In this document: piece after piece, positions 1 through 64,000 of the stretch | Layout of the letters: each line of letters starts with the position of its first letter | Position numbering within the stretch: the first letter of the stretch is position 1 | From: Clostridium sp. MSJ-8 | GTDB taxonomy: Bacteria > Bacillota > Clostridia > Clostridiales > Clostridiaceae | Assembly: GCF_018918325.1 (NCBI RefSeq) | Contig: NZ_JAHLQH010000043.1 | Span: 1-64,000 of the forward strand | Direction: 5' to 3' | DNA length: 64,000 nucleotides | Notes under the pieces: generated by a model | The model's database searches: none | Seen by the model: only the letters and a program-made list of their open reading frames with translations | Told to the model about the DNA's origin: nothing | Program-made: the position numbers and the translations under genes

Positions 1-2
1 AA

Positions 3-119
3 AATGTATTAGCTGAAAGTATTTTGCTTGCCTTAGCACATAATATAAATAAGTTACATAATAAAATTCAATCAGGAAAAACAGGAACACATTTATTTCA
101 TATTCAAAAAATAGCTTAA
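3..119 (+). mobile_element. C-terminal end of an IS1182-like transposase (cut by left edge)
   Basis: An open frame entering from the left edge encodes 38 residues and stops at 117-119. It contains LAHNINKLHNKI followed by TGTHLF, a pattern I associate with the extreme C-terminus of IS1182-family DDE transposases. The catalytic part lies outside the window, so whether the element is intact cannot be judged. No terminal inverted repeat could be confirmed in the bases after the stop codon. Family assignment is from remembered sequence pattern only. Confidence 0.6.
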
Positions 120-218
120 AATTTAGTAAAAAAATATGATTTTTATATTTCCTTATTAAAGTGCACCTATTTTTAAGAAAAGTACTTTTTATAGTTTTAA
201 TCATTAATTTAAGACATG

Positions 219-273
219 AAAAAAGGGTTTGCCGCTAGCAGTTTTTAACTGCTAATGCGACAGCCCCTTTTTC
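219..273. terminator. Bidirectional rho-independent terminator between the transposase tail and cheV
   Basis: A stem built around the inverted arms CTAGCAG and CTGCTAA is extended by GGGTTTGCC-like and GGCTGTCGC-like flanks. It has an A-run on the left and a T-run on the right, so it can end transcripts from either side. It lies just past the cheV stop codon on the minus strand. Confidence 0.7.
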
Positions 274-319
274 AGATTATATATTATACAAAAAAATATA
301 TTCACCTTTTCATTAATAA

Positions 320-1222
320 TTATAATTCTAACAATTTATCTACAACTTCAACTAATTGTTCTACTTCAGGTTTGCTTAGTTGTGCGTCAGCTTTAACTTC
401 TTCACCTTTATGTCTTAATTCATCAGTAATTAAAGATGAGAATATTATTACAGGTAACTTAGATAATATAGGATCTTCCTTAATTCTTCTTGTTAATGTT
501 AAACCATCTAGTTGAGGCATCTCAATATCTGTAATTAACATCTGAGCTTCATCTTTAAAGTTTTCACCATAATCCTTAGCTAATCCCTTTAAATAATCTA
601 AAGCTTGTTTTCCATCATCAAATATAGTTAAATTCTTGAATCCAGCCTTAGTTAAAGTATCTTTTAATAATCTTCTAATTAAAGGTGAATCATCTGCTAA
701 TACAAGTTTTACATTTCCTCTATCTTTATACTCTACCTTCACTAATCTATCTTCACTTATTCCTGCATTAGGTGCTATATCTGTTACTATTTTTTCGAAA
801 TCCAACATTATAACAACTCTTCCGTTTATTATGATGTTACCTACACCTAAAGAAGATTCAGTTAAATCATCTGGCTTCTCTATTTCACTCCATTTAATTC
901 TATGGATTGCAAGTATATCATCTATATTAAATGCCACTTTAACCTTGTTAAATTCACATATAATAACTTTAGACCCCATATTCTCGCTCTTTTGTCTAGT
1001 TAATATATACTTCAAATCTACAAGTGTTAATATATCTTGCCTACATAAAAGCAAACCAGCTAATTCTGGTTTAGGATCTGGTAATTCAGTAATTGCATTT
1101 TTATTCATTTCTATAACTTCTTTTACTTTAACAACATTTATTGCATAATGAACCCCGTTAACCACAAATTCTATTATTTCTAATTCACCAGTGCCTGATT
1201 CTAATAATATGTTATTCTCCAT
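320..1222 (-). CDS. cheV: Chemotaxis coupling protein CheV (CheW domain plus receiver domain)
   Basis: CheV couples chemoreceptors to CheA and is itself phosphorylated during adaptation. An N-terminal CheW-like domain (about residues 15-150) is followed by a response-regulator receiver domain (about 172-297) with the acidic pair, LITDIEMPQLDG carrying the phospho-acceptor Asp, and the conserved Lys near the end. Total length of about 300 residues is normal for CheV. I chose the ATG at 1222 because GGGGTGG sits five bases upstream; an in-frame GTG at 1231 has no spaced SD. It is monocistronic, ends at a terminator, and is separated from the flagellar operon by about 10 kb. Confidence 0.93.
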   Translation of the reverse strand: MENNILLESGTGELEIIEFVVNGVHYAINVVKVKEVIEMNKNAITELPDPKPELAGLLLCRQDILTLVDLKYILTRQKSENMGSKVIICEFNKVKVAFNIDDILAIHRIKWSEIEKPDDLTESSLGVGNIIINGRVVIMLDFEKIVTDIAPNAGISEDRLVKVEYKDRGNVKLVLADDSPLIRRLLKDTLTKAGFKNLTIFDDGKQALDYLKGLAKDYGENFKDEAQMLITDIEMPQLDGLTLTRRIKEDPILSKLPVIIFSSLITDELRHKGEEVKADAQLSKPEVEQLVEVVDKLLEL

Positions 1223-1263
1223 ATATTCCACCCCAATTCATAATCTTGTCATTTCTTAATTAC

Positions 1264-1291
1264 TTATCGTGTTTGTTTACATATTACTTAA
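1264..1291 (-). promoter_or_regulatory. Possible sigma-28 (FliA/SigD) promoter for cheV
   Basis: On the minus strand upstream of cheV, TTAA and CACGATAA are separated by 16 bases. This approximates the TAAA-N15-CCGATAT form of sigma-28 promoters. CheV genes are often in the sigma-28 regulon and fliA is in this window, so the match is plausible, but both boxes are imperfect. Confidence 0.3.
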
Positions 1292-1359
1292 TCCTGCAAA
1301 TGTTAACTATTCTTTAATATAGAATAAATGTTGGCTAACATTATATTAATTTTGTTTAT

Positions 1360-1387
1360 TTTACAATCATTTAATATATGATATAAT
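1360..1387 (+). promoter_or_regulatory. Sigma-A type promoter for the gene at 1461
   Basis: TTTACA and TATAAT are separated by 16 bases on the plus strand, about 75 bases upstream of the start codon. The boxes match 5/6 and 6/6 of the vegetative consensus. The leader between promoter and gene contains a short hairpin, TCACTA/TAGTGA. Confidence 0.55.
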
Positions 1388-1460
1388 ACTTAATAATTGG
1401 TGAATTATTCACTATTATAGTGATATATCGAGGGAATTTTTTATAAAGGAGTTAAAGAAT

Positions 1461-1874
1461 ATGGGTTTTAAAGATAAATTAAACAAATATTACACTGAAT
1501 CATATATGCAGAAATATGGTGATAGAATAACTAGTGCTTCTGGAACTGTTGTTTCTATTAAGATGCAAGAAAAGAATTACATTATAATAAAAAAATTAAT
1601 TGTAGATCTTGTAATAAAATCTGATACAAGTAGAGGCGTTGTTAAAGCTAGATATAGTAAAAGAAGATGGTTTAAGAAGGTTGACTTCATCCCTATAAGC
1701 ATGGGTCATAAAGTAATGATTATGGGACTTAAAGGAGTTAAAGGTAAAGAAAATTCTGAAGTTGTTGCTGTACAAAACATCCTTAACTTAACAACTAAAC
1801 GTGATTTAATTCCTATGGATCATTCTCAGATAAAGAAATCAAGACAACAAGCTAATAGAATAAGATATAAGTAA
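1461..1874 (+). CDS. Conserved hypothetical basic protein, 137 residues
   Basis: I do not recognise a named family. The product is small and strongly basic, with no signal peptide or membrane segment. The middle looks beta-rich (SASGTVVSIKMQEKNYIIIKKL, then VDFIPISMGHKVMIMGLKGV), as in a small barrel-like or OB-like fold, and the tail is Lys/Arg/Gln-rich (IKKSRQQANRIRYK). A clear AAAGGAG SD lies ahead of the ATG. It has its own promoter and a terminator directly after the stop, so it is a single-gene transcript. A nucleic-acid-binding role would fit the charge but is only a guess. Confidence 0.75.
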   Translation: MGFKDKLNKYYTESYMQKYGDRITSASGTVVSIKMQEKNYIIIKKLIVDLVIKSDTSRGVVKARYSKRRWFKKVDFIPISMGHKVMIMGLKGVKGKENSEVVAVQNILNLTTKRDLIPMDHSQIKKSRQQANRIRYK

Positions 1875-1881
1875 ACAAATA

Positions 1882-1917
1882 TGCCATCATACTATTAAAG
1901 TATGATGGCATTTATTA
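1882..1917. terminator. Bidirectional terminator between convergent genes
   Basis: The 10-bp arms TGCCATCATA and TATGATGGCA with a 9-base loop are followed by T-rich sequence on the plus strand and AT-rich sequence on the minus strand. It sits between the convergent hypothetical gene and lipoprotein gene. Confidence 0.8.
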
Positions 1918-1926
1918 TTTAATCTA

Positions 1927-2787
1927 TTATTCTTTTTCTTTCCATTCAGATGTTTCTACAAAAGAAAAATCTCCTCTTTCACTTGTTCCAGCTTCTTGCC
2001 ATTGAATATGATCTATGTTTAATCTACATTCACTCTTTGTTACAATTCCACTACTTCTATCTACTAAATATGATATATTTAAATCATATGTAGTATTAAC
2101 TATCTTTTTATTCCCCTCTAATTTAACTAATACAAAATTATCAGTTATATCTTTTATTATAAGTTTTGTGCCTATATCAGATAGTTTTATGTCTGAGTTT
2201 TGCAATATATCTACTTGCACCAAGTCTTTAAGCAAATAATTATCCCCAAGAATATTTCTATAGACAGCTAATCCTCCTTCAGAAAATGTTATTCCCGAAA
2301 ATGTTCCCATACTTGTATCTAAAAATGACATAAGCATTTCATCACCAAAAGCTGCTTTTATATACTCATCCATTTGACCAACATCTGCAGCAAGAACCTT
2401 ACCTTCATCACTCACTTCATATTCTATATTTAAGTTATCTAATGCATCATAGAATTTTCTATACTTTTCATCACTTCTAATTATAGATTTTTCTTTATCT
2501 AGCTTATTTTTTAATTTTACCTCTGAAGAAAAATCATCTATATTAAATCCTATAAGATATCCATCATCTGTCTTAGATTTTATATCTATATCAGTTGATA
2601 AATTAGTATCATTTGAATAAATTTTTTCTCTGTTGACTACAAAATCAGTTTTATCTTGTATTCCACAATTATATTTGCTTCCAACTTGTGGGGTAAATTC
2701 AATTTTAGCATTTTCACCACCACAACCTACAAATGAAAATGCCATTCCCCCTATTAACATTCCTGATAATATCTTTTTTATATTCAT
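1927..2787 (-). CDS. Putative lipoprotein of unknown function, 286 residues
   Basis: The N-terminus is a lipoprotein signal peptide: MNIKKIL, a hydrophobic stretch, then FVGC with the lipidated Cys at about residue 22, followed by GGENAK. The mature part is acidic and hydrophilic with alternating beta-like stretches and no recognised catalytic motif. It should be exported and anchored on the outer face of the membrane. The layout resembles uncharacterised Firmicutes lipoprotein families (possibly the DUF6263 type), but I cannot confirm this. It is transcribed alone; the upstream gap holds the terminator of the ATPase gene. Confidence 0.8.
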   Translation of the reverse strand: MNIKKILSGMLIGGMAFSFVGCGGENAKIEFTPQVGSKYNCGIQDKTDFVVNREKIYSNDTNLSTDIDIKSKTDDGYLIGFNIDDFSSEVKLKNKLDKEKSIIRSDEKYRKFYDALDNLNIEYEVSDEGKVLAADVGQMDEYIKAAFGDEMLMSFLDTSMGTFSGITFSEGGLAVYRNILGDNYLLKDLVQVDILQNSDIKLSDIGTKLIIKDITDNFVLVKLEGNKKIVNTTYDLNISYLVDRSSGIVTKSECRLNIDHIQWQEAGTSERGDFSFVETSEWKEKE

Positions 2788-2932
2788 ACCTTTACATTGC
2801 TTTGGCCACTCCGACCAAATATCCCCCTATTTTCAATTTCATTGTAAATATTATACAATAAAACACAGCTTATTACAATAGACATACCAATTAGGGAAAA
2901 AATCGAAACAGAAATAATTTGTTTTCAATATT

Positions 2933-3007
2933 AGATAAAGATACCATTAGAAATGCTATATTGTCTGAACCTTAATAAGTTTACATAGCATTTAGGTATC
3001 TTTACCT
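2933..3007 (-). terminator. Long structured terminator downstream of the P-type ATPase gene (copy 1 of an element)
   Basis: The outer arms TAAAGATACC (2936-2945) and GGTATCTTTA (2995-3004) enclose inner arms AAATGCTA and TAGCATTT around a conserved loop containing TGTCTGAAC and AAGTTTACA. The same architecture occurs at 11302-11382 with compensating base changes in both stems. It lies 30 bases after the ATPase stop codon, which suggests termination. Confidence 0.6.
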
Positions 3008-3033
3008 ATTTCTAATATTTAATATTATGCAAT

Positions 3034-5583
3034 TTACTTTCTCTTTATATACAAAAATAAACTATTAATCATAGCTATGGTTCCAGAAAACACAAAAACT
3101 ATACACCACATCTTTAAATTTAAAGGTACTGTATGAAATATTCCTTGTAAAAATGGAATGTATAATACGCAAATGAGCATTACAATAGATACTGATACAG
3201 CTCCTAGTAAATACGGATTGCTTAATAATTTTATAGAAAATATCGAATATCTCTCTGATCTACATTCAAATACATGAAATAATTGAGACATTATAAGAGT
3301 TGATAATGCTATTGTTCTACATGTAATTAAATCCATCTTCATAAATCTACTTATTATAAATGATAATAATGTACAAATTCCTATAAGACATCCCCTTACA
3401 ATTATCTTTTCAGCTAAACCTCTTGCAAAGATATTTTCTTTTTTATTTCTAGGTGACATTCTCATTATATCTTTATCTGCTGGATCTACTCCTAATGCAA
3501 TTGCTGGAAGTCCATCAGTTGCAAGATTAACAAAAAGAATCTGAATAGGTGTCAATGGATTAGGTAATGTAAATAATGATGCCAAAAACATTGTAAGTAC
3601 TTCACCTAAGTTGCATGATAAGAGATACCTTATAAATTTTCTAATATTATCATATATAATTCTTCCTTCTTCTACAGCTGCAACAATTGTACTAAAATTA
3701 TCATCTAGAAGTATCATAGAAGAAGCTTCTTTTGTAACATCTGTTCCTGATAATCCCATGGATATTCCTATATCAGCTTCCTTTATAGCAGGAGCATCAT
3801 TAACACCATCTCCAGTCATTGCAACTATATTATTCTTAGCCTTAAGACTTTTTACTATTCTAAGTTTATGATCAGGTGAAACTCTTGCAAATACCCTTAT
3901 TTTATCTATTTTCTTATCTAGTTCTGCATCATTTATGCTTTGTAATTCTTCTCCTGTCATAACTTGACTATCATTACTACATATACTTAATTCTTTAGCT
4001 ATAGCTAACGCTGTATTCTTATGATCTCCTGTTATCATTACTGGCTTAATCCCTGCTATCTTACACTTTAACACAGCATCCCTAGCTTCTTTTCTAGGAG
4101 GATCTATGCTACCTGCTACCCCTATAAATATAAGATTATCTTCTAACTTTTCATTCTTAACTATACCTTCAACTTTATATGCACATGCAATACATCTAAG
4201 TGCTCTAGATGACATAGATTCAATTAATGAATTAATCTGTTTTTTCTTTTGAATAGTTAATATCTTTACAACATTATTTTCTAATATATATGAACATCTT
4301 TCAATTATTCTCTCAGGTGCACCTTTTACATAAGCTACTTCTTTATTATCCTCTTTCATAACAACAGACATCATTTTTCTAGTAGAATCAAATGGAATAT
4401 CATATACTCTTGTTGCACAACTTAGAAATCCTTTTAATGCTACTACATTATCAAAAAACACTCTAATAAGTGCTGTCTCCGTTGGATCACCATGAAGAAC
4501 TTTCTCCATAGAACTATAATTAAAATCATAATTACAATCATTACAATAAATAAAAGCCTTTTTTAGCATTGATTCATTATGAAGCTTCTCTTCATCAACC
4601 TTTGTAATTCGTCCATTAATATATACTTCTTTTACTGTCATTCTATTCTGAGTCAATGTTCCTGTTTTATCTGAACATATGACAGAGGTACACCCTAGTG
4701 TTTCTACCGCTGGAAGTTTTCTTATAAGAACATTTCTCTTAAGCATTCTAGACATTCCTAAGGCTAATGATACTGTTACTATAGCTGCTAACCCCTCCGG
4801 AATAGCTGCTACTGCCAAACTAACTCCCAATAAAAACATATCTGTTATATTATTCCCTCTAATTATACCAAGTATTGTTACAATCATACATATTACCAAA
4901 CATATTATAACAAGCACTCTTCCTAAAACCTCTAATCTTTCTTTAAGAGGTGATTTATCTTCTTTTATATTTCCTAAAAGATTTGCTATCTTACCCATTT
5001 CAGTATCCATTCCAATAAACTGAACCTTAAATAATCCTTTACCCTTTAATAATGTAGTTCCCATATATCCCTTATTATTTTTAGAACTATGCCAATCTTT
5101 AGTTACTCCTATTGACTCACCTGTTAACAGTGATTCATCTACCATGATTCCTGAAGATTCTACAAACTCTCCATCTCCTGGAATTCTATCACCAGCTTCT
5201 AACACAACCATATCGCCTATAGTTAATAATCTAGAATTAATAATTTTTATACTTCCATCTCTGTATACTTTGCATGTAGGAGCTGCAAGATTATTTAATG
5301 CTTCTAACGATTTTTCTGTTCTAAATTCTTGTATAAAACCTAATATAGCATTAACTATAACTATAATTATAATTGTTACAGCATCAGCTTTATCTCCCAT
5401 AATACTTGATACAACAGTTGCTCCTAACAGAACCCATACCATAAAATCATTAAATTGTGATAAAAAAATCTTAATAGGAGATACTCTTTTTTTATGTTCT
5501 AATTCATTATATCCGTACTCCTTTATCCGCTTTTCTGCTTCTTTTGTTGTTAATCCGGGAATAATCTTCTTTTCCTGTATCAC
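3034..5583 (-). CDS. Calcium-type P-type cation-transporting ATPase (P2A/PMCA-like)
   Basis: This membrane pump hydrolyses ATP to export a cation, most likely Ca2+. Visible features are an N-terminal cation-ATPase domain (GLTTKEAEKRIKEYGYNEL), the actuator motif TGES near residue 155, the M4 ion-site motif PEGL near 263, the phosphorylation motif DKTGTLT with Asp near 305, KGAPE in the nucleotide domain, and MTGDGVNDAP in the hinge. Six C-terminal membrane helices follow, as in P2 ATPases. I prefer the GTG at 5583, with GGGGAGAGG seven bases upstream; the longer frame from GTG at 5601 would start inside that SD. Ca2+ rather than Na+ or Mg2+ specificity is inferred from the PEGLAAIVTVSLA type M4. 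Confidence 0.9.
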   Translation of the reverse strand: MIQEKKIIPGLTTKEAEKRIKEYGYNELEHKKRVSPIKIFLSQFNDFMVWVLLGATVVSSIMGDKADAVTIIIIVIVNAILGFIQEFRTEKSLEALNNLAAPTCKVYRDGSIKIINSRLLTIGDMVVLEAGDRIPGDGEFVESSGIMVDESLLTGESIGVTKDWHSSKNNKGYMGTTLLKGKGLFKVQFIGMDTEMGKIANLLGNIKEDKSPLKERLEVLGRVLVIICLVICMIVTILGIIRGNNITDMFLLGVSLAVAAIPEGLAAIVTVSLALGMSRMLKRNVLIRKLPAVETLGCTSVICSDKTGTLTQNRMTVKEVYINGRITKVDEEKLHNESMLKKAFIYCNDCNYDFNYSSMEKVLHGDPTETALIRVFFDNVVALKGFLSCATRVYDIPFDSTRKMMSVVMKEDNKEVAYVKGAPERIIERCSYILENNVVKILTIQKKKQINSLIESMSSRALRCIACAYKVEGIVKNEKLEDNLIFIGVAGSIDPPRKEARDAVLKCKIAGIKPVMITGDHKNTALAIAKELSICSNDSQVMTGEELQSINDAELDKKIDKIRVFARVSPDHKLRIVKSLKAKNNIVAMTGDGVNDAPAIKEADIGISMGLSGTDVTKEASSMILLDDNFSTIVAAVEEGRIIYDNIRKFIRYLLSCNLGEVLTMFLASLFTLPNPLTPIQILFVNLATDGLPAIALGVDPADKDIMRMSPRNKKENIFARGLAEKIIVRGCLIGICTLLSFIISRFMKMDLITCRTIALSTLIMSQLFHVFECRSERYSIFSIKLLSNPYLLGAVSVSIVMLICVLYIPFLQGIFHTVPLNLKMWCIVFVFSGTIAMINSLFLYIKRK

Positions 5584-5635
5584 CTTTTTTCCTCTCCCCA
5601 CTATTAAATACTTCTTTTTAGTATATTTAAATAAA

Positions 5636-5671
5636 AAAAAACTTAGTCCTATTTTTTAGAACTAAGTTTCT
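5636..5671 (-). terminator. Minus-strand terminator upstream of the ATPase gene
   Basis: The arms AACTTAGT and ACTAAGTT are followed by a run of eight T residues on the minus strand. It begins eight bases after the stop of the 49-codon frame at 5679-5828, so it may end that transcript, or act as an attenuator ahead of the ATPase gene. Confidence 0.6.
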
Positions 5672-5678
5672 ATAATTT

Positions 5679-5828
5679 TTATCTATTCATAGAAAAAACA
5701 AAAGCATCATGTTCACTTGTTTGTATCATTGAACGAATATGAATTGTTCCTGCTTGATTATCTGTTATATAAGCAAATATTATACCTTCAGCTGTTTGCA
5801 ACACTCTAAAACATACAGCCACTGTCAT
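5679..5828 (-). CDS. Possible 49-residue small protein
   Basis: An ATG-started frame of 49 codons encodes MTVAVCFRVLQTAEGIIF followed by a GTIHIRSMIQTSEHD segment and ends FVFSMNR. Base composition is clearly less AT-rich than the surrounding spacer, and a strong terminator follows directly. Both points favour a real gene. Against it, there is no convincing SD upstream and I recognise no family. It could also be the remnant of a longer gene. Confidence 0.4.
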   Translation of the reverse strand: MTVAVCFRVLQTAEGIIFAYITDNQAGTIHIRSMIQTSEHDAFVFSMNR

Positions 5829-5895
5829 CAATTTAATTTTAAAATATATTATGACTATTGAAAATATAAATTTAAGCTATAAAATACTACGGTAG

Positions 5896-5924
5896 TTGAA
5901 TTAATTTACTAATTGATTTAAAAT
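5896..5924 (+). promoter_or_regulatory. Sigma-A type promoter for the pyrophosphatase gene
   Basis: TTGAAT and TAAAAT are separated by 17 bases, about 45 bases upstream of the start codon at 5966, in the correct orientation. Confidence 0.5.
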
Positions 5925-5965
5925 AATATTGTTTATGTTATTTTTGTATTAGAGGAGGAAATAAT

Positions 5966-7612
5966 TTGAAGAACGTAATATACGTAACTGGACATAAGAA
6001 CCCTGATTCTGACTCAATTGGTGCTGCTTATGGTTATGCAACATTTAAGAATCTATGTGGAAGTAAAACTCCTGCTGTTCCAGTTAGACTTGGAGATGTA
6101 AATAGAGAAACTCAATTTATTTTAGATTATTTTGGAGTTGAAGCTCCTGAATATCTTGAAACTGTTAAACTAAAAGTTGAAGACTTAAAAATTGATAATA
6201 TTGGACCTGTACTTCCAACTATTTCACTTAGAAAAGCTTGGAATATAATGAAGGATCAAAATGTAAAATCATTACCAGTAGCTGACAAAAACGGTCATTT
6301 ACTAGGAATACTATCTATATCTAACTTAACATCATCATATATGGATGAATGGGATAATTCAATCCTATATAAGAGTAATACAACTATTGATAGTATAATC
6401 GAAACACTTTCTGCAACTGAAATTTCAGTAGAAGATCGTGCTAAAACTTTCCCAGGTAAAATCACAGTTGCTGCTATGCATCCTGACAGTATGAAGAATG
6501 TTGTTTCTGAAGGTGATATAGCAATAGTTGGAGATAGACGTGAAGCTCAAGAAGAATTAATAAACCAAAAAGTTTCATTAATGATTATAACAGGTTCTCA
6601 TAACTTAGACGCTGACTTAACAAGTTTAGCTAAAGCTAATAATGTTACTGTTATCAGTACACCACATGATTCATTCACAACTTCAAGAATAATAGTTCAA
6701 AGTATTCCTGTAAGTTATGTAATGGTAAGAGAGAATCTTGTTTCATTTACTACTGATGAGCTTGTAGATGACATTAAAGGAATAATGAGAGAAACTAGAT
6801 ATAGAAGTTATCCTGTTATTGATGCTACTAATGGAAAAGTAATTGGTACAATATCTAGATATCACTTAATATCTGATTGTAAGAAACAAGTTATCCAAGT
6901 TGACCATAATGAAAGAGGTCAATCAGTTGATGGTTTAGAAGATGCTGAAATACTAGAAATTATCGATCACCATAGAATAGCTGATATTCAAACTGGTAAT
7001 CCAATATTCTTCAGAAATGAACCTATAGGAAGTAGTTCTTCTATAGTTGCAAAATGTTATTTTGAAAAAGGTATGACACCTTCAAGAGAAGTTGCTGGTC
7101 TTTTAATGGGAGCTATTATTTCTGACACATTATTATTCAGAAGTCCAACTTGTACTAATGAAGATGTAGAAATCTGTAATAAACTTGCTGAAATAGCTGG
7201 TATAAAAGATCTTGAAGCATTTGCAACAGAAATGTTCAAAGCTGGTACTTCATTAAAAGGAAAGACTGTTGAAGAAATCTACAATCAAGATTTCAAACCA
7301 TTTAACATAGGTGACCTTAAGATTGGTGTTGCTCAAGTTAATACAATGGATATAGAAGGTTTTATGCCTCTAAAAGATGAAATGCTTGAATATATGAATT
7401 CAAAAGCTGACAGTGAAGGTTTTGATTTCATGTTATTACTTCTTACTGATATATTAACAGAAGGATCTCAATTATTATTTGTAGGTTCTAATGTTGAAAT
7501 AGTTGAAAAGACATTTGGTGTAAGTATAGAAGATAATACTGCTTTCTTACCTGGAGTTTTATCTAGAAAGAAACAAGTTATTCCACCACTTACAGCAACA
7601 ATTAATTCTTAA
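5966..7612 (+). CDS. Manganese-dependent family II inorganic pyrophosphatase with CBS and DRTGG regulatory insert
   Basis: Hydrolyses pyrophosphate to phosphate in the cytoplasm, driving biosynthetic reactions. The DHH domain opens with VTGHKNPDSDSIGAA (metal ligands His and Asp), and DHN and DHHR motifs occur near residues 314 and 334. The DHHA2 part is C-terminal, ending near the SRKKQ motif that binds pyrophosphate. A long insert (about 65-310) holds two CBS halves (LPVADKNGHLLGI and YPVIDATNGKVIGT) separated by a DRTGG domain. This architecture is known from clostridial CBS-pyrophosphatases that are regulated by adenine nucleotides. At 548 residues it matches that subclass. The start is TTG, placed by AGAGGAGG at 5951-5958. 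Confidence 0.95.
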   Translation: MKNVIYVTGHKNPDSDSIGAAYGYATFKNLCGSKTPAVPVRLGDVNRETQFILDYFGVEAPEYLETVKLKVEDLKIDNIGPVLPTISLRKAWNIMKDQNVKSLPVADKNGHLLGILSISNLTSSYMDEWDNSILYKSNTTIDSIIETLSATEISVEDRAKTFPGKITVAAMHPDSMKNVVSEGDIAIVGDRREAQEELINQKVSLMIITGSHNLDADLTSLAKANNVTVISTPHDSFTTSRIIVQSIPVSYVMVRENLVSFTTDELVDDIKGIMRETRYRSYPVIDATNGKVIGTISRYHLISDCKKQVIQVDHNERGQSVDGLEDAEILEIIDHHRIADIQTGNPIFFRNEPIGSSSSIVAKCYFEKGMTPSREVAGLLMGAIISDTLLFRSPTCTNEDVEICNKLAEIAGIKDLEAFATEMFKAGTSLKGKTVEEIYNQDFKPFNIGDLKIGVAQVNTMDIEGFMPLKDEMLEYMNSKADSEGFDFMLLLLTDILTEGSQLLFVGSNVEIVEKTFGVSIEDNTAFLPGVLSRKKQVIPPLTATINS

Positions 7613-7622
7613 TAACTAGAAT

Positions 7623-7664
7623 AAAAAATCGACGACTATTTGATTTGAAGCCGTCGATTTTTTT
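7623..7664. terminator. Bidirectional terminator between convergent pyrophosphatase and wecB genes
   Basis: The arms AAAAAATCGACG and CGTCGATTTTTT with a 17-base loop give A/T runs on both sides. This suits termination of both convergent transcripts, whose stop codons flank it closely. Confidence 0.85.
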
Positions 7665-7665
7665 A

Positions 7666-8772
7666 TTACTTATTCACTTGTTTAATTATAGCATCTACAA
7701 TTCTCTCACTAGCTCTACCATCTCCATATGGATTACTAGCATGTGCCATTTTATTATATTCTTCTTCATTAACCAATAATTCTCTTGCAAGCTTATATAT
7801 AGTTTCTTCATCCGTACCAGCAAGTTTTAAAGTTCCTGCTGCAACACCTTCTGGTCTTTCTGTTGTGTCTCTTAAGACTAATACAGGTTTACCTAATGAT
7901 GGTGCTTCTTCTTGAATTCCACCACTATCTGTCATTATTATATGTGCCCTGCTTAAAAAGTTATGAAAATCTAAAACTTCTAATGGCTTAATCAAATGAA
8001 CCTTTTTATTATCTCCTAATTCTTCTGATGCAATTTGTCTTACCATAGGATTTAAATGAACTGGATATATTACTTGAACATCTGAAAATTCCTTAGTTAT
8101 TCTATTAATAGCTCTAAACATATGACGCATAGGATCACCTAAGTTTTCTCTCCTATGAGCCGTTAAAAGTATAATTCTGCTATCTTTTAACTCTTCTAAT
8201 AATGAATTATCATAACTATCATCAACTGTTGTTTTTAGTGCATCAATGGCTGTGTTTCCAGTAACATATATTGTATCTTCTGATATATTTTCTTTTATCA
8301 AATTGTTTTTTGCAACTTCAGTAGGTGCAAAGTTCATATCTGCTATTACACTTGTTATTCTTCTATTAACCTCTTCTGGATATGGAGAAAATTTATTGTA
8401 TGTTCTAAGTCCTGCTTCAACATGACCTAACATAACTTGATTATAAAAAGCTGCTAAGCTTCCCGATAGTGTAGTAGTAGTATCTCCATGAACTAATACT
8501 ATATCTGGTTTAACTTCTTTTATAACTGTATCTAGTTTAGTTAATGCTATAGTTGTTATATCTGTCAACGTTTGACCTTGCTTCATTATATTCAAATCAT
8601 AATCTGGAACTATCTTAAAAGCTTCTAAAACTTGATCTAACATTTCTCTATGTTGAGCAGTAACACAAACTATACTTTTAATTTCTTCTCTGCTCTCTAA
8701 TTCTTTAACTAGTGGAGCCATCTTAATTGCTTCTGGCCTTGTACCGAATATTGTTAATACTTTTATCATCAT
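7666..8772 (-). CDS. wecB: UDP-N-acetylglucosamine 2-epimerase (non-hydrolysing)
   Basis: Interconverts UDP-GlcNAc and UDP-ManNAc in the cytoplasm for cell-surface polysaccharide synthesis. Family hallmarks are FGTRPEAIKMAPLV at the N-terminus, VHGDTTTTLSGSLAAF, HVEAGLRT, LLTAHRRENLG and MTDSGGIQEEAPSLGKPVLVLRDTTERPEG near the C-terminus. Length 368 is normal. Two adjacent ATG codons (8772, 8769) are possible starts. It sits alone and is not linked by orientation or spacing to the glycan island at the other end of the window. Confidence 0.95.
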   Translation of the reverse strand: MMIKVLTIFGTRPEAIKMAPLVKELESREEIKSIVCVTAQHREMLDQVLEAFKIVPDYDLNIMKQGQTLTDITTIALTKLDTVIKEVKPDIVLVHGDTTTTLSGSLAAFYNQVMLGHVEAGLRTYNKFSPYPEEVNRRITSVIADMNFAPTEVAKNNLIKENISEDTIYVTGNTAIDALKTTVDDSYDNSLLEELKDSRIILLTAHRRENLGDPMRHMFRAINRITKEFSDVQVIYPVHLNPMVRQIASEELGDNKKVHLIKPLEVLDFHNFLSRAHIIMTDSGGIQEEAPSLGKPVLVLRDTTERPEGVAAGTLKLAGTDEETIYKLARELLVNEEEYNKMAHASNPYGDGRASERIVDAIIKQVNK

Positions 8773-8932
8773 TTCACATCCTAAGTTATAATCTACCTTA
8801 TTTCTTCTTAATTATTATATCATATTACATCAAAGTCGTGAATTGTAAGTGTCAAAGACCTCACGTATTTTAACTATATACCTCTGATGAATGAAAGAGT
8901 AAGAATTAGTAGGAAATATTATAGTTTAATCA

Positions 8933-8965
8933 AGGTATGAGAAAAATCTCATACCTCATACCTTT
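8933..8965. terminator. Hairpin between the chemoreceptor gene and wecB
   Basis: The arms AGGTATGAG and CTCATACCT have a 6-base loop, and CATACCT is repeated directly after, then TTTTAATT. It lies about 60 bases past the chemoreceptor stop. The T-run is on the plus side only, so minus-strand termination is uncertain. The rest of the 251-base spacer shows nothing convincing. Confidence 0.4.
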
Positions 8966-9023
8966 TAATTAATTTATCATAGAAAGCTATTTACAGAAAA
9001 ACTTCATACAGTCTATGATTATA

Positions 9024-10778
9024 TTATTCTTCAATATCTTCATCTATTACAGTAGTACTCTTATCTTCTTCATCATCTTTAAGAACAAATCTATTAACTA
9101 ATGCATCCATTGATAATGCTTGAGCAGATAATTCTTCACTAGTAGCTGAACACTCTTGTGCTGTTGCTGAATTTGCTTGAACTACATCTGATATTTGAGT
9201 TGTACCAGCTTCAGCTTGTTTCATTTCTTCTGCTTGTTCTGCAGAAATTTCACTTAACTCTTTAGATGCATTTGCTATATCTTTTACACCTTCAACTACT
9301 TCTGTTATAGCTGAAGCAACTTCTTCTGCAACTTTATTACCTGCTTCAATTTCGTTTATAGCACCCTCTATAAGTTCACGTGTATTTATTGCTGATTTTG
9401 CACTTTGTTCTGCTAGATTTCTTATTTCATCAGCAACAACTGCAAATCCTTTTCCTGCATCTCCTGCTCTAGCTGCTTCTATTGCTGCATTTAATGATAA
9501 TAAGTTAGTTTGACTAGATATATCTTCTATATCAGATATAATCTTCTCTATATTCTTTGATGTCTCACTTATTCTATTCATAGTTTCTATCATCTTATCC
9601 ACTTGAGATATACTATCATTAGCTTGAGAAGCATACTTTTCTGCCTTCTCATAAGATTCATTAACATGAGTTGCTGTTTTTTCTACATGTTCTGTAAGAT
9701 TAGATATACTTGCTTGTAATTCTTCAACAGCACTTGCTTGATTCATTGCACCTTCTGCCATAGCTTGTGATGCTTCAGATAAATTACTTGAACTTGCAGA
9801 TACTTGATTTGATGAATCTTCTATTTCACGTAATGTTTTATTCATCTTATCATTCATCTTATTCATAGCAACATTTATTTCTTCAAATTCTCCTAAATAT
9901 TTATCTGGAATTTTTGTGCTTGTTGCATAATTTCCATCTGCCATATCTCCTAATAATTGTCCAATATCATTTACAATTAATTTTAATGTACCTGCCATTT
10001 CTTCTGCTTCATCAATCATATTAGTTATTTCATCCTTAGCATCAAAAGATGGGAATGGTGAAGATAAATCACCTTGTGCTAATTCATGTAGACGCTTAAC
10101 TAATTTATCTAATGGTTCTTCTATACTATTAGCTATTCTATCTCCTAATTTTATACCTATTACTGCTGATAATCCTATACAAACAATTGCAACTATTATA
10201 AGAATAATTTCTACAGTCATTAATATTTTAGCCATATTGTCACCTTTATCAACATTGACATTCATCAATTTTACAAAGCTATTATACACAGCTTCATATT
10301 GAGGTCTAAGTTCACTTACAGCTAAATCTTGAGCTTTTTGTCTGTCAGCATCATTTTGTCTATCTGTACCAAGTTTAAATATCTTATCAGATATCTCCCA
10401 ATAACCTTCTAATTCATTTTCTAATTCAGAATAAGCCTTGTTACCTTCTGCTGTAACCATGCTCTTTTTTATATCTTTCATATACTTTTCAAATGATTCT
10501 TGTTTCTCATAATAAGTTTTTTCTAAACTCTTTAAATTATCTTCATCATCATATCCTAAAACCCCACGAAGTGCACTTCTAGTTTCAGAAAATGTAACCA
10601 TAGCCTTTCCTATGTCTCCTTGTGGAAACGCATAATTTTTAAGTGTAAAAGAATATCTATTGGCTACAATAATCAAAAATACACATACTAATATAGCTAC
10701 TGCTGATGTAAACATTCCTACAATTTTGAATGAATTCTGTATCCTTTCTTTTACATTCATTTGATTCAACTTCTTCAT
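9024..10778 (-). CDS. Methyl-accepting chemotaxis protein
   Basis: Membrane chemoreceptor signalling to CheA/CheW. There is a membrane helix at about residues 20-42, a four-helix-bundle type sensor domain of about 140 residues (rich in charged helices, 4HB_MCP-like), a second helix at about 185-208, a HAMP domain, and a long coiled-coil signalling domain. The conserved hairpin tip reads [20 protein letters not shown] then [19 protein letters not shown]. Glu/Gln-rich methylation segments flank it. Length 584 is usual. AAGGGAGG lies ahead of the ATG. It is a single gene next to the flagellar operon but separated from it by 877 non-coding bases. The ligand is unknown. Confidence 0.95.
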
Positions 10779-11655
10779 AATTTATAACCTCCCTTAAGTC
10801 TCTATCTAAATATGTATTATTTTGTAGTTATTTAAAAATACAAACTTATGACTATTTGTCATATTTTGTCCTATAATTATGATAACATATTTTTAGATTG
10901 TACAGTTTGACTTTACAAATTGTTGAATAAATCTTTACAGTTTTCTATTAAAATAGAATGTTTATAATTAAAATATAATAGCATTAGTTCAGTAACCTAT
11001 TGTTCCATATTATTCATACTAATCTCTAATTCTTCATAGTTATATCATTCTATATCTACCTATAATTCTAACCCTAACAATAATGGTTACTTCCACTAAG
11101 CTTATTATATTTTAATTATTTAAGCGTTATGGTAATTTTTAGTGTATCTATATTATTTCAAGTATCTTAAGTATTCAGTAATTCTTAATTTTAAAAGATT
11201 ATCTAATATATTTTTTGATTACTTATCTTTTAAGTTAATTAATATCAAATTATTGATTCAAGTAAATTATCTATAATAGAATTTAGTATTTCTTATAATA
11301 AAAAAGTAAAGATCCCGTTAAAAATACTATACTGTTTGAGCTTTAGCGAGTTTATAGTATTTAGGGATCTTTACTCTTTTTTATTATATTAGTAAATACT
11401 TAATGATATTATATTATTTACTTAGAACATATAATTTTGATATTAATTATTGTAAAATATAAGTTATCTAACAATAATACCTTAATTTTTCTATAGTTAG
11501 AAATACTTAATGAAATTATGCTATTTATGAAAACATATAATATTGATACTAATTATAAACATAATATTAATCAAACCAAATAACATTGGATTTTATACGT
11601 ATTATATTATTTACTTAAACATATAATTTTGATATTAATCATTGTAAAATATAAG
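10779..11655. other. 877-base AT-rich intergenic region between chemoreceptor gene and flagellar operon end
   Basis: No coding frame, tRNA or rRNA was seen. The left 500 bases are extremely AT-rich and unstructured apart from the chemoreceptor promoter area. The right part contains the structured terminator at 11302-11382 and the degenerate repeats at 11394-11662, which are listed separately. Confidence 0.6.
11302..11382 (-). terminator. Long structured terminator of the flagellar operon (copy 2 of an element)
   Basis: The outer arms GTAAAGATCCC (11306-11316) and GGGATCTTTAC (11364-11374) enclose inner arms AAATACTATA and TATAGTATTT. The loop holds TGTTTGAGC and GCGAGTTTA. A/T runs flank both sides, so both strands could terminate. 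It is the first strong hairpin after flgG, about 275 bases past its stop. The architecture repeats that at 2933-3007. Confidence 0.65.
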
Positions 11656-11662
11656 TTATCTA
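11394..11662. repeat. Three degenerate AT-rich direct repeats overlapping the 3' end of flgG
   Basis: 11407-11470 and 11600-11662 are nearly identical (about 61 of 64 positions, one single-base indel). Both end with AAAATATAAGTTATCTA. In the second copy that end includes the flgG stop codon and its last Arg codon. A third, more diverged copy starts at 11501 and shares AAATACTTAATGA with the first. This looks like local tandem duplication that copied the end of the gene into the spacer. Confidence 0.75.
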
Positions 11663-12423
11663 ATATTGTTAATCATTCCCCACATATCATCTGCTGTTTG
11701 TAGAGCTTTAGTTGATAATTGGAATGCTCTTTGTGTAACTATCATATCTGTAAATTCTTGAGCCATATCAACATTAGATGCTTCTATATACCCTTGGTGA
11801 ATATATGCATCTCCTGATTGATATACTTGTGCATTGTCTGCTGGAACAAATGTACTATCTCCATTGGATATAAATGCTTTATCACCTACAGCAGTATACA
11901 AATTAATCTTACCTATTTGAATATTTGTACCATTGTTTTCTGTAAGATATATATATCCCTCTTCATTAATAGTCATTTTATCTGATGCTAAAAATGTATT
12001 TTCATATCCAGGATTATAGTCTATATCAAGATGATTTCCATAAGAATCTACAAGCTTTCCAGCTGAATCAATCTGAAAAGATCCATCTCTTGTATACACC
12101 TTTTCTCCTTTAGGTGTAGTTAATCTAAAATAATGATTTTCTCCATCTATACATAAATCTGTATTTAACCCTGTACTAGTTAAATTACCTTGTTTATTTG
12201 AACGAAACCAATCAGTAGTTCTAGTACCTGTACCCATTATTGCAGATTTATCTTGAAGTGGATATCCTTTTCTATCCAAGCTTTCACTCATTAAATCTTT
12301 GAATGAAACATCTAGCTTCTTATATCCTGTAGTTGTTGTATTTGCAAGGTTATTTGAAATAACATCTAATCTATCTTGATTTGCATCTAAACCTGTTTTA
12401 CTTGTCCAAATACTTCTTAACAT
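11656..12423 (-). CDS. flgG: Flagellar distal rod / hook-basal body protein (FlgG type)
   Basis: A structural rod protein exported by the flagellar secretion system and assembled between MS ring and hook. The N-terminus MLRSIWTSKTGLDANQDRLD followed by VISNNLANTTTTGYKK is the conserved rod/hook D0 motif, and the C-terminus (EASNVDMAQEFTDMIVTQRAFQ) is the matching C-terminal D0 helix. Length 255 fits FlgF/FlgG. It follows its paralogue at 12467 by 43 bases and is the last gene of the operon. Firmicutes carry two such paralogues (FlhO/FlhP in Bacillus); choosing FlgG for this one rests on the closer D0 match and is not certain. Confidence 0.88.
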   Translation of the reverse strand: MLRSIWTSKTGLDANQDRLDVISNNLANTTTTGYKKLDVSFKDLMSESLDRKGYPLQDKSAIMGTGTRTTDWFRSNKQGNLTSTGLNTDLCIDGENHYFRLTTPKGEKVYTRDGSFQIDSAGKLVDSYGNHLDIDYNPGYENTFLASDKMTINEEGYIYLTENNGTNIQIGKINLYTAVGDKAFISNGDSTFVPADNAQVYQSGDAYIHQGYIEASNVDMAQEFTDMIVTQRAFQLSTKALQTADDMWGMINNIR

Positions 12424-12466
12424 TAAGTTACATCTCCTTCTCTACTCTTTTATCCATAATTTTATA

Positions 12467-13240
12467 TTATACTTTTCCTACTTTACTTGCTGCTATTCCT
12501 AATGATTCATCTACCATAGTCATAGCCTTTTGAACTGATTCAAAGTTTCTCATAACATTTATCATATTAACAGTTTCATTTGTAACACTTACATTAGATG
12601 ATTCTAAAGCATTCTGATGTACATTTACAACTGCATTAAATATAGGATTAGCACCTTGATAATAATTGTCTCCTATTTTATCAAGTGTAGAATAATCTTG
12701 AAAGTCAGCTGTTAACATTGTATTAGTAGATTGTCCATTAACATATACTTTATTATCATCATCTATGTAAAAATCTGAATTGTCTCTTCCTACAAATATT
12801 GGCTCTACAGCACCTGTTTGATTATTAGTTGATAATACCCTATCACCTGTTGTTGTAACAAGATATCCTGCATTATCTATAAGGAATTTACCATCTCTAG
12901 TAAATACTTGGTTATTTCCTGATTGAACTACAAAAAAACCTCTTCCATCTATTGCAAAATCAGTATTATTTTCTGTTTTCTTTATATCCCCTTGAGTAAA
13001 TTTTGTAATAACTGTATCTATTGAAGCACCTAAACTCATGGAACCTATTGTATGTTTCACATTTTTGTTACCAACTATTTTATCTTTGTTTTGAATAAGT
13101 ACTTCATTAAAATTACTAACTGCCAAATCTTCTGCCTTATATGCATTCGTATTAGCATTACTTATATTATTAGTTATTGTATTCTGCTTATTTTCTAATG
13201 TAATCATCCCTGAAACACAGTTATACAAACTTCTGATCAT
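12467..13240 (-). CDS. flgF: Flagellar rod / hook-basal body protein (FlgF type)
   Basis: Paralogue of the following gene and probable proximal rod component. The N-terminal MIRSLYNCVSGMITLENKQN then TITNNISNANTNAYKAED, and the C-terminal ESSNVSVTNETVNMINVMRN, are rod-family termini. The centre has the FDGRGFF-like IDGRGFFVVQSGNNQVFTRD block. Length 257 is normal. Its ATG overlaps the stop of the small upstream membrane-protein gene (ATGA), suggesting translational coupling. A GAGGAGGAAGG SD lies inside the end of that gene. Confidence 0.87.
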   Translation of the reverse strand: MIRSLYNCVSGMITLENKQNTITNNISNANTNAYKAEDLAVSNFNEVLIQNKDKIVGNKNVKHTIGSMSLGASIDTVITKFTQGDIKKTENNTDFAIDGRGFFVVQSGNNQVFTRDGKFLIDNAGYLVTTTGDRVLSTNNQTGAVEPIFVGRDNSDFYIDDDNKVYVNGQSTNTMLTADFQDYSTLDKIGDNYYQGANPIFNAVVNVHQNALESSNVSVTNETVNMINVMRNFESVQKAMTMVDESLGIAASKVGKV

Positions 13241-13464
13241 TTTCCTTCCTCCTCATTAAAAAAAGCTTTGCAGTCATCACTAGTATGCATTCCTAAAGCT
13301 CTTGCTTTTTCTTCTATTTGTGCATCTGATAGTGATGCCTCATATTTATACCCTAACATACTTATTACACCAATAACTAATCCAATTCCAATGCCTAGTA
13401 GTACTTTTTTATCACATATAACATCTAGAATTGATTTAATTACTTGTATAAATTTCTTACTAAT
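13237..13464 (-). CDS. Small membrane protein in the flagellar operon, apparent ATT start (75 codons)
   Basis: A continuous frame fills the space between the DUF6115-like gene and flgF. It encodes a basic N-terminus, one membrane helix (VLLGIGIGLVIGVISMLGY) and a soluble tail SLSDAQIEEKARALGMHTSD that is clearly protein-like. There is no ATG, GTG or TTG between the upstream in-frame stop and the helix. The only start with an SD is ATT at 13462-13464, preceded by GGAAAGGGTG at seven bases. The start overlaps the end of the upstream gene, and the stop overlaps the flgF ATG. Function is unknown; operon position suggests a role at the flagellar base. Confidence 0.65.
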   Translation of the reverse strand: MSKKFIQVIKSILDVICDKKVLLGIGIGLVIGVISMLGYKYEASLSDAQIEEKARALGMHTSDDCKAFFNEEEGK

Positions 13465-13883
13465 AGGACTTCACCCTTTCCTAACGATAGCTTTTCACAT
13501 ATTTCATCATCACTTAAACCTAAATCTATTAATTCCTTTATCCTATTAGATTTACTATCCATATTAATGTCATTAATAACATCATCTTTCACATTAATAT
13601 CTTTACTACTATTTAATATCGGTTCTTGTTCTGAATTCTGAATAGCTATAGTCTCTTTTCCTTCTAATATATCTATTCTTTTTTTTAATTCTACAATATC
13701 TGTCTGTAACTCTAATATAGTCTCTGCAAAATCTTTTCTAAGAGCTGCTAATTCTAAGTTTACTTCAGTCATATTCTCCTCTTTATATTTTAACACAGAA
13801 TTAAATGGCCTTTTTTCCTTTTTTATAGATATTATGTTAACAATTATTAAACAAATTCCAAAGAATATTATAACTACTGGCAT
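13440..13883 (-). CDS. DUF6115-like membrane-anchored coiled-coil protein
   Basis: The N-terminal membrane helix (VVIIFFGICLIIVNIIS) is followed by a charged coiled coil (LAALRKDFAETILELQTD then IVELKKRIDIL) and a C-terminal helix-turn-helix-like segment (RIKELIDLGLSDDEICEK ending in GKGEVLLVRNLYK). This arrangement is typical of a family found next to fliA in clostridial flagellar operons (I believe DUF6115). The product is probably membrane-bound with a cytoplasmic tail. Function is unknown. It starts 17 bases after the fliA stop, with AGAAGGAAG as SD. Confidence 0.8.
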   Translation of the reverse strand: MPVVIIFFGICLIIVNIISIKKEKRPFNSVLKYKEENMTEVNLELAALRKDFAETILELQTDIVELKKRIDILEGKETIAIQNSEQEPILNSSKDINVKDDVINDINMDSKSNRIKELIDLGLSDDEICEKLSLGKGEVLLVRNLYK

Positions 13884-13900
13884 TATTCAAACTTCCTTCT

Positions 13901-14626
13901 TTATATATAATTTAACTCTTTCATTTTTGCACGTAAATTTCTAATAGCTCTACTATGTAATTGACAAACTCTCGACTCAGATACATTAAGTACTGTACCT
14001 ATCTCCTTTAATGTTAATCCTTCATAATAATACAAATTCAATACTATTCTATCTTTTTCATTTAATTCTTCTATAGCTTTTGCTAAAATATCTAGCTTTT
14101 CACTATATTCATATGACTCTTCTGGACTTGGGCTATTTTTATCTTCTATTATCCCCATAATTGTCATATCTTCATCATCTGAAAAAACTACATCTTCTAA
14201 TGAAACTACTGATATGTAATTAATATAGTTTTCTATCTCCCCAACTTCTGTTAGAGATAAGTTTAATTCTTTCGCAATCTCATCATTACTAGGTTCTCTA
14301 AATAATTTTTTTTGTAACTTTTCAACTGCTGTATTATATTTATTTAGCTTATCCATAGCCCCTTTAGATATTGGTCTAGATTTTCTAATTTCATCGATAA
14401 TAGCCCCTTTTATTCTTATTGATGCATATGAAGAAAACTTGATACCCTTGCTTTCATCGAATTTTGATAGCGCATCCATTAATCCTATTACTCCATAACT
14501 CACCAAATCTTCATAATCCATAACGCTATTTTTCCCTAAGCTTATTCTAGAAGCAATATACTTTACAAGCGGTATATACTGTTCTATTATATTCTCTTTT
14601 CCCATTGTTGTATTATAGGCACCCAT
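13901..14626 (-). CDS. fliA: RNA polymerase sigma-28 factor (FliA/SigD/WhiG family)
   Basis: Directs transcription of late flagellar, motility and chemotaxis genes. Region 2 is seen in IEQYIPLVKYIASRISLG then YEDLVSYGVIGLMDALSKFD. Region 3 begins RGAIIDEIR-like (IKGAIIDEIRKSRPISKGA). Region 4 has LNEKDRIVLNLYYYEGLTLK then EIGTVLNVSESRVCQLHSRA, the DNA-binding helix-turn-helix. Length 241 is normal. The gene is embedded in the class II/III operon, so the operon produces its own late sigma factor. No flgM anti-sigma gene is visible in the window. Confidence 0.96.
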   Translation of the reverse strand: MGAYNTTMGKENIIEQYIPLVKYIASRISLGKNSVMDYEDLVSYGVIGLMDALSKFDESKGIKFSSYASIRIKGAIIDEIRKSRPISKGAMDKLNKYNTAVEKLQKKLFREPSNDEIAKELNLSLTEVGEIENYINYISVVSLEDVVFSDDEDMTIMGIIEDKNSPSPEESYEYSEKLDILAKAIEELNEKDRIVLNLYYYEGLTLKEIGTVLNVSESRVCQLHSRAIRNLRAKMKELNYI

Positions 14627-14646
14627 CTTAGTTTTCTCCTCTCTTT

Positions 14647-15282
14647 TTATAAACTGTTATGCTGCTTTCTCATTTGTTTAAATACATGTTGTATTACTTT
14701 TTCTCTGATTGATTCCTTTATGTCTATAAATTCTGCTGCATAAATCTTACCATTATCAGTTTTTTCCATATCTCTTACTATTCTTGCCTTTATAAAATAT
14801 GAATTTCCATCTAAAAATAACTTAAATTCTACAACATCATGAATGTTATATTCACTTTGAGACTTAAATCTAAGTCCTCCCCCACTTAAATTAAGTAATA
14901 AATCTTTATGCCATTTACTATCTATTCCCTCTATTATAGGTCTTGTATACATATAATCTACAAAATCTACCCTTACAAAATCTCGTCTTTGAATCTTCTT
15001 TACATTGTATGGCCACTCTATCTTATATAATGGCATCTGCATTTCTGCATCCTTTTCTCTTGAAATAAATCTTGAATTAAATATATAATAGCAGGAATCT
15101 CCATAATAATTTATTTCCAATTCTCCCAATTCTTCTATAAATAATTGTTTGCCCTTTCCTACTGGAATATTTATTACTATTGATTCCTTTTCCTCAATAT
15201 CTTCTATTGAACTTTTGTATGCGACATCCTCATTATATATTACAATATTTCCATTTAACGATATTTTCATATTACCAACCAT
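14647..15282 (-). CDS. PilZ-domain flagellar brake protein (YcgR-like)
   Basis: Cytoplasmic c-di-GMP receptor expected to slow or modulate the flagellar motor. It has an N-terminal YcgR-type domain (about 1-95) and a PilZ domain with both ligand motifs: RxxxR in QRRDFVRV (Arg 100 and 104) and the N-x-S-x-x-G motif in NLSGGGLRF (131-136). Length 211 fits. It lies between flhG and fliA, a common clostridial position, and is translated from ATG after AGGGGGT. Confidence 0.9.
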   Translation of the reverse strand: MVGNMKISLNGNIVIYNEDVAYKSSIEDIEEKESIVINIPVGKGKQLFIEELGELEINYYGDSCYYIFNSRFISREKDAEMQMPLYKIEWPYNVKKIQRRDFVRVDFVDYMYTRPIIEGIDSKWHKDLLLNLSGGGLRFKSQSEYNIHDVVEFKLFLDGNSYFIKARIVRDMEKTDNGKIYAAEFIDIKESIREKVIQHVFKQMRKQHNSL

Positions 15283-15293
15283 ATTTATACCCC

Positions 15294-16178
15294 CTATGCA
15301 AATAACTTAAATAACTTTTTAAATAAACCTTTTGCCCCAATACCCTGATTTTTATTATTTTCTAGTATCTTATTTGATATCAGCTCTATACATCTTGCTG
15401 CATCTGAATTAGGATATTTTATTGAAAAAGGGACTTGTTCTCTTACACCTTTTACAAGTTTTCTATCATCTAATATATATCCTAAAAATGATGCGTCCAT
15501 ATTTAAAAATTTTGTAACAACACTATATAACCTATTGTATGTTTGCATACCTTCTTCTTCATCAAGTGCTCTATTAACTACTATTTTCACTTTATCTTTA
15601 ACCTTAAAGTGATCAGCTGTCTTTATTAAACTATATGCATCAGTTAATGAAGTAGGCTCTGGTGTTGTTATAACTATCACCTCATCTGAACAAGCTATAA
15701 ATGCTAATGCACTTCTATTTATTCCTGCTCCTGTGTCCATAAGTATGTAATCAAATCCATTTAAATTTTCTAATTTATCTAGAAAAATTTTTCTCTCTTC
15801 TTGTTTTAAATCCTCTATTTGATTAATTCCAGAACCTCCTGATAATAACTTTATACCATAGGGTCCTTCCTCTACTATCTCTTCTATCTCTCTTCCTTTT
15901 ATAACATCAAACATTGAATACTTTGGAAATACCCCCATAAGTACATCATCATTTCCCATACCAATATCAGCATCAAATATAAGAACTTTCTTTCCTTGCT
16001 TTTGTAACGTTATTCCAAGATTTACAACAAAATTACTCTTGCCTACTCCACCTTTTCCTGAAGTAACTGTTATTATCTTGGCCTTATCTTCCTTTTTAAC
16101 TTCATTATTTGTGTTTAAATCGGGAACTATAGAATCTCCTTCAACCATCCTTCTTAGTCTTTCAGCTTGATCTAACAT
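15294..16178 (-). CDS. flhG: MinD-like ATPase FlhG (FleN/YlxH)
   Basis: P-loop ATPase that, with FlhF, controls flagellar number and placement at the membrane. The deviant Walker A motif VTSGKGGVGKSNF is at about residues 37-49, with DADIGMGNDD and DYILMDTGAGI as the following switch/Walker B blocks. The C-terminus is basic and amphipathic (KGLFKKLFKLFA), suited to membrane binding as in MinD. The start lies seven bases inside the end of flhF, with GGGGAGGAAG as SD, so the two are coupled. Confidence 0.94.
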   Translation of the reverse strand: MLDQAERLRRMVEGDSIVPDLNTNNEVKKEDKAKIITVTSGKGGVGKSNFVVNLGITLQKQGKKVLIFDADIGMGNDDVLMGVFPKYSMFDVIKGREIEEIVEEGPYGIKLLSGGSGINQIEDLKQEERKIFLDKLENLNGFDYILMDTGAGINRSALAFIACSDEVIVITTPEPTSLTDAYSLIKTADHFKVKDKVKIVVNRALDEEEGMQTYNRLYSVVTKFLNMDASFLGYILDDRKLVKGVREQVPFSIKYPNSDAARCIELISNKILENNKNQGIGAKGLFKKLFKLFA

Positions 16179-17320
16179 AGAGCTTCCTCCCCAAATATGA
16201 ATTTAACTATATCATCCTTTGTTGGCTCTTTTATATCATCTGGAACATTTTGTCCTATAGTTATAAACTTTAATGGCTTTTCTGCCCTTTTTTCAATATT
16301 GTACAAAGATCCATAGGTGGTAGTTTCATCTAACTTAGTTATAATAACTTTGTCATAATTCAATTCTCGATATCCATCTAATATAGTTTTTATATCTCTA
16401 TTCTTAGTTGTAGCACTTATTACAACACTTATACTATCTGGCTTTGCCCTCTCCACAAAAGCTCTAAGTTCTGAAATCTGCATAGAATTCTTACTGCTTC
16501 TACCAGTTGTATCAATAAGAATAACATCACACTCTTTCATATTTTCTATTGCTGTTTCCATTTCTTTGGTAGTAATTACAACCTTAAAATCTATATTCAT
16601 TATCTCTGCATAAGTTTTAAGTTGTTCAACTGCTCCTATTCTATATGTATCTATAGTTATAAGTCCTACTTTCTTTTTTTCAACAAGTGCCAATCTACCA
16701 GCAAGCTTTGCTATAGTGGTAGTTTTACCTACTCCAGTAGGTCCTACTAAAACTACTTTTCCTCTTAATTCTTCAGTAGATATTTCTATAGAATTTTTTA
16801 TGTATTCTCTTAAACTATCTTCTAGATTATCTCTATTTACCTTTTCATTAAATTCATCATAAAAATCAGAATCTATATCTAAATCTTTAAGTATGGTAAT
16901 AAGTTCATCTTCTTTAGGTTTTTCTTTAGTTGTATTTTTAATTACTTCATTAAGTAATTCCTTCATAGCCTTCATTTCATTCTCAATATTCTGTTGTTCT
17001 TGATTTATAACTTTATTATCTGTATTATTTGTAGCAATAGATTCAGTAATAACCTTATCTTCTTTTTTCTTATTCATAAATTCTTTGCTTATGAAATTCT
17101 GCATATTCTTGATAGAATCTTGCATATTAACATCTTTTTCATCTTTTGAATAATTCTCTATTGCTGCAGTAACTTCTATTTGTTTACCTTTAAATAATCC
17201 TTTAATTCCTGATCTCTTTATTTTTCTATGGCTTATTATTACTGCATCTCTTCCTAGTTCATGCCTTATTCTTGTCATTGCTTCATTCATATTATTTGCA
17301 ATATACTTTTTTATAACCAC
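16172..17320 (-). CDS. flhF: Flagellar biosynthesis SRP-like GTPase FlhF
   Basis: GTPase of the SRP family that helps target flagellar components and position the flagellum. It has an N-terminal B domain with acidic/Asn-rich linker (about 1-165), then an N-G domain with VVLVGPTGVGKTTTIAKLA (G1), DTYRIGA (G2), VILIDTTGRS (G3) and ITKLDET (G4). Length 382 is typical. The GTG start overlaps the flhA stop by one base (TAGTG). FlhG follows immediately, as in most polar and peritrichous Firmicutes. Confidence 0.95.
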   Translation of the reverse strand: MVIKKYIANNMNEAMTRIRHELGRDAVIISHRKIKRSGIKGLFKGKQIEVTAAIENYSKDEKDVNMQDSIKNMQNFISKEFMNKKKEDKVITESIATNNTDNKVINQEQQNIENEMKAMKELLNEVIKNTTKEKPKEDELITILKDLDIDSDFYDEFNEKVNRDNLEDSLREYIKNSIEISTEELRGKVVLVGPTGVGKTTTIAKLAGRLALVEKKKVGLITIDTYRIGAVEQLKTYAEIMNIDFKVVITTKEMETAIENMKECDVILIDTTGRSSKNSMQISELRAFVERAKPDSISVVISATTKNRDIKTILDGYRELNYDKVIITKLDETTTYGSLYNIEKRAEKPLKFITIGQNVPDDIKEPTKDDIVKFIFGEEALC

Positions 17321-19416
17321 TACAACCTCACAACCCCTTCTGTTCTTATTTCAACATCATTTGGTATTTCATTTAGCGATAATACCATTAAATGTGGGAA
17401 TGCCATCTCTACTAACTTTCTAAATACTGGTCTTATATTAGGTGAAACTAATACTATTTGTTGATTATTATAGAAATAAACACTATCTAAAGTTTCTTTT
17501 AATTTCTTAAATAAATTAGTTGTAACATCAGGATCTATTGCTGGGAATGATCCATTTATAGATTTTTGAACATTACTTGCAATTAATTGTTCTATTTGAG
17601 GATCTAATGTAACTACAGTTATTGCTCTATCTTCATTAACCACTTGATTACATATTGTCCTTGCAAGTGCATATCTTACGTATTCAGTAAGAACCTCAAT
17701 ATCTTTTGTGTTTCTAGAATTATCAGCAAGTGATTCCATAATTGTTACAAGATCTTTTATAGGAACTTTTTCTCTTAATAAATTTTGTAATACCTTCTGT
17801 AATTCTCCTATTGTAAGAAGATCTGGTATTAATTCTTCAACAACAGCTGAATACTTCTCTTTTAAGTTATCAACAAGTAATTTAACTTCTTGTCTACCTA
17901 ATAATTCATATGCATGTGCCTTAATAGTTTCAGTTAAATGTGTAACCATAACAGTTGTTGGATCAACTACTGTTAATCCTTTAATTTCAGCTTCTTCTCT
18001 CTGATCTTTATTAATCCATACAGCTGGAAGGTTAAATGTAGGTTCTATAGTTTTAATTCCAGGTATATCTGAATTTTCTCCAGTTGGGTCCATACATAAC
18101 AACATATTAGCCATAAGCTCTGCAGATGCTATTACTGTTCCTCTTATTTTAATAACATACTCATTTGTCTTTAACTGAAGATTATCTCTTATTCTAATAG
18201 GTTGTACAACAATACCCATCTCTATAGCACATTGTCTTCTTACAGATGCAATTCTCTGTAATAAATCACCACCTGATGATTCATCTGCAAGTGGTATTAA
18301 ACCATATCCTATTTCTACCTCCATTGGTTCAACAGAAATAAGATTCATAACATTTTCTGGTTCTCTTCTCTCTACTTCCATTGTTTCTTCTTGCTCTAAC
18401 ACTTGCTCAAGTTTCTGCTTATTTTTATTTTCTTTAAATAACATATAAGCTAAAAATCCAGTTGCTGCTGAAGCAAATAAAAATGGTACCTTAGGCATTT
18501 GTGGAATAAGAGCTAATGCAAACATAACTCCACTAGCTATAGCAATAGCTACTGGGAATCCTGTTAATTGTTTTGCCAAATTCTTACCTACATTATCGCT
18601 ATTACCTGCACGAGTAACTAATATACCTGATGATGTTGATATAAGTAGTGCTGGAATCTGACCTACTAACCCATCACCAACTGTTAATCTTATGTATCTT
18701 TGTGCCGCATCTGCTATATCCATATTTTTCATTACCACACCAATTACTATACCACCTAGTATATTAATCATTGTAATAACTATACCTGCTATAGCATCAC
18801 CTTTTACGAACTTAGAAGCACCATCCATAGAACCATAGAAGTCTGCTTCTTCTTGCAATTCTTGTCTCTTTTTCTTTGCTGTTGCTTCGTCAATAAGACC
18901 TGCATTTAAATCAGCATCTATACTCATTTGTTTACCTGGCATAGCATCAAGTGTAAATCTAGCTGATACTTCTGAAACTCTACCAGAACCATTTGTAATT
19001 ACTATAAACTGAATTACCATAATGATAAGGAAAATAATTATACCAACAACATAATTACCTCCTATAACGAATTCACCAAAAGCATCTATTATATTACCAG
19101 CATCACCTTCTGTTAATATAAGTCTTGTAGATGATATATTTAATGCTAATCTATATAATGTTGTAACAAGTAATAATGTTGGAAATACTGATAATTGCAA
19201 TACATTTGTGGCAAATACAGTAATTAACATAATTGTTATAGCTAATGTTATATTAATAGCTAATAATAAATCTAACACACCTTTAGGCAGAGGTATTATA
19301 ATCATCATTACAATCATTATAATGGCAACTGCAACAAATATATCTAGATTATCTTTTATGTTTATTCGACTCTTTCTTTCTTGTAACAATTTAATCCCAT
19401 CCTTCTCTTTACACAT
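17320..19416 (-). CDS. flhA: Flagellar type III export apparatus protein FlhA
   Basis: Export-gate membrane protein. It has eight predicted N-terminal membrane helices (about 25-325) with the conserved cytoplasmic FHIPEP-type loop (VSARFTLDAMPGKQMSIDAD), then a cytosolic domain of about 350 residues. That domain includes the chaperone-docking region and PAVWI and QEVKLLVDNLKEKY blocks. Length 698 is normal. The ATG at 19416 has no obvious SD. An in-frame TTG at 19389 is preceded by GAGAAGGATGGG and may be the real start, which would remove nine residues. Confidence 0.96.
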   Translation of the reverse strand: MCKEKDGIKLLQERKSRINIKDNLDIFVAVAIIMIVMMIIIPLPKGVLDLLLAINITLAITIMLITVFATNVLQLSVFPTLLLVTTLYRLALNISSTRLILTEGDAGNIIDAFGEFVIGGNYVVGIIIFLIIMVIQFIVITNGSGRVSEVSARFTLDAMPGKQMSIDADLNAGLIDEATAKKKRQELQEEADFYGSMDGASKFVKGDAIAGIVITMINILGGIVIGVVMKNMDIADAAQRYIRLTVGDGLVGQIPALLISTSSGILVTRAGNSDNVGKNLAKQLTGFPVAIAIASGVMFALALIPQMPKVPFLFASAATGFLAYMLFKENKNKQKLEQVLEQEETMEVERREPENVMNLISVEPMEVEIGYGLIPLADESSGGDLLQRIASVRRQCAIEMGIVVQPIRIRDNLQLKTNEYVIKIRGTVIASAELMANMLLCMDPTGENSDIPGIKTIEPTFNLPAVWINKDQREEAEIKGLTVVDPTTVMVTHLTETIKAHAYELLGRQEVKLLVDNLKEKYSAVVEELIPDLLTIGELQKVLQNLLREKVPIKDLVTIMESLADNSRNTKDIEVLTEYVRYALARTICNQVVNEDRAITVVTLDPQIEQLIASNVQKSINGSFPAIDPDVTTNLFKKLKETLDSVYFYNNQQIVLVSPNIRPVFRKLVEMAFPHLMVLSLNEIPNDVEIRTEGVVRL

Positions 19417-19427
19417 TTATACAAGTG

Positions 19428-21269
19428 TTACTTCTTGTTTTTTAATTTAAATACCATAGCTAAAATTTCTGCTACCGCTTGATACATATCTTGAGGAATT
19501 TCTTCATCAATCTCAACTTTCTCATACATCATTCTAGCGAGAGGTTTATTCTCCATAATTGGCACATCATGTTCTTTTGCTATTTCTTTTATTTTAAGTG
19601 CTATATTATCAGCACCCTTTGCTACTACCTTCGGAGCTTCCATCTCTCCATCGATATACTTTATAGCTATAGCTAAATGAGTAGGGTTAGTTATAACTAC
19701 TGTTGCATCTGGAACAGCTTCCATCATTCTTCTAGTTGCTATCTGTCTTTGTTTCTGTCTTATCTTACTCTTAATCTTTGGATCTCCTTCCATTTGCTTG
19801 TATTCATCTTTTACTTCTTGTTTTGTCATTCTCATATCTTTTTTGAATATTCTCTTCTGTAAGATGTAATCTATAATTGATAATATAACCATAAATAATG
19901 ATATTCTAAAGAATAAATTCACAATTAAACTTTTAACTTCTTTAGCTATTTCTATAATTCTTATATTACCAACTTGAAGTAATGAATTATAATTTTCTTT
20001 TACAAACGAATAAGCAAAAAACCCTATCATTGTTACTACAATTAGATTTTTAACAAGATCTAATAAAGCTTTCTTAGAAAAAAGATTTTTAAAACCATTT
20101 ATAGGATTTATCTTATTTAAGTTAAACTTAAGTGGTTCTGATGTAAACATAAAACCTGTTTGCACTATACTAGCAACCATACCTGCAATACTTATAGATA
20201 CTAGAAATGGTAATACGCATATTGCTGACTTTATCATGAAATTAAGAGTAATTTGTTTTAATGATAAATCAGTAACATCAATTAGTAAGCCATCACTCAA
20301 ATAAAATTGCATTACATCCTTAAGTGTAGAAGCTATTAATCCAGTTGCAAGTAGAATAAGAAGTGTACATGCAACTAATGATACTGCAAGAGGTAAATCT
20401 TTACTTCTTGCCACCTGACCTTTTTTCTTAGCATCAGATAATTTCTTACTTGTTGGTTCTTCTGTCTTATCATCTTTCGCAAAGAAAAATACTATAGGGC
20501 AAGCTGTAAATGCTTTTAGTATGTTATAAAGTATCTTCTCTATTCCATCAAATCCATAATTAAGAGTTTTTAATAATATAGGTAATATAGCTGTTAATGT
20601 AACTAATCCAATAACTATCTTTATTGGAATTCCTAAAATTAATATATTAATCTGCGGAACAGTTCTAGAAACAAGAGCCATAGACATTTCCGCAATAAAT
20701 ATTACAAGTATTATTGGTAATGCTATTCTTATACCTAGTTCGAAATATTTAACAAAAGCACCTATCAATGTTTCAAAAGAATTAGAAAAATTAATTCCTT
20801 TTCCTATAGGAACAATACTAAAGCTTTTTATTAAACAACCGATTAATACATAGTGACCATTTGCTACAAAAAATAAAACTAATGCTATATTGTGCATTAA
20901 ATTAGACAAAATAGTAGTATTTTCAGAACTATTTGGATCTACTACATTCATCATAGCAAATCCAACTTGAAGATCTATAAATGCACCAGCCATCTTGACT
21001 ACTTGGAATACTATATTAACTATTATTCCCAAAGTCACACCACACAAAACTTCACATAAAAGGCCATAAATCAAAGAATAATTACTATCTATATTAAGAA
21101 CTGATCCATAGTCTATACCTGAAATCACGCCAAAAGACAGAATCATTCCTATAACTCCTTTTAGTATCTTAGGTGTTCCATTTGGAAAAAATACTTTTGT
21201 AGCTAATAAAAATGTTGTTATTCTAATAAATATAAAAAATAATGCTAGAAAGTAGGCTGTATCTATCAT
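19428..21269 (-). CDS. fliR/flhB: Fused FliR-FlhB flagellar export protein
   Basis: One 613-residue protein joins the two export-gate components. The N-terminal half (about 1-255) is FliR, with six hydrophobic helices and the FALQVGFAMMNVVDPNS-like region. The C-terminal half is FlhB, opening at TEEPTSKKLSDAKKKGQVARS, with four membrane helices and the autocleavage motif NPTH (VVITNPTHLAIAIKY) followed by the FlhB C-domain. The fusion is known in cluster I clostridia. It implies fixed 1:1 stoichiometry of parts that are normally separate. No stop codon or SD is visible at the junction. Confidence 0.95.
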   Translation of the reverse strand: MIDTAYFLALFFIFIRITTFLLATKVFFPNGTPKILKGVIGMILSFGVISGIDYGSVLNIDSNYSLIYGLLCEVLCGVTLGIIVNIVFQVVKMAGAFIDLQVGFAMMNVVDPNSSENTTILSNLMHNIALVLFFVANGHYVLIGCLIKSFSIVPIGKGINFSNSFETLIGAFVKYFELGIRIALPIILVIFIAEMSMALVSRTVPQINILILGIPIKIVIGLVTLTAILPILLKTLNYGFDGIEKILYNILKAFTACPIVFFFAKDDKTEEPTSKKLSDAKKKGQVARSKDLPLAVSLVACTLLILLATGLIASTLKDVMQFYLSDGLLIDVTDLSLKQITLNFMIKSAICVLPFLVSISIAGMVASIVQTGFMFTSEPLKFNLNKINPINGFKNLFSKKALLDLVKNLIVVTMIGFFAYSFVKENYNSLLQVGNIRIIEIAKEVKSLIVNLFFRISLFMVILSIIDYILQKRIFKKDMRMTKQEVKDEYKQMEGDPKIKSKIRQKQRQIATRRMMEAVPDATVVITNPTHLAIAIKYIDGEMEAPKVVAKGADNIALKIKEIAKEHDVPIMENKPLARMMYEKVEIDEEIPQDMYQAVAEILAMVFKLKNKK

Positions 21270-21279
21270 GCTCTACCCC

Positions 21280-21549
21280 CTATGAAGTTATTTTGCTTAT
21301 TATATCAAAAATTCTTTCTGTAAATGCTGTTAACTTATGTAGCATCCAACTTCCTGTCATTATTCCTATAATGGCCATACCAATTAATTTAGGCAAGAAT
21401 GTTAATGTTTGCTCATGAATCTGAGTTGTTGCTTGTAATATACTAATTATAAGTCCTATTACAACTGCTACTATAAGCATAGGTGCAGCTACTGTTAATG
21501 CTGTTGTTATAGCATCTTTAAGTACACCGGATATTAAACTTTCTGTCAT
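21280..21549 (-). CDS. fliQ: Flagellar export apparatus protein FliQ
   Basis: Small inner-membrane export-gate subunit with two hydrophobic helices (ALTVAAPMLIVAVVIGLIIS and LIGMAIIGIMTGSWML) and the conserved connecting segment LQATTQIHEQTLTFLPK. Its length of 89 is exactly the family size. It sits between fliP and the fliR-flhB fusion with a GAGAGGTG SD. Confidence 0.96.
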   Translation of the reverse strand: MTESLISGVLKDAITTALTVAAPMLIVAVVIGLIISILQATTQIHEQTLTFLPKLIGMAIIGIMTGSWMLHKLTAFTERIFDIISKITS

Positions 21550-21569
21550 ATCTTATTTCACCTCTCATT

Positions 21570-22358
21570 TTACCCAAAACTGACAATCAAAGACTTCACT
21601 AGCAGATTCCATCCATCTACCATTACAAATAACAATAATTTAAATGGTAATGAAACCATAGCTGGTGGTAGCATCATCATTCCCATAGACATAAGAATAC
21701 TACCAACAATTAAGTCTATTAATATAAACGGTATGTACAATAAAAAACCTATTTGAAATGCTGTCTTAAGCTCACTTATTGCAAAAGCAGGAACTAATGC
21801 TGTAAATGGAACATTCTCTTCTGTAAGTTCACTTTTATCTATATTAGCTGCTTCTACAAATAATTGTAGATCCTTCTGTCTAGTTTGTTTAAGCATAAAT
21901 GCTTTAATTGGTTTTGACCCTTTTTCTATAGCCTCTTGTTGCGTTATTTCCTCATTTAAATAAGGCTTTATCGCTTCTTTGTTTACTTGTGTTGCTACTG
22001 GTGTCATTATAAAAAATGTCATAAATAACGCTAATCCTACCAATATCTGATTAGGTATTGATTGTGATGCTCCTATTGCTGTTTTTAAGAAAGAGAGAAC
22101 CACAATTATTCTTGTAAATGATGTTACCATTATCAATATTGAAGGCAATAATGATAATACTGTTAATAATATTAATAACTTCACATTACTAACATAATCT
22201 TTTGGAGTACTCTCACTACCATCACCTACTGATATATTAACATTGGGAACATCAACTTCTGTTGGTGCAGCATAAGCTACAACACTTACTATACCTATCA
22301 TTAATAAAGTAAGAAAAAGTATTCTCTTAAAGTTCTTGCTCTTTATAAATTTTTTCAT
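21570..22358 (-). CDS. fliP: Flagellar export apparatus protein FliP
   Basis: Export-gate membrane protein. An N-terminal signal-like hydrophobic segment is followed by the conserved LLTVLSLLPSILIMVTSFTR, TAIGASQSIPNQILVGLALF, and C-terminal IDLIVGSILMSMGMMMLPPA segments. Length 262 is normal. The ATG lies 32 bases inside the end of fliO, with GAAGGAAGAGAAG as SD, so translation is probably coupled. Confidence 0.96.
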   Translation of the reverse strand: MKKFIKSKNFKRILFLTLLMIGIVSVVAYAAPTEVDVPNVNISVGDGSESTPKDYVSNVKLLILLTVLSLLPSILIMVTSFTRIIVVLSFLKTAIGASQSIPNQILVGLALFMTFFIMTPVATQVNKEAIKPYLNEEITQQEAIEKGSKPIKAFMLKQTRQKDLQLFVEAANIDKSELTEENVPFTALVPAFAISELKTAFQIGFLLYIPFILIDLIVGSILMSMGMMMLPPAMVSLPFKLLLFVMVDGWNLLVKSLIVSFG

Positions 22359-22728
22359 TCTTCTCTTCCTTCGACTTTATTTTATGTATTTTTGTTTTGT
22401 ATTTGTCAAAGTATTTATTAATACTTGCTGACATTTCCTCATACCCTCTACTTTTTTCCTTCTCAATCTTTTCTATTTCTTCTTTAGTTAATTCTTCTAA
22501 CTTCTCTGTATGTCCTGTACTGGTTATTACAACTAACCCCTTTTCCCCTATCTTTATTATACATATTGCACTATCCTTAGTAAGTTGAACTCTATCTATA
22601 ACCTTAATATATTTATTTTCATTAAACTTAGTTAACCCCTTATTACTAAGCTTTGCTGACAAAAATAATAATCCAAATACTAAAGCTAGTGCAAAAACAT
22701 ATCTAAATATTATTATGACTTGATCCAT
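22327..22728 (-). CDS. fliO: Flagellar biosynthesis protein FliO (FliZ)
   Basis: Accessory export-apparatus assembly factor. A single N-terminal membrane helix (IIIFRYVFALALVFGLLFL) is followed by a small beta-rich domain with IKVIDRVQLTKDSAICIIKI and GEKGLVVITSTGHTEKL, the FliO signature. The tail is highly charged and overlaps fliP. Length 133 fits, and the position before fliP is canonical. Confidence 0.88.
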   Translation of the reverse strand: MDQVIIIFRYVFALALVFGLLFLSAKLSNKGLTKFNENKYIKVIDRVQLTKDSAICIIKIGEKGLVVITSTGHTEKLEELTKEEIEKIEKEKSRGYEEMSASINKYFDKYKTKIHKIKSKEEKNEKIYKEQEL

Positions 22729-22740
22729 TATATTACTTCC

Positions 22741-23223
22741 TTACTGTACTAAAAATCCATTTGGGAAATATACATTTACTATTTCACCTTTAGTTAATAT
22801 GCTATTTATAGAATTCTTTAATTCTTTCTTTAATGCTTCTTCATTCGAACTAGTAAAGTCATCAGAACTTTTAGATTGAAGAAATAATACTGCTTTATCT
22901 TGAACTTCTACTGTCTTACTAGTTATTTCGTCCCCAAGTTTAGAATTCTTTTCATTATAAGATATATACACTGTAGTCTTTAAGAATCTATCTTTTCCAT
23001 CTGCTAAATTAACTGTAACATCTTCTAATATTGGTACTTTAGTTTCTACTATAACTTTTGCCTTTTGACTATTTTTTTGCATAAACAGATATGCACCACC
23101 AAAGGCTCCTACACCAAGTACAACTACTAAAATCACAATAATAATTATAGGATTCATTTTTTTGCCCTTAGAAGCTTCTTGTTCATTTACATTTTCGTTA
23201 TTTTCCACTTTATTTTTTGCCAT
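22741..23223 (-). CDS. fliL: Flagellar basal body-associated protein FliL
   Basis: Single-pass stator-associated protein that supports torque generation. A basic cytoplasmic tail precedes the membrane helix PIIIIVILVVVLGVGAFGGA, then a periplasm-facing domain with VNLADGKDRFLKTTVYISY and the C-terminal ILTKGEIVNVYFPNGFLVQ block. Length 160 is normal. Its ATG overlaps the motB stop (TAATG). Confidence 0.94.
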   Translation of the reverse strand: MAKNKVENNENVNEQEASKGKKMNPIIIIVILVVVLGVGAFGGAYLFMQKNSQKAKVIVETKVPILEDVTVNLADGKDRFLKTTVYISYNEKNSKLGDEITSKTVEVQDKAVLFLQSKSSDDFTSSNEEALKKELKNSINSILTKGEIVNVYFPNGFLVQ

Positions 23224-23963
23224 TATTTTCCCTCCTCATTATTTGCAACAATTAATATGTTAACCCTTCTATTTAAAGCTTTATGCTCTTCTGAATCATT
23301 TGGATATAAAGGTTCAGTATCCCCAAGTCCTTGGAATACAAATCTTGAAGCATCTTGACCTTTTTCCTCAACAAAATATCTTAAAACTCTTGAAGCTCTT
23401 GCACCTGATAACTCATAATTTGAAGGGAATTGATAAGTGTTAATTGGAACATTATCTGTATGTCCTTCTATTATAATATTGTTAGGTAAAGTAGCAATAA
23501 GAGCATTTATCTTATCTAAGACTTCTTTTGAATTATCTTTTAAATCTGCTTGTCCAGTTTCAAATAAAATACTATCTTTTATCTGAATTATAACTCCTCT
23601 TTTATCAGATATTATTGAAACAATTGATGATAAATCATTTTCATCTACAAACTTCTTAACATCATCATAAGTACTACTTTCTCCATTTTCTCCTGTCTGA
23701 TTTTCATTGTCTGTTGTAGTTGTTTCTTCCCCACCTATTAGAGGAACTTCTCCTTGATATATGTCATACTCTAATATTGTCTTAGCATCATTTCCTGTCA
23801 TAAGTGAATTAAGTGCTTGTGATATCTGTTGGAATTTTGCTGAATCAACAGAACTCATTGAGTATAGTAAAACGAAGAATGTCATAAGTAGAGTTATTGT
23901 ATCTGCATATGTGTCTATCCAGCTTGACTCAGGCAACTTAAGCTTTTTCTTTTTCTTAGCCAT
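23223..23963 (-). CDS. motB: Flagellar motor stator protein MotB
   Basis: Peptidoglycan-anchored half of the ion-driven stator. A basic N-terminus leads to the single helix with the ion-binding Asp (WIDTYADTITLLMTFFVLL, Asp 21). The C-terminal OmpA-like domain has ILFETGQADLKDNSKEVLDK and IEGHTDNVPI for peptidoglycan binding. Length 246 is normal. Four bases separate it from motA. Whether the ion is H+ or Na+ cannot be decided reliably here. Confidence 0.95.
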   Translation of the reverse strand: MAKKKKKLKLPESSWIDTYADTITLLMTFFVLLYSMSSVDSAKFQQISQALNSLMTGNDAKTILEYDIYQGEVPLIGGEETTTTDNENQTGENGESSTYDDVKKFVDENDLSSIVSIISDKRGVIIQIKDSILFETGQADLKDNSKEVLDKINALIATLPNNIIIEGHTDNVPINTYQFPSNYELSGARASRVLRYFVEEKGQDASRFVFQGLGDTEPLYPNDSEEHKALNRRVNILIVANNEEGK

Positions 23964-23966
23964 ACC

Positions 23967-24770
23967 TTATACAACCCCTTCACTATTTTCTCCATTAGCT
24001 TTATAAAATGCAGCTTTATCTTTAGGATTTAAATATGTAACTAACTTCTCTTCAACTATTCTTGGATTAACTCCTGATTGAATAGCTAGTATACCTTCTA
24101 ACATCATTTCTCTGTTCTTAACTTCTTTTGCATTTTTCTTTCCTAGCTTTGTTGCTATAGGATTACATATTGAGTTAGCTAATAATGAACCATAAAATGT
24201 TGTAATTAATGCTTTACCCATACCACCTGCAATTTTAGATGCATCATCTAGAGATACAAGCATTTGAATAAGTCCTATTAATGTACCTAACATACCAAAA
24301 GCTGGTGCAAATGCTCCCCATGTAGATACAACACCTGCATTAGTAGCATGTCTATCTTCCATTTCTGATATTTCAAGTTCTAATATCTCTCTAATTGTTT
24401 CAGGTTCTATACCATCAACAACCATCTGAAGACCTTTCTTCAAAAATTCATCATCTAAATTAGATATTTCTTCTTCTAGTGACAATAATCCTTCTTTTCT
24501 TGCTCTTTTTGATAAAGATGAGAATTGATTGATTATATCAATATTGGAAACCTTTATTTCTTTAAAGCTTTGTGCAATAATTGAAAAAAGGTTCTTAGTT
24601 TCTTCCATTGAAGATGTCATTATAGTAGCTGCAAGGGAACCTCCTACTGTTATAAATATTGATGATGTATCCCAGAACATTCCTAGACCATTCTCATTTA
24701 ACATACCCATAAGTATAAGTGCTAAACCACCTATTAACCCAACAATGGTTAAAATATCTGTTTTTTTCAT
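23967..24770 (-). CDS. motA: Flagellar motor stator protein MotA
   Basis: Four-helix membrane subunit of the stator that transmits force to FliG. The N-terminal ILTIVGLIGGLALILMGM, the cytoplasmic loop with EETKNLFS and RKEGLLSLEEEISN, and the C-terminal GAFAPAFGMLGTLIGLIQML segment containing the conserved Pro match MotA/PomA. Length 267 is normal. The SD is AGGAGG. Confidence 0.95.
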   Translation of the reverse strand: MKKTDILTIVGLIGGLALILMGMLNENGLGMFWDTSSIFITVGGSLAATIMTSSMEETKNLFSIIAQSFKEIKVSNIDIINQFSSLSKRARKEGLLSLEEEISNLDDEFLKKGLQMVVDGIEPETIREILELEISEMEDRHATNAGVVSTWGAFAPAFGMLGTLIGLIQMLVSLDDASKIAGGMGKALITTFYGSLLANSICNPIATKLGKKNAKEVKNREMMLEGILAIQSGVNPRIVEEKLVTYLNPKDKAAFYKANGENSEGVV

Positions 24771-24781
24771 TTTTCTGCCTC

Positions 24782-24973
24782 CTATAATTTATAAGTAAAT
24801 ATTCTATTCTTATACTTTATAACTGCATCTTTTACTTCATCTATACTTTCTAGTACAAGATACTTTTTACCATTAACCAGAGTAATTAATGTTTCTGGAA
24901 CTTCTTCTATCTTCTCAATATGATCAGCATTCAGAACAAAAGACTTATTGTTCATTCCTGTTAAATCAATCAT
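24782..24973 (-). CDS. flbD: FlbD family flagellar protein
   Basis: Short protein (63 residues from ATG 24973) of the FlbD family, widespread between flgE and motA in Firmicutes and of uncertain role. It carries the family pattern MIDLTGMNNKSFVLNADHIE then ETLITLVNGKKYLVLES. The longer frame to 25012 would add 13 residues running back over the SD GGGTGGAGAG, so I reject it. Confidence 0.9.
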   Translation of the reverse strand: MIDLTGMNNKSFVLNADHIEKIEEVPETLITLVNGKKYLVLESIDEVKDAVIKYKNRIFTYKL

Positions 24974-25000
24974 TCTCTCCACCCTCTCTTCTAAGTTTTT

Positions 25001-25046
25001 AATCAACAACAATTAGCTACAATTACGTAGCTAATTATTGTTGATT
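25001..25046 (-). promoter_or_regulatory. 20-bp intercistronic hairpin between flgE and flbD
   Basis: The arms 25001-25020 and 25027-25046 form a 20-bp stem with a 6-base loop. The single irregular pair is a G-U wobble on the minus (operon) strand but a C-A mismatch on the plus strand, which suggests that it functions in the operon transcript. There is no T-run after it on the minus strand, so a plain terminator is unlikely. An mRNA-processing or stabilising element is more plausible. Confidence 0.6.
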
Positions 25047-25057
25047 ACATTAATTAT

Positions 25058-27046
25058 TTATCTTACTAAATTTATAATATCTTGTAATATTTCATCACCA
25101 GTATTAATCATCTTTGAACTAGCTTGGAAAGCTCTAGTTGCAGTTATCATATCTGTAAATTGTTCAGCAAGGTCAACATTTGACATCTCTAAATAATTCT
25201 GAACAAAATCTCCAAATCCTAAACTATTATCTTCACCAGTAGTATTAACACCAGATCTTAAAATAGGATCACCAGAGTTAACTGATGTAGAGAAAAGGTT
25301 TCCTGATTCTCTAGTTAAACCTTCTTGGTTCTTAAATGTTGCCATTGCTATCTGTCCTAACGCTGCACAACTACCATCTTCTAGAACAGCACTTATTATA
25401 CCGTTAGTTTGAATAGTATAACTTACTACTGATAATTCATCAGTTGATCCTGCAACTTTTACAGTATCAGGAATCTTTAAACTCTTTAATGAACCATCAT
25501 AACAATTAACAGTTGCATTAGCACTTACGAAATATATTTCTCCATCTCCAGATATACTTTGTACTGGTGTACCACCATAAGTTGTATCTGATTCACTATT
25601 AGATATTTTTGCAATTTTTGTTTCTGTTTTAGGAATCTCTAAACTAACTTCTGTTATGCCTTTTTTAGATAAAGCTGCATTTATTGCATTTGCTACATCT
25701 GTATCATTTAGATTACCTGATACAAAGTCTGCATCTACAGTTATTGTTTTACCCTTTGTATCAACTGTAGCTTGAGTAGTTGTGCCACTAGACATTTTTC
25801 CCATAACAATTTTATAATCATTTAATATAGAGGATGCTAAAGTAGATGTAAATGTAAATGTTGCGCCAAATGCTTTTATAGCACTTGGAACTGTACCATC
25901 TGTACCACCTGCTGTAGCATCTGATTTCATATCTGCTGTTGCTGATGATGTTAATGAGCCTGTTATCTTCTTAACTAACCCATTAACTTTATCATTTATC
26001 TTAGTTGTTAGTTCTTCACTAGATAAACTTGATATTGCATCGAGATTTAAAGTAATTTCTTTTTTTGCAGCATCATATGATATAGGATCAGTAGTTGAAC
26101 CATTTTTAGCTGTTTTAAATGTATAGCCATTACCTTGAGTTCCTTCATTAAATGCTATTGTATACCCTGCAAATGCTATTGTTGCTGGTGCGCTCTTCTC
26201 ACTACCTCCAACTACCTTCTCAGAAGTTAAGTTTGAATACCCTTGAACGCTTCCTGTAACTGATACAGTTTGTGATATTCCTGCTCCTGATAAACCTAAG
26301 TTTATTGCTGTTTGAACAGCTTCTGCTGTTAATGCACTTGTTGTAGAGAAGTCACCATTAACTATTATTTCTTTTGCATTTTTATCAACTGTTGCAGTAG
26401 TACTTGTTCCTTCTGCTATAGTTCCTAATATAACCTTATAATTATTAAGTTGTGATCCAGGTCCAAATACGAAGTTTAATCCTGCTGCAGAAACATTACC
26501 TGACCTCTGAGCTGTAGCTTCTTGTGTACTATCATCATTAGTTACTGAGTATCCCATAACTCTATATCCATCTGATGTTAATAGATTACCTTCTTGGTCT
26601 AATACAAAAGACCCATCTCTTGTATACTTAAGCGAAGATCCAGAAGAAGATAATGATGATGAGCTAATTGAATGATTACCAGCTGTATGACTTACTTGAA
26701 TAACTGAATCACCTGAAACTACAGGTCCTTTACTAACTACAAAATATCCAGTTTGATCTATAGCTACATCTAATGCTCTACCTGTAGATTGTAAGTTACC
26801 ATTTGTCATAACCGAATCTATACTTGCAAGTTGAACACCAAGTCCTACTTGACTAGCATTGATACCACCTTGATTAATAGATGGTGCACTTGCATTTTTT
26901 GATGTTTGGCTTAATGTAGTTGAGAATCTAGCTCTTTGTGATTTAAATCCTGTTGTACTAACATTTGCAATATTATTTCCTATTACATCTAGTTTAGTTT
27001 GGTTTACTTTCATACCACTGATACCTGAATATAATGATCTTAACAT
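25058..27046 (-). CDS. flgE: Flagellar hook protein FlgE with enlarged variable domain
   Basis: Main subunit of the flagellar hook. The D0 termini are conserved: MLRSLYSGISGMKVNQTKLD then VIGNNIANVSTTGFKS, and at the end EMSNVDLAEQFTDMITATRA. At 662 residues it is much longer than the minimal hook protein (about 260-400). The extra length is a Ser/Thr/Gly-rich central region in which a module recurs about three times (near 188-263, 287-365 and 390-470). Two of these share NNYKVILG/NDYKIVMG, a TATVD/QATVD segment and AINLGLS/AINAALS. A strong GGAGGTCG SD is present. The 3' end is followed by the 20-bp hairpin. Confidence 0.95.
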   Translation of the reverse strand: MLRSLYSGISGMKVNQTKLDVIGNNIANVSTTGFKSQRARFSTTLSQTSKNASAPSINQGGINASQVGLGVQLASIDSVMTNGNLQSTGRALDVAIDQTGYFVVSKGPVVSGDSVIQVSHTAGNHSISSSSLSSSGSSLKYTRDGSFVLDQEGNLLTSDGYRVMGYSVTNDDSTQEATAQRSGNVSAAGLNFVFGPGSQLNNYKVILGTIAEGTSTTATVDKNAKEIIVNGDFSTTSALTAEAVQTAINLGLSGAGISQTVSVTGSVQGYSNLTSEKVVGGSEKSAPATIAFAGYTIAFNEGTQGNGYTFKTAKNGSTTDPISYDAAKKEITLNLDAISSLSSEELTTKINDKVNGLVKKITGSLTSSATADMKSDATAGGTDGTVPSAIKAFGATFTFTSTLASSILNDYKIVMGKMSSGTTTQATVDTKGKTITVDADFVSGNLNDTDVANAINAALSKKGITEVSLEIPKTETKIAKISNSESDTTYGGTPVQSISGDGEIYFVSANATVNCYDGSLKSLKIPDTVKVAGSTDELSVVSYTIQTNGIISAVLEDGSCAALGQIAMATFKNQEGLTRESGNLFSTSVNSGDPILRSGVNTTGEDNSLGFGDFVQNYLEMSNVDLAEQFTDMITATRAFQASSKMINTGDEILQDIINLVR

Positions 27047-27131
27047 TTTTTAATCGACCTCCAAAAATTCTAATTTTTTTGTAACTTGTATCTATCTTTC
27101 AACAAGTTTAGGCCTCCGTCCTTGGTCCAGC

Positions 27132-27521
27132 CTATAGTATCACAACGCTATCTACGTTAGTGAATACATTATCTTGTGCTCTATCTTTCTGTACTGCTGT
27201 TATAACAGTTCGGTTCTCTATACTAGCAATTATTGCTACATCCTTGTATAACATTACAGAATTCTTTGACCCTTTTTCTTCTGCTAGAGCGAACCCTTTT
27301 TCTATATTCTTTATATCGCCTTCATTAAAATCTATATCTTTTAATCTCTCGGCTGCATGTTTTGATATTGTATAACTTTTTTTCTCTTGTATCTTTTGAT
27401 TAAGTACATCTTTAAAATTGCTTGATGTAGATGATCTTTTGTTTGTTGTACTGTTAGAGCCTTGTAATTCTCCAATATTTCCTACTGGGTATGCTCGTCC
27501 ATTTACTATTCTATATCCCAT
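27132..27521 (-). CDS. TIGR02530-type flagellar operon protein
   Basis: Short cytoplasmic protein (129 residues) always found beside flgD and flgE in Firmicutes flagellar operons. Its exact role is unresolved. It carries the family-like core ISKHAAERLKDIDFNEGDI then DVAIIASIENRTVITAVQKD. A low-complexity Ser/Asn linker separates the N-terminal YRIVNGRAYPVG from the core. AGGCAGGGGATG lies ahead of the ATG. Confidence 0.85.
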   Translation of the reverse strand: MGYRIVNGRAYPVGNIGELQGSNSTTNKRSSTSSNFKDVLNQKIQEKKSYTISKHAAERLKDIDFNEGDIKNIEKGFALAEEKGSKNSVMLYKDVAIIASIENRTVITAVQKDRAQDNVFTNVDSVVIL

Positions 27522-27563
27522 CTCTATATCATCCCCTGCCTACTTCTTTCAGCTAGAGCTTAA

Positions 27564-28241
27564 TTAATCCACATTTCCTACACTATTTATTTTGTCATAA
27601 GTAACTGACTTAGTTTCTCCAGAACTAGTTTTAACTTTTACATATACTACTCCGCTTTCTTTATAAGCACCTATTACGTTTCCTACTTCTGGATCTTTTG
27701 CATTACCTTTATCATCTAACTCAGTGAATTTTACATCTTTGCCTATTAATGAAGAAGCAAACATATATTGTAGATTACCATTTATATTGATTGTATTATT
27801 TTCAGTAGAATCTGCCACTTCAACTACAGATTCAACATTTTCTATAGGAAAATCTTTATAAACATTTTCTCCATTCTCATTTACAATCATAGATATATAA
27901 CCTTTACCATTTACTGAAGTAACTGATTTTACTATTCCAGTATACTTATTACCCTTTGTATCTGTATCTTGTACTGTAACACCTTTTCCAACTAAACTTC
28001 TATTTGCTGAATCTGTCATTGTATTGTTAAGATTCTGCATCTGTTCCATTGAAGCAAATTGTGCTAATTGTGATACATATTGAGTAGAATCAATATCTTG
28101 TGTAGGGTCTTGATTAGATAACTCTGCTGCTAATATCTGCAAAAATGCATTTTTATCCATATCTTCTCCAGACTTTACTATTCTTGTTCCACGATTAGTA
28201 TAACTTTTGCCTGAATAATCTGTTATTATACTAGTTGCCAT
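27564..28241 (-). CDS. flgD: Flagellar hook capping (assembly scaffold) protein FlgD
   Basis: Caps the growing hook during assembly. The N-terminal export/cap segment KNAFLQILAAELSNQDPTQD then STQYVSQLAQFASMEQMQNL is diagnostic. A beta-rich FLG/Tudor-like domain follows (SLVGKGVTVQDTDTKGNKY) with a second similar half (SLIGKDVKFTELDDKGNA). Length 225 is normal. It is preceded by AGGAGG and lies between fliK and the TIGR02530 gene, matching its role with FlgE and FliK. Confidence 0.94.
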   Translation of the reverse strand: MATSIITDYSGKSYTNRGTRIVKSGEDMDKNAFLQILAAELSNQDPTQDIDSTQYVSQLAQFASMEQMQNLNNTMTDSANRSLVGKGVTVQDTDTKGNKYTGIVKSVTSVNGKGYISMIVNENGENVYKDFPIENVESVVEVADSTENNTININGNLQYMFASSLIGKDVKFTELDDKGNAKDPEVGNVIGAYKESGVVYVKVKTSSGETKSVTYDKINSVGNVD

Positions 28242-28255
28242 ATAACATTAACCTC

Positions 28256-29923
28256 CTATACCAAAATGTTTAAATCTCCAAGTAATGAATATTCATCATC
28301 ATCTTCTATATCATCTGACTGAGTTCCATCTATAGCTGTAACTTCTTTTTTATCATTATGTCTATTTCTATTTTCACCAAAGAATTGCTCTAAAGATGAA
28401 TCTGTCTTATGCTCAGTTGTGTCTTTAGCTAATGAGATATTAACTTCATCAATCTTGATATTTTGCTCACCTAAATACTTCTTTATCTCATCAGAGTTTT
28501 GTAAAAGCATTCTGTAAGTTTCTTTATTTGTAACTTCAATATCAGCCTTCATACCATTTGCATCTTTTGATAAGCTTATAACTAGTTCTCCTAATTCTCT
28601 AGGATTAATCTTAACCATTAATTTATCAATGCCTTCAGCTGACATAAACTTAATGTTTTGAACTAAATCTCTAGCCATTGTAGCCTCATTAATTAATTCT
28701 TTTGCAGTTACTATGTTATTACTACTTACACTATAATTTGAACTAACCATTGTAAATCTATCAGTAGCATTTACAGCTTTTCCATCTATTATAGATTGAA
28801 GAATTTGATCTTCTTTAGTTCCTTCTGAACTTTGACTTAGATTTTGACTGCTTGCATCTGAAGTATTTCCTTGAGTTTCTTGAACTACTTGTGTATTATC
28901 CACATTAATTTGTGCATTATTTATATTATTCTGTGTATTATTAATATTTGTTTGTGTAAAACTTGCATTAACTTCTTCATTTTGAATAACACTTTGCATA
29001 GTACTCATTATATCTTCATTTAATTCTTTACCAGTCACAACACCTGCTTCTTGTAATAAGTTCATTAAATTCTTAACTTCTTCACCTTGAGATGTGTTAG
29101 ACTCCATTAACTTAACTATTGCATCAGAATTGTTATTAAGTAAATTCATAAATATTGGTTTGACATCTAAATTTGAATTAGTAGTTAATTCCTGTAATGT
29201 TGTGTCTAATCCATTTATAAAATTCATTATATCTGAAGCATTTATTCCTTCTACTTCATTACCTAACATCTCTGTCAAGTCTTCTATTGGTGTGCTCTGT
29301 AATAATTGAACTAAATTCTGAAGTGCTGACACTACTTGTTCATTTGTAAGATTTCCATCTTGAATACCTTTAAGTGCATCTGCTATATCCTTAGAATTAT
29401 CAATATTTATAGTTATATCAGAATTAGTATTTTCTATATTTTCTATTGTTTTTTCTATATCAGTTATTTTTTCTGATATATCTTCTCTAGAAGAAACTTC
29501 TTTTGGTATATCCTTTATAGAATCTTTTAACTTCTTTAAATCTTCTTTAGATACTTTTTTGTCACTTTTTAATTCTTTAGATACTTTATCTAATTTATCA
29601 CTTAAATTCTTAACTGCTTTTTTAGTATCTTCCTTCGCATAAGCTTTATCCTCTATTGTTTTTGAAGAATTATTTTTATTATATGCACTTTTTAACTTAT
29701 CTACTGAAGTCTTAAATTCGTTTATATAACTATTGCTATATTTATTATTAGTTACTTTTTCTTCTGATTTTTGATCTGATAATTTTTTAGTAAAATTATC
29801 AACAACATCTCCTAAATAACTATTAAAAGATGATTCGCTAGATAATGATATTTCTTTAGATTTTAAGATAGCGCTTCCTAGTTCTTTTTGTAATTCTTGT
29901 TTATTAATTTCTCTTATTTCCAT
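28256..29923 (-). CDS. fliK: Flagellar hook-length control protein FliK
   Basis: Secreted molecular ruler that switches export from hook to filament substrates. The first 400 residues are low-complexity, Lys/Asp/Ser/Asn-rich and helix-prone. The C-terminal conserved domain shows DKLMVKINPRELGELVISLS then KADIEVTNKETYRMLLQNSD, the FliK_C/Flg_hook signature. Length 555 is within the wide family range. Identification rests on this C-terminal domain and position between fliJ and flgD. Confidence 0.9.
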   Translation of the reverse strand: MEIREINKQELQKELGSAILKSKEISLSSESSFNSYLGDVVDNFTKKLSDQKSEEKVTNNKYSNSYINEFKTSVDKLKSAYNKNNSSKTIEDKAYAKEDTKKAVKNLSDKLDKVSKELKSDKKVSKEDLKKLKDSIKDIPKEVSSREDISEKITDIEKTIENIENTNSDITINIDNSKDIADALKGIQDGNLTNEQVVSALQNLVQLLQSTPIEDLTEMLGNEVEGINASDIMNFINGLDTTLQELTTNSNLDVKPIFMNLLNNNSDAIVKLMESNTSQGEEVKNLMNLLQEAGVVTGKELNEDIMSTMQSVIQNEEVNASFTQTNINNTQNNINNAQINVDNTQVVQETQGNTSDASSQNLSQSSEGTKEDQILQSIIDGKAVNATDRFTMVSSNYSVSSNNIVTAKELINEATMARDLVQNIKFMSAEGIDKLMVKINPRELGELVISLSKDANGMKADIEVTNKETYRMLLQNSDEIKKYLGEQNIKIDEVNISLAKDTTEHKTDSSLEQFFGENRNRHNDKKEVTAIDGTQSDDIEDDDEYSLLGDLNILV

Positions 29924-29926
29924 TCT

Positions 29927-30370
29927 TTATTCACCCCCTTTCGCGTTTCTTATATATCCATAAAGGGCAATCTCATCATTGTTTAATTGTTCTATACGAT
30001 TTTGCTCCTTTACAAATGCGTTATAATCTTTTTCCTTTAGCTTAGCTACTGTCTTTCTATCAATTTGTTTCTGAGTTAAATCTACTCTTCTTTTTTCTAA
30101 TTCTCTTTCTTTTATAACAAGTTCTTTTTTCTTGCTTTTAATTCCAGCTTCTAATGCAAATAAATATCTTCTTTTTATCTTTTGATATACTACATCTTCA
30201 TCTGGACTTATTCCTCTATATTTTTCAAAATCATCCTTAAGCTTATTTAACTCTTCTTCTGTCTTTATTTTTTCTTTTTTACTTTCTGTAAATAATCTCT
30301 TGCTCTCTTCTTCTTTATCTTGACGTATCTCTAAAAGTTTTTCTAAAGAGAACTTATACCCATTAGCCAT
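29927..30370 (-). CDS. fliJ: Flagellar export protein FliJ
   Basis: Coiled-coil stalk of the FliHIJ export ATPase complex. The whole 147-residue product is charged and helical (FSLEKLLEIRQDKEEESKRL through VKEQNRIEQLNNDEIALYGY), matching FliJ length and composition. The N-terminal YKFSLEKLLEIR is the usual family start. It lies directly after fliI with a GAGGTGAGG SD. Confidence 0.9.
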   Translation of the reverse strand: MANGYKFSLEKLLEIRQDKEEESKRLFTESKKEKIKTEEELNKLKDDFEKYRGISPDEDVVYQKIKRRYLFALEAGIKSKKKELVIKERELEKRRVDLTQKQIDRKTVAKLKEKDYNAFVKEQNRIEQLNNDEIALYGYIRNAKGGE

Positions 30371-30395
30371 ATTTCCTCACCTCATAAACTTTCTT

Positions 30396-31700
30396 CTATT
30401 CAAACATTGTAATTAAATTATTGATACTTTCATCAAAATTTGCTTTTTCATCAACCTTTTGTTTTAAGAATTCGTCTATTTTGTCATAATAACTTATAGC
30501 TAAATCAATCTTCTTGTTACTACCCTTAACATAAGCTCCAATATTTATTAAGTCTTCTGAATCTCTATAAGTAGCTAATAAATCTCTTGCAAACGATGCT
30601 GCTTCCTTATGCTTATCACTTGCTATTGAAGACATAAGTCTACTAACACTATTAAGCACATCTATAGCTGGATAATGATTCTTATGAGCTAAATCTCTAG
30701 ATAAAACTATGTGTCCATCTAATATACCTCTAACAGCATCAGCTATAGGTTCATTGAAGTCATCACCATCAACAAGCACAGTATAGAAGGCTGTTATTGA
30801 TCCTTTATCAGACATTCCTGACCTTTCCATAAGCTCTGGCATCTTTGCATAAACTGAAGGAGTATATCCTTTTGTTGCAGGAGGTTCTCCTATAGCTAAT
30901 CCTATCTCTCTCTGAGCCATTGCAAATCTAGTTACTGAATCCATCATAAGTATTACTTTTTTACCTTTATCTCTGAAATATTCAGCTATAGCAGTTGCTG
31001 TAAGAGCTCCCTTCATTCTTATAAGTGCTGGTTTATCTGATGTTGCACAAACAACTACAGATCTCTTCATACCTTCTGGTCCTAAGTCCTTCTCTATGAA
31101 CTCACGAACCTCTCTACCTCTTTCTCCTATAAGAGCTATAACATTTATATCAGCCCTTGCTTCTCTTGCTATCATACCTAATGTAGTACTCTTACCAACA
31201 CCTGAACCTGCAAATATACCTATTCTTTGTCCTTCTCCTACTGTAAGAAATCCATCTATTGCTCTAACACCTGTTGGCATAACATCTTCTATTCTTCTTC
31301 TAGTCATTGGATCTGGTGGTTGATTTTCAAGTGGATAAGGTGTTCCTGTAAGTTCTATATCTGTATTGAATTCACGACCTAATCCATCTAAAACCTTACC
31401 TAGAAGATCATCTGAACAATTTACTGATAATGGTCTATTTTGTGGAATTACCTTACAGCCTGGTGCTATTCCTGTTAACTGTCCTAGTGGCATTAATATT
31501 ACAAAATCATCTCTAAATCCTACGACTTCACAATCTATCTTCTTACCACTTTGGTTATACACATAACACAATTCACCAACAAAAGCTCTTATTCCTTGTA
31601 CTTCAACTGTTAACCCAATTACCTTTCTTACTACACCTTCACTATAAATAGTATTGGTTTCTGTTATCTTTTTTTCTAGTGCATCAAAATTAATTACCAT
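30396..31700 (-). CDS. fliI: Flagellar export ATPase FliI
   Basis: F1-beta-like ATPase that energises flagellar protein export. Walker A is GIFAGSGVGKSTTLGMIARE, and the family blocks GERGREVREFIEKDLGPEGM, VILMMDSVTRFAMAQREIGL and GYTPSVYAKMPELMERSG are all present. The ALIGERG and PATKGYTPSV sequences distinguish it from ATP synthase beta. Length 434 is normal. Confidence 0.97.
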   Translation of the reverse strand: MVINFDALEKKITETNTIYSEGVVRKVIGLTVEVQGIRAFVGELCYVYNQSGKKIDCEVVGFRDDFVILMPLGQLTGIAPGCKVIPQNRPLSVNCSDDLLGKVLDGLGREFNTDIELTGTPYPLENQPPDPMTRRRIEDVMPTGVRAIDGFLTVGEGQRIGIFAGSGVGKSTTLGMIAREARADINVIALIGERGREVREFIEKDLGPEGMKRSVVVCATSDKPALIRMKGALTATAIAEYFRDKGKKVILMMDSVTRFAMAQREIGLAIGEPPATKGYTPSVYAKMPELMERSGMSDKGSITAFYTVLVDGDDFNEPIADAVRGILDGHIVLSRDLAHKNHYPAIDVLNSVSRLMSSIASDKHKEAASFARDLLATYRDSEDLINIGAYVKGSNKKIDLAISYYDKIDEFLKQKVDEKANFDESINNLITMFE

Positions 31701-31712
31701 AATAGTTACCTC

Positions 31713-32483
31713 TTACATCGAACTAAGCGCTTCCTTTATTCTGTCTAATCCTAGATCAATACCAACTTCTACTTTTCCAGTACTCTTTTCAACAATTGCA
31801 CTTCCAAGTTCCATATTTACATCTGGTAGAATGAATATTTCACCTTCAATGTTACTTAATGTTTTCCACATTTCCTTATGTCCTTCTAGTTCTTCTTTGT
31901 ACTTAGGATTACATTTTATTATTACATTTTCAGCGCCTTTAGATAATTTTATAGCTTCATCTATTAACCCATTAAGTGAATCTACATCTTGTACTTCTCT
32001 TTTTAGCACTTGATATGCAATATCTAATGTCATATTTATTATCTCTTGTCTTTTATCATCTAGAAATTTATCATATTCAATCTTAGCTGACTTTAATATA
32101 TCTTCTGCCTCATCTATAATATGCTGTGCTTCTTGTCTAGCATCTGGAATTGCCTTTTCAAATGCTTCTTTTTTACCATCTTCTCTACCATTTTTTAATC
32201 CTTGATCATATCCTTTATTGTATGCTTCCTTCTCTATGTCCTTACCCTTCTCAGTCATTTCTATGATATACTCATTTTTCTTTTTCTTGGCATCTTCTAT
32301 TATTTCTCTACCTATTTTCTCATAATTGTTTATATAATTCCTAGCCTCATCATAGGTTATACCTGTTTCTCCGTGAACGTTCTTAACATCTTCATCTAGC
32401 TTAAGATTGATATCAGTGGATATAGTTTTTACATCTTTATCTAATACCCTGTTTTCTTTTATAACATTATACGATAAGTGCAT
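31713..32483 (-). CDS. fliH: Flagellar export regulator FliH
   Basis: Cytoplasmic regulator of FliI that links it to the C-ring. A long charged helix (KGYDQGLKNGREDGKKEAFE with GxxxG-like repeats) is followed by the V/A-ATPase E-subunit-like C-domain ending LSSM. About 256 residues. I choose ATG 32483, spaced from AGAGGTGGAG, rather than the GTG at 32492 that lies within that SD. It overlaps the end of fliG by 17 bases. Confidence 0.88.
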   Translation of the reverse strand: MHLSYNVIKENRVLDKDVKTISTDINLKLDEDVKNVHGETGITYDEARNYINNYEKIGREIIEDAKKKKNEYIIEMTEKGKDIEKEAYNKGYDQGLKNGREDGKKEAFEKAIPDARQEAQHIIDEAEDILKSAKIEYDKFLDDKRQEIINMTLDIAYQVLKREVQDVDSLNGLIDEAIKLSKGAENVIIKCNPKYKEELEGHKEMWKTLSNIEGEIFILPDVNMELGSAIVEKSTGKVEVGIDLGLDRIKEALSSM

Positions 32484-33495
32484 CTTCTCCACCTCTTGAT
32501 ATAATTATTTCTCCAGCTTCGTCTAATCTTCTTATAATAGATACAATCTTCTGTTGAGATTTTTCTACATCCATAAGTCTTACTGGTCCTAAGAATTCCA
32601 TATCTTCCTTCAATGAAGCAGCAGCTCTCTTTGATTGGTTTCTGTAAATAGCTTCTGCAACTTCTTCAGAACATCCCTTAAGAGCAAGTGCAAGTTCCTT
32701 AGCTTCAACTTCTCTAAGAATTCTTTGAATAGAGATATCATCAAGAGTAATAATATCTTCGAATACGAACATAGAACTCTTAACCTTGTCAGCAAGCTCT
32801 GCATCTTCTCTCTCTAAGCTCTCTGTAATATTCTTTTCAGTTGTTCTATCAACTTGATTAAGTATATCTACTAAGGATTGAACTCCACCTATAGTTGTAG
32901 TTTCTGTTCTAACAACTGAAGATAATTTACTCTCTAGAACCTTTTCTATTTCCTTTATTACCATAGGTGATGTTGTATCCATAGTAGCAATTCTAAATGC
33001 CACTTCACTTTGAACTTCTTCTGGAAGCTCAGCCATAACTTGTGCTGCCTTATCAGGTTGAACATAACATAATACAAGTGCTATAGTTTGAGGATTCTCA
33101 TAGCTTATAACATTTAGTAATTGTGATGCTTCTGCCTTTCTAGCTATTGCAAATGGTCTATATTGTTGTTGAGCCTCTGATACCTTTTCTAGTATCTCCA
33201 TTGCTCTTTGATTACCTAATGCCTTAGATAATAATGCCTTAGCATAATCCATACCACCTTCTAGAATATAATCTCTAGCTTTATTTATCTGTAAGAATTC
33301 ATCTAAGATGGCTTGTCTTACTTCTGAATTAACAGAAGTAATATTAGCTATTTCATATGTTATTTTCTGTATTTCTGCTTCTGGTAGTCTCTTCAATATT
33401 CCTGAAGACGCTTCAGGTCCTAGTGTTATGAAAAGAACTGCCGCTTTTTGAGTTCCTGTTAACTTTGCTGTTGAATTAGCACCTTCTTTTGACAA
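32467..33495 (-). CDS. fliG: Flagellar motor switch protein FliG
   Basis: C-ring protein that contacts MotA and sets rotation direction. The N-domain has LTGTQKAAVLFITLGPEASS. The middle domain shows FAIARKAEASQLLNVISYEN, the PEEVQSEVAFRIATMD block and the EHPQ-like YENPQTIALVL. The C-domain has MFVFEDIITLDDISIQRILR and ending LGPVRLMDVEKSQQKIVSII. Length 342 is normal. The start codon is TTG, with AGAGGTGATG as SD. FliM and FliN partners are not in this window. Confidence 0.96.
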   Translation of the reverse strand: MSKEGANSTAKLTGTQKAAVLFITLGPEASSGILKRLPEAEIQKITYEIANITSVNSEVRQAILDEFLQINKARDYILEGGMDYAKALLSKALGNQRAMEILEKVSEAQQQYRPFAIARKAEASQLLNVISYENPQTIALVLCYVQPDKAAQVMAELPEEVQSEVAFRIATMDTTSPMVIKEIEKVLESKLSSVVRTETTTIGGVQSLVDILNQVDRTTEKNITESLEREDAELADKVKSSMFVFEDIITLDDISIQRILREVEAKELALALKGCSEEVAEAIYRNQSKRAAASLKEDMEFLGPVRLMDVEKSQQKIVSIIRRLDEAGEIIISRGGEDALIV

Positions 33496-33501
33496 TTCTC
33501 A

Positions 33502-35079
33502 TCACCTCTCACTATCATTTAACCAAGATTTAACTATTTCTGCTACTTGGTCTGGTTTTTCTGTTGCATATTTCTTAATTTCATTTTCTATATGAGTCTT
33601 TTCATTATCTTGCTTAAAGTCAATTGGTTCATATTCTACTGGTTCAGTATCATCACCAACAACAACATCTAATATATTCTCTTCCTCTTGTTCTTCTTCG
33701 TCTGAGTTTCTCTTCTTAAGTACTATTACTATTACAGTACCTATTATTAATAATGCAACTACTCCAAGTACTATATACTTGATTAATTTATTTCTTTCTG
33801 CTGCCTTTTGAGCTGCATTGTACTTATCTATTTGTGCTTGAGTTTGATCATCTACAGTTGTGTCGAAATTCATTCCAACTACTGATATACTATCTTGTCT
33901 TGTTGCATCATAACCTGTAGCTGCCTTAATAGCATCTTCAAATGCTTTTTGAGTTTCTTGATCTAACTTTCCATTTATAAATACTGAAACTGTAAGTCTT
34001 CTTACTTCTCCTGGAGCCTTAACTGTTTCTGTTTTCTTATTACTATGATCATAGTTGTTAATCTGATGCTCCGTACTTGAAGATGATTTATCTCCATTTG
34101 AATCTTGAATTGTATTACTCATATTATTATCAACTGGACTCTCTGATGTAGTATCTCCAGAATTAGCTGAATTATATGAGTTTTCTGTTTCTTGACTAAT
34201 AAGAACATCATTTGGATCTATATCATATTCAGAAATCTTCTTAGAATCAAAATCCAAATCTGCATTAACTTGGGCTTGTACATTGTTTGGCCCAACTATA
34301 GGTTCTAATAAATCAACAACCTTCTTTGCTATTTTATCTTCATAGTTCTTCTCTTGATCATATTGTGATGTTATAGTTTCTGAAGTTACTGTATTACTTC
34401 CATCTGTACTACTACTGTTTGCAGAATCTTTAGTTAATAGATTTCCATTCGTATCTACTACAGCTATATTTTCTTTAGGTATATTTTCTGTTCCCATTGA
34501 TACCATTGCCACTATAGCTTGTACATTTTCTTGACTTAATTTAACACCTGGATTAAGTTCGACTACTATAGATGCATTTCCTTCAGTTGCTGACTGTACA
34601 AAAACCGAATCTTGTGCTGGTGTTATCATTACTTTACAATTCTTGATAACATCTAGAGTCTTAATACTTCTCTCTAGTTCCCCTTGAATCATTCTAATCT
34701 TATATATCTGAAATTCTTCATCAGTCATACCAAAGGAACTACTATTATCCATAAGTTCATATCCCTTACTAGATGATGATAGATTAGATGCTAAACTTAG
34801 TCTAAGTTTATCAACTTGAGTAGCATCTACCAATATATCTCCACCTTCTACCTTGTATGCTACTGATTGTTCATCTAGTGACGCCATTACTGTCTGTGCA
34901 TCAGCACTATCTAAATCATAAAATAATGTTGCGTATTTAACCTTTGATGCACTTGCAATTGCAATAACTATTGCTACTAAGACGGCCACTATTGCTACTA
35001 TTATTGTTATTCTTATAATCTTACTAAAAGCTTTAAATTTTTCCCAAAGCTTTTTAAAGAACGCTGAAAGCTTTTCCAT
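33502..35079 (-). CDS. fliF: Flagellar MS-ring protein FliF
   Basis: Inner-membrane ring on which rod and export apparatus assemble. An N-terminal membrane helix (ITIIVAIVAVLVAIVIAIAS region) is followed by ring-building motifs with YATLFYDLDSADAQTVMASL, a Ser/Asn-rich insertion, a second membrane helix (YIVLGVVALLIIGTVIVIVL) and a C-terminal FliG-binding tail ending AEIVKSWLNDSER. About 525 residues. ATG 35079 is chosen, eight bases after AAGGAG; the GTG at 35088 touches that SD. Confidence 0.95.
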   Translation of the reverse strand: MEKLSAFFKKLWEKFKAFSKIIRITIIVAIVAVLVAIVIAIASASKVKYATLFYDLDSADAQTVMASLDEQSVAYKVEGGDILVDATQVDKLRLSLASNLSSSSKGYELMDNSSSFGMTDEEFQIYKIRMIQGELERSIKTLDVIKNCKVMITPAQDSVFVQSATEGNASIVVELNPGVKLSQENVQAIVAMVSMGTENIPKENIAVVDTNGNLLTKDSANSSSTDGSNTVTSETITSQYDQEKNYEDKIAKKVVDLLEPIVGPNNVQAQVNADLDFDSKKISEYDIDPNDVLISQETENSYNSANSGDTTSESPVDNNMSNTIQDSNGDKSSSSTEHQINNYDHSNKKTETVKAPGEVRRLTVSVFINGKLDQETQKAFEDAIKAATGYDATRQDSISVVGMNFDTTVDDQTQAQIDKYNAAQKAAERNKLIKYIVLGVVALLIIGTVIVIVLKKRNSDEEEQEEENILDVVVGDDTEPVEYEPIDFKQDNEKTHIENEIKKYATEKPDQVAEIVKSWLNDSER

Positions 35080-35097
35080 TGATTGCACTCCTTACCC

Positions 35098-35418
35098 TTA
35101 TAGTGACATCTTCATTATCTCATCATATGCACTTAATAACTTATTTCTAACTTGAACTGCTAATTGCAAAGATATCTTCGCTTCTGAAGAAGCTAGCATT
35201 ACACTTGCAATATCAGTATCTTCATCACCTCTTACATAAGCATCTGAAGCATTTTCTGCTGCAACTTGTTTATCATTAACTGAATTAAGTGCATTAGTTA
35301 AAACATCTGAAAAACTAGTACTACTTGAATCTGAAGTTCCATTTACTTTATCTGTATTATTACCAAAAGCACTCTCAAATATCTCTAAACTAGGTACATA
35401 ACTATTATTAATCTCCAT
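35098..35418 (-). CDS. fliE: Flagellar hook-basal body complex protein FliE
   Basis: Small rod adaptor that joins the MS ring and rod. The C-terminal core has TSFSDVLTNALNSVNDKQVA then SVMLASSEAKISLQLAVQVR and ends NKLLSAYDEIMKMSL, the diagnostic FliE tail. The N-terminus is Ser/Asn-rich. Length 106 is normal, and it lies between flgC and fliF as expected. Confidence 0.94.
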   Translation of the reverse strand: MEINNSYVPSLEIFESAFGNNTDKVNGTSDSSSTSFSDVLTNALNSVNDKQVAAENASDAYVRGDEDTDIASVMLASSEAKISLQLAVQVRNKLLSAYDEIMKMSL

Positions 35419-35432
35419 ACCAAAACCCTCTC

Positions 35433-35837
35433 TTACTTGCCAATTTCTAATGCTTTAGAATACATAGATTTCGAAGCATCTATTGTATCTGCTATAGCTT
35501 CATATGCCCTTGATGAAGCTATCATATCTGCCATTTCATTTAATATATTTACATTAGGATATGTTACATATCCATCCTCATCCGCATCTACATGACTAGG
35601 ATCATATACTTTTCTATAATCTGATTCATCATCTTCTATCGCAGTAGCTGTAACGCCATTAAATTTATTGGCTGCATCATATGCTTCCTTGAATACAGCT
35701 ATCTTTCTTGTATATGGTCCGCCACTTTCTGTTCTTGTAGTCTGTGCATTCGCCATATTAGAAGTTATCGTATCCATTCTCAATCTCTCTGCTGACAACC
35801 CACTTGCACCTATTCTAAGTGCTGAAAACATTCCCAT
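35433..35837 (-). CDS. flgC: Flagellar basal-body rod protein FlgC
   Basis: Proximal rod subunit exported by the flagellar system. The N-terminal [20 protein letters not shown] then [19 protein letters not shown], and the C-terminal [20 protein letters not shown], are characteristic. Length 134 is normal. GGAGGTATAGAG lies ahead of the ATG, 31 bases after flgB. Confidence 0.96.
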
Positions 35838-35867
35838 TTCTCTATACCTCCATTCATCTAACTAACA

Positions 35868-36275
35868 CTATTGTGTTATAACATAACTTGTATTGCTAAT
35901 TCTTGCACTTGCAAGTTGAACTAAGCCATTATACTTAATTGTATTAGCCGCTTGGTTAACCTTCTCAACATCTAAATCCACATTGTTACCATCTGATCTC
36001 ATACTTGTACTTGTATCTTTCTTAACTGATATCTCACCAGCTTTTCCTCCTGATGTAGAAATATGCCTATCATTATTAGTAGTTAGTCCTAATTCTCCAT
36101 CTGAATTTCCTTTTAAGTTTTCTTCAAACACTACTGAAAACTTCTTATAATTCTTGGTATTAACATTTGCCATATTATTAGCTATTACTTCACCTCTTAA
36201 ATCAGTAGCTTTTATCCCTTGTTTTAATAAATTATATGTACTAGAATTAGTTCCTAATATTGATGAAACTGACAT
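35868..36275 (-). CDS. flgB: Flagellar basal-body rod protein FlgB
   Basis: Proximal rod subunit and first gene of the 24.6-kb flagellar operon. The N-terminal LLKQGIKATDLRGEVIANNM then ANVNTKNYKKFSVVFEE, and the C-terminal NNVDLDVEKVNQAANTIKYN, match FlgB. Length 135 is normal. GGAGGTGTG precedes the ATG. The 219-base upstream gap carries the terminator of the preceding gene and must hold the operon promoter, but its AT-richness gives several weak sigma-A-like candidates and no clear sigma-28 or sigma-54 site. Confidence 0.96.
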   Translation of the reverse strand: MSVSSILGTNSSTYNLLKQGIKATDLRGEVIANNMANVNTKNYKKFSVVFEENLKGNSDGELGLTTNNDRHISTSGGKAGEISVKKDTSTSMRSDGNNVDLDVEKVNQAANTIKYNGLVQLASARISNTSYVITQ

Positions 36276-36446
36276 AACACACCTCCATAATCAATAAAAT
36301 CTATAATTATAATCACAAATATTTTCATATATATTTTATTATAATTTAAGTTCTTGGCATTTTCTAGGTTTTGAGACACCATACGACCATTGTTAATACA
36401 AAGTTAATATTTGTGACACATTCTATTAATTTTTGACTATAAAGAT

Positions 36447-36485
36447 AAACACCATGTAGAATCTTAACGATTTTACATGGTGTTT
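36447..36485 (-). terminator. Terminator after the glycosyltransferase gene, upstream of flgB
   Basis: The 12-bp arms AAACACCATGTA and TACATGGTGTTT begin ten bases past the stop codon at 36495. The following minus-strand sequence is T-rich but interrupted (ATCTTTAT). It separates the glycan island from the flagellar operon. Confidence 0.75.
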
Positions 36486-36494
36486 GGTAACTTT

Positions 36495-37985
36495 TTATCT
36501 CGTTATATATTCGAAAGACATATTAACACTATATATTTTATCTCCATCATTAACCTTATATATATTTTTTAATTCTAATTTATTCTTTAATAACTTATTT
36601 TGAATATGTTTTATATCAGATATATCAAAATATTCAACATCTAGATAGTATGCATCTAAATTAACTATAAGCCTTCCAGATTCAATATTTAAATACTTAT
36701 GTATTTCACTTATAAATTCATTATCTTCTAGTATTTCATAATTATTAACTATGATACAATCAAAATAATTCTTATATATATCATTTTTATATGTATCAAT
36801 ACACTTTATACCTAACTTCTTCAATAGGAAATGTAAACTCTCATTTTCTTCAATTCCAAAATAATTAGCATTATGTAATTTATTCCTTATATAAACAAGG
36901 TTGCTCCCTATCCCACAGTCAATTTCTAATATATTCTTATCAGATTCTTCAACTAATTCCTTGTCATACCTATATAACATCATTGCTCGAGAACTTTTAA
37001 AATCCCATTTTTCTATAAATTTAATATTATTTCTACATAATAAATTATAATATTGCTCTAGGTTATCTCTAAAAGACATCCCACCATAATGATATATAAA
37101 TGAATCCTTACATAAAAGTAGCTTATATCCCTCTGCTATTATCCTTACACTTATATCATCATCTTCATAATTACCAGGTGTAAATCTCTCATCTAATAAT
37201 CCAACTTTGTCTAACACATTTCTCTTAATTAACATGGCAAAGCCAATAAGTTTGGTCCTTTCTTCATAAGAATTCTCATCTGTAATATTATTGACTAATA
37301 TATTATGTTCATATTCTTCCATTGTATCCGCACTTAAATCTACAGTCTGAAAATATGGTACATTATTACTCACTGCACCTGTTGCTCCTATCTCTTCTGA
37401 TGAATATAATCCCATTCTCATATTAAATATAGAATTAGGTTTAATAATAGTGTCATTATTAAGTAAAAAAATATCATTATTCTTAGAAGCTATTTCTATT
37501 CCTTGATTACACCCTTTAGGAAATCCTTTATTATCCTCATTAAATATACATCGTATATCTTGCTGCTCTCTTAACCACTCAGAAGTTCCATCTGTAGAAT
37601 TATTATCTACAACTATTATTTCATATGTAGATTTATTAACATTTTCTCTAATACTATCCACACAATTCTGTGTATATTCTAAATTATTATAAGTTAATAT
37701 GATAAAAGATAGTGGCTTAACTTCAATATTATAATTTTTCTTCAAATTATTCATCTTATTATTTATGTATAATTTATCTTCTTCATCCTTACATAAATAC
37801 AATGCTTGCTCATAACATAGATAAGCTCTGTTATATTCTGATATAGACTTGTAGAATTCACCCATATCATAATATATCTTGCTGAATGTTGGATTGTTTT
37901 TTAATTCTTCTTTTATATTTGATAAAGCTTGTTGTATAATTTTCGAATCATTAATATTATTATTTCTTTTTGCCATTATTATCAT
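36495..37985 (-). CDS. GT2 glycosyltransferase with N-terminal TPR-like and C-terminal methyltransferase-like regions
   Basis: Probably transfers a sugar in glycan or flagellin modification. Residues about 15-75 look like one or two TPR helices (KIYYDMGEFYKSISEYNRAY). A GT-A family 2 domain follows (PLSFIILTYNNLEYTQNCVD, VVDNNSTDGT, LLNNDTI as the metal-binding region, and the downstream YEDDDISVR acidic block). The C-terminal 140 residues begin NILEIDCGIGSNLVYIRNKL, a degenerate SAM-methyltransferase-like or Rossmann segment. It lies immediately upstream of the flagellar operon but ends in its own terminator. Substrate is unknown. Confidence 0.82.
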   Translation of the reverse strand: MIIMAKRNNNINDSKIIQQALSNIKEELKNNPTFSKIYYDMGEFYKSISEYNRAYLCYEQALYLCKDEEDKLYINNKMNNLKKNYNIEVKPLSFIILTYNNLEYTQNCVDSIRENVNKSTYEIIVVDNNSTDGTSEWLREQQDIRCIFNEDNKGFPKGCNQGIEIASKNNDIFLLNNDTIIKPNSIFNMRMGLYSSEEIGATGAVSNNVPYFQTVDLSADTMEEYEHNILVNNITDENSYEERTKLIGFAMLIKRNVLDKVGLLDERFTPGNYEDDDISVRIIAEGYKLLLCKDSFIYHYGGMSFRDNLEQYYNLLCRNNIKFIEKWDFKSSRAMMLYRYDKELVEESDKNILEIDCGIGSNLVYIRNKLHNANYFGIEENESLHFLLKKLGIKCIDTYKNDIYKNYFDCIIVNNYEILEDNEFISEIHKYLNIESGRLIVNLDAYYLDVEYFDISDIKHIQNKLLKNKLELKNIYKVNDGDKIYSVNMSFEYITR

Positions 37986-38022
37986 CTCATTCCTAGTTAT
38001 TAGTTATAATTTCAAAGCATAA

Positions 38023-38062
38023 AAATCCTGCAAGCCTTAATTTATAAGAGCTTTCAGGATTT
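38023..38062 (-). terminator. Terminator downstream of fliB
   Basis: The arms AAATCCTGAAAGC and GCTTGCAGGATTT (one bulge) on the minus strand are followed by TTTTTA. It lies about 45 bases after the stop of the fliB C-terminal frame and separates it from the glycosyltransferase gene at 36495. Confidence 0.8.
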
Positions 38063-38105
38063 CAACTCCACTTATTATTCAACGTACAATAATCCAAAAC
38101 TTTAT

Positions 38106-39298
38106 TTATCTCATAAGTATAAGTAAATATTCCTTAGTCCACAAACCTCTCTCTCCTAGTTTCCTTATTATTTCATTAAAATATTCCTTTGAATTATCAA
38201 CTAACCTAGACAAATTATATATGTTTTCTTTTATATCATTTATATCTATTTTCCCATATTTTATATATTTTAATAAATTCATTGCTTTCAACAACATATA
38301 ACTTATTATTAATCCCCCTATAATATTATCCTTATCTGATTTAAAGTAATTTTCGTATAAATAATATACAATATAATTTTCATATATATAGTCATACATT
38401 TTATATTTTTCATTATATTCATTGTCTATATTTACCCAACGACAATTTACTGTTTCTATTTCCTCTTCTCCTATAAAATCACTTAATATCTCATAACTTT
38501 CATTTAATTCTTTTTTTGAAATATCATTTAATATACATAAACTTAAAACTCTTATTTTTACATGTGATACTTGGGATATTTGTTCTATTTTATCTAACTC
38601 TTTAAGCAATTCTTCAGAATCTATTTCCTGTTTAGTTCGCTGTATAATATTTTCTATGCCTTTATTATTTTTTGATTCAAATAGCTTCTTCACTTCATCT
38701 TGCATTCTTAATACAAAATATAGCCTCTTCCATAGAGATATATCTCTATACTGTATTATATCTATATAAAAACTTCTCACTTCAAAAAATAAGTCATATA
38801 TTTCTTTATCAACATAATCTTTTTTAACAAGCAATTCCCAATCGTTTAATTCTTCTTCACTTAGCACAAAATCCAATGGATCTCTATGCTCACATAACAA
38901 TCTAGCAACTTCTGGGCATAACATAACCAAATTCTTTTCACAAAGATTATTATATTTTTTTATTAATCTTGGATATTTTTTACACGTTATGCACATATTT
39001 TTTCTCCTAATTCATTATATATGCTGCATAATCCATTCTCTGTTAGAAGTGAACATTTTCCATCTTCATTTAGTTTAAATTCAGCATACCATGTATCACT
39101 TTTATTATTACTATTATTAATTATTATTGAATCCTTTAATTTTTCCCCATATTTTCCTCTAACACTTTTATATCTTTTATAACTAACCTCATCTATTGGA
39201 ATAATCCACCCCTTACAACATGTGTTCTCACATTTACCCCCAACACATTTAAAATCATCATAATAACTTGGTTTTAAAACCCTATATAAGCTTTCCAT
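38106..39298 (-). pseudogene. fliB: Frameshifted fliB, flagellin lysine N-methylase
   Basis: FliB methylates Lys side chains of flagellin. The gene is split into two frames. The first (38987-39298) carries the Cys-rich N-terminus CVGGKCENTCCKGWIIPID and ends ELGEKICA-stop. The second (38106-38996) starts MCITCKKYPRLI and continues MLCPEVARLLCEHRDPLDF to the end. Adding one A to the A6 tract at 38998-39003 joins them as GEKN-MCITC, which matches the family's Cys-containing junction. Both halves look well preserved, so this may be a recent mutation, a phase-variable or slippery tract, or a sequencing error. An AGGAG lies just before the second ATG, so separate translation is possible. It is listed as a pseudogene only because the reading frame is broken. 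Confidence 0.8.
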
Positions 39299-39380
39299 AT
39301 TTTTCTCCTTTTAAAACACTTATATTTTACTTAGCTATTTAATAGATCATCATCTCCACAACGTTAATATAATTAAAACA

Positions 39381-39433
39381 GGATAATCATATAATAATTT
39401 AACTTTTTATAGTCATTTCATTAATGATTATCC
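39381..39433 (-). terminator. Probable terminator after the glycosyltransferase at 39448
   Basis: The perfect 10-bp arms GGATAATCAT and ATGATTATCC are separated by 33 AT-rich bases and followed on the minus strand by TGTTTTAATT. It lies 15 bases after the stop codon, ahead of fliB. The long loop makes it weaker than a classical terminator. Confidence 0.45.
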
Positions 39434-39447
39434 ATAATTTGTTTATA

Positions 39448-41802
39448 TTATAAATTTGTTATCTTTTCAAATAGTTTTGATGCTTCATAAATATTAGATA
39501 CATTGTATTTAGAAGCATCTAATATTATGCCACCTAATTCTGTTTTGCCTTCACTATATGTTTTTTTCTTACTAACACTATTAATCTTTTCTTCATCTAT
39601 AACCCTTGGAATTAATGCCTCTTTGTAAATAGTATCATCAAACCACTTTAAAAATTCCTCTCCATGTAGTGATGCTGTATATCTCATATAATGTATCTTT
39701 TTATCATAATAAACATCTCTAACATCAAGTAACCTATAACATTCTATAAACATTTTCTTAAAATCAAAAAGATTATCTATATACTCTATTGGAAATATTC
39801 CTCTAGCTACTGTTCTTAATAAACTATTATATAACGAACTCACATCAGTTCCAAGTTGAGGCATAAGTCTTTCTATATATGACATTGAAAAGCCTCCTAT
39901 ATTATTGGTTCTTTCTACTTCTACAGCATCATTTTTAGCTTTGCTTACATCTTCTATAGCTTTATTTGCTAGATAACCAATGGAACTACTACTCATTCCT
40001 GCAATTGTTATAGGATATTTAATATTTAATATTTCTTTATTTATACCAACATTAATTACTCCCATATATATGTCCTGACATATTCCATCCCATAACCTAC
40101 CAGTTTGTTTATATATTTTCTTTATATAACTCCTCTTAAATCCAGAATTAATATAAAGCATAGGTAAACTATACATTTCTTGAGGATTATTTAATACTTT
40201 GGCTAAATATTCTTCCCTCTCAACCTCATAAAACTCATACTCACCTTTTTTATACTCTCTTGGAACAAATAATTCATTTTCTTGTCCTCCATTAAATCCA
40301 GGCCATGCATAAAATCCTCTTTCCCACTGTATTAAATCCTCTTTAGGATACTTATTTATTACTTCATCAATAACCTTTAATCCCCATGGAAGTAGTGCAT
40401 CATCAGAGCCTATCGATATAATAAACTCACCTTTTGCTTTTAAATATACAAATTCAAAACTCTTTGAAAGATGTAAGTTTCTAGGAGTTTTATAATATTT
40501 AATTCTTGGATCATTTATTTCTCTACATAATTCATAAACTTCAGTATTACCATTAGTAGAATTATCACTTATTACTATTTCATAACTTCCCTGATATCTT
40601 TGATTTAAACATGTTTTTATTGTTTCTTTTAATGTATAAGAAGAATTTCTAGCTGGAATAACTATAGAAAATTTACATTCTGAAGGTTTATTTATTTCCT
40701 TTTCTACATCAAGGCAATATATTCTACTTATATATGATAAATAATTACCTACCCATCCAAAGGCCATATTTTCTTCTCTATATTCAGCTTCAAATTGTGA
40801 TAATCGCCCTAATCTCTTTTTCATTTGTGGTCTTAAGGATAACTCATCAATAAGTTTTCCACTAGTAATTACTGTTGCTAAATCATCTTTTGTATAATTC
40901 TTACAAATATAATCTATAACATAATCTATATTATCTCCTATAACCTCTCCATCTTTAACTAACTTAATAGGATTGATTAATTTTATGCCTTCATAATACT
41001 CTTCACTATTCTCAATACTAACATTAACAGTATCTTTTATATTTATCTTTTCATTTACTTTAGCTTCTATAGGATTATTTATTATAAAAACTTGTTTGTT
41101 AAATTTATTAATAATATGAGCAGCTACTTCATAATCTTTAACATTGCCATCTATAACTAATATAAATGTTTCTCTATCTTCACTTTCTAACATTTCTTTT
41201 AAATATCCAACATTAAGCATATTTATAATCCACTCTCTATGAGTTGTAGAATAATTGTATTTATCATAATCAGCTACACCCATTTTATCCAACAAAAACA
41301 TAATCAACAAATATAATATTTTATTTTCAAAAATTAACGAACAATCTTGAATTTCTAACAAATGCTTTAAAATTTGTTTTGAATCAGCACCATCTAAAAA
41401 TTTATTTTCATTATCATCTAATCTTTTAATGTTTTCATCTATTACTTTTTCACATTCTATTTTTTCTTCTTCACTACATTCTAAATATGCAGCAGTTATT
41501 CTATTTCTATAAGAATCAGAATAATCATAATATATAGAATTAATTTTTGAATATAATCTCATGTAATCACTTACAGAATTGTAATTATATACCCCCCAAC
41601 CTTTTTCACTTAAAATATTCCATATTTCACCATAATCTTTTTTAGTCTTATAAATTAATCTTGCCTTTAAAATAAACCATTGCAATCTCACAGGTTTTAT
41701 CATGTATAATTGTTCTAACTTCTCTTCTGCTTCTTTAAAATTATTTTTATTAATTTCATTATCTATTTCTTCTAACTTTAAAAAGTATTTTTTTTCTTCC
41801 AT
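39448..41802 (-). CDS. Large GT2-domain glycosyltransferase, 784 residues
   Basis: The catalytic GT-A domain begins near residue 385 (FSIVIPARNSSYTLKETIKT, then YEIVISDNSTNG, and GSDDALLPWG as the metal/nucleotide DD motif). The first 380 residues are helical and repeat-like at the start (LEEIDNEINKNNFKEAEEKL resembles a TPR helix), then a Rossmann-like stretch (RETFILVIDGNVKDYEVAAH). It resembles large glycosyltransferases of flagellin-glycosylation islands. It follows the nucleotidyltransferase-fusion gene by 24 bases and probably shares its transcript. The sugar and acceptor are unknown. Confidence 0.8.
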   Translation of the reverse strand: MEEKKYFLKLEEIDNEINKNNFKEAEEKLEQLYMIKPVRLQWFILKARLIYKTKKDYGEIWNILSEKGWGVYNYNSVSDYMRLYSKINSIYYDYSDSYRNRITAAYLECSEEEKIECEKVIDENIKRLDDNENKFLDGADSKQILKHLLEIQDCSLIFENKILYLLIMFLLDKMGVADYDKYNYSTTHREWIINMLNVGYLKEMLESEDRETFILVIDGNVKDYEVAAHIINKFNKQVFIINNPIEAKVNEKINIKDTVNVSIENSEEYYEGIKLINPIKLVKDGEVIGDNIDYVIDYICKNYTKDDLATVITSGKLIDELSLRPQMKKRLGRLSQFEAEYREENMAFGWVGNYLSYISRIYCLDVEKEINKPSECKFSIVIPARNSSYTLKETIKTCLNQRYQGSYEIVISDNSTNGNTEVYELCREINDPRIKYYKTPRNLHLSKSFEFVYLKAKGEFIISIGSDDALLPWGLKVIDEVINKYPKEDLIQWERGFYAWPGFNGGQENELFVPREYKKGEYEFYEVEREEYLAKVLNNPQEMYSLPMLYINSGFKRSYIKKIYKQTGRLWDGICQDIYMGVINVGINKEILNIKYPITIAGMSSSSIGYLANKAIEDVSKAKNDAVEVERTNNIGGFSMSYIERLMPQLGTDVSSLYNSLLRTVARGIFPIEYIDNLFDFKKMFIECYRLLDVRDVYYDKKIHYMRYTASLHGEEFLKWFDDTIYKEALIPRVIDEEKINSVSKKKTYSEGKTELGGIILDASKYNVSNIYEASKLFEKITNL

Positions 41803-41826
41803 TTAATTCTCCTTAAAACACACCTT

Positions 41827-43911
41827 TTATAGATATTTTTCACATAAAAATTCAAAAGTACTTTCCGGAACTATATTCTTGATTTCATCAATATTAGACT
41901 CTTTAATTAATTTTCTTACATAAGATGCACTTATTATCCTATTATTATAATGCAATCTCGGAATTTCTATAAAATCTATTCCATTTGCAATTAACGTTTT
42001 ACGCATTTCTTCATTATATTGTCTAGTTATGTTATCTATAGGTTCTTCTCCTGCAAACCTTATCTTTATATTCATATATGGGGCAATATATCTTGAAAAT
42101 ATATTAATATCATTTGTTGCATCTATTACTACATCTTGTTCTTTTTCTTTTTCAAAATAACTAGGCAATGTAGTATAAGATAAAATAAATTTACCTGAAG
42201 GAATTACAGATACATTTTCTAAATGAGCTACGCCTCTTTTTACTAATTCAAATCTTTCATTAAATTTAAAAAATGACTTATCTTCTTCTACTACAAATAT
42301 ATATAAATAGTCCACTTGCTTCATTGCTTCTTCTATTAAATACAAGTGTCCTTTAGTAAACGGGTTGCAATTCATAACTATGGCCCCTACATTTTCCAAG
42401 TTACTTTTATATTTAGAAATTGAATTCAAATATTTATTTAACTTCTTTTTTTCGCTATTACTTAATAAATCTATTTTTTCATCTTCTATATATTTAGTTT
42501 TACTTATAAACTTTTTCAAAAATTTATTATATAATTCTTCTGATAAGATTTTAACCCCCCTTTTATTAAGGTGAATAGGTTGATCAAAGAAATAATCTAA
42601 ATCAGGATTTCTATTCTTTAACATATCAGCTATATCATAATCGATCTTATATGAAATTTTTAGTTTATTTAAAATCTCTTTAGAAAACCTATTAATGTTG
42701 ATAACAATATCTTCTTCTCTGATATTCAAACTATTAACAATTTCTCTATATTTCCAAAAATCCATCTCAAATACAGGAATCGATATAATACTATATAATT
42801 CTCCAAAATCCTTCTCTATTTCTTTTATTAAAGTATATTGCAAACTTTCCTCAAAAGTTGTTTCTGTTATTGTCGCCACACACTCAGGAACAATTAAATA
42901 AATTATTCTATTTCCATTACCATATTTAAAACAACTTACGTTTTTATTATCTTGAAGTTCTATAGTTATTTTATTATTATATATTTCCTTTTCTTTTTTC
43001 TTTTTTTCTATAAATTCTTCGACACTTAATCCTGAAACTTTTTTAAACTCATCTTTTTTTATACTAGAATCTTTATATTTCTCGATCCAAGCTCCAAAAA
43101 TCATATATTTATTTCTAAAAGCTTCACCTTTACTCTCAAATGTTAAATCATAGATTTCTGGACATGAACAAACTAACACATTATCCAAGCCTTTATTTTT
43201 CATTTCTTCTTTGAATAACAAACACTCATATAATCGATTTAAAAAGCCCAATTTTCTAAAAATATCAATAAAAAAAAATTCATGATAAGATTTCTTTTCA
43301 TTGACATATGCCGAATTTCCTTCTGAGTAAATATTTAACCTTGAAAAAGTAGGATATCCTTCATCTTTAGTTTCTATATTAAAAATTTGTTTCCATCTTG
43401 AACCTATAACTACCACTGGAAAATTTCTATTAATTAGTATTTTATATAATCGATATGCCCATTCATTTAAATCATAAATATATACACAAGAAACATTAGG
43501 ATACAAATCATTTATAAATAAATTATCTTTTTTCTCTTCTAAGGCATGAATTACACTTTCTAAAAAATAATACTCTATACCTTTTTCACTACTATAACAA
43601 AAAGTTAACAAATCTCCATTATTGTTAAACACAGGCAAAATTTCCAAGTCTTTATTATCAAAAATTTTATTTGCATCTTGAAAAATATTTTCAGAAGCTA
43701 TAATATATTCTTTTTGTAATTCAACAGAATTCTTATTTTTAGAATGAAGTAATGTTTTATATGTAACAATTCCTAAAAATTCACTATTTTCATCGTATAC
43801 CACTATAACATCTTCCATATTTTCTTCCTGAATTAGAAATAAGAAAAGTTTACTTCTATTTAATTCTGCTTGTGATATAAAATGAACTTTCCTATCATAG
43901 AAACATATCAT
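41827..43911 (-). CDS. CBS / SGNH-like / CitC-like nucleotidyltransferase fusion protein
   Basis: A 694-residue multi-domain protein. The N-terminus resembles half a CBS pair (DVIVVYDENSEFLGIVTYKT and ILPVFNNNGDLLTFCYSS). A Rossmann-like stretch follows (YIYDLNEWAYRLYKILINR). A middle region ending PIHLNKRGVKILSEELY is reminiscent of the C-terminal Asp-x-x-His part of SGNH hydrolases. The C-terminal 190 residues match the citrate-lyase-ligase type nucleotidyltransferase: AIVMNCNPFTKGHLYLIEEA (HxGH-like TKGH), FVVEEDKSFF and ISASYVRKLIKE. It should activate a carboxylate or phosphate group by adenylylation or cytidylylation. No citrate lyase genes are nearby. ATGA overlap couples it to the glycosyltransferase upstream. 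Confidence 0.75.
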   Translation of the reverse strand: MICFYDRKVHFISQAELNRSKLFLFLIQEENMEDVIVVYDENSEFLGIVTYKTLLHSKNKNSVELQKEYIIASENIFQDANKIFDNKDLEILPVFNNNGDLLTFCYSSEKGIEYYFLESVIHALEEKKDNLFINDLYPNVSCVYIYDLNEWAYRLYKILINRNFPVVVIGSRWKQIFNIETKDEGYPTFSRLNIYSEGNSAYVNEKKSYHEFFFIDIFRKLGFLNRLYECLLFKEEMKNKGLDNVLVCSCPEIYDLTFESKGEAFRNKYMIFGAWIEKYKDSSIKKDEFKKVSGLSVEEFIEKKKKEKEIYNNKITIELQDNKNVSCFKYGNGNRIIYLIVPECVATITETTFEESLQYTLIKEIEKDFGELYSIISIPVFEMDFWKYREIVNSLNIREEDIVININRFSKEILNKLKISYKIDYDIADMLKNRNPDLDYFFDQPIHLNKRGVKILSEELYNKFLKKFISKTKYIEDEKIDLLSNSEKKKLNKYLNSISKYKSNLENVGAIVMNCNPFTKGHLYLIEEAMKQVDYLYIFVVEEDKSFFKFNERFELVKRGVAHLENVSVIPSGKFILSYTTLPSYFEKEKEQDVVIDATNDINIFSRYIAPYMNIKIRFAGEEPIDNITRQYNEEMRKTLIANGIDFIEIPRLHYNNRIISASYVRKLIKESNIDEIKNIVPESTFEFLCEKYL

Positions 43912-44972
43912 AATACCACTCCTTTTTTATTAATTACCTTATAACCCTCTGGAGGATTATACGACTTTATTCTTCTTTCAATACTTATATATTTATTATT
44001 ATTTAATCTATTTAATGCTTCTTCTTTTGGTATTTCCAAGCATTCCTTTAACTCCTTATACAAATCATTTTGTATTATTTCTCTTTTGAATGCAGGTGCT
44101 ATAAATAAATACTTTTCAGCTATATCATTTAATCCATTCTTTATCATTTTAATAGCATATCTTAAGCACATATCTCCAAGTTTTTTTACTGCTTCATCAT
44201 ACCTTGTTAAAGGTTTTTGTAAATTGAATAAAACTGATAATTCTTTAAATGCATTTAAAAGATTATAATGTTCAAAAATACCCACTAGATTTTTTTCTGA
44301 TACACTAGTTTCATTTCCACTATGAACCCTATATTGCATCAATGGTTCCTTAATGTAAGCAACATCACCAAAACAACAATATAAGAAGTTATTATACCAA
44401 TCTCCTGCTACTTGAAAATGTCTTTCATAATTTTTTCGCATAGCTATAATTGAACTTCTTATCATTCTTTGCCCTGGTATAGCAATTCCTGCCATCATAT
44501 GTACAGCTGCCTGACTTTCTCCATCTATGATACAACTTTCATTATAAAAAGAGGCTCCTTTTGTTATCATGTTATTTTCATCTATTTCATCTCTATGAGT
44601 AATCACTTCAACAACATTTGGATTATTATTTAAAATATCAACGCATCTTTCAACAAATGTTTCCTTAATTATGTCATCACTAGCTAATACATATAAATAA
44701 TCCCCATTAATATCTCTCATAGATAATTTTGAATTAACTGAACTTCCTAAATTTTCTTTATTATTTGCTATTGAATAAAAATAACCTCTTTTTTTAAATT
44801 TTTCTCTATAGCTATATGCAATATCATATGAATTATCTGTAGAACAATTATCTCTAAAAAAAACTTCTATATTATCATAAGTTTGATTTAATATACTATC
44901 TAAACAATCTGGTAAATATCTTGCATAATTATAATTAGGAATACATATACTTACTAATGGCTTATCACTCAA
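43908..44972 (-). CDS. GT2 family glycosyltransferase (paralogue of the gene at 49390)
   Basis: Family 2 GT-A fold. SICIPNYNYARYLPDCLDSI opens the domain, FFRDNCSTDNS follows, and YVLASDD is the DxD-equivalent. The C-terminal 150 residues are helical (KPLTRYDEAVKKLGDMCLRY) and shared with the 49390 gene. The start is TTG after AAAGGGGGG. The stop overlaps the next ATG, so it is co-translated with the nucleotidyltransferase fusion. It probably adds a sugar to flagellin or a lipid-linked glycan; substrate unknown. Confidence 0.88.
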   Translation of the reverse strand: MSDKPLVSICIPNYNYARYLPDCLDSILNQTYDNIEVFFRDNCSTDNSYDIAYSYREKFKKRGYFYSIANNKENLGSSVNSKLSMRDINGDYLYVLASDDIIKETFVERCVDILNNNPNVVEVITHRDEIDENNMITKGASFYNESCIIDGESQAAVHMMAGIAIPGQRMIRSSIIAMRKNYERHFQVAGDWYNNFLYCCFGDVAYIKEPLMQYRVHSGNETSVSEKNLVGIFEHYNLLNAFKELSVLFNLQKPLTRYDEAVKKLGDMCLRYAIKMIKNGLNDIAEKYLFIAPAFKREIIQNDLYKELKECLEIPKEEALNRLNNNKYISIERRIKSYNPPEGYKVINKKGVVL

Positions 44973-45002
44973 TTTATTCCCCCCTTTACATCAATTCATA
45001 AT

Positions 45003-46799
45003 CTATAATTTAATGTTATAAAACTTCCTTGTATTCTTATACTTTTCACTTTTCCAACTAGGGAAAGTAGAATTTTTTAAATTGTTCAAAATCTCCTTAT
45101 CATCTAATTCATTAATTTCATCTTCATTATTATCATAAATACAATAATACTTCTTTGTATAATCATAAAATAGAACTGCTTTATATTTTTCAGTCCTAAA
45201 ACATTTAAAGGCTCTTCCACTATCATAATCATTTCTTTTCTTTGCAACATTCAAATTGTATTCTGCATAAGTAAAATCTCTGTCAACTTCAACGTAATCT
45301 CTTTGATTAATACCTTCAAATACATCTCTATTATTAATTAAATTTATAATTAAATCTTTTGTATCTAAATGACTAAATAATGGTGTATACTCATACTTTT
45401 TATTTATATTTAAAACAATATAAGGAATATGTATATAGTCTTCACAATAATAATTATTATCTTTTATATTTTTATCATTTTGAATAATAGCACCATGATC
45501 TGAAAATAAAATAACTCTTGTTTCATCACCAACAATATTCATAAAAAATTCTATTTGACTATCTATGTATTTTAATGCTTCGTTATGCTGAAATTCTTCT
45601 AAATCAACATCTTCTATCGTATCTAACCAAAAAGCAGGAATCTTTTTTAATCTTTTTTTATTGACACCTGAAAAAAATGGTTGATGTGATTCTAAAAAAT
45701 GTAAACAATATAATGTGTTAGTATCACTATTTAATGCATTACATAACCCTCTCCATATTATTTCACTAATATTGCTATTACTTTTATTAATTATATTCTC
45801 TTCTTTAAATAATCTTGTTCTACACCCCGCATATTTAAACTCATAATTTAGCTTTTTTATTTCTTTAAATAAGTCTTCATCCTCATCTATTAAATTTTTG
45901 TCATATACATCATCATCTAAATATTTTTTCCCTGTAAACAATGTTAACAAACTACCAGTAGTATATGGTACATGGGTAAATGCATTTTTTATAATTACTC
46001 CGTTACTAGCTCTCTTTTTTACATACTTCATTTTATTACCATCAAAAACATCTTTATATCTTAGTGCATCACATATTAACATAAACACAGAATTTGTATT
46101 TGTATTTTTTCTTATAAATTCAAATTTAATCTCATTAAGAATAGATTCTATTTTTTCTTTTAACACTATTATATTACCCTTATTATACTTGCTAATATAA
46201 ATTTCCATAAATTTAATTGAGTTTACAAAATCCCTAATATCCAGATAATTATAGATTAAGCTTAATAGATATCTTTCTTGATTTGTTTTTTTATATTTTA
46301 TATATATATAATTTAACTTATAATACTTATCATTATAATTAACCTCATAGAAAGCATTTTTTAATGCCATTCCTCGTTTACTTAATTCATCATATAGCAT
46401 TATGTATTCACAATAAGGCTTTATTTTTTTTAATTCTGTTTTTATTTCTTTTGAATATCCTAAGGAAGGTATTAATACAATATCAAAATCATATTCATTC
46501 ACATCATTATATCCAATTACATTATAACCACTTAATTTATATCCATAATTATATTTATCAATTATACATACTATTTTATCCTTATTTTCTTTTACAATAT
46601 CCAATATTTCAGTAGTAGAAACACCTGCTGTAGCAATAGCAATTCTTTTATTACTCAACATATCATTCCAGATGTTAATAATCATTTTATTAACATTCGA
46701 TTCTCCACATTCTATTTTGTATTGTTCTTGAATTTCTTGTTCATATATATCAATATTTGATTCATTTATAGCTTTTAATAATTGTGAATTATAATCCAT
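45003..46799 (-). CDS. Rossmann-like module fused to a sulfatase / alkaline-phosphatase-fold domain
   Basis: The N-terminal 145 residues carry a Rossmann-like module (RIAIATAGVSTTEILDIVKE, VCIIDKYNYGYKL, DFDIVLIPSLGYSKEI). The C-terminal part has the metal-centre architecture of the sulfatase/phosphoethanolamine-transferase superfamily: NSVFMLICDALRYKD (first metal Asp), HVPYTTGSLLTLFTGKKY around the expected nucleophile Thr/Ser, HFLESHQPFF and VILFSDHGAI. No membrane helices are visible, unlike lipid-A EptA proteins, so it is probably cytosolic. It may transfer or remove a phosphate- or sulfate-linked group on the glycan precursor. Activity is not determined. Confidence 0.75.
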   Translation of the reverse strand: MDYNSQLLKAINESNIDIYEQEIQEQYKIECGESNVNKMIINIWNDMLSNKRIAIATAGVSTTEILDIVKENKDKIVCIIDKYNYGYKLSGYNVIGYNDVNEYDFDIVLIPSLGYSKEIKTELKKIKPYCEYIMLYDELSKRGMALKNAFYEVNYNDKYYKLNYIYIKYKKTNQERYLLSLIYNYLDIRDFVNSIKFMEIYISKYNKGNIIVLKEKIESILNEIKFEFIRKNTNTNSVFMLICDALRYKDVFDGNKMKYVKKRASNGVIIKNAFTHVPYTTGSLLTLFTGKKYLDDDVYDKNLIDEDEDLFKEIKKLNYEFKYAGCRTRLFKEENIINKSNSNISEIIWRGLCNALNSDTNTLYCLHFLESHQPFFSGVNKKRLKKIPAFWLDTIEDVDLEEFQHNEALKYIDSQIEFFMNIVGDETRVILFSDHGAIIQNDKNIKDNNYYCEDYIHIPYIVLNINKKYEYTPLFSHLDTKDLIINLINNRDVFEGINQRDYVEVDRDFTYAEYNLNVAKKRNDYDSGRAFKCFRTEKYKAVLFYDYTKKYYCIYDNNEDEINELDDKEILNNLKNSTFPSWKSEKYKNTRKFYNIKL

Positions 46800-46839
46800 A
46801 TATTATCTTCTCCCTCCTTATTAGATATTCTGTATACAA

Positions 46840-47991
46840 TTAACTATTATCACGCTTTAATATACATCTCATTAATGTAGGATTAGAATCAGCTAATTTA
46901 GCATATCCCTTAGCTTCTTCCAATTCTACAATATCAAAACCTCCAAGATGTAATACTTTTTCTTTAAACTTGTCTACATTTATAAACCTTCTATAATGAT
47001 TGTTATAAATATATTCATTATCCCCAATCTTCTTACCTTTACCATATATATCATCATTAATTGTTCTTGCTTCTATAAAAAAGTATCCATTATCTTTTAA
47101 TGATTCTTTTACATTTAACAATAACTCTGTTTCTTGTTTTTCATTAATAGTATATAAGGTAAATCTACTATATATATAATCATATTGTTGTTGAAAAATA
47201 TTTTTAGAACTTACAAAATCATCACATATAAATAATGAATTACTATCAACTATTTCATTATTTAATTTATTAATAACATAGTCTGATGAATCTACACCAA
47301 CAACATTTAAATTATTATTTATAAAGAATTTACTATCTCTCCCATTACCACACCCCAAATCAAGTAATATTTTATTTGGGGTTATATAAGACATTATATA
47401 TTTTGCAAAACTTGTTGGATCCACAATTGTATTAAAACTTTTTTCATAAAATCCATTCCAATAATCTATATTATTAATAATTGATGCTTCTCTATATTGA
47501 TAATTCAAAATAATATCCATACATTCTTTTACAGAATATCTTCCATCATTATTAATAATAATATCAGGATTCTTTGGAAATTCCACTTCAACATCAATCC
47601 CCACAACATTGCTTTTATTATCAGAATATAAGCCTTTTTTATTTCTCTTTAACAATACTTCTATATCTACATCTAAAAAAACTTCTATATATTTGTCTAT
47701 ATTATTACGATTCCATTCTCTTATTTCATCAAACATTGCAATAGTACATATTACTACATTAATCCCTTGGTCTACTAACATTTTGCAAATATTAGAATAC
47801 ACTCTTGCACGTTTTTTTCTATCTTCATATGAATATCCTGATATTTCTTTTGAAATATTTTTCAATATATCCCCATCTAAAATTACTGTATTAGATTTTT
47901 TCTTTTTTATTTCATAATATAACATATTACCTATAGTTGTTTTTCCAGAACCAGCCAAACCTGTTATCCAATATAATATACCCTTTTCCAA
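46840..47991 (-). CDS. APS-kinase-like kinase fused to a SAM-dependent methyltransferase
   Basis: The N-terminal 170 residues are an adenylylsulfate-kinase (CysC) fold: ILYWITGLAGSGKTTIGNML is the P-loop, followed by VILDGDILKN and RVYSNICKMLVDQGINVVIC. The C-terminal 215 residues are a class I methyltransferase (KILLDLGCGNGRDSKFFINN, GVDSSDYV, FICDDFV). I place the start at TTG 47991 because TAGGAGTAGAGAG lies just upstream; the frame is open to 48051. No sulfate-assimilation genes are nearby. CysC-like kinases also act on surface-glycan precursors (Campylobacter capsule), so a kinase-plus-methylation role in glycan decoration is inferred. Confidence 0.78.
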   Translation of the reverse strand: MEKGILYWITGLAGSGKTTIGNMLYYEIKKKKSNTVILDGDILKNISKEISGYSYEDRKKRARVYSNICKMLVDQGINVVICTIAMFDEIREWNRNNIDKYIEVFLDVDIEVLLKRNKKGLYSDNKSNVVGIDVEVEFPKNPDIIINNDGRYSVKECMDIILNYQYREASIINNIDYWNGFYEKSFNTIVDPTSFAKYIMSYITPNKILLDLGCGNGRDSKFFINNNLNVVGVDSSDYVINKLNNEIVDSNSLFICDDFVSSKNIFQQQYDYIYSRFTLYTINEKQETELLLNVKESLKDNGYFFIEARTINDDIYGKGKKIGDNEYIYNNHYRRFINVDKFKEKVLHLGGFDIVELEEAKGYAKLADSNPTLMRCILKRDNS

Positions 47992-48075
47992 ATTCTCTCT
48001 ACTCCTATTAACATAATAAATTTTTAGTACTATAAAAAATATAAAACGCACTTAAATATACATATATTTAATCTA

Positions 48076-49353
48076 TTATTTAAAACAAATATCAAAATAG
48101 CATTGTATAGCTTCATCAAAATTCATAGGAATATCAAATATTCTATTATTTAAGTAATAAAGCTTATTATTAAATTCATTAGGCAATCCTAAATGTTTTA
48201 TTACAGATGGATAAACTACTTCACACATATGATTATAAGGATATTTATCTAGCCATTGCTCTATATAATCTTCCTTTATAAAGCTTTTATCCTTTATTCC
48301 TATATACTCTAATATCCTAATTGAATATTCCTTAACAACAGATGCCTTAGGATGATATGGACAATAAAATAATGCCTGTTTTTTATAATTTTTTAATATA
48401 TAATCCGAAATATGTACATCACATTGTTTTTCTAACAATTCTAATCGATTAAATTCTTCTTTTTCAAAATTATTAATAAACTCTTTACTATAAAAATCTT
48501 CTTTTTTTATAATATTTAAAAATTCATTAACATCTCCATTCTTATTCTCTCTTAAATATTTGATTATATTTTTATCACGACATTGTATTCCTTCCCAATC
48601 AAAATCATTGTACCCACAAAAAACCTCATTACCATCTTGAGGAAAATATCCATTAAATTTCATATTCATTATTTTAATTATTGTATAATTTTCTTTATTA
48701 TTTAGTGATAATTTCTTTATTATGTTATTAAATGAATATTCTTTTCCAAAATAATTTTCTTCTCTTATAATTTGAGTAATAAGTAAATTACACTCTTTCC
48801 ATAATAAATTATCATTTATAACTTGTTTTAAATTTTGTGTATCCCAAATTGGAGGAATTGTAATGATAATATATTTTTCTGCAAATTCTACATTATTTAT
48901 CAAAAACCTTCTTATTCCATCAGCTTGACAATTTCCATATATAATCACACCTTTTAAACTTTTCTTCATTTTTTTTATAATTAATTCTAGTGCATCTATA
49001 TTATTATTTACTATATTTTTCAGCCTAATATAATCTATATGATTATATTCTAAACACCAATAAGGAATATAATCATAATAAATATTTTTATTACTAGCTA
49101 TTAATTGATTTGCTATTTCTTTTTCATATTTATCGGTTGAGATTATAATTAGAGCATTAATATTTTTATTATATTCAAGAAACTCTTTGTAACTGTAAAC
49201 TTTTATTCCATATATATATTTATCTTTCTCTTTTAAGTTATTATCTATAAAGGCTACTACATCATATTTTTTTCTAAATTTATAATAAGTCTTAATGCCT
49301 ATAATCCCACAACCAAATATAGCTATTTTAATTTTATTATTATATAAAAACAT
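48076..49353 (-). CDS. Rossmann-like module fused to a WcbI-like polysaccharide biosynthesis domain
   Basis: Residues 1-115 form a nucleotide-binding module (KIAIFGCGIIGIKTYYKFRK, VVAFIDNN, ALIIISTDKYEKEI). A WcbI-type domain begins at about residue 135 with GVIIYGNCQADGIRRFLI, the GNCQ motif of capsule-biosynthesis WcbI proteins, and runs to the end. WcbI binds CoA and is suspected to be an acyltransferase. Total length 425 against about 300 for WcbI alone reflects the added module. It probably acylates a glycan; acceptor unknown. Confidence 0.75.
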   Translation of the reverse strand: MFLYNNKIKIAIFGCGIIGIKTYYKFRKKYDVVAFIDNNLKEKDKYIYGIKVYSYKEFLEYNKNINALIIISTDKYEKEIANQLIASNKNIYYDYIPYWCLEYNHIDYIRLKNIVNNNIDALELIIKKMKKSLKGVIIYGNCQADGIRRFLINNVEFAEKYIIITIPPIWDTQNLKQVINDNLLWKECNLLITQIIREENYFGKEYSFNNIIKKLSLNNKENYTIIKIMNMKFNGYFPQDGNEVFCGYNDFDWEGIQCRDKNIIKYLRENKNGDVNEFLNIIKKEDFYSKEFINNFEKEEFNRLELLEKQCDVHISDYILKNYKKQALFYCPYHPKASVVKEYSIRILEYIGIKDKSFIKEDYIEQWLDKYPYNHMCEVVYPSVIKHLGLPNEFNNKLYYLNNRIFDIPMNFDEAIQCYFDICFK

Positions 49354-49389
49354 ATCTTTCTCCTTAATTAATAACTAGATTTAATATAC

Positions 49390-50436
49390 CTATACTATAA
49401 TTTCCTTGCTTCCTATAGGTGGATCATAAGACACTTTTCGAACAATATCTTGTTCATTTTTTAAAATTTCTTTCAATTCATTACTACTTAATTTAACCCA
49501 ACTTTTCATTTTTTTATATTGCTCATTTTTTATTATATTTTCATCGAAAACTGGAGCCAACTGTAAATATCTTTTTGCACTTATCATTTCATCTGCTTTT
49601 AACATTTTTAATGTATACCTTAAACACATTGAACCTAACTTCTTTATGGCTTCATTATATCTCTCAATTACATTCTTATATTTAAACTCATTTCCTAATT
49701 TTAAAAAATAATTTATTATTTGATAATGTTCAAAAATTCCAAATAAATTTATTTCAGAAACATTAGTCTCATTTCCACTATGAATTCTATAATTACAAAG
49801 AGGTTCTTTTATATATCCAATATCAGAAAAACATGAGAATAAAAAGTTCTGACACCAATCTCCTGCTACTTGTAAACTTAACATAAAAGGATCTGTTTTA
49901 TTAAATATACTCCTCCTACATACTACTTGAGATGGTACTGCTATTCCTGACATCATAAAAACAGAAGCTTGTGCTTCTCCATCAATAATACAAGATTTAT
50001 TATAAAATGGTGGCTGCTCATATACCTTGCCAAATTCATCAACTTCATTCCTATGAGTCATAACCATTCCAACATTTTGATTATCAATTAATATTCTCAT
50101 ACATTTTTCTATGAATGTAGGTTCTAAATAATCATCTGATGATAAATACATCATATAATCTCCTTCACAGTCTCGTGCACACTTACAACTATTCTTAAAG
50201 CTTCCTACATTGTATTTATTCCTCGATACTGAATAAAATATTCCTCTCTCTTTAAATTTAGGTATATAAGATAATGCTACTTCATATGAATTGTCTAAAG
50301 AATTATTATCTCTAAAAATAACTTCATAATTCTCATATGTTTGATTTAAAACACTATCTAAACACTGTTTTAAATAACATCCATAATTATAATTTGGAAT
50401 TAATATACTTACTAAAGGCATTTTATTACTCATCAT
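49390..50436 (-). CDS. GT2 family glycosyltransferase (paralogue of the gene at 43908)
   Basis: Family 2 glycosyltransferase with SILIPNYNYGCYLKQCLDSV, FRDNNSLDNS and YLSSDDYLEP (DD motif). The sequence and length follow the 43908 product throughout, including the helical C-terminus (VIERYNEAIKKLGSMCLRYT). The two are paralogues within one island. Adjacent ATGs at 50436 and 50433 are both possible after AGAGGTGG. Substrate unknown. Confidence 0.88.
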   Translation of the reverse strand: MMSNKMPLVSILIPNYNYGCYLKQCLDSVLNQTYENYEVIFRDNNSLDNSYEVALSYIPKFKERGIFYSVSRNKYNVGSFKNSCKCARDCEGDYMMYLSSDDYLEPTFIEKCMRILIDNQNVGMVMTHRNEVDEFGKVYEQPPFYNKSCIIDGEAQASVFMMSGIAVPSQVVCRRSIFNKTDPFMLSLQVAGDWCQNFLFSCFSDIGYIKEPLCNYRIHSGNETNVSEINLFGIFEHYQIINYFLKLGNEFKYKNVIERYNEAIKKLGSMCLRYTLKMLKADEMISAKRYLQLAPVFDENIIKNEQYKKMKSWVKLSSNELKEILKNEQDIVRKVSYDPPIGSKEIIV

Positions 50437-50459
50437 TCCACCTCTTATTATATTTCTTT

Positions 50460-51752
50460 CTATAATTGTTTTTTAAAATCAATATATCCTTGTTCAGCTG
50501 CCTTAGCTGTTTTTCCTTGTGCCTGACAATGGCCACAAACTTCATAATATGGCTTATCAATAAATTCAATTATCTTATTTTTTAATTCTTTAGAATCTTT
50601 ATATTGATCAAATTCAATATAATCTTCCTTATAATCAGCTATTCCTAAATTATAAACTGCTGCAGCAAAATCGCACGGATGTAATTTTCCATTTTTTATC
50701 ATCATACATCTTGGATTATGAGTACAATTTTGTTTTTTATTAATAAGTTGTTCTTTTGTCATGTTCTTATTATATAATGTTGATGGAACTATCCATTCAG
50801 GCATAGGTACTCCTACTGTATACGCTATTCCACTATCTTTTACCTTTTCAATACTTTGATGCATTATCCCCCTTAACTTTTCTGATATACTTGGTTCATA
50901 ATTTGAAAAACTAACATTAACTCGCTTGTCATTTAAGTATTCTAATTGCTCATTTTTTATTGGAAATGTACCTGAAGTTGCAATACAAATTAGCCCAATA
51001 TTCTTTTTACTTAATAATTTTTTCACAATCAATGCTAAATCAGGATGCATAAATGGCTCTCCCCCCATAACTGTAACTGATCCAACACTATCAATAGCAT
51101 CAAAAAATTCATCTATATCTTTTTCAATTCTACTTAATGGAATATTTATTCTATCTTTAACTGGATATTCGTTCATATATGATGTACAACACTTACACTT
51201 TAAACTACATCTCTGATTGATTGTAAGGGTTACATGAAAAATAGAAAAATGATTTTCTTTTAAATTGTTATTTTTTACAATATTGTCTAGTCTTTCACAA
51301 AACATTGCTCTACAACACATACTTCCTTGACATACCTTTGAATCAATTCCTGTCTTATTATCAAACTCACATACTATGCCTTCATATAAATAATCTCCTC
51401 TTAGAACATACTTATACCCTTTGCTATCTAATTCAAATAATAATTGTCCTCTAATTACATTATTTCCAATGCAAAAAATAACTAATGTATTCTCTAAATC
51501 ATCAGTTGTAAATGGCATTATTGTATCAATTCCATTTACTTTACTAATCTCATTACATCTTAAATCCCAATAATTTTCAATATTAACTCCTAAATCAATC
51601 AATTTTTTTCCTACTGCTTTACCTAAAAAACTCGCTCCCCAAATTACTACATGAGAAAATGTATTAATGTATTCTATAACCTCAGCAATTTCATTTTTTT
51701 CTAATTTTCTTCCCGAATGAGCCATTTTATAAAATTCTTCTCTATTAAACAT
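50460..51752 (-). CDS. Radical SAM protein with N-terminal Rossmann-like module (paralogue of 51766 gene)
   Basis: The N-terminal module reads HVVIWGASFLGKAVGKKLID then NYWDLRCNEISKVNG and LVIFCIGNNVIRGQLLFELD. A Cys-rich linker (CQGSMCCRAMFCERLD) follows. The radical SAM core has the 4Fe-4S motif CSLKCKCC and GGEPFMHPDL. A SPASM-like C-terminus has Cys at CTHNPRC, HPCDF and CGHCQAQG. The enzyme would generate a 5'-deoxyadenosyl radical to modify a sugar or peptide. Start is ATG 51752, preceded by AAGGTGG; the longer frame to 51854 runs into the upstream gene and lacks an SD. Confidence 0.85.
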   Translation of the reverse strand: MFNREEFYKMAHSGRKLEKNEIAEVIEYINTFSHVVIWGASFLGKAVGKKLIDLGVNIENYWDLRCNEISKVNGIDTIMPFTTDDLENTLVIFCIGNNVIRGQLLFELDSKGYKYVLRGDYLYEGIVCEFDNKTGIDSKVCQGSMCCRAMFCERLDNIVKNNNLKENHFSIFHVTLTINQRCSLKCKCCTSYMNEYPVKDRINIPLSRIEKDIDEFFDAIDSVGSVTVMGGEPFMHPDLALIVKKLLSKKNIGLICIATSGTFPIKNEQLEYLNDKRVNVSFSNYEPSISEKLRGIMHQSIEKVKDSGIAYTVGVPMPEWIVPSTLYNKNMTKEQLINKKQNCTHNPRCMMIKNGKLHPCDFAAAVYNLGIADYKEDYIEFDQYKDSKELKNKIIEFIDKPYYEVCGHCQAQGKTAKAAEQGYIDFKKQL

Positions 51753-51765
51753 ATAATCATCCACC

Positions 51766-53034
51766 TTATTTTTTATTAACAAAATCAAAAAATCCCTGTT
51801 CTCCTGCCATAACTGTACTTCCACCACCATCACCACAATGGCGACATGAATCATAATATTCTTGATTCATAAATTTCTCTATATCTTCTTTTAAATTTTG
51901 GCTATTAAGATTAACATAATCATTTTTATAATCAGCAATTCCAATCTCATGTAACGATGCACTAAATAGACAAGGATATAACCTACCATTTACAACTTGC
52001 ATACATCTAATTGGAATCCTACAATTTTGCTTCTTTCTCTTCATAACTTCAATTGAATAATTCTTACTCCATAATGTAGGTGGTATAGTCCATTCTGGTA
52101 CTTTAACACCTACAGTATGTTGAACATTATATTTTTTCATAAGTTCTATATTCTTGTAGTAAATATCTAATTTTTCCTTAGGTAACGCATCATAATACCC
52201 TGAAAATGCAACATTTACTCTTTCATTTGCTAATTTTTTTATTTTTTTTTCATCTATTTTAAATATTCCATTCGTTGCAATTATTACTATTCCAAAATTC
52301 TTTTCTAAAAGTTTCTTTACTATTTGGTCAATATCCTTATGTAGAAATGGCTCTCCACCTTGTATTGTTATCGATCCTACAGAATCAACAACACTAAAAA
52401 TATTATCTATATCATTACTAATTTGTTCATATGTAAAAAACTTTCTTTTAGCATTATCATAACTATTCATATATGCAACACAGTATTTGCACTTTAAACT
52501 ACAATGTGTTGTTATCATAAAAGTCAAATTAGGAATATATAATCCACCTTTGTCATTTTTATTTTTTATAATGTTATGTAATCTATCGCAGAACATACTT
52601 CTACATTCCATTGTTTGACTACAAACATTCGCTTTTATTCCAATTTCATTATTAAAAGGGCAACAAATACCTTTGTATAAATCTTCACCTAATAAAATAT
52701 TTTTATATCCATTAGAATTTAATCTTCTAATTAATTGTGCTCTAATTGCAGTATTGCCTATACATAAAATAATTAAAGTATTCTCATTATTATCATTACT
52801 AAAAGGAGCTATAACTTCAACATTATTTACTTGTTTAATTTCATCATAACGTAAATCCCAATAATATAATATTTTCACTCCTTTTTCTAATAATTTTTTA
52901 CCAATAGCTTTTCCTTGAAAACTTGCTCCCCACAATATAACTTTTTCATAGGATTTAATATAATTTATTATTTCTGTATCATCAACACATCTTCCAGTAG
53001 AAGCTTCTTCATAAAATTTATTTAAATCACACAT
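51766..53034 (-). CDS. Radical SAM protein with N-terminal Rossmann-like module
   Basis: Same architecture as the following paralogue. Module at residues 30-120 (KVILWGASFQGKAIGKKLLE, LIILCIGNTAIRAQLIRRLN), Cys-rich linker CSQTMECRSMFCDRL (138-152), core 4Fe-4S motif CSLKCKYC (Cys 178, 182, 185), GGEPFLHKD, and a SPASM-like C-terminus with CRIPIRC, YPCLF and CRHCGDGGG. The AGGAGAGG SD fits the ATG at 53034. The many extra Cys residues imply at least one auxiliary Fe-S cluster. The substrate is unknown; a nucleotide-sugar or glycan fits the neighbourhood. Confidence 0.85.
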   Translation of the reverse strand: MCDLNKFYEEASTGRCVDDTEIINYIKSYEKVILWGASFQGKAIGKKLLEKGVKILYYWDLRYDEIKQVNNVEVIAPFSNDNNENTLIILCIGNTAIRAQLIRRLNSNGYKNILLGEDLYKGICCPFNNEIGIKANVCSQTMECRSMFCDRLHNIIKNKNDKGGLYIPNLTFMITTHCSLKCKYCVAYMNSYDNAKRKFFTYEQISNDIDNIFSVVDSVGSITIQGGEPFLHKDIDQIVKKLLEKNFGIVIIATNGIFKIDEKKIKKLANERVNVAFSGYYDALPKEKLDIYYKNIELMKKYNVQHTVGVKVPEWTIPPTLWSKNYSIEVMKRKKQNCRIPIRCMQVVNGRLYPCLFSASLHEIGIADYKNDYVNLNSQNLKEDIEKFMNQEYYDSCRHCGDGGGSTVMAGEQGFFDFVNKK

Positions 53035-53057
53035 TCTTTTCCTCTCCTACAACTTTA

Positions 53058-53150
53058 TTAATAAAAATAACAATCTGTATCCCAAATATTTTTACCATGA
53101 TGCCTTAATGCTATTTTATATTTTCCTTCTGATAAATTATAAAATAAATG
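53058..53150 (-). pseudogene. 3' remnant of an FkbM-type methyltransferase gene
   Basis: About 30 codons survive, with YKIALRHHGKNIWDTDCYFY before the stop. These align with the C-termini of the intact FkbM genes at 56439 (YKLYLRHHTAVVWDTDCYAI) and 60260 (YKVAVRHHANYWVSETVCYC). A stop codon lies immediately upstream and the remainder of the gene is absent. Together with the broken epimerase next to it, this is the remains of a second epimerase-FkbM pair. Between them, at 53166-53273, is a short unidentified tail ending DYCYVVKCMMN. Confidence 0.75.
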
Positions 53151-53259
53151 TTATTTTTTTATCTTTTAATTCATCATGCACTTAACTACATAACAATAAT
53201 CTGAAACAAGTGAATCTACAGCATTAGCTCTTGCATCACTTCTAGAATAGTCAAATTTT

Positions 53260-53695
53260 TTATTTGCAATTCTTTATATATTGCATTTCATTATTTATCC
53301 CCTCTAAAAAATTAGTTTTGTTAACATAGCTTAAATTCTTTAATTTTTCTATATTGGCATTAAGCAAAAATGTCTTATTAATATTTGTACTCTTTACTCC
53401 AAATTTTAAATCTGCTTCAGAATTTATAAAATTTCTAACTGTCATAACATAATCTTTTAATAATCTAGATTCACCTGAAGCTATATTATATATTCCATTT
53501 GTATCAGCATCTTCACCTAATATTCTTAATGCATTAACACAATCATCTATATACATAAAATCCCACATATTTTCACATGGTGATAATTCCAGAACATTAC
53601 CTTATTTCAATATTTTTATCAAATAAGACATTAATGTTCCTTCATTTTCACCAGGTCCATATACACTATATATTCTTGTTCTTGGCCATACAAAT
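53260..53695 (-). pseudogene. Broken duplicate of the NAD-dependent epimerase gene
   Basis: The 3' part still encodes 102 residues (MWDFMYIDDCVNALRILGED to the stop) homologous to the C-terminal third of the intact epimerase at 57572-58453. Bases 53513-53695 differ from 57810-57986 by only four substitutions and a 6-base insertion. One substitution turns a Glu codon into TAA. The N-terminal Rossmann half is missing. The remaining 3' portion is much more diverged from the intact gene, so the near-identical block was probably copied recently by recombination. Confidence 0.85.
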
Positions 53696-53724
53696 TAAAC
53701 ATTTTCTTCATCCCTTTTTTATTA

Positions 53725-54960
53725 TTATTTAAACATAGAATAAATATCATTGATACTAATTATATTATTTAATTTCAATTCATCTAATTCTATTCTTAAT
53801 TTTGAATCATCTTTAATATGTGTTATTATTAGCAAATTATCATAGTTAATTAATTCTTTCGGTGAAATGCATATTTTCCCTCTAATCTCTTTTCCCCACA
53901 TATCCTCTGCATTATCAGAAAAAATAATATTGTCAAAAGCTTCATTCCACCTTTGATTATAGAAGTTATCCCAAAATAGCTTTCCAAGTCCAAAAATGCA
54001 TATATATTTTGCATTTGATAATTTTGACAAAATACTCTTCTGCTCATTATTCAAATTTAAGCATCTATTATTCTTATAATCGGATAACATCTTTTTTAAT
54101 TGATATGCAGGAATCATTGATTTATTCCTTGCAGCTATACATTGTCTGCATAATATATTACTTTCTTCACATTTCATTCCTTTTAATACATCTTGATAAG
54201 CTTTACCTCTTAATATTTCATCTGCAGTCATTTCAACAATATTACCCAATACATGTTGCATTCCATAATCCATACAACATAATATTACAGTACCATCTGG
54301 TAAAATTTCTGGTGCCCAATTTCCTAAACCTGCATTAGTCCCCACCATACATACTATTTCTCCATTTGAATAAACTTCTTCACCTTCACTTAAATTTCCT
54401 GCTCTATTGTTCATTGTTTTACCAACAAAAAGGTTTGTATCAATTATATTTTTTACATCTGGATGAATATTCCCATGGCATGAATAATTAGTAATACTAA
54501 ACATCTGTTGAAATTTAGAAACTATCTCTAAATATTTATCTGTAATTATAAATTTCGAATTTCCTTTATCATCAGGAATATGTAATGTAATTTCATCAAA
54601 TTTTACATCTTTCAAATATTCTAAATCTTCTATTGACGCTCCAATTAATGTAGTCAAGAGTGATATCCTATACCCATTTTCAAATGCATATTTTATCATT
54701 CTAGCACAATTAGGATTATGAAATACTTCACACATACCCGAAAAACAAATTGTACCGCCTCGTTTTACCTGAGTTAAAATTCTTTTAAAAACCTCCATAC
54801 TCATTATAGAATCTAGTTTTTTATTATCACTAAAATATCTATTTAATAATTTTTTTTGTGGACAAAATCTACAATTCAGCTTACATCCCATTGCCAACGT
54901 AACTTCTACCGAATTAAACTTTTTATTATTATCATATTCATATCGCATATATTTACTCAA
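53725..54960 (-). CDS. Radical SAM/SPASM protein with C-terminal Rossmann-like module
   Basis: The 4Fe-4S radical SAM motif CKLNCRFC is at Cys 26, 30, 33 after VEVTLAMG, followed by GGTICFSGMCEVFHNP. A SPASM-like region (residues about 205-275) has VILCCMDYG, CEESNILCRQC and further Cys. The last 95 residues form a Rossmann-like module (KYICIFGLGKLFWDNFYNQR, DNIIFSDNAEDMWGKEI), reversed in order relative to the other two radical SAM genes. The frame opens with TTG at 54960, with GAAGGG close upstream; ATG 54948 is an alternative start. Function unknown. Confidence 0.83.
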   Translation of the reverse strand: MSKYMRYEYDNNKKFNSVEVTLAMGCKLNCRFCPQKKLLNRYFSDNKKLDSIMSMEVFKRILTQVKRGGTICFSGMCEVFHNPNCARMIKYAFENGYRISLLTTLIGASIEDLEYLKDVKFDEITLHIPDDKGNSKFIITDKYLEIVSKFQQMFSITNYSCHGNIHPDVKNIIDTNLFVGKTMNNRAGNLSEGEEVYSNGEIVCMVGTNAGLGNWAPEILPDGTVILCCMDYGMQHVLGNIVEMTADEILRGKAYQDVLKGMKCEESNILCRQCIAARNKSMIPAYQLKKMLSDYKNNRCLNLNNEQKSILSKLSNAKYICIFGLGKLFWDNFYNQRWNEAFDNIIFSDNAEDMWGKEIRGKICISPKELINYDNLLIITHIKDDSKLRIELDELKLNNIISINDIYSMFK

Positions 54961-54992
54961 ACCCTTCTACTTTTTATATCTTTTCTATAACT

Positions 54993-55585
54993 CTAAAATC
55001 CGTGTAAAAAATAATTTGGTACTGAAGTACCTGATAAATGCAAATCCATTGAGTTATTCAACTTATCTAAAAAGAATAATTCTTTTCCTTCTTATAAATT
55101 AAATTCTTTCATTAAATAATTACCAATTCTAGCCCCTGCTCCTTGATAATATTTTTCACTAGTAACTACTACCACCAAATTTTCTCTCTTAATATTTTTT
55201 ATGATATCAGGTCTTTGTACAACATAATTTTGAATAGTATTAAAATCCAACTTGAATTATCCCATATGTCATTAACATTTTTCTGTTGTTTATTAACATC
55301 ACTATCTACTACATAAAATTGCTTCACTCTCTTTAAACAATTATGATATCTTTTAATTGCCCAATGACATTTATCGCCAGCCCCATAAAAAATTAAAGTC
55401 ATATCTTCAAAGTTCTTTTTTGTTATCATTTCAAATATACTTCTTTCAGTTTTCCATGCATCTTTAATCCATTGAGCTTTTTGTATTTCACTTATATATG
55501 ATGCTTTCATCCCACTATAATATATTTGATTTTCTGTTCTTTTATAATATTCACTTAATTTGCAAAGATTTTTATATTTATTCAT
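54993..55585 (-). pseudogene. Frameshifted Rossmann-like module protein
   Basis: The intact frame 55199-55585 encodes LIFYGAGDKCHWAIKRYHNC then QFYVVDSDVNKQQKN. It goes out of frame near 55240. The other frame continues with DIIKNIKRENLVVVVTSEKY and GAGARIGNYLMKEFNL, then a stop and further recognisable residues down to 54993. Restored, the protein would be about 195 residues and consist almost wholly of the module found fused to other enzymes in this island. At least one frameshift and one nonsense mutation are present. Confidence 0.75.
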
Positions 55586-55600
55586 AGTTGTTGTTAAACG

Positions 55601-56425
55601 TTATATTACATAATTTATTGCTTTTTCTTTTAACCATTCAATATCTGGTACATTAGGATTCCAATAAATACTATCAAATTCTTCAGGCTTATATACTTTA
55701 ATAATTCTATCTAAGCCTGAAAATCTGCACACTTCAACTAAACCTGTATCACATTGGTGGGCTAACACAACAGGAACCTCCATAGCTATACATGGAAGTG
55801 CAACATGTAGCCTTCTTGTAACAACTAATTTTGCATTTTCTTTTATTTCTTTCATTATATCTTTATACAACTTTTTACCATACAATTCATTTTCTAAACA
55901 ATACCCTGGCTTAACCATCTTTCGATATGGTGCTGGAATCTCTATATATCCATCTTTAAAAATATTATTCTCTATAATTATGTTACTAAATCTTTAGGTG
56001 GATCATATAAATAAACCCTTCCATCTATTAGCTCTGATTTACGTCTTTTATATCCAATACTCATATATGCTTCTACACCTTGAGCTCTCATTAATTGCAT
56101 TGTATATAAATCTCTACACCAAATAGATTCATAACAACTATATTTTTCTATTTCTTGAGCAATTTTTTCATCTCCAGTAAATCCCCCCTATAAATACAGA
56201 TATTATTTGAGAAGAAAACAGTAAAATTTTTCGATTAATAGTTGAATTAATGGCACATGCCATTGGTAAAACAACATATTCACCCATATAATCATTTAAA
56301 TGATACGCTTCAATTTCTTCTTTAGGAATTTTCATTCTTTTATATGCTTGTCTTAGTCCTTCCACCTGTACGTAATTTCCAATATTTTGCATATAATTTA
56401 AAAACTTTACCATACCATACTTCAT
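55601..56425 (-). pseudogene. Broken polysaccharide pyruvyl transferase family gene
   Basis: The N-terminal piece (56168-56425) encodes LNYMQNIGNYVQVEGLRQAY, a middle piece in another frame encodes FTGDEKIAQEIEKYSCYESI and MRAQGVEAYMSIGYKRR, and the C-terminal piece (55601-55918) has VVTRRLHVALPCIAMEVPVV, the family's conserved SRLH-like block. At least two frameshifts and a stop codon separate them. The intact enzyme would attach pyruvyl ketals or related groups to a polysaccharide. Confidence 0.8.
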
Positions 56426-56438
56426 TTTTTAACTCCTA

Positions 56439-57557
56439 CTAATTAAATATTGCATAACAATCTGTATCCCAAACAACTGCTGTATGATGTCTTAAATATA
56501 ACTTATATTGAGGCGAAATATTCTTTATCCATTTTGGAATCATCCACATATGTTCTAGTTTATGATATACACTAACTGCTAACTTAGGATGATTTTTCAT
56601 AATAATATTCTTACTTCCCTCTAATGCATCAACTTCTGCTCCCTCAATATCCATCTTTATAAAAGTAACCTTTTCATTTTTCAAAATATTATCTAATGCA
56701 TTTAATTCCACATTATATTCCCCTGTATCTCTTTCAATATGAGAAGAAGTTCCATTAGAACACATCTTAACCATATCATATTGGTTAGATAAGCCCATTT
56801 TAAATAACTTAATTCTATTATCATCATATATAGAGAGATTTTTTTTCATCATTTTATAATTAGTACTATCCATTTCAAATCCATATATCTCTTTATATTT
56901 TCCATCTACCGATTTTATAAACTGCAAAATTGAATCTCCATCATATGCACCTGCATCTACAAAACATTCATTATCTGTTAATGAAAAAATACCGCTCTCG
57001 AAATACTCTCCTTTTACTTCCATATCATGAAATTTATTCTTTGAATATTGGGGAGCAATTCTATTACAAATTACATTAACATATACTTCTTTTGATTCCT
57101 CGTCTTCAAATAAATCAATTCCTTCTAGGATCTCTTTTTTATTATTTCTAAACCATTCTGTTGAATAGTGTTCATCATATGAATTTAAATATAAATCACC
57201 AAAATAATAACTTTCCACCCCAATATTATCCAATCCTTTTTTTACTTCAACATAATCTCCAACCATTATTAATGTAACCACATCTTTCATCTTACTCAAT
57301 TCTAATGGAGATAAACATTTTCTACCATCAAAAAATAATCCATGTTTTCTTGAATCTGAGTCGCAAACATAATCATACCTTTTTACATTTTTTACATAAT
57401 CGTTATAAAAATTACCCAACCCGTATAAACATATTTTAGACGCTTCTTTTACACGTTTTCTCACTTTATTACAATAATTGAACATTGCATAATTATCACT
57501 TATAGCCGCATCAATCGCTAATTGTAGTCTTTCTACTAATTCATTATTTCTTACCAA
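56439..57557 (-). CDS. FkbM family methyltransferase with N-terminal Rossmann-like module
   Basis: Expected to O-methylate a sugar or similar hydroxyl using SAM. The N-terminal module at about residues 35-120 (KICLYGLGNFYNDYVKNVKR, YVCDSDSRKHG, VTLIMVGDYVEVKKGLDNIG) precedes the catalytic part with FVDAGAYDGDSILQF, IYGFEMDSTNYKMMKKNLS and TFIKMDIEGAEVDALEG, the FkbM signature. The C-terminus is YKLYLRHHTAVVWDTDCYAI. The start is TTG 57557 after GGGAGTTGAG. It is a paralogue of the gene at 60260. Confidence 0.87.
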   Translation of the reverse strand: MVRNNELVERLQLAIDAAISDNYAMFNYCNKVRKRVKEASKICLYGLGNFYNDYVKNVKRYDYVCDSDSRKHGLFFDGRKCLSPLELSKMKDVVTLIMVGDYVEVKKGLDNIGVESYYFGDLYLNSYDEHYSTEWFRNNKKEILEGIDLFEDEESKEVYVNVICNRIAPQYSKNKFHDMEVKGEYFESGIFSLTDNECFVDAGAYDGDSILQFIKSVDGKYKEIYGFEMDSTNYKMMKKNLSIYDDNRIKLFKMGLSNQYDMVKMCSNGTSSHIERDTGEYNVELNALDNILKNEKVTFIKMDIEGAEVDALEGSKNIIMKNHPKLAVSVYHKLEHMWMIPKWIKNISPQYKLYLRHHTAVVWDTDCYAIFN

Positions 57558-57571
57558 TAATTCTCAACTCC

Positions 57572-58453
57572 CTATTCTTCAGCTTTTCTTTTTATGCCTT
57601 CTCTAAATTTTACTTTTGATTCAAATCCAAGACTTTTTAGTTTCTCAATATTAGGTTCAAGCCAAAAAGTTTTATTTATATCACTTTTCTTTATTCCATA
57701 AGCTACTGCTCCATTGGAATTGACCTCTTCTTTGACCATTTCAACAAATTCCTTAAGTAACTTTGGTTTTCCAACTGAAATATTATAAATACCTTCTGTA
57801 ATATTACTTTCACCTAATATTCTTAATGCATTAACACAATCATCTATATACATAAAATCCCACATATTTTCACATTGTGATAATTCCGGAACATTACCTT
57901 CTTTCAATGTTTTTATCAAATAAGACATTAATGTTCCTTCATTTTCACCAGGTCCATATACACTATATATTCTTGGCCATACAAATGAAATTTCTTCTTG
58001 CTCTGCAACTATTTTACCCATATTATAAGCTGCAAGCTTTGCAGCTCCATACATCATAAATGGATTGCATATTGTTTCATCTTCTATTGCTTGTCCATGT
58101 ACCACACCATATTCAGCTTGACTTCCTGCTCCTATAAACTTTTTGCATCCAAGTTTCTTTGCTACTTTTATTGCATCTGCAGTATATTTAATATTTGAAT
58201 ATTGAATATTAAAATCATTTCTATCATTTCCTGAAGATCCGTTCCATGCCAAATGATAAAATAAATCATACTTTCCTTCTAATTCATTTATTCTATCTAA
58301 GGGTAATTCTATTATATTAACACCTGCTGGTATTTTATTTTTTCTTTTTGTATTTGGTCTTATTACTGCTGTGACATCATAATTATTTTTAAGAAATTCG
58401 TTACATAATGCTACTCCAATAAAACCAGTAGCTCCTGTCATTATTACCTTCAT
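57572..58453 (-). CDS. NAD-dependent epimerase/dehydratase (SDR family)
   Basis: Extended short-chain dehydrogenase acting on a nucleotide sugar. The Rossmann motif is MTGATGFIGVALCNEF, and the catalytic Tyr-Lys pair is in MMYGAAKLAAYNMGK (YxxxK), with SVYGPGENEGT downstream. Length 293 is normal. Its neighbours (thiamine-diphosphate enzyme, RfbH homologue) suggest it reduces or epimerises a 4-keto deoxysugar. A near-identical block has been copied to 53513-53695. Confidence 0.88.
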   Translation of the reverse strand: MKVIMTGATGFIGVALCNEFLKNNYDVTAVIRPNTKRKNKIPAGVNIIELPLDRINELEGKYDLFYHLAWNGSSGNDRNDFNIQYSNIKYTADAIKVAKKLGCKKFIGAGSQAEYGVVHGQAIEDETICNPFMMYGAAKLAAYNMGKIVAEQEEISFVWPRIYSVYGPGENEGTLMSYLIKTLKEGNVPELSQCENMWDFMYIDDCVNALRILGESNITEGIYNISVGKPKLLKEFVEMVKEEVNSNGAVAYGIKKSDINKTFWLEPNIEKLKSLGFESKVKFREGIKRKAEE

Positions 58454-58464
58454 TTTGCCACCTC

Positions 58465-60240
58465 TTATATAAGATTTTTATTAAACTCATCTCTATCAAG
58501 AAGTGGCGACATATCTTCAAGTGGTCTTGATGCCATTTGACCATCTTCTCTCATATAATTAGTTTGTTTTGGTAATATCTTTTGAGTAATGTCTGCCTTT
58601 ACAGTACATATTACTGGACCTTCGTATTCCAAAACTTCCTTTACTTTATTATGTAATTCCTCTTCATCGTCAATATGATATCCTTTTATTCCAAACGCTT
58701 CTGCAATTTTCTTCATATCTGGAAGTGTCAAACCTGATTCCTCTGTACACCCTGTTAAATGTCCTTTAAAATTACCATTTTGAGAGCCATATATCATACT
58801 ATATCCATTATTATCAATAACAAATATCTTAACCGGAAGATTTAACCTCTTTAAAACTTCTAATTCTTGCATATTCATTGCTATACTTCCATCACCAGTT
58901 ATACATACTGTTCTCTTCTTATTAGAAGCTATACAAGATCCTATTGATGCAGGAAGATCATATCCCATGGCTGCCAAACCTTTAGTTAAAAAAGCTCTTT
59001 GTCCTCTTTTTATCCTAAATACTTTCATAGCTATATCAACAGATGTTCCTGAACTTGTAAATTGATATATATCATCAGCAGTCATTTGACTACTTACTTC
59101 ATCAACCAATTTATATGTACTCACATATCCTTTTCTTGGTTCTTGTTCTTTTATAAATATAGGATATCTTTCTTTTAATGAATCACAATGCTCTATCCAC
59201 TTACTTCTTTTATGTAAATCAAGTTCATTTTTTCTTTCTAATAATGCATTTATAAATGACTTAGCATCACAATTTATTGCAAGTGTTGGATGAACACTCT
59301 TTTTCTTCATTTCATTTTCATCAATTTCAACCATAACATGATTAGCTTTTTCTAAAAAACTATCAAAGTTATATCCTGTAGATAGAAGATTTAATCTGCT
59401 TCCTATAGTTAAGACAAAATCAGCATTTTGTTGAATAAAATTAGAATGTCTATGTCCCACAGCACCTGGTCGTCCATAAAATAATGGATTACTATCTTCT
59501 ATAAGGTCTACACCATTCCATGATGTCATAACCGGAATGCCAAGTAATTCATATAATTCTCTAGCTTCTTCTACTGCTCCACTTAACCTTATACCATTTC
59601 CTAATAATAAAACTGGTCTTTCAGATTGATTAAATAACTCAATGGTCTTTTCTATCTCTTCACTCTTACAAGAATAATCATGTTGCTTATTAGCGTCATA
59701 ACTTCTTAGTTTTTCTAATTCTACATCCATTGCTTGTATATCTAAGGGAATATCTATCCATACTGGTCCAGGCTTACCACTTATCGCAATACTAGCAGCC
59801 TTCTCCAATTCATATCTTATATCTTTAGGTTCCTCTATCTGAACTGCATATTTTGATATTGGCTTTGTAACAGAAACTATATCAGCTTCTTGAATTCCGA
59901 ATTGACGTATTTTTTGATTACCAACTAAATCTGCCCTCTTTACTTGTCCAGATATAAATATTACTGGAATTCCGTCATAATATGCTCCTGCTAGACCAGT
60001 TATAGCATTAGTTCCACCAGGTCCTGATGTTACAAGACATGCTCCATATCCTTCATTTATTCTTGCATAGCTTTCAGCAGCTATAGAAGCTCCTTGTTCA
60101 TGAAGCATACATATTCCATTTAACTTTTCATTTTTTCCTAATGAATCATTAAGGTGCATAGCACCTCCACCACTAACAAAGAATATATCTTTTACTCCCA
60201 AGCTAGCTATAAAGTCCATTACATAATCTGATATTTTCAT
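58465..60240 (-). CDS. Thiamine-diphosphate-dependent enzyme, acetolactate-synthase-like
   Basis: It has the three AHAS-type domains. The N-terminal PYR domain carries the catalytic Glu in ICMLHEQGASIAAESYAR. The central domain has PVLLLGNGIRLSGA. The C-terminal PP domain has CITGDGSIAMNMQELEVL then IDNNGYSMIYGSQ, the GDG-x-N diphosphate/metal motif. At 591 residues it fits the family. The start is ATG 60240 after GTGGAGAG; the longer frame overlaps the gene upstream. It is not near ilv genes. Next to an RfbH homologue, it may add a two-carbon unit to a keto-deoxysugar, as YerE does in yersiniose synthesis. Confidence 0.85.
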   Translation of the reverse strand: MKISDYVMDFIASLGVKDIFFVSGGGAMHLNDSLGKNEKLNGICMLHEQGASIAAESYARINEGYGACLVTSGPGGTNAITGLAGAYYDGIPVIFISGQVKRADLVGNQKIRQFGIQEADIVSVTKPISKYAVQIEEPKDIRYELEKAASIAISGKPGPVWIDIPLDIQAMDVELEKLRSYDANKQHDYSCKSEEIEKTIELFNQSERPVLLLGNGIRLSGAVEEARELYELLGIPVMTSWNGVDLIEDSNPLFYGRPGAVGHRHSNFIQQNADFVLTIGSRLNLLSTGYNFDSFLEKANHVMVEIDENEMKKKSVHPTLAINCDAKSFINALLERKNELDLHKRSKWIEHCDSLKERYPIFIKEQEPRKGYVSTYKLVDEVSSQMTADDIYQFTSSGTSVDIAMKVFRIKRGQRAFLTKGLAAMGYDLPASIGSCIASNKKRTVCITGDGSIAMNMQELEVLKRLNLPVKIFVIDNNGYSMIYGSQNGNFKGHLTGCTEESGLTLPDMKKIAEAFGIKGYHIDDEEELHNKVKEVLEYEGPVICTVKADITQKILPKQTNYMREDGQMASRPLEDMSPLLDRDEFNKNLI

Positions 60241-60259
60241 TTTTCTCTCCACTTCTTTT

Positions 60260-61408
60260 TTATTCATCCATATAACAATAACATACTGTCTCAGACACCC
60301 AATAATTCGCATGATGTCTTACCGCCACTTTATAATCTGGATTTAATTTCTTTAAATACAATGGAATATCCCATAAATCATTTATTCTATGATATACACA
60401 TATCGCCATTTTAGGTTTTTGATTTTTTATAATATTGCTACATCCTCTTAATGCTTTCATTTCAGCACCTTCTATATCCATCTTTATCATAGTCACATCT
60501 TTTTCTTTTAAAAAGTCATCCAATTTAACCACTTTAGCTACAGTAGTTTCTTTTGAATTATAAATGCTAAAACTATCATTAGAAGACATTTTTCCATAAG
60601 ATATTTCTTTATTTTCATCGAATACCCCACAATTAAAACATTCTATTTTATTATCTTTATTCCTTTTAGCGCAATTCTCTAATAATGTATTATAATTATC
60701 TTTATCCAATTCAAAACAATAATAATTTTTATATTTATTATTTGTAACCTTCAGAAAATCTTCTAAAGTATCTCCTATATATGCTCCACAATCTACTACA
60801 CTTTCATTATCTGATATTTTCAATAAATCCTTAGGAAAGTATTGTGGTATTGTGCATAATTCTTCATATTTATATTGGGAATATTGTGGTGCTACCCTAT
60901 TACAAAAAATATTCACAAAAACCTTTTTAGATTCTTCATCCTCTAAATACTCAAATGCTTCAAGAAGATCTTTCTTCTGATTATAAAACCATTCTTTGTC
61001 TCTACAGTTATTCATAACATCATCTAAAACCATATCATTATATGTTACAATACTTTTAATACCTAATTTTCTTAATTCTTCTTCAGCACTTCTAGGATCT
61101 CCTAGCATTAAAATAACAGTAACATTATCAAGTTTAGATAATTCTTCTTTATTAACACATTTAATACCAGTAAAATAACCCTTTCTTGTTTCTACTTCTT
61201 TTAACTTCTCTTCATTGCCATCACATAATAAATTTACATTAAATCTATTTTTAACATCTTGTTTTTCAAATGCTTCTTCAAAATATCTTCCAAGTCCATA
61301 TACACAAATATTATCTGCATTATCAATTATATTTCTTTTATCGAAACTTCCAGTTTCAACAGCATAATCAAATGCTTTTATTAATTGTTTTTTATAATCT
61401 ACACTCAT
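60260..61408 (-). CDS. FkbM family methyltransferase with N-terminal Rossmann-like module
   Basis: Paralogue of the gene at 56439. Module at about residues 30-125 (NICVYGLGRYFEEAFEKQDV, LLCDGNEEKLKEV, VTVILMLGDPRSAEEELRKL). Catalytic region with SVVDCGAYIGDTLEDFLKV, YCFELDKDNYNTLLENC and TMIKMDIEGAEMKALRGC. C-terminus YKVAVRHHANYWVSETVCYC. Probably methylates a sugar hydroxyl on the glycan. Start ATG 61408 after AAAGGAG. It lies 11 bases from the aldolase gene and is probably in the same transcript. Confidence 0.87.
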   Translation of the reverse strand: MSVDYKKQLIKAFDYAVETGSFDKRNIIDNADNICVYGLGRYFEEAFEKQDVKNRFNVNLLCDGNEEKLKEVETRKGYFTGIKCVNKEELSKLDNVTVILMLGDPRSAEEELRKLGIKSIVTYNDMVLDDVMNNCRDKEWFYNQKKDLLEAFEYLEDEESKKVFVNIFCNRVAPQYSQYKYEELCTIPQYFPKDLLKISDNESVVDCGAYIGDTLEDFLKVTNNKYKNYYCFELDKDNYNTLLENCAKRNKDNKIECFNCGVFDENKEISYGKMSSNDSFSIYNSKETTVAKVVKLDDFLKEKDVTMIKMDIEGAEMKALRGCSNIIKNQKPKMAICVYHRINDLWDIPLYLKKLNPDYKVAVRHHANYWVSETVCYCYMDE

Positions 61409-61419
61409 AATTTCTCCTT

Positions 61420-62241
61420 TTACTCTGCTGCTGTAAACTCATGATATTTTATTAAATCTTCAATTATTTCATTTCTAACTATTGTTGCTTCATATCCTCC
61501 TATAAGCCCCATTTTTCTCAATAAATATTCCATAGTAAGATTACCATCTCTCCACTTTCCACCAAGTCCAATATGAGTTACATCCAAGAAATCAGCACCT
61601 TCTGCAATAGCTAAATCTGCTAGCTTTTCAGCTGTACCATTTTTATCATGGAAATGGCATCCTAATCTAACTCCAACTTTATGACATTCTCTTATAGTAT
61701 TTCTTACATACTCTTCTGTCATTACACTTTCTGTATCTGCAAATTCCATACCAGTAACACCTTTTGCTTTTGCAAATTCTGCAAACTTTATATTTTTCTC
61801 TATTGGATTACGACCAGCACTTGTAAAATTTAAAAACACTTCATAACCAAGTTCTAATGCTTCATCTACAAACCTATCTACTACATCTAAATCTGTTTCT
61901 GGTGATCTTGACATTACTCTAATTGTATCTATAACACTATCCTTTTTAGGAACAAGCGGTGTTAATGGTCTCTGAATATCTCTCATAGCTGCTATTTTAG
62001 TTATATTTTTTGTATTTTTGAAAACTTCCATTATTTCATCATTCTTTGTACTGCAATATCTATATATTCCTCTTCCGGGATCTGCCTCCATATTGTGAAA
62101 GAATCCAAGTTCAACATAGTCAATTCCTTTACCCTGTGCAAATCTATACAAATCTCTTACAGTTTTATCAGTAAAATTCCATCCTGTCTGATAGCCAATT
62201 TCTCTCAAACTACAATCAAATATTGTTACTCCATTTATCAT
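61420..62241 (-). CDS. DRE-TIM metallolyase family aldolase
   Basis: HMGL-like/4-hydroxy-2-oxovalerate-aldolase-type TIM barrel. The N-terminal FDCSLREIGYQTGWNF carries the DxxLRE-type metal motif, and LGCHFHDKNGTAEKLADLAI supplies the HxH metal ligands, with DVTHIGLGGKWRDGN at the end. Length 273 is a bare catalytic barrel without the C-terminal channel domain of 4-hydroxy-2-oxovalerate aldolases. Placed between RfbH and the thiamine enzyme, it may cleave or build a carbon skeleton of an unusual sugar or its acyl substituent. Confidence 0.82.
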   Translation of the reverse strand: MINGVTIFDCSLREIGYQTGWNFTDKTVRDLYRFAQGKGIDYVELGFFHNMEADPGRGIYRYCSTKNDEIMEVFKNTKNITKIAAMRDIQRPLTPLVPKKDSVIDTIRVMSRSPETDLDVVDRFVDEALELGYEVFLNFTSAGRNPIEKNIKFAEFAKAKGVTGMEFADTESVMTEEYVRNTIRECHKVGVRLGCHFHDKNGTAEKLADLAIAEGADFLDVTHIGLGGKWRDGNLTMEYLLRKMGLIGGYEATIVRNEIIEDLIKYHEFTAAE

Positions 62242-62271
62242 ATATTCTCAATCCTCTCACTTTTACTTTAG

Positions 62272-63588
62272 TTATTTATTTAATGCTTCTTTTATTTTTA
62301 TTATCATCTCATCTAACATAGCCTTAGTCATTCCAGGATATACCCCTACCCAAAATGAATTATTCATTGTGTAATCTGTTTTTTCTAGTTTACCTACAAT
62401 TCTATAATCAATTCCTTCTGTTAATCCATCAAAACATGGATGTCTTGTTATATTTCCAGCAAATAATGAACGTGTTTGAATATTATTCTTTTCTAAGTAA
62501 GCTACTACTTCATCTCTAGTTTTAGGACTACTTTCTCTAACTGACATTATAAATCCAAACCAACATGGCTCAGCATTTTCTATCTTCTCTGGTAATATCA
62601 GATACTCTTCCACATCTCTTAGGTTATCTCGTAGATATTGCCAATTCTTACGACGTTTTTCAACAAACTCAGGAAGTTTCTTAAGTTGTGCTACTCCTAT
62701 TGCAGCTTGCATATCAGTAACCTTAAGATTGTATCCTAAATGAGAGTATACATATTTATGATCATATCCAAATGGAAGTGTTCCATATTGTCCACAAAAT
62801 CTCTTCTTACATGTATTATCTTGTCCTCCACTACATGTACAATCACGTCCCCAATCTCTCATCGAACGTATAATTTTATTAAGTATAGGAGAACCTGTAT
62901 AAACTGCTCCACCTTCTCCCATAGTCATCTGATGTGCTGGATAAAAACTAGATGTTCCTATATCTCCTATAGTTCCTGTTAACTTCTTTTCACCATTTAT
63001 AATATATTCTCCACCTAATGCATCACAGTTATCTTCAATAAGCCATAAATTGTTTTTATCACAGAATTCTTTTATTGCCTTAAGGTTAAAAATATTTCCC
63101 AAGCTATGTGCTATAAATACTGCTTTAGTCTTATTAGATAATGCCTCCTCTAACATCTTCTCATCTATGTTATATGAAGGAATATCAATATCTACAAACA
63201 CAGGAACAGCTCCTGCTTGTATAATAGGTGCTACTGTAGTTGGAAATGCTGCAGCTACAGTAATTACTTCATCACCTTTCTTGACTCTTCTATCACCTAA
63301 TAGATTTGATGTTAATGCCATCATTGCTAATAAATTAGCAGAAGAACCTGAGTTAACTAATGAGCAATATCTAACATTTAAGAATTCACTTAATCCTTTT
63401 TCAAATTCTTCAGTATACTTACCTGCTGTTAACCAAAAGTCTAGAGCTGAATCAACCAAGTTACACATTTCCTCTTCGTCATATACTCTTCCTGCATAAT
63501 TGATTCTATCTCCTACTTCATATTCTTTTTTCTTATGATTTTCTCTATAATACTCTCTAACTAATTCTAATACTCTCTCTTTTTCCAT
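62272..63588 (-). CDS. rfbH: CDP-4-dehydro-6-deoxyglucose 3-dehydrase (RfbH/E1 type)
   Basis: PMP- and 2Fe-2S-dependent enzyme that removes the C3 hydroxyl in 3,6-dideoxysugar synthesis. It belongs to the DegT aminotransferase fold, but the PLP Lys is replaced by His 219 in SFYPAHQMTMGEGG, the hallmark of E1. The iron-sulfur ligands fit C-x-C-x7-C at Cys 250, 252, 260, with Cys 188 as the fourth. Length 438 is normal. It needs a reductase (E3, RfbI-like), which is not in the window. The first-step genes rfbF/rfbG are also absent here and may lie beyond the right edge. Confidence 0.92.
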   Translation of the reverse strand: MEKERVLELVREYYRENHKKKEYEVGDRINYAGRVYDEEEMCNLVDSALDFWLTAGKYTEEFEKGLSEFLNVRYCSLVNSGSSANLLAMMALTSNLLGDRRVKKGDEVITVAAAFPTTVAPIIQAGAVPVFVDIDIPSYNIDEKMLEEALSNKTKAVFIAHSLGNIFNLKAIKEFCDKNNLWLIEDNCDALGGEYIINGEKKLTGTIGDIGTSSFYPAHQMTMGEGGAVYTGSPILNKIIRSMRDWGRDCTCSGGQDNTCKKRFCGQYGTLPFGYDHKYVYSHLGYNLKVTDMQAAIGVAQLKKLPEFVEKRRKNWQYLRDNLRDVEEYLILPEKIENAEPCWFGFIMSVRESSPKTRDEVVAYLEKNNIQTRSLFAGNITRHPCFDGLTEGIDYRIVGKLEKTDYTMNNSFWVGVYPGMTKAMLDEMIIKIKEALNK

Positions 63589-63602
63589 TAATATTCTCCT
63601 AA

Positions 63603-64000
63603 CTAAAACATATATCTACAATCTAATATTCTCTTATCATTACATTCTTTTAATACTTTAAAATCATCCCATGCTGTAACTACTGCAATTACATCTGAAT
63701 TATTATACACATCTCCTATGCTTTTACAATACTCTATATCAATATCTGGATATCTTACTTTAAATTCTTCTATTGCAACTGGATCAAATGCTTTAATATT
63801 TTTATAGCCTTGTTTATTCAATTCTCTGATTATCTTTGCAGCTGGTGTATCTCTAACATCATCTGATTGTGGTTTAAAAGACAGTCCTAATATTCCTATA
63901 GTACTATCAGTATTTAATTCCTTTGTTATTTTTTTTACTATACTCTTTGCCATATCATTATTAATTTCTATAACATTTTTTAATATCTTTGGTTCAAATC
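63603..64000 (-). CDS. UDP-glucose/GDP-mannose dehydrogenase family protein, C-terminal part (runs off right edge)
   Basis: The open frame continues to the window edge, so the N-terminal NAD domain is missing. The visible 132 residues start FEPKILKNVIEINNDMAKS and include IGILGLSFKPQSDDVRDTPA, the conserved UDP-binding block, then IKAFDPVAIEEF and VIAVVTAWDDFKVL, ending RYMF. These match UDP-glucose 6-dehydrogenase type enzymes that make UDP-uronic acids. It is the most upstream visible gene of the glycan island. Confidence 0.9.
   Translation of the reverse strand, partial: FEPKILKNVIEINNDMAKSIVKKITKELNTDSTIGILGLSFKPQSDDVRDTPAAKIIRELNKQGYKNIKAFDPVAIEEFKVRYPDIDIEYCKSIGDVYNNSDVIAVVTAWDDFKVLKECNDKRILDCRYMF

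Follow-up and report, generated by a model that had tools for sequence, protein, structure and literature searches.

A Rossmann half-domain shared by different catalytic partners, mostly of glycan synthesis and modification, in a Clostridium gene cluster and beyond

Introduction

PglD_N (PF17836), the N-terminal domain of the PglD, NeuD and VioB sugar acyltransferases, is a half-Rossmann domain borne by glycan enzymes, and it resembles in both fold and length the module analyzed here. Related matches come from Methyltransf_14 (PF08484), the C-terminal domain of C-methyltransferases, from C2185-like_N (PF22674), seen in the structure 2g6t, which we take to be CAC2185 of Clostridium acetobutylicum, and from Rex, an NAD(H) sensor whose NAD domain is joined to an N-terminal DNA-binding domain. 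In the window, by which we mean the whole 64,000-nucleotide stretch of Clostridium sp. MSJ-8 DNA that was analyzed, the modules are instead carried by radical SAM, FkbM, WcbI or sulfatase domains. A first-pass annotation had proposed that these segments are related and serve a shared ligand or a docking function. We find that they are copies of one Rossmann half-domain of about 95 residues, which profile comparison places among PglD_N, Methyltransf_14, C2185-like_N and the NAD domain of Rex.

Results

The window segments belong to one domain family

A leave-out profile was built from 131 modules in 57 BLAST partner groups and contained no window module and no partner group represented in the window, although these 131 modules had originally been recruited by profiles that started from window modules, and Pfam identifies one carrier or more among them (L077_4084) as radical SAM. 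This profile picked exactly eight of the 57 window ORFs, with E-values from 4.7e-16 to 1.5e-6; these are the eight genes named earlier, at the right coordinates (Table 1). The best of the other 49 was a sugar epimerase (57572, E 0.014). In the whole 2.82-Mb genome, the A2 profile, whose alignment omits L043, L041_1_1128 and L054_174, found nine places at E<=0.01, namely seven window carriers, a Rex-sized protein (7.5e-9; Rex-sized here denotes an open frame of 205-250 amino acids, with no family test) and a 280-aa protein (8.6e-5).

Pairwise BLAST by itself is too weak to unite all window modules. It paired the module at the C-terminus of 53725 with those at the N-termini of the FkbM proteins 60260 (E 1.5e-8, 30% identity) and 56439 (E 9e-4), and gave no significant likeness between the sulfatase and WcbI modules (E 1.1). 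The profiles of six partner groups scored 75-132 against one another and 16-25 against sugar epimerases, as expected for the single family that had been proposed. With epimerases and Rex as the only outgroup controls, the epimerases were clearly farther and Rex overlapped, scoring 64-90 with the six group profiles, which does not support a sharply bounded family. The window radical SAM pair 50460/51766 scored higher against Rex (50.1) than against the FkbM group (43.0) or the radical SAM group (34.2), and 33.3, over 27 columns, against the epimerases.

Across these very divergent sequences the glycine loop (Gly5 97%, Gly7 85%) and the strand-2 aspartate (79%; Asp29 is missing from 46 of 223 modules) are conserved, and the third motif glycine is present in only 55%. 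Within the window, the aspartate is found in seven of seven modules, Gly5 in six and all three residues together in four. Ordinary NAD(P) dehydrogenases are also among the PDB matches listed.

Table 1. Modules and neighboring genes in the window. Proteins are named in the text by their first coordinate.
Feature	Position	Strand	Evidence
Module, residues 50-143 of sulfatase-fold protein 45003-46799	46371..46652	-	profile E 8.6e-11; IDKY
Module, residues 7-104 of WcbI-like protein 48076-49353	49042..49335	-	profile E 4.7e-16; GCGIIG, IDNN
Module, residues 66-159 of radical SAM protein 50460-51854	51378..51659	-	profile E 4.6e-7
Module, residues 29-123 of radical SAM protein 51766-53034	52666..52950	-	profile E 7.2e-11; GASFQG, WDLR; low-confidence model
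Module, residues 317-410, C-terminal in radical SAM/SPASM protein 53725-54960	53731..54012	-	profile E 2.8e-11
Broken module, pieces 55259-55405 + 55146-55238	55146..55405	-	profile E 1.5e-6 (55199 piece)
Polysaccharide pyruvyl transferase, probable fragment beside broken module	55601..55918	-	weak, 21.0 bits, below cut-off 25.3
Module, residues 39-129 of FkbM methyltransferase 56439-57557	57171..57443	-	profile E 1.9e-12
Acetolactate-synthase-like TPP enzyme	58465..60312	-	homologues in some FkbM+module loci
Module, residues 31-130 of FkbM methyltransferase 60260-61408	61019..61318	-	profile E 5.9e-10
RfbH, presumably of CDP-4-keto-6-deoxyglucose 3-dehydratase type	62272..63588	-	703.7 bits, cut-off 423

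All eight module-bearing genes lie on the minus strand. The sulfatase-fold protein does carry the module attributed to its N-terminus, set inward from the extreme end; its Gly5 is lost (TAG) and its strand-2 aspartate is kept. Because the ORF of 50460 overlaps 51766, its true start is perhaps the Met at residue 35. The broken copy is genuine: its two open pieces lie in separate reading frames and cover the profile one after the other (positions 2-42 and 38-67). Both FkbM domains exceed the Pfam Methyltransf_21 cut-off of 22.7 bits (55.5 for 56439, 63.5 for 60260), and the confident predicted model of 60260 (pLDDT 92.4, pTM 0.90) renders the module as alternating strands and helices. The structure-match lists (VIA) for whole models are dominated by catalytic domains and are silent on the module's own fold. 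On the radical SAM side, a CxxxCxxC motif and further cysteines are present, with seven cysteines invariant in nine sequences; the four extra ones we take to mark a twitch cluster. The model of 51766 is weak (pLDDT 69.9, nine sequences), and in its structure matches the peptide-modifying SuiB (13.9) and anSME (13.4) come directly after SpeY and ahead of BtrN (13.2) and DesII (11.0). A citrate-lyase-ligase-like protein (41827) looked module-like by eye and was excluded because profile comparison yielded nothing, the best score being only 19.9.

The module occurs on many enzymes and its carriers cluster

The collected set comprised 234 modules in 63 partner groups, of which 223 were used after the near-duplicate loci L043, L058 and L069 and the fragment L041_1_1128 were dropped. 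A Pfam scan of 60 representatives of the 227 non-window module proteins found a partner family over its cut-off in 43. The carriers represent 29 or more Pfam families, most of which build or modify glycans; the suggested fusion to many catalytic domains extends well past the window. The position of the module is fixed per enzyme type. It was lacking at E<1e-4 from 26 of 95 FkbM anchors, two of them borderline and some truncated. Eleven proteins of 135-195 aa consist of little beyond the module; they may be split genes or contig artefacts and are for that reason not weighed as strong evidence. No name for the module was found in the literature titles and abstract openings searched, a scope outside which most subscription journals fall.

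Carriers cluster in runs on one strand. With the eight own-genome rows omitted, 38 of the 52 hits of the window-only model that were not Rex-sized lay within 15 kb of another hit, compared with none of the 20 Rex-sized hits. Of 151 neighboring module pairs, 150 shared a strand, as did 143 of 144 once near-duplicate loci were removed, and a single locus of about 20 kb held up to 11 modules (L105). FkbM-anchored loci were the best 80 among the matches listed, with flanks of at most 10 kb, and L069 was left out of the single-module counts and the 20-kb permutation. No second module was present in 29 of 56 FkbM+module loci, some of them cut by contig ends; among those of at least 20 kb, 23 of 34 had a second module and 11 did not. 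Other modules numbered 1.55 per 20 kb in FkbM+module loci and 0.47 in FkbM-alone loci, which is no clear difference (permutation p 0.07). Homologues of the acetolactate-synthase-like TPP enzyme occurred in 14 of 57 FkbM+module loci and in none of 20 with FkbM lacking the module (Fisher p 0.016), and RfbH homologues showed no association with the module (8/57 and 3/20 loci, p 1.0).

For 129 of 180 modules the closest resemblance was to one borne by the same type of enzyme in another place, a match that fell to 18% when partner labels were shuffled; without FkbM queries it was 63 of 104, against 7% shuffled. The best match on a different partner lay in the module's own locus in 14 of 171 cases (8.2%), above every one of 200 shuffles (mean 2.4%, maximum 7.8%). 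These similarities suggest that a locus-coherent module code is present only weakly. The idea of a ligand or docking function shared per locus is only partly supported: modules track their catalytic partner far more than their locus, and about half of the FkbM+module loci counted hold a single module.

The window locus adjoins flagellin genes: Flagellin_N hits fall at C8:67512, C8:69736 and C8:75146, beginning 3.5 kb beyond the window end, and genes at 11.6-36 kb of the window are presumably flagellar. A flagellin-specific system is nonetheless not borne out, as clear flagellar gene matches occur in just three of the best 80 FkbM-anchored loci listed (L135, L073, L066), a count that leaves aside weaker single flagellar matches (L104, L096, L100, L128) and chemoreceptor-type matches (L109, L112). 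The module is confined neither to the window locus nor to flagella.

Discussion

We favor, with somewhat less than even confidence, the reading that each enzyme has in the module a built-in handle for binding a nucleotide, with a nucleotide-sugar as its most likely ligand. The glycine loop and the strand-2 aspartate would grip a nucleotide by its diphosphate and ribose; this nucleotide would most likely be that of an activated sugar, in the window perhaps a CDP-deoxysugar destined for flagellin. With the nucleotide so held, the catalytic domain could methylate, oxidize, acylate or transfer the sugar end, and clustering would point to loci in which substrates remain attached to the nucleotide while they are decorated, rather than to a specific docking code. 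Several observations sit uneasily with such a handle. The catalytic domain of a glycosyltransferase has an NDP-sugar site to begin with, which leaves no obvious need for another; the motif is incomplete in the third glycine, in the Gly5 of the sulfatase copy and in the modules without Asp29; NAD(P) dehydrogenases are found in the PDB list; and the weak radical SAM model places peptide-modifying enzymes just behind SpeY. In addition, no window module reaches a Pfam cut-off, and the clustering would fit docking as well, only 11 of the 34 longer loci being single.

That second explanation, in which the modules pair mutually or share a single partner, tying the cluster enzymes together in an assembly-line-like manner, we consider rather unlikely, if the strongest competitor. 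The density and common strand of neighboring modules, the second module in most FkbM+module loci of at least 20 kb, the excess of own-locus matches over shuffles and the short proteins holding little but the module all agree with it. It fits poorly with the single-module loci, the unclear difference in module counts between FkbM loci with and without the module, the conserved glycine loop and aspartate, and modules that follow the partner enzyme rather than the locus.

An allosteric sensor, binding NAD(H) or a free nucleotide and gating its enzyme as Rex does its repressor domain, is unlikely. Among the ordinary families compared by profile, Rex comes nearest (structure 2vt2, E 2.2e-9), but the partner enzymes have no obvious common need for redox control, and the fixed module position also tells against it. 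We give still less weight to a ligand-free relic, an old Rossmann domain retained for stability or dimerization: motif loss in some copies and FkbM anchors lacking the module are compatible with one, whereas the glycines and aspartate are kept across very divergent sequences. Generic Rossmann resemblance without common descent is very improbable and already largely excluded. In its favor, direct matches between single window modules of different groups often fail (hhalign 18.5 for sulfatase and WcbI, 8.3 for sulfatase and the radical SAM pair) and Rex overlaps the between-group scores, but the leave-out profile leaves a gap between the last carrier and the next ORF, and the group profiles stand far above their epimerase scores.

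If the nucleotide-sugar handle is correct, it predicts what class of substrate numerous enzymes without an assignment act on in clusters for capsule and flagellin, and accounts for the extra 100 or so residues that in every window copy fall below the scanned Pfam cut-offs. Were the module to dock or sense instead, it would mark an organizational layer of bacterial glycan synthesis for which no name was found. In either case, a binding result on one module would bear on a large set of proteins. A broader and more doubtful extension would make the module an all-purpose activated-sugar handle, an adapter through which enzymes of nearly every type could work on glycans linked to a nucleotide; some bacteria might then run entire decoration pathways on nucleotide-bound intermediates and remodel them by fitting other catalytic domains to this one handle.

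Comparison with known families

No window module reaches any Pfam cut-off, the nearest being GFO_IDH_MocA (23.8 against 24). PglD_N was matched at E<=0.1 by 24 of 68 modules; its cut-off of 23.4 bits exceeds the best window module (51766, 18.2) and the best of the whole-genome scan (20.9). It sits on hexapeptide acyltransferases, whereas none such occurs among the window carriers or the 60 of 227 other module proteins scanned. Methyltransf_14 was matched by 16 of 68 modules (best 1.3e-10), and four of 60 whole relatives pass its cut-off of 23.5 bits (L050_18257, L053_789, L056_9690, L092_11795); these carriers differ, with radical SAM proteins, aldo/keto reductase proteins and one protein of 167 aa among them. 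In the window carriers it has no match at E<=1. Rex, the nearest non-glycan family tested by profile, gives a weak match over the NAD part of 48076 (22.1 bits, cut-off 217). The module of 2g6t is likewise N-terminal (residues 3-89 of 306), but its C-terminal domain differs. Compared with the twitch radical SAM dehydrogenases SpeY and BtrN, the modeled window radical SAM protein bears an extra N-terminal module; its model is of low confidence, and further enzymes of SPASM type score 13-14. The combination of FkbM with the module already has a deposited structure, 2py6 from Methylobacillus flagellatus.

A single family of modules

The first-pass annotation had proposed one Rossmann-like segment in eight proteins, a claim borne out by a profile built from 131 modules in 57 partner groups absent from the window. 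Searched against 57 window ORFs, this leave-out profile recovered every named copy, seven intact and one broken, at E values of 4.7e-16 to 1.5e-6, the next ORF, a sugar epimerase, following at 0.014; the test is strict in sequence and not in origin, because the 131 modules were recruited via window-seeded profiles and at least one of their carriers (L077_4084) is a radical SAM protein. BLAST among window proteins (named by ORF start) joined radical SAM protein 53725 to the FkbM proteins 60260 (E 1.5e-8) and 56439 (9e-4), as well as the paralogue pairs 50460/51766 and 56439/60260, the remaining modules being too far diverged for pairwise linkage.

In profile-profile comparison, six partner groups scored 75-132 among themselves over 83-95 columns, compared with 64-90 against Rex and 16-25 against sugar epimerases. 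The groups are therefore more than generic Rossmann folds, although the Rex scores fall partly within the same span. Scores were lower for individual window modules, several window-window pairs coming out near zero, and the 50460/51766 pair profile scored 50.1 against Rex, 43.0 against the FkbM group, 34.2 against the radical SAM group and 33.3 over 27 columns against epimerases.

A profile of the seven intact modules matched 43 of 249 genomes of the phylum, its own included, at E<=1e-3, and iteration on twenty stretches retrieved around matches settled at 76 modules, separated by a gap from other proteins. FkbM relatives from named genomes gave the best 80 loci among the matches listed, 59 of which carried modules at E<1e-4, from one up to a maximum of 11 (L105). 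The closest named relative at the window locus was a Clostridium sp. MAG (L060; FkbM 60260, 83% identity). The collected set comprised at least 234 modules in 63 groups, defined by BLAST of the non-module part, and 223 remained after removal of near-duplicates.

The consensus runs from a hydrophobic strand with an aromatic end through GAGxxG, a helix, a second strand ending in D-[NS]-[DN], KxG, GxxVxxP and a further strand to EIxxxLxxxG. Across the 223 modules, Gly5 (profile numbering) is conserved in 97%, Gly7 in 85%, Gly10 in 55% and Asp29 in 79%; Gly5, Gly7 and Asp29 occur jointly in 141 of them and in 4/7 window modules. The FkbM structure model is confident (pLDDT 92.4, pTM 0.90), with strands at 33-37, 60-62, 83-85, 96-100 and 119-122 and alternating helices. 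The radical SAM model, weak in the module region (pLDDT 69.9), has a comparable element order and lacks the third strand.

Partner enzymes and genomic setting

Pfam families above cut-off, omitting overlapping sister models, number 29, which does not equate to 29 independent fusions because some have a common fold or sit on one protein. Window carriers have Sulfatase, WcbI, Radical_SAM, SPASM and Methyltransf_21; the others are AP_endonuc_2, CTP_transf_like, DUF4422, Glycos_transf_2, Polysacc_deac_1, Methyltransf_11, Glyco_transf_11, TupA ATP-grasp, TOD1_MUCI70, Methyltransf_24, Glyco_transf_56, Glycos_transf_1, PS_pyruv_trans, FrhB_FdhB_C, Glyphos_transf, TylF, PIG-L, WbsX, Gly_transf_sug, MptE-like, Glyco_transf_8, GT-D, Aldo_ket_red and RgpF. 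Among 60 non-window module proteins scanned, 43 had a partner above cut-off and 17 had none.

The island lies between flagellin genes on one side and what we take to be flagellar structural genes, reaching ~36 kb, on the other; in most module loci elsewhere, flagellar genes were absent from the fetched flank. RfbH, the TPP enzyme, the HMGL-like protein and the RfbF-like protein together suggest a CDP-linked 3,6-dideoxy flagellin sugar with a two-carbon branch, yersiniose-like. Among the matches listed, TPP-enzyme homologues occurred in 14/57 FkbM loci with the module and 0/20 without it (p 0.016), and RfbH homologues, not linked to the module, in 8/57 and 3/20.

Features of the island, its surroundings and a module-rich locus elsewhere
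Location	Feature	Remark
19428-21269	Presumed FliR + FlhB fusion	One 613-aa ORF; motif reading
38106-39298	Cys-rich, presumably resembling flagellin lysine methylase FliB	Broken into two ORFs; one side of island
L153:4585-5793	Second such copy (same presumption)	Other side of island
41827-43911	Citrate-lyase-ligase C-terminal domain behind ~500-residue N-terminal part	In flagellar glycan island; homologue in L086
46840-48051	SAM methyltransferase joined to adenylylsulfate-kinase domain	Full-length homologue in L129 (47%); kinase-domain matches in L087, L078
50460-53034	Paralogous radical SAM pair, 47% identity	51766 catalytic part closest to SpeY (weak model)
53035-55918	Decay zone: broken module, probable pyruvyl transferase fragment	FkbM C-terminus likeness, by eye
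53260-53568	Epimerase-like fragment	In decay zone
58465-60312	Acetolactate-synthase-like TPP enzyme	Near island
61420-62241	HMGL-like protein	Near island
62272-63588	RfbH	Near island
L153:2557-3372	Presumably RfbF-like / glucose-1-phosphate cytidylyltransferase-like	Beyond window
C8:67512; C8:69736	Flagellin genes	Window contig
G257:C18:669-692 kb (L040, L041)	15 module matches within 24 kb, single strand	Partners include GT2, GT11, deacetylase, TupA, DUF4422

Locus system or enzyme property

A shared ligand or docking function had been suggested. The clustering of carriers speaks for a system at the level of the locus. With the window-only model, 38/52 matches outside the Rex size class (205-250 aa, by length only) had a neighbour within 15 kb, compared with 0/20 inside it. 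Adjacent module genes share a strand in 150/151 pairs (143/144 without near-duplicate loci), and in the host genome (2.82 Mb, 54 contigs) all seven strong matches lie at 46-61 kb of the window contig, with one Rex-sized protein elsewhere.

Against this, modules follow their partner. The closest module overall sat on the same partner type in 129/180 cases (18% with shuffled labels) and in 63/104 when FkbM queries, over-represented by the sampling, were dropped (7% shuffled). The closest different-partner match lay in the same locus for only 14 of 171 modules, yet none of 200 shuffles reached that share (mean 2.4%, maximum 7.8%); the 14 include 53725-60260, whose likeness may reflect local exchange. 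Module position is also fixed for each partner type, and among the matches listed the FkbM's own module is the sole one in 29/56 FkbM loci with the module (a single module in 11/34 of those of at least 20 kb). We consider a docking role rather unlikely, and a sensing role more improbable still.

Our best, tentative reading is that the module would act as a nucleotide handle built into each enzyme, preferred because the glycine loop and ribose-type Asp are conserved and the near relatives PglD, VioB and Rex bind nucleotides or nucleotide-sugars.
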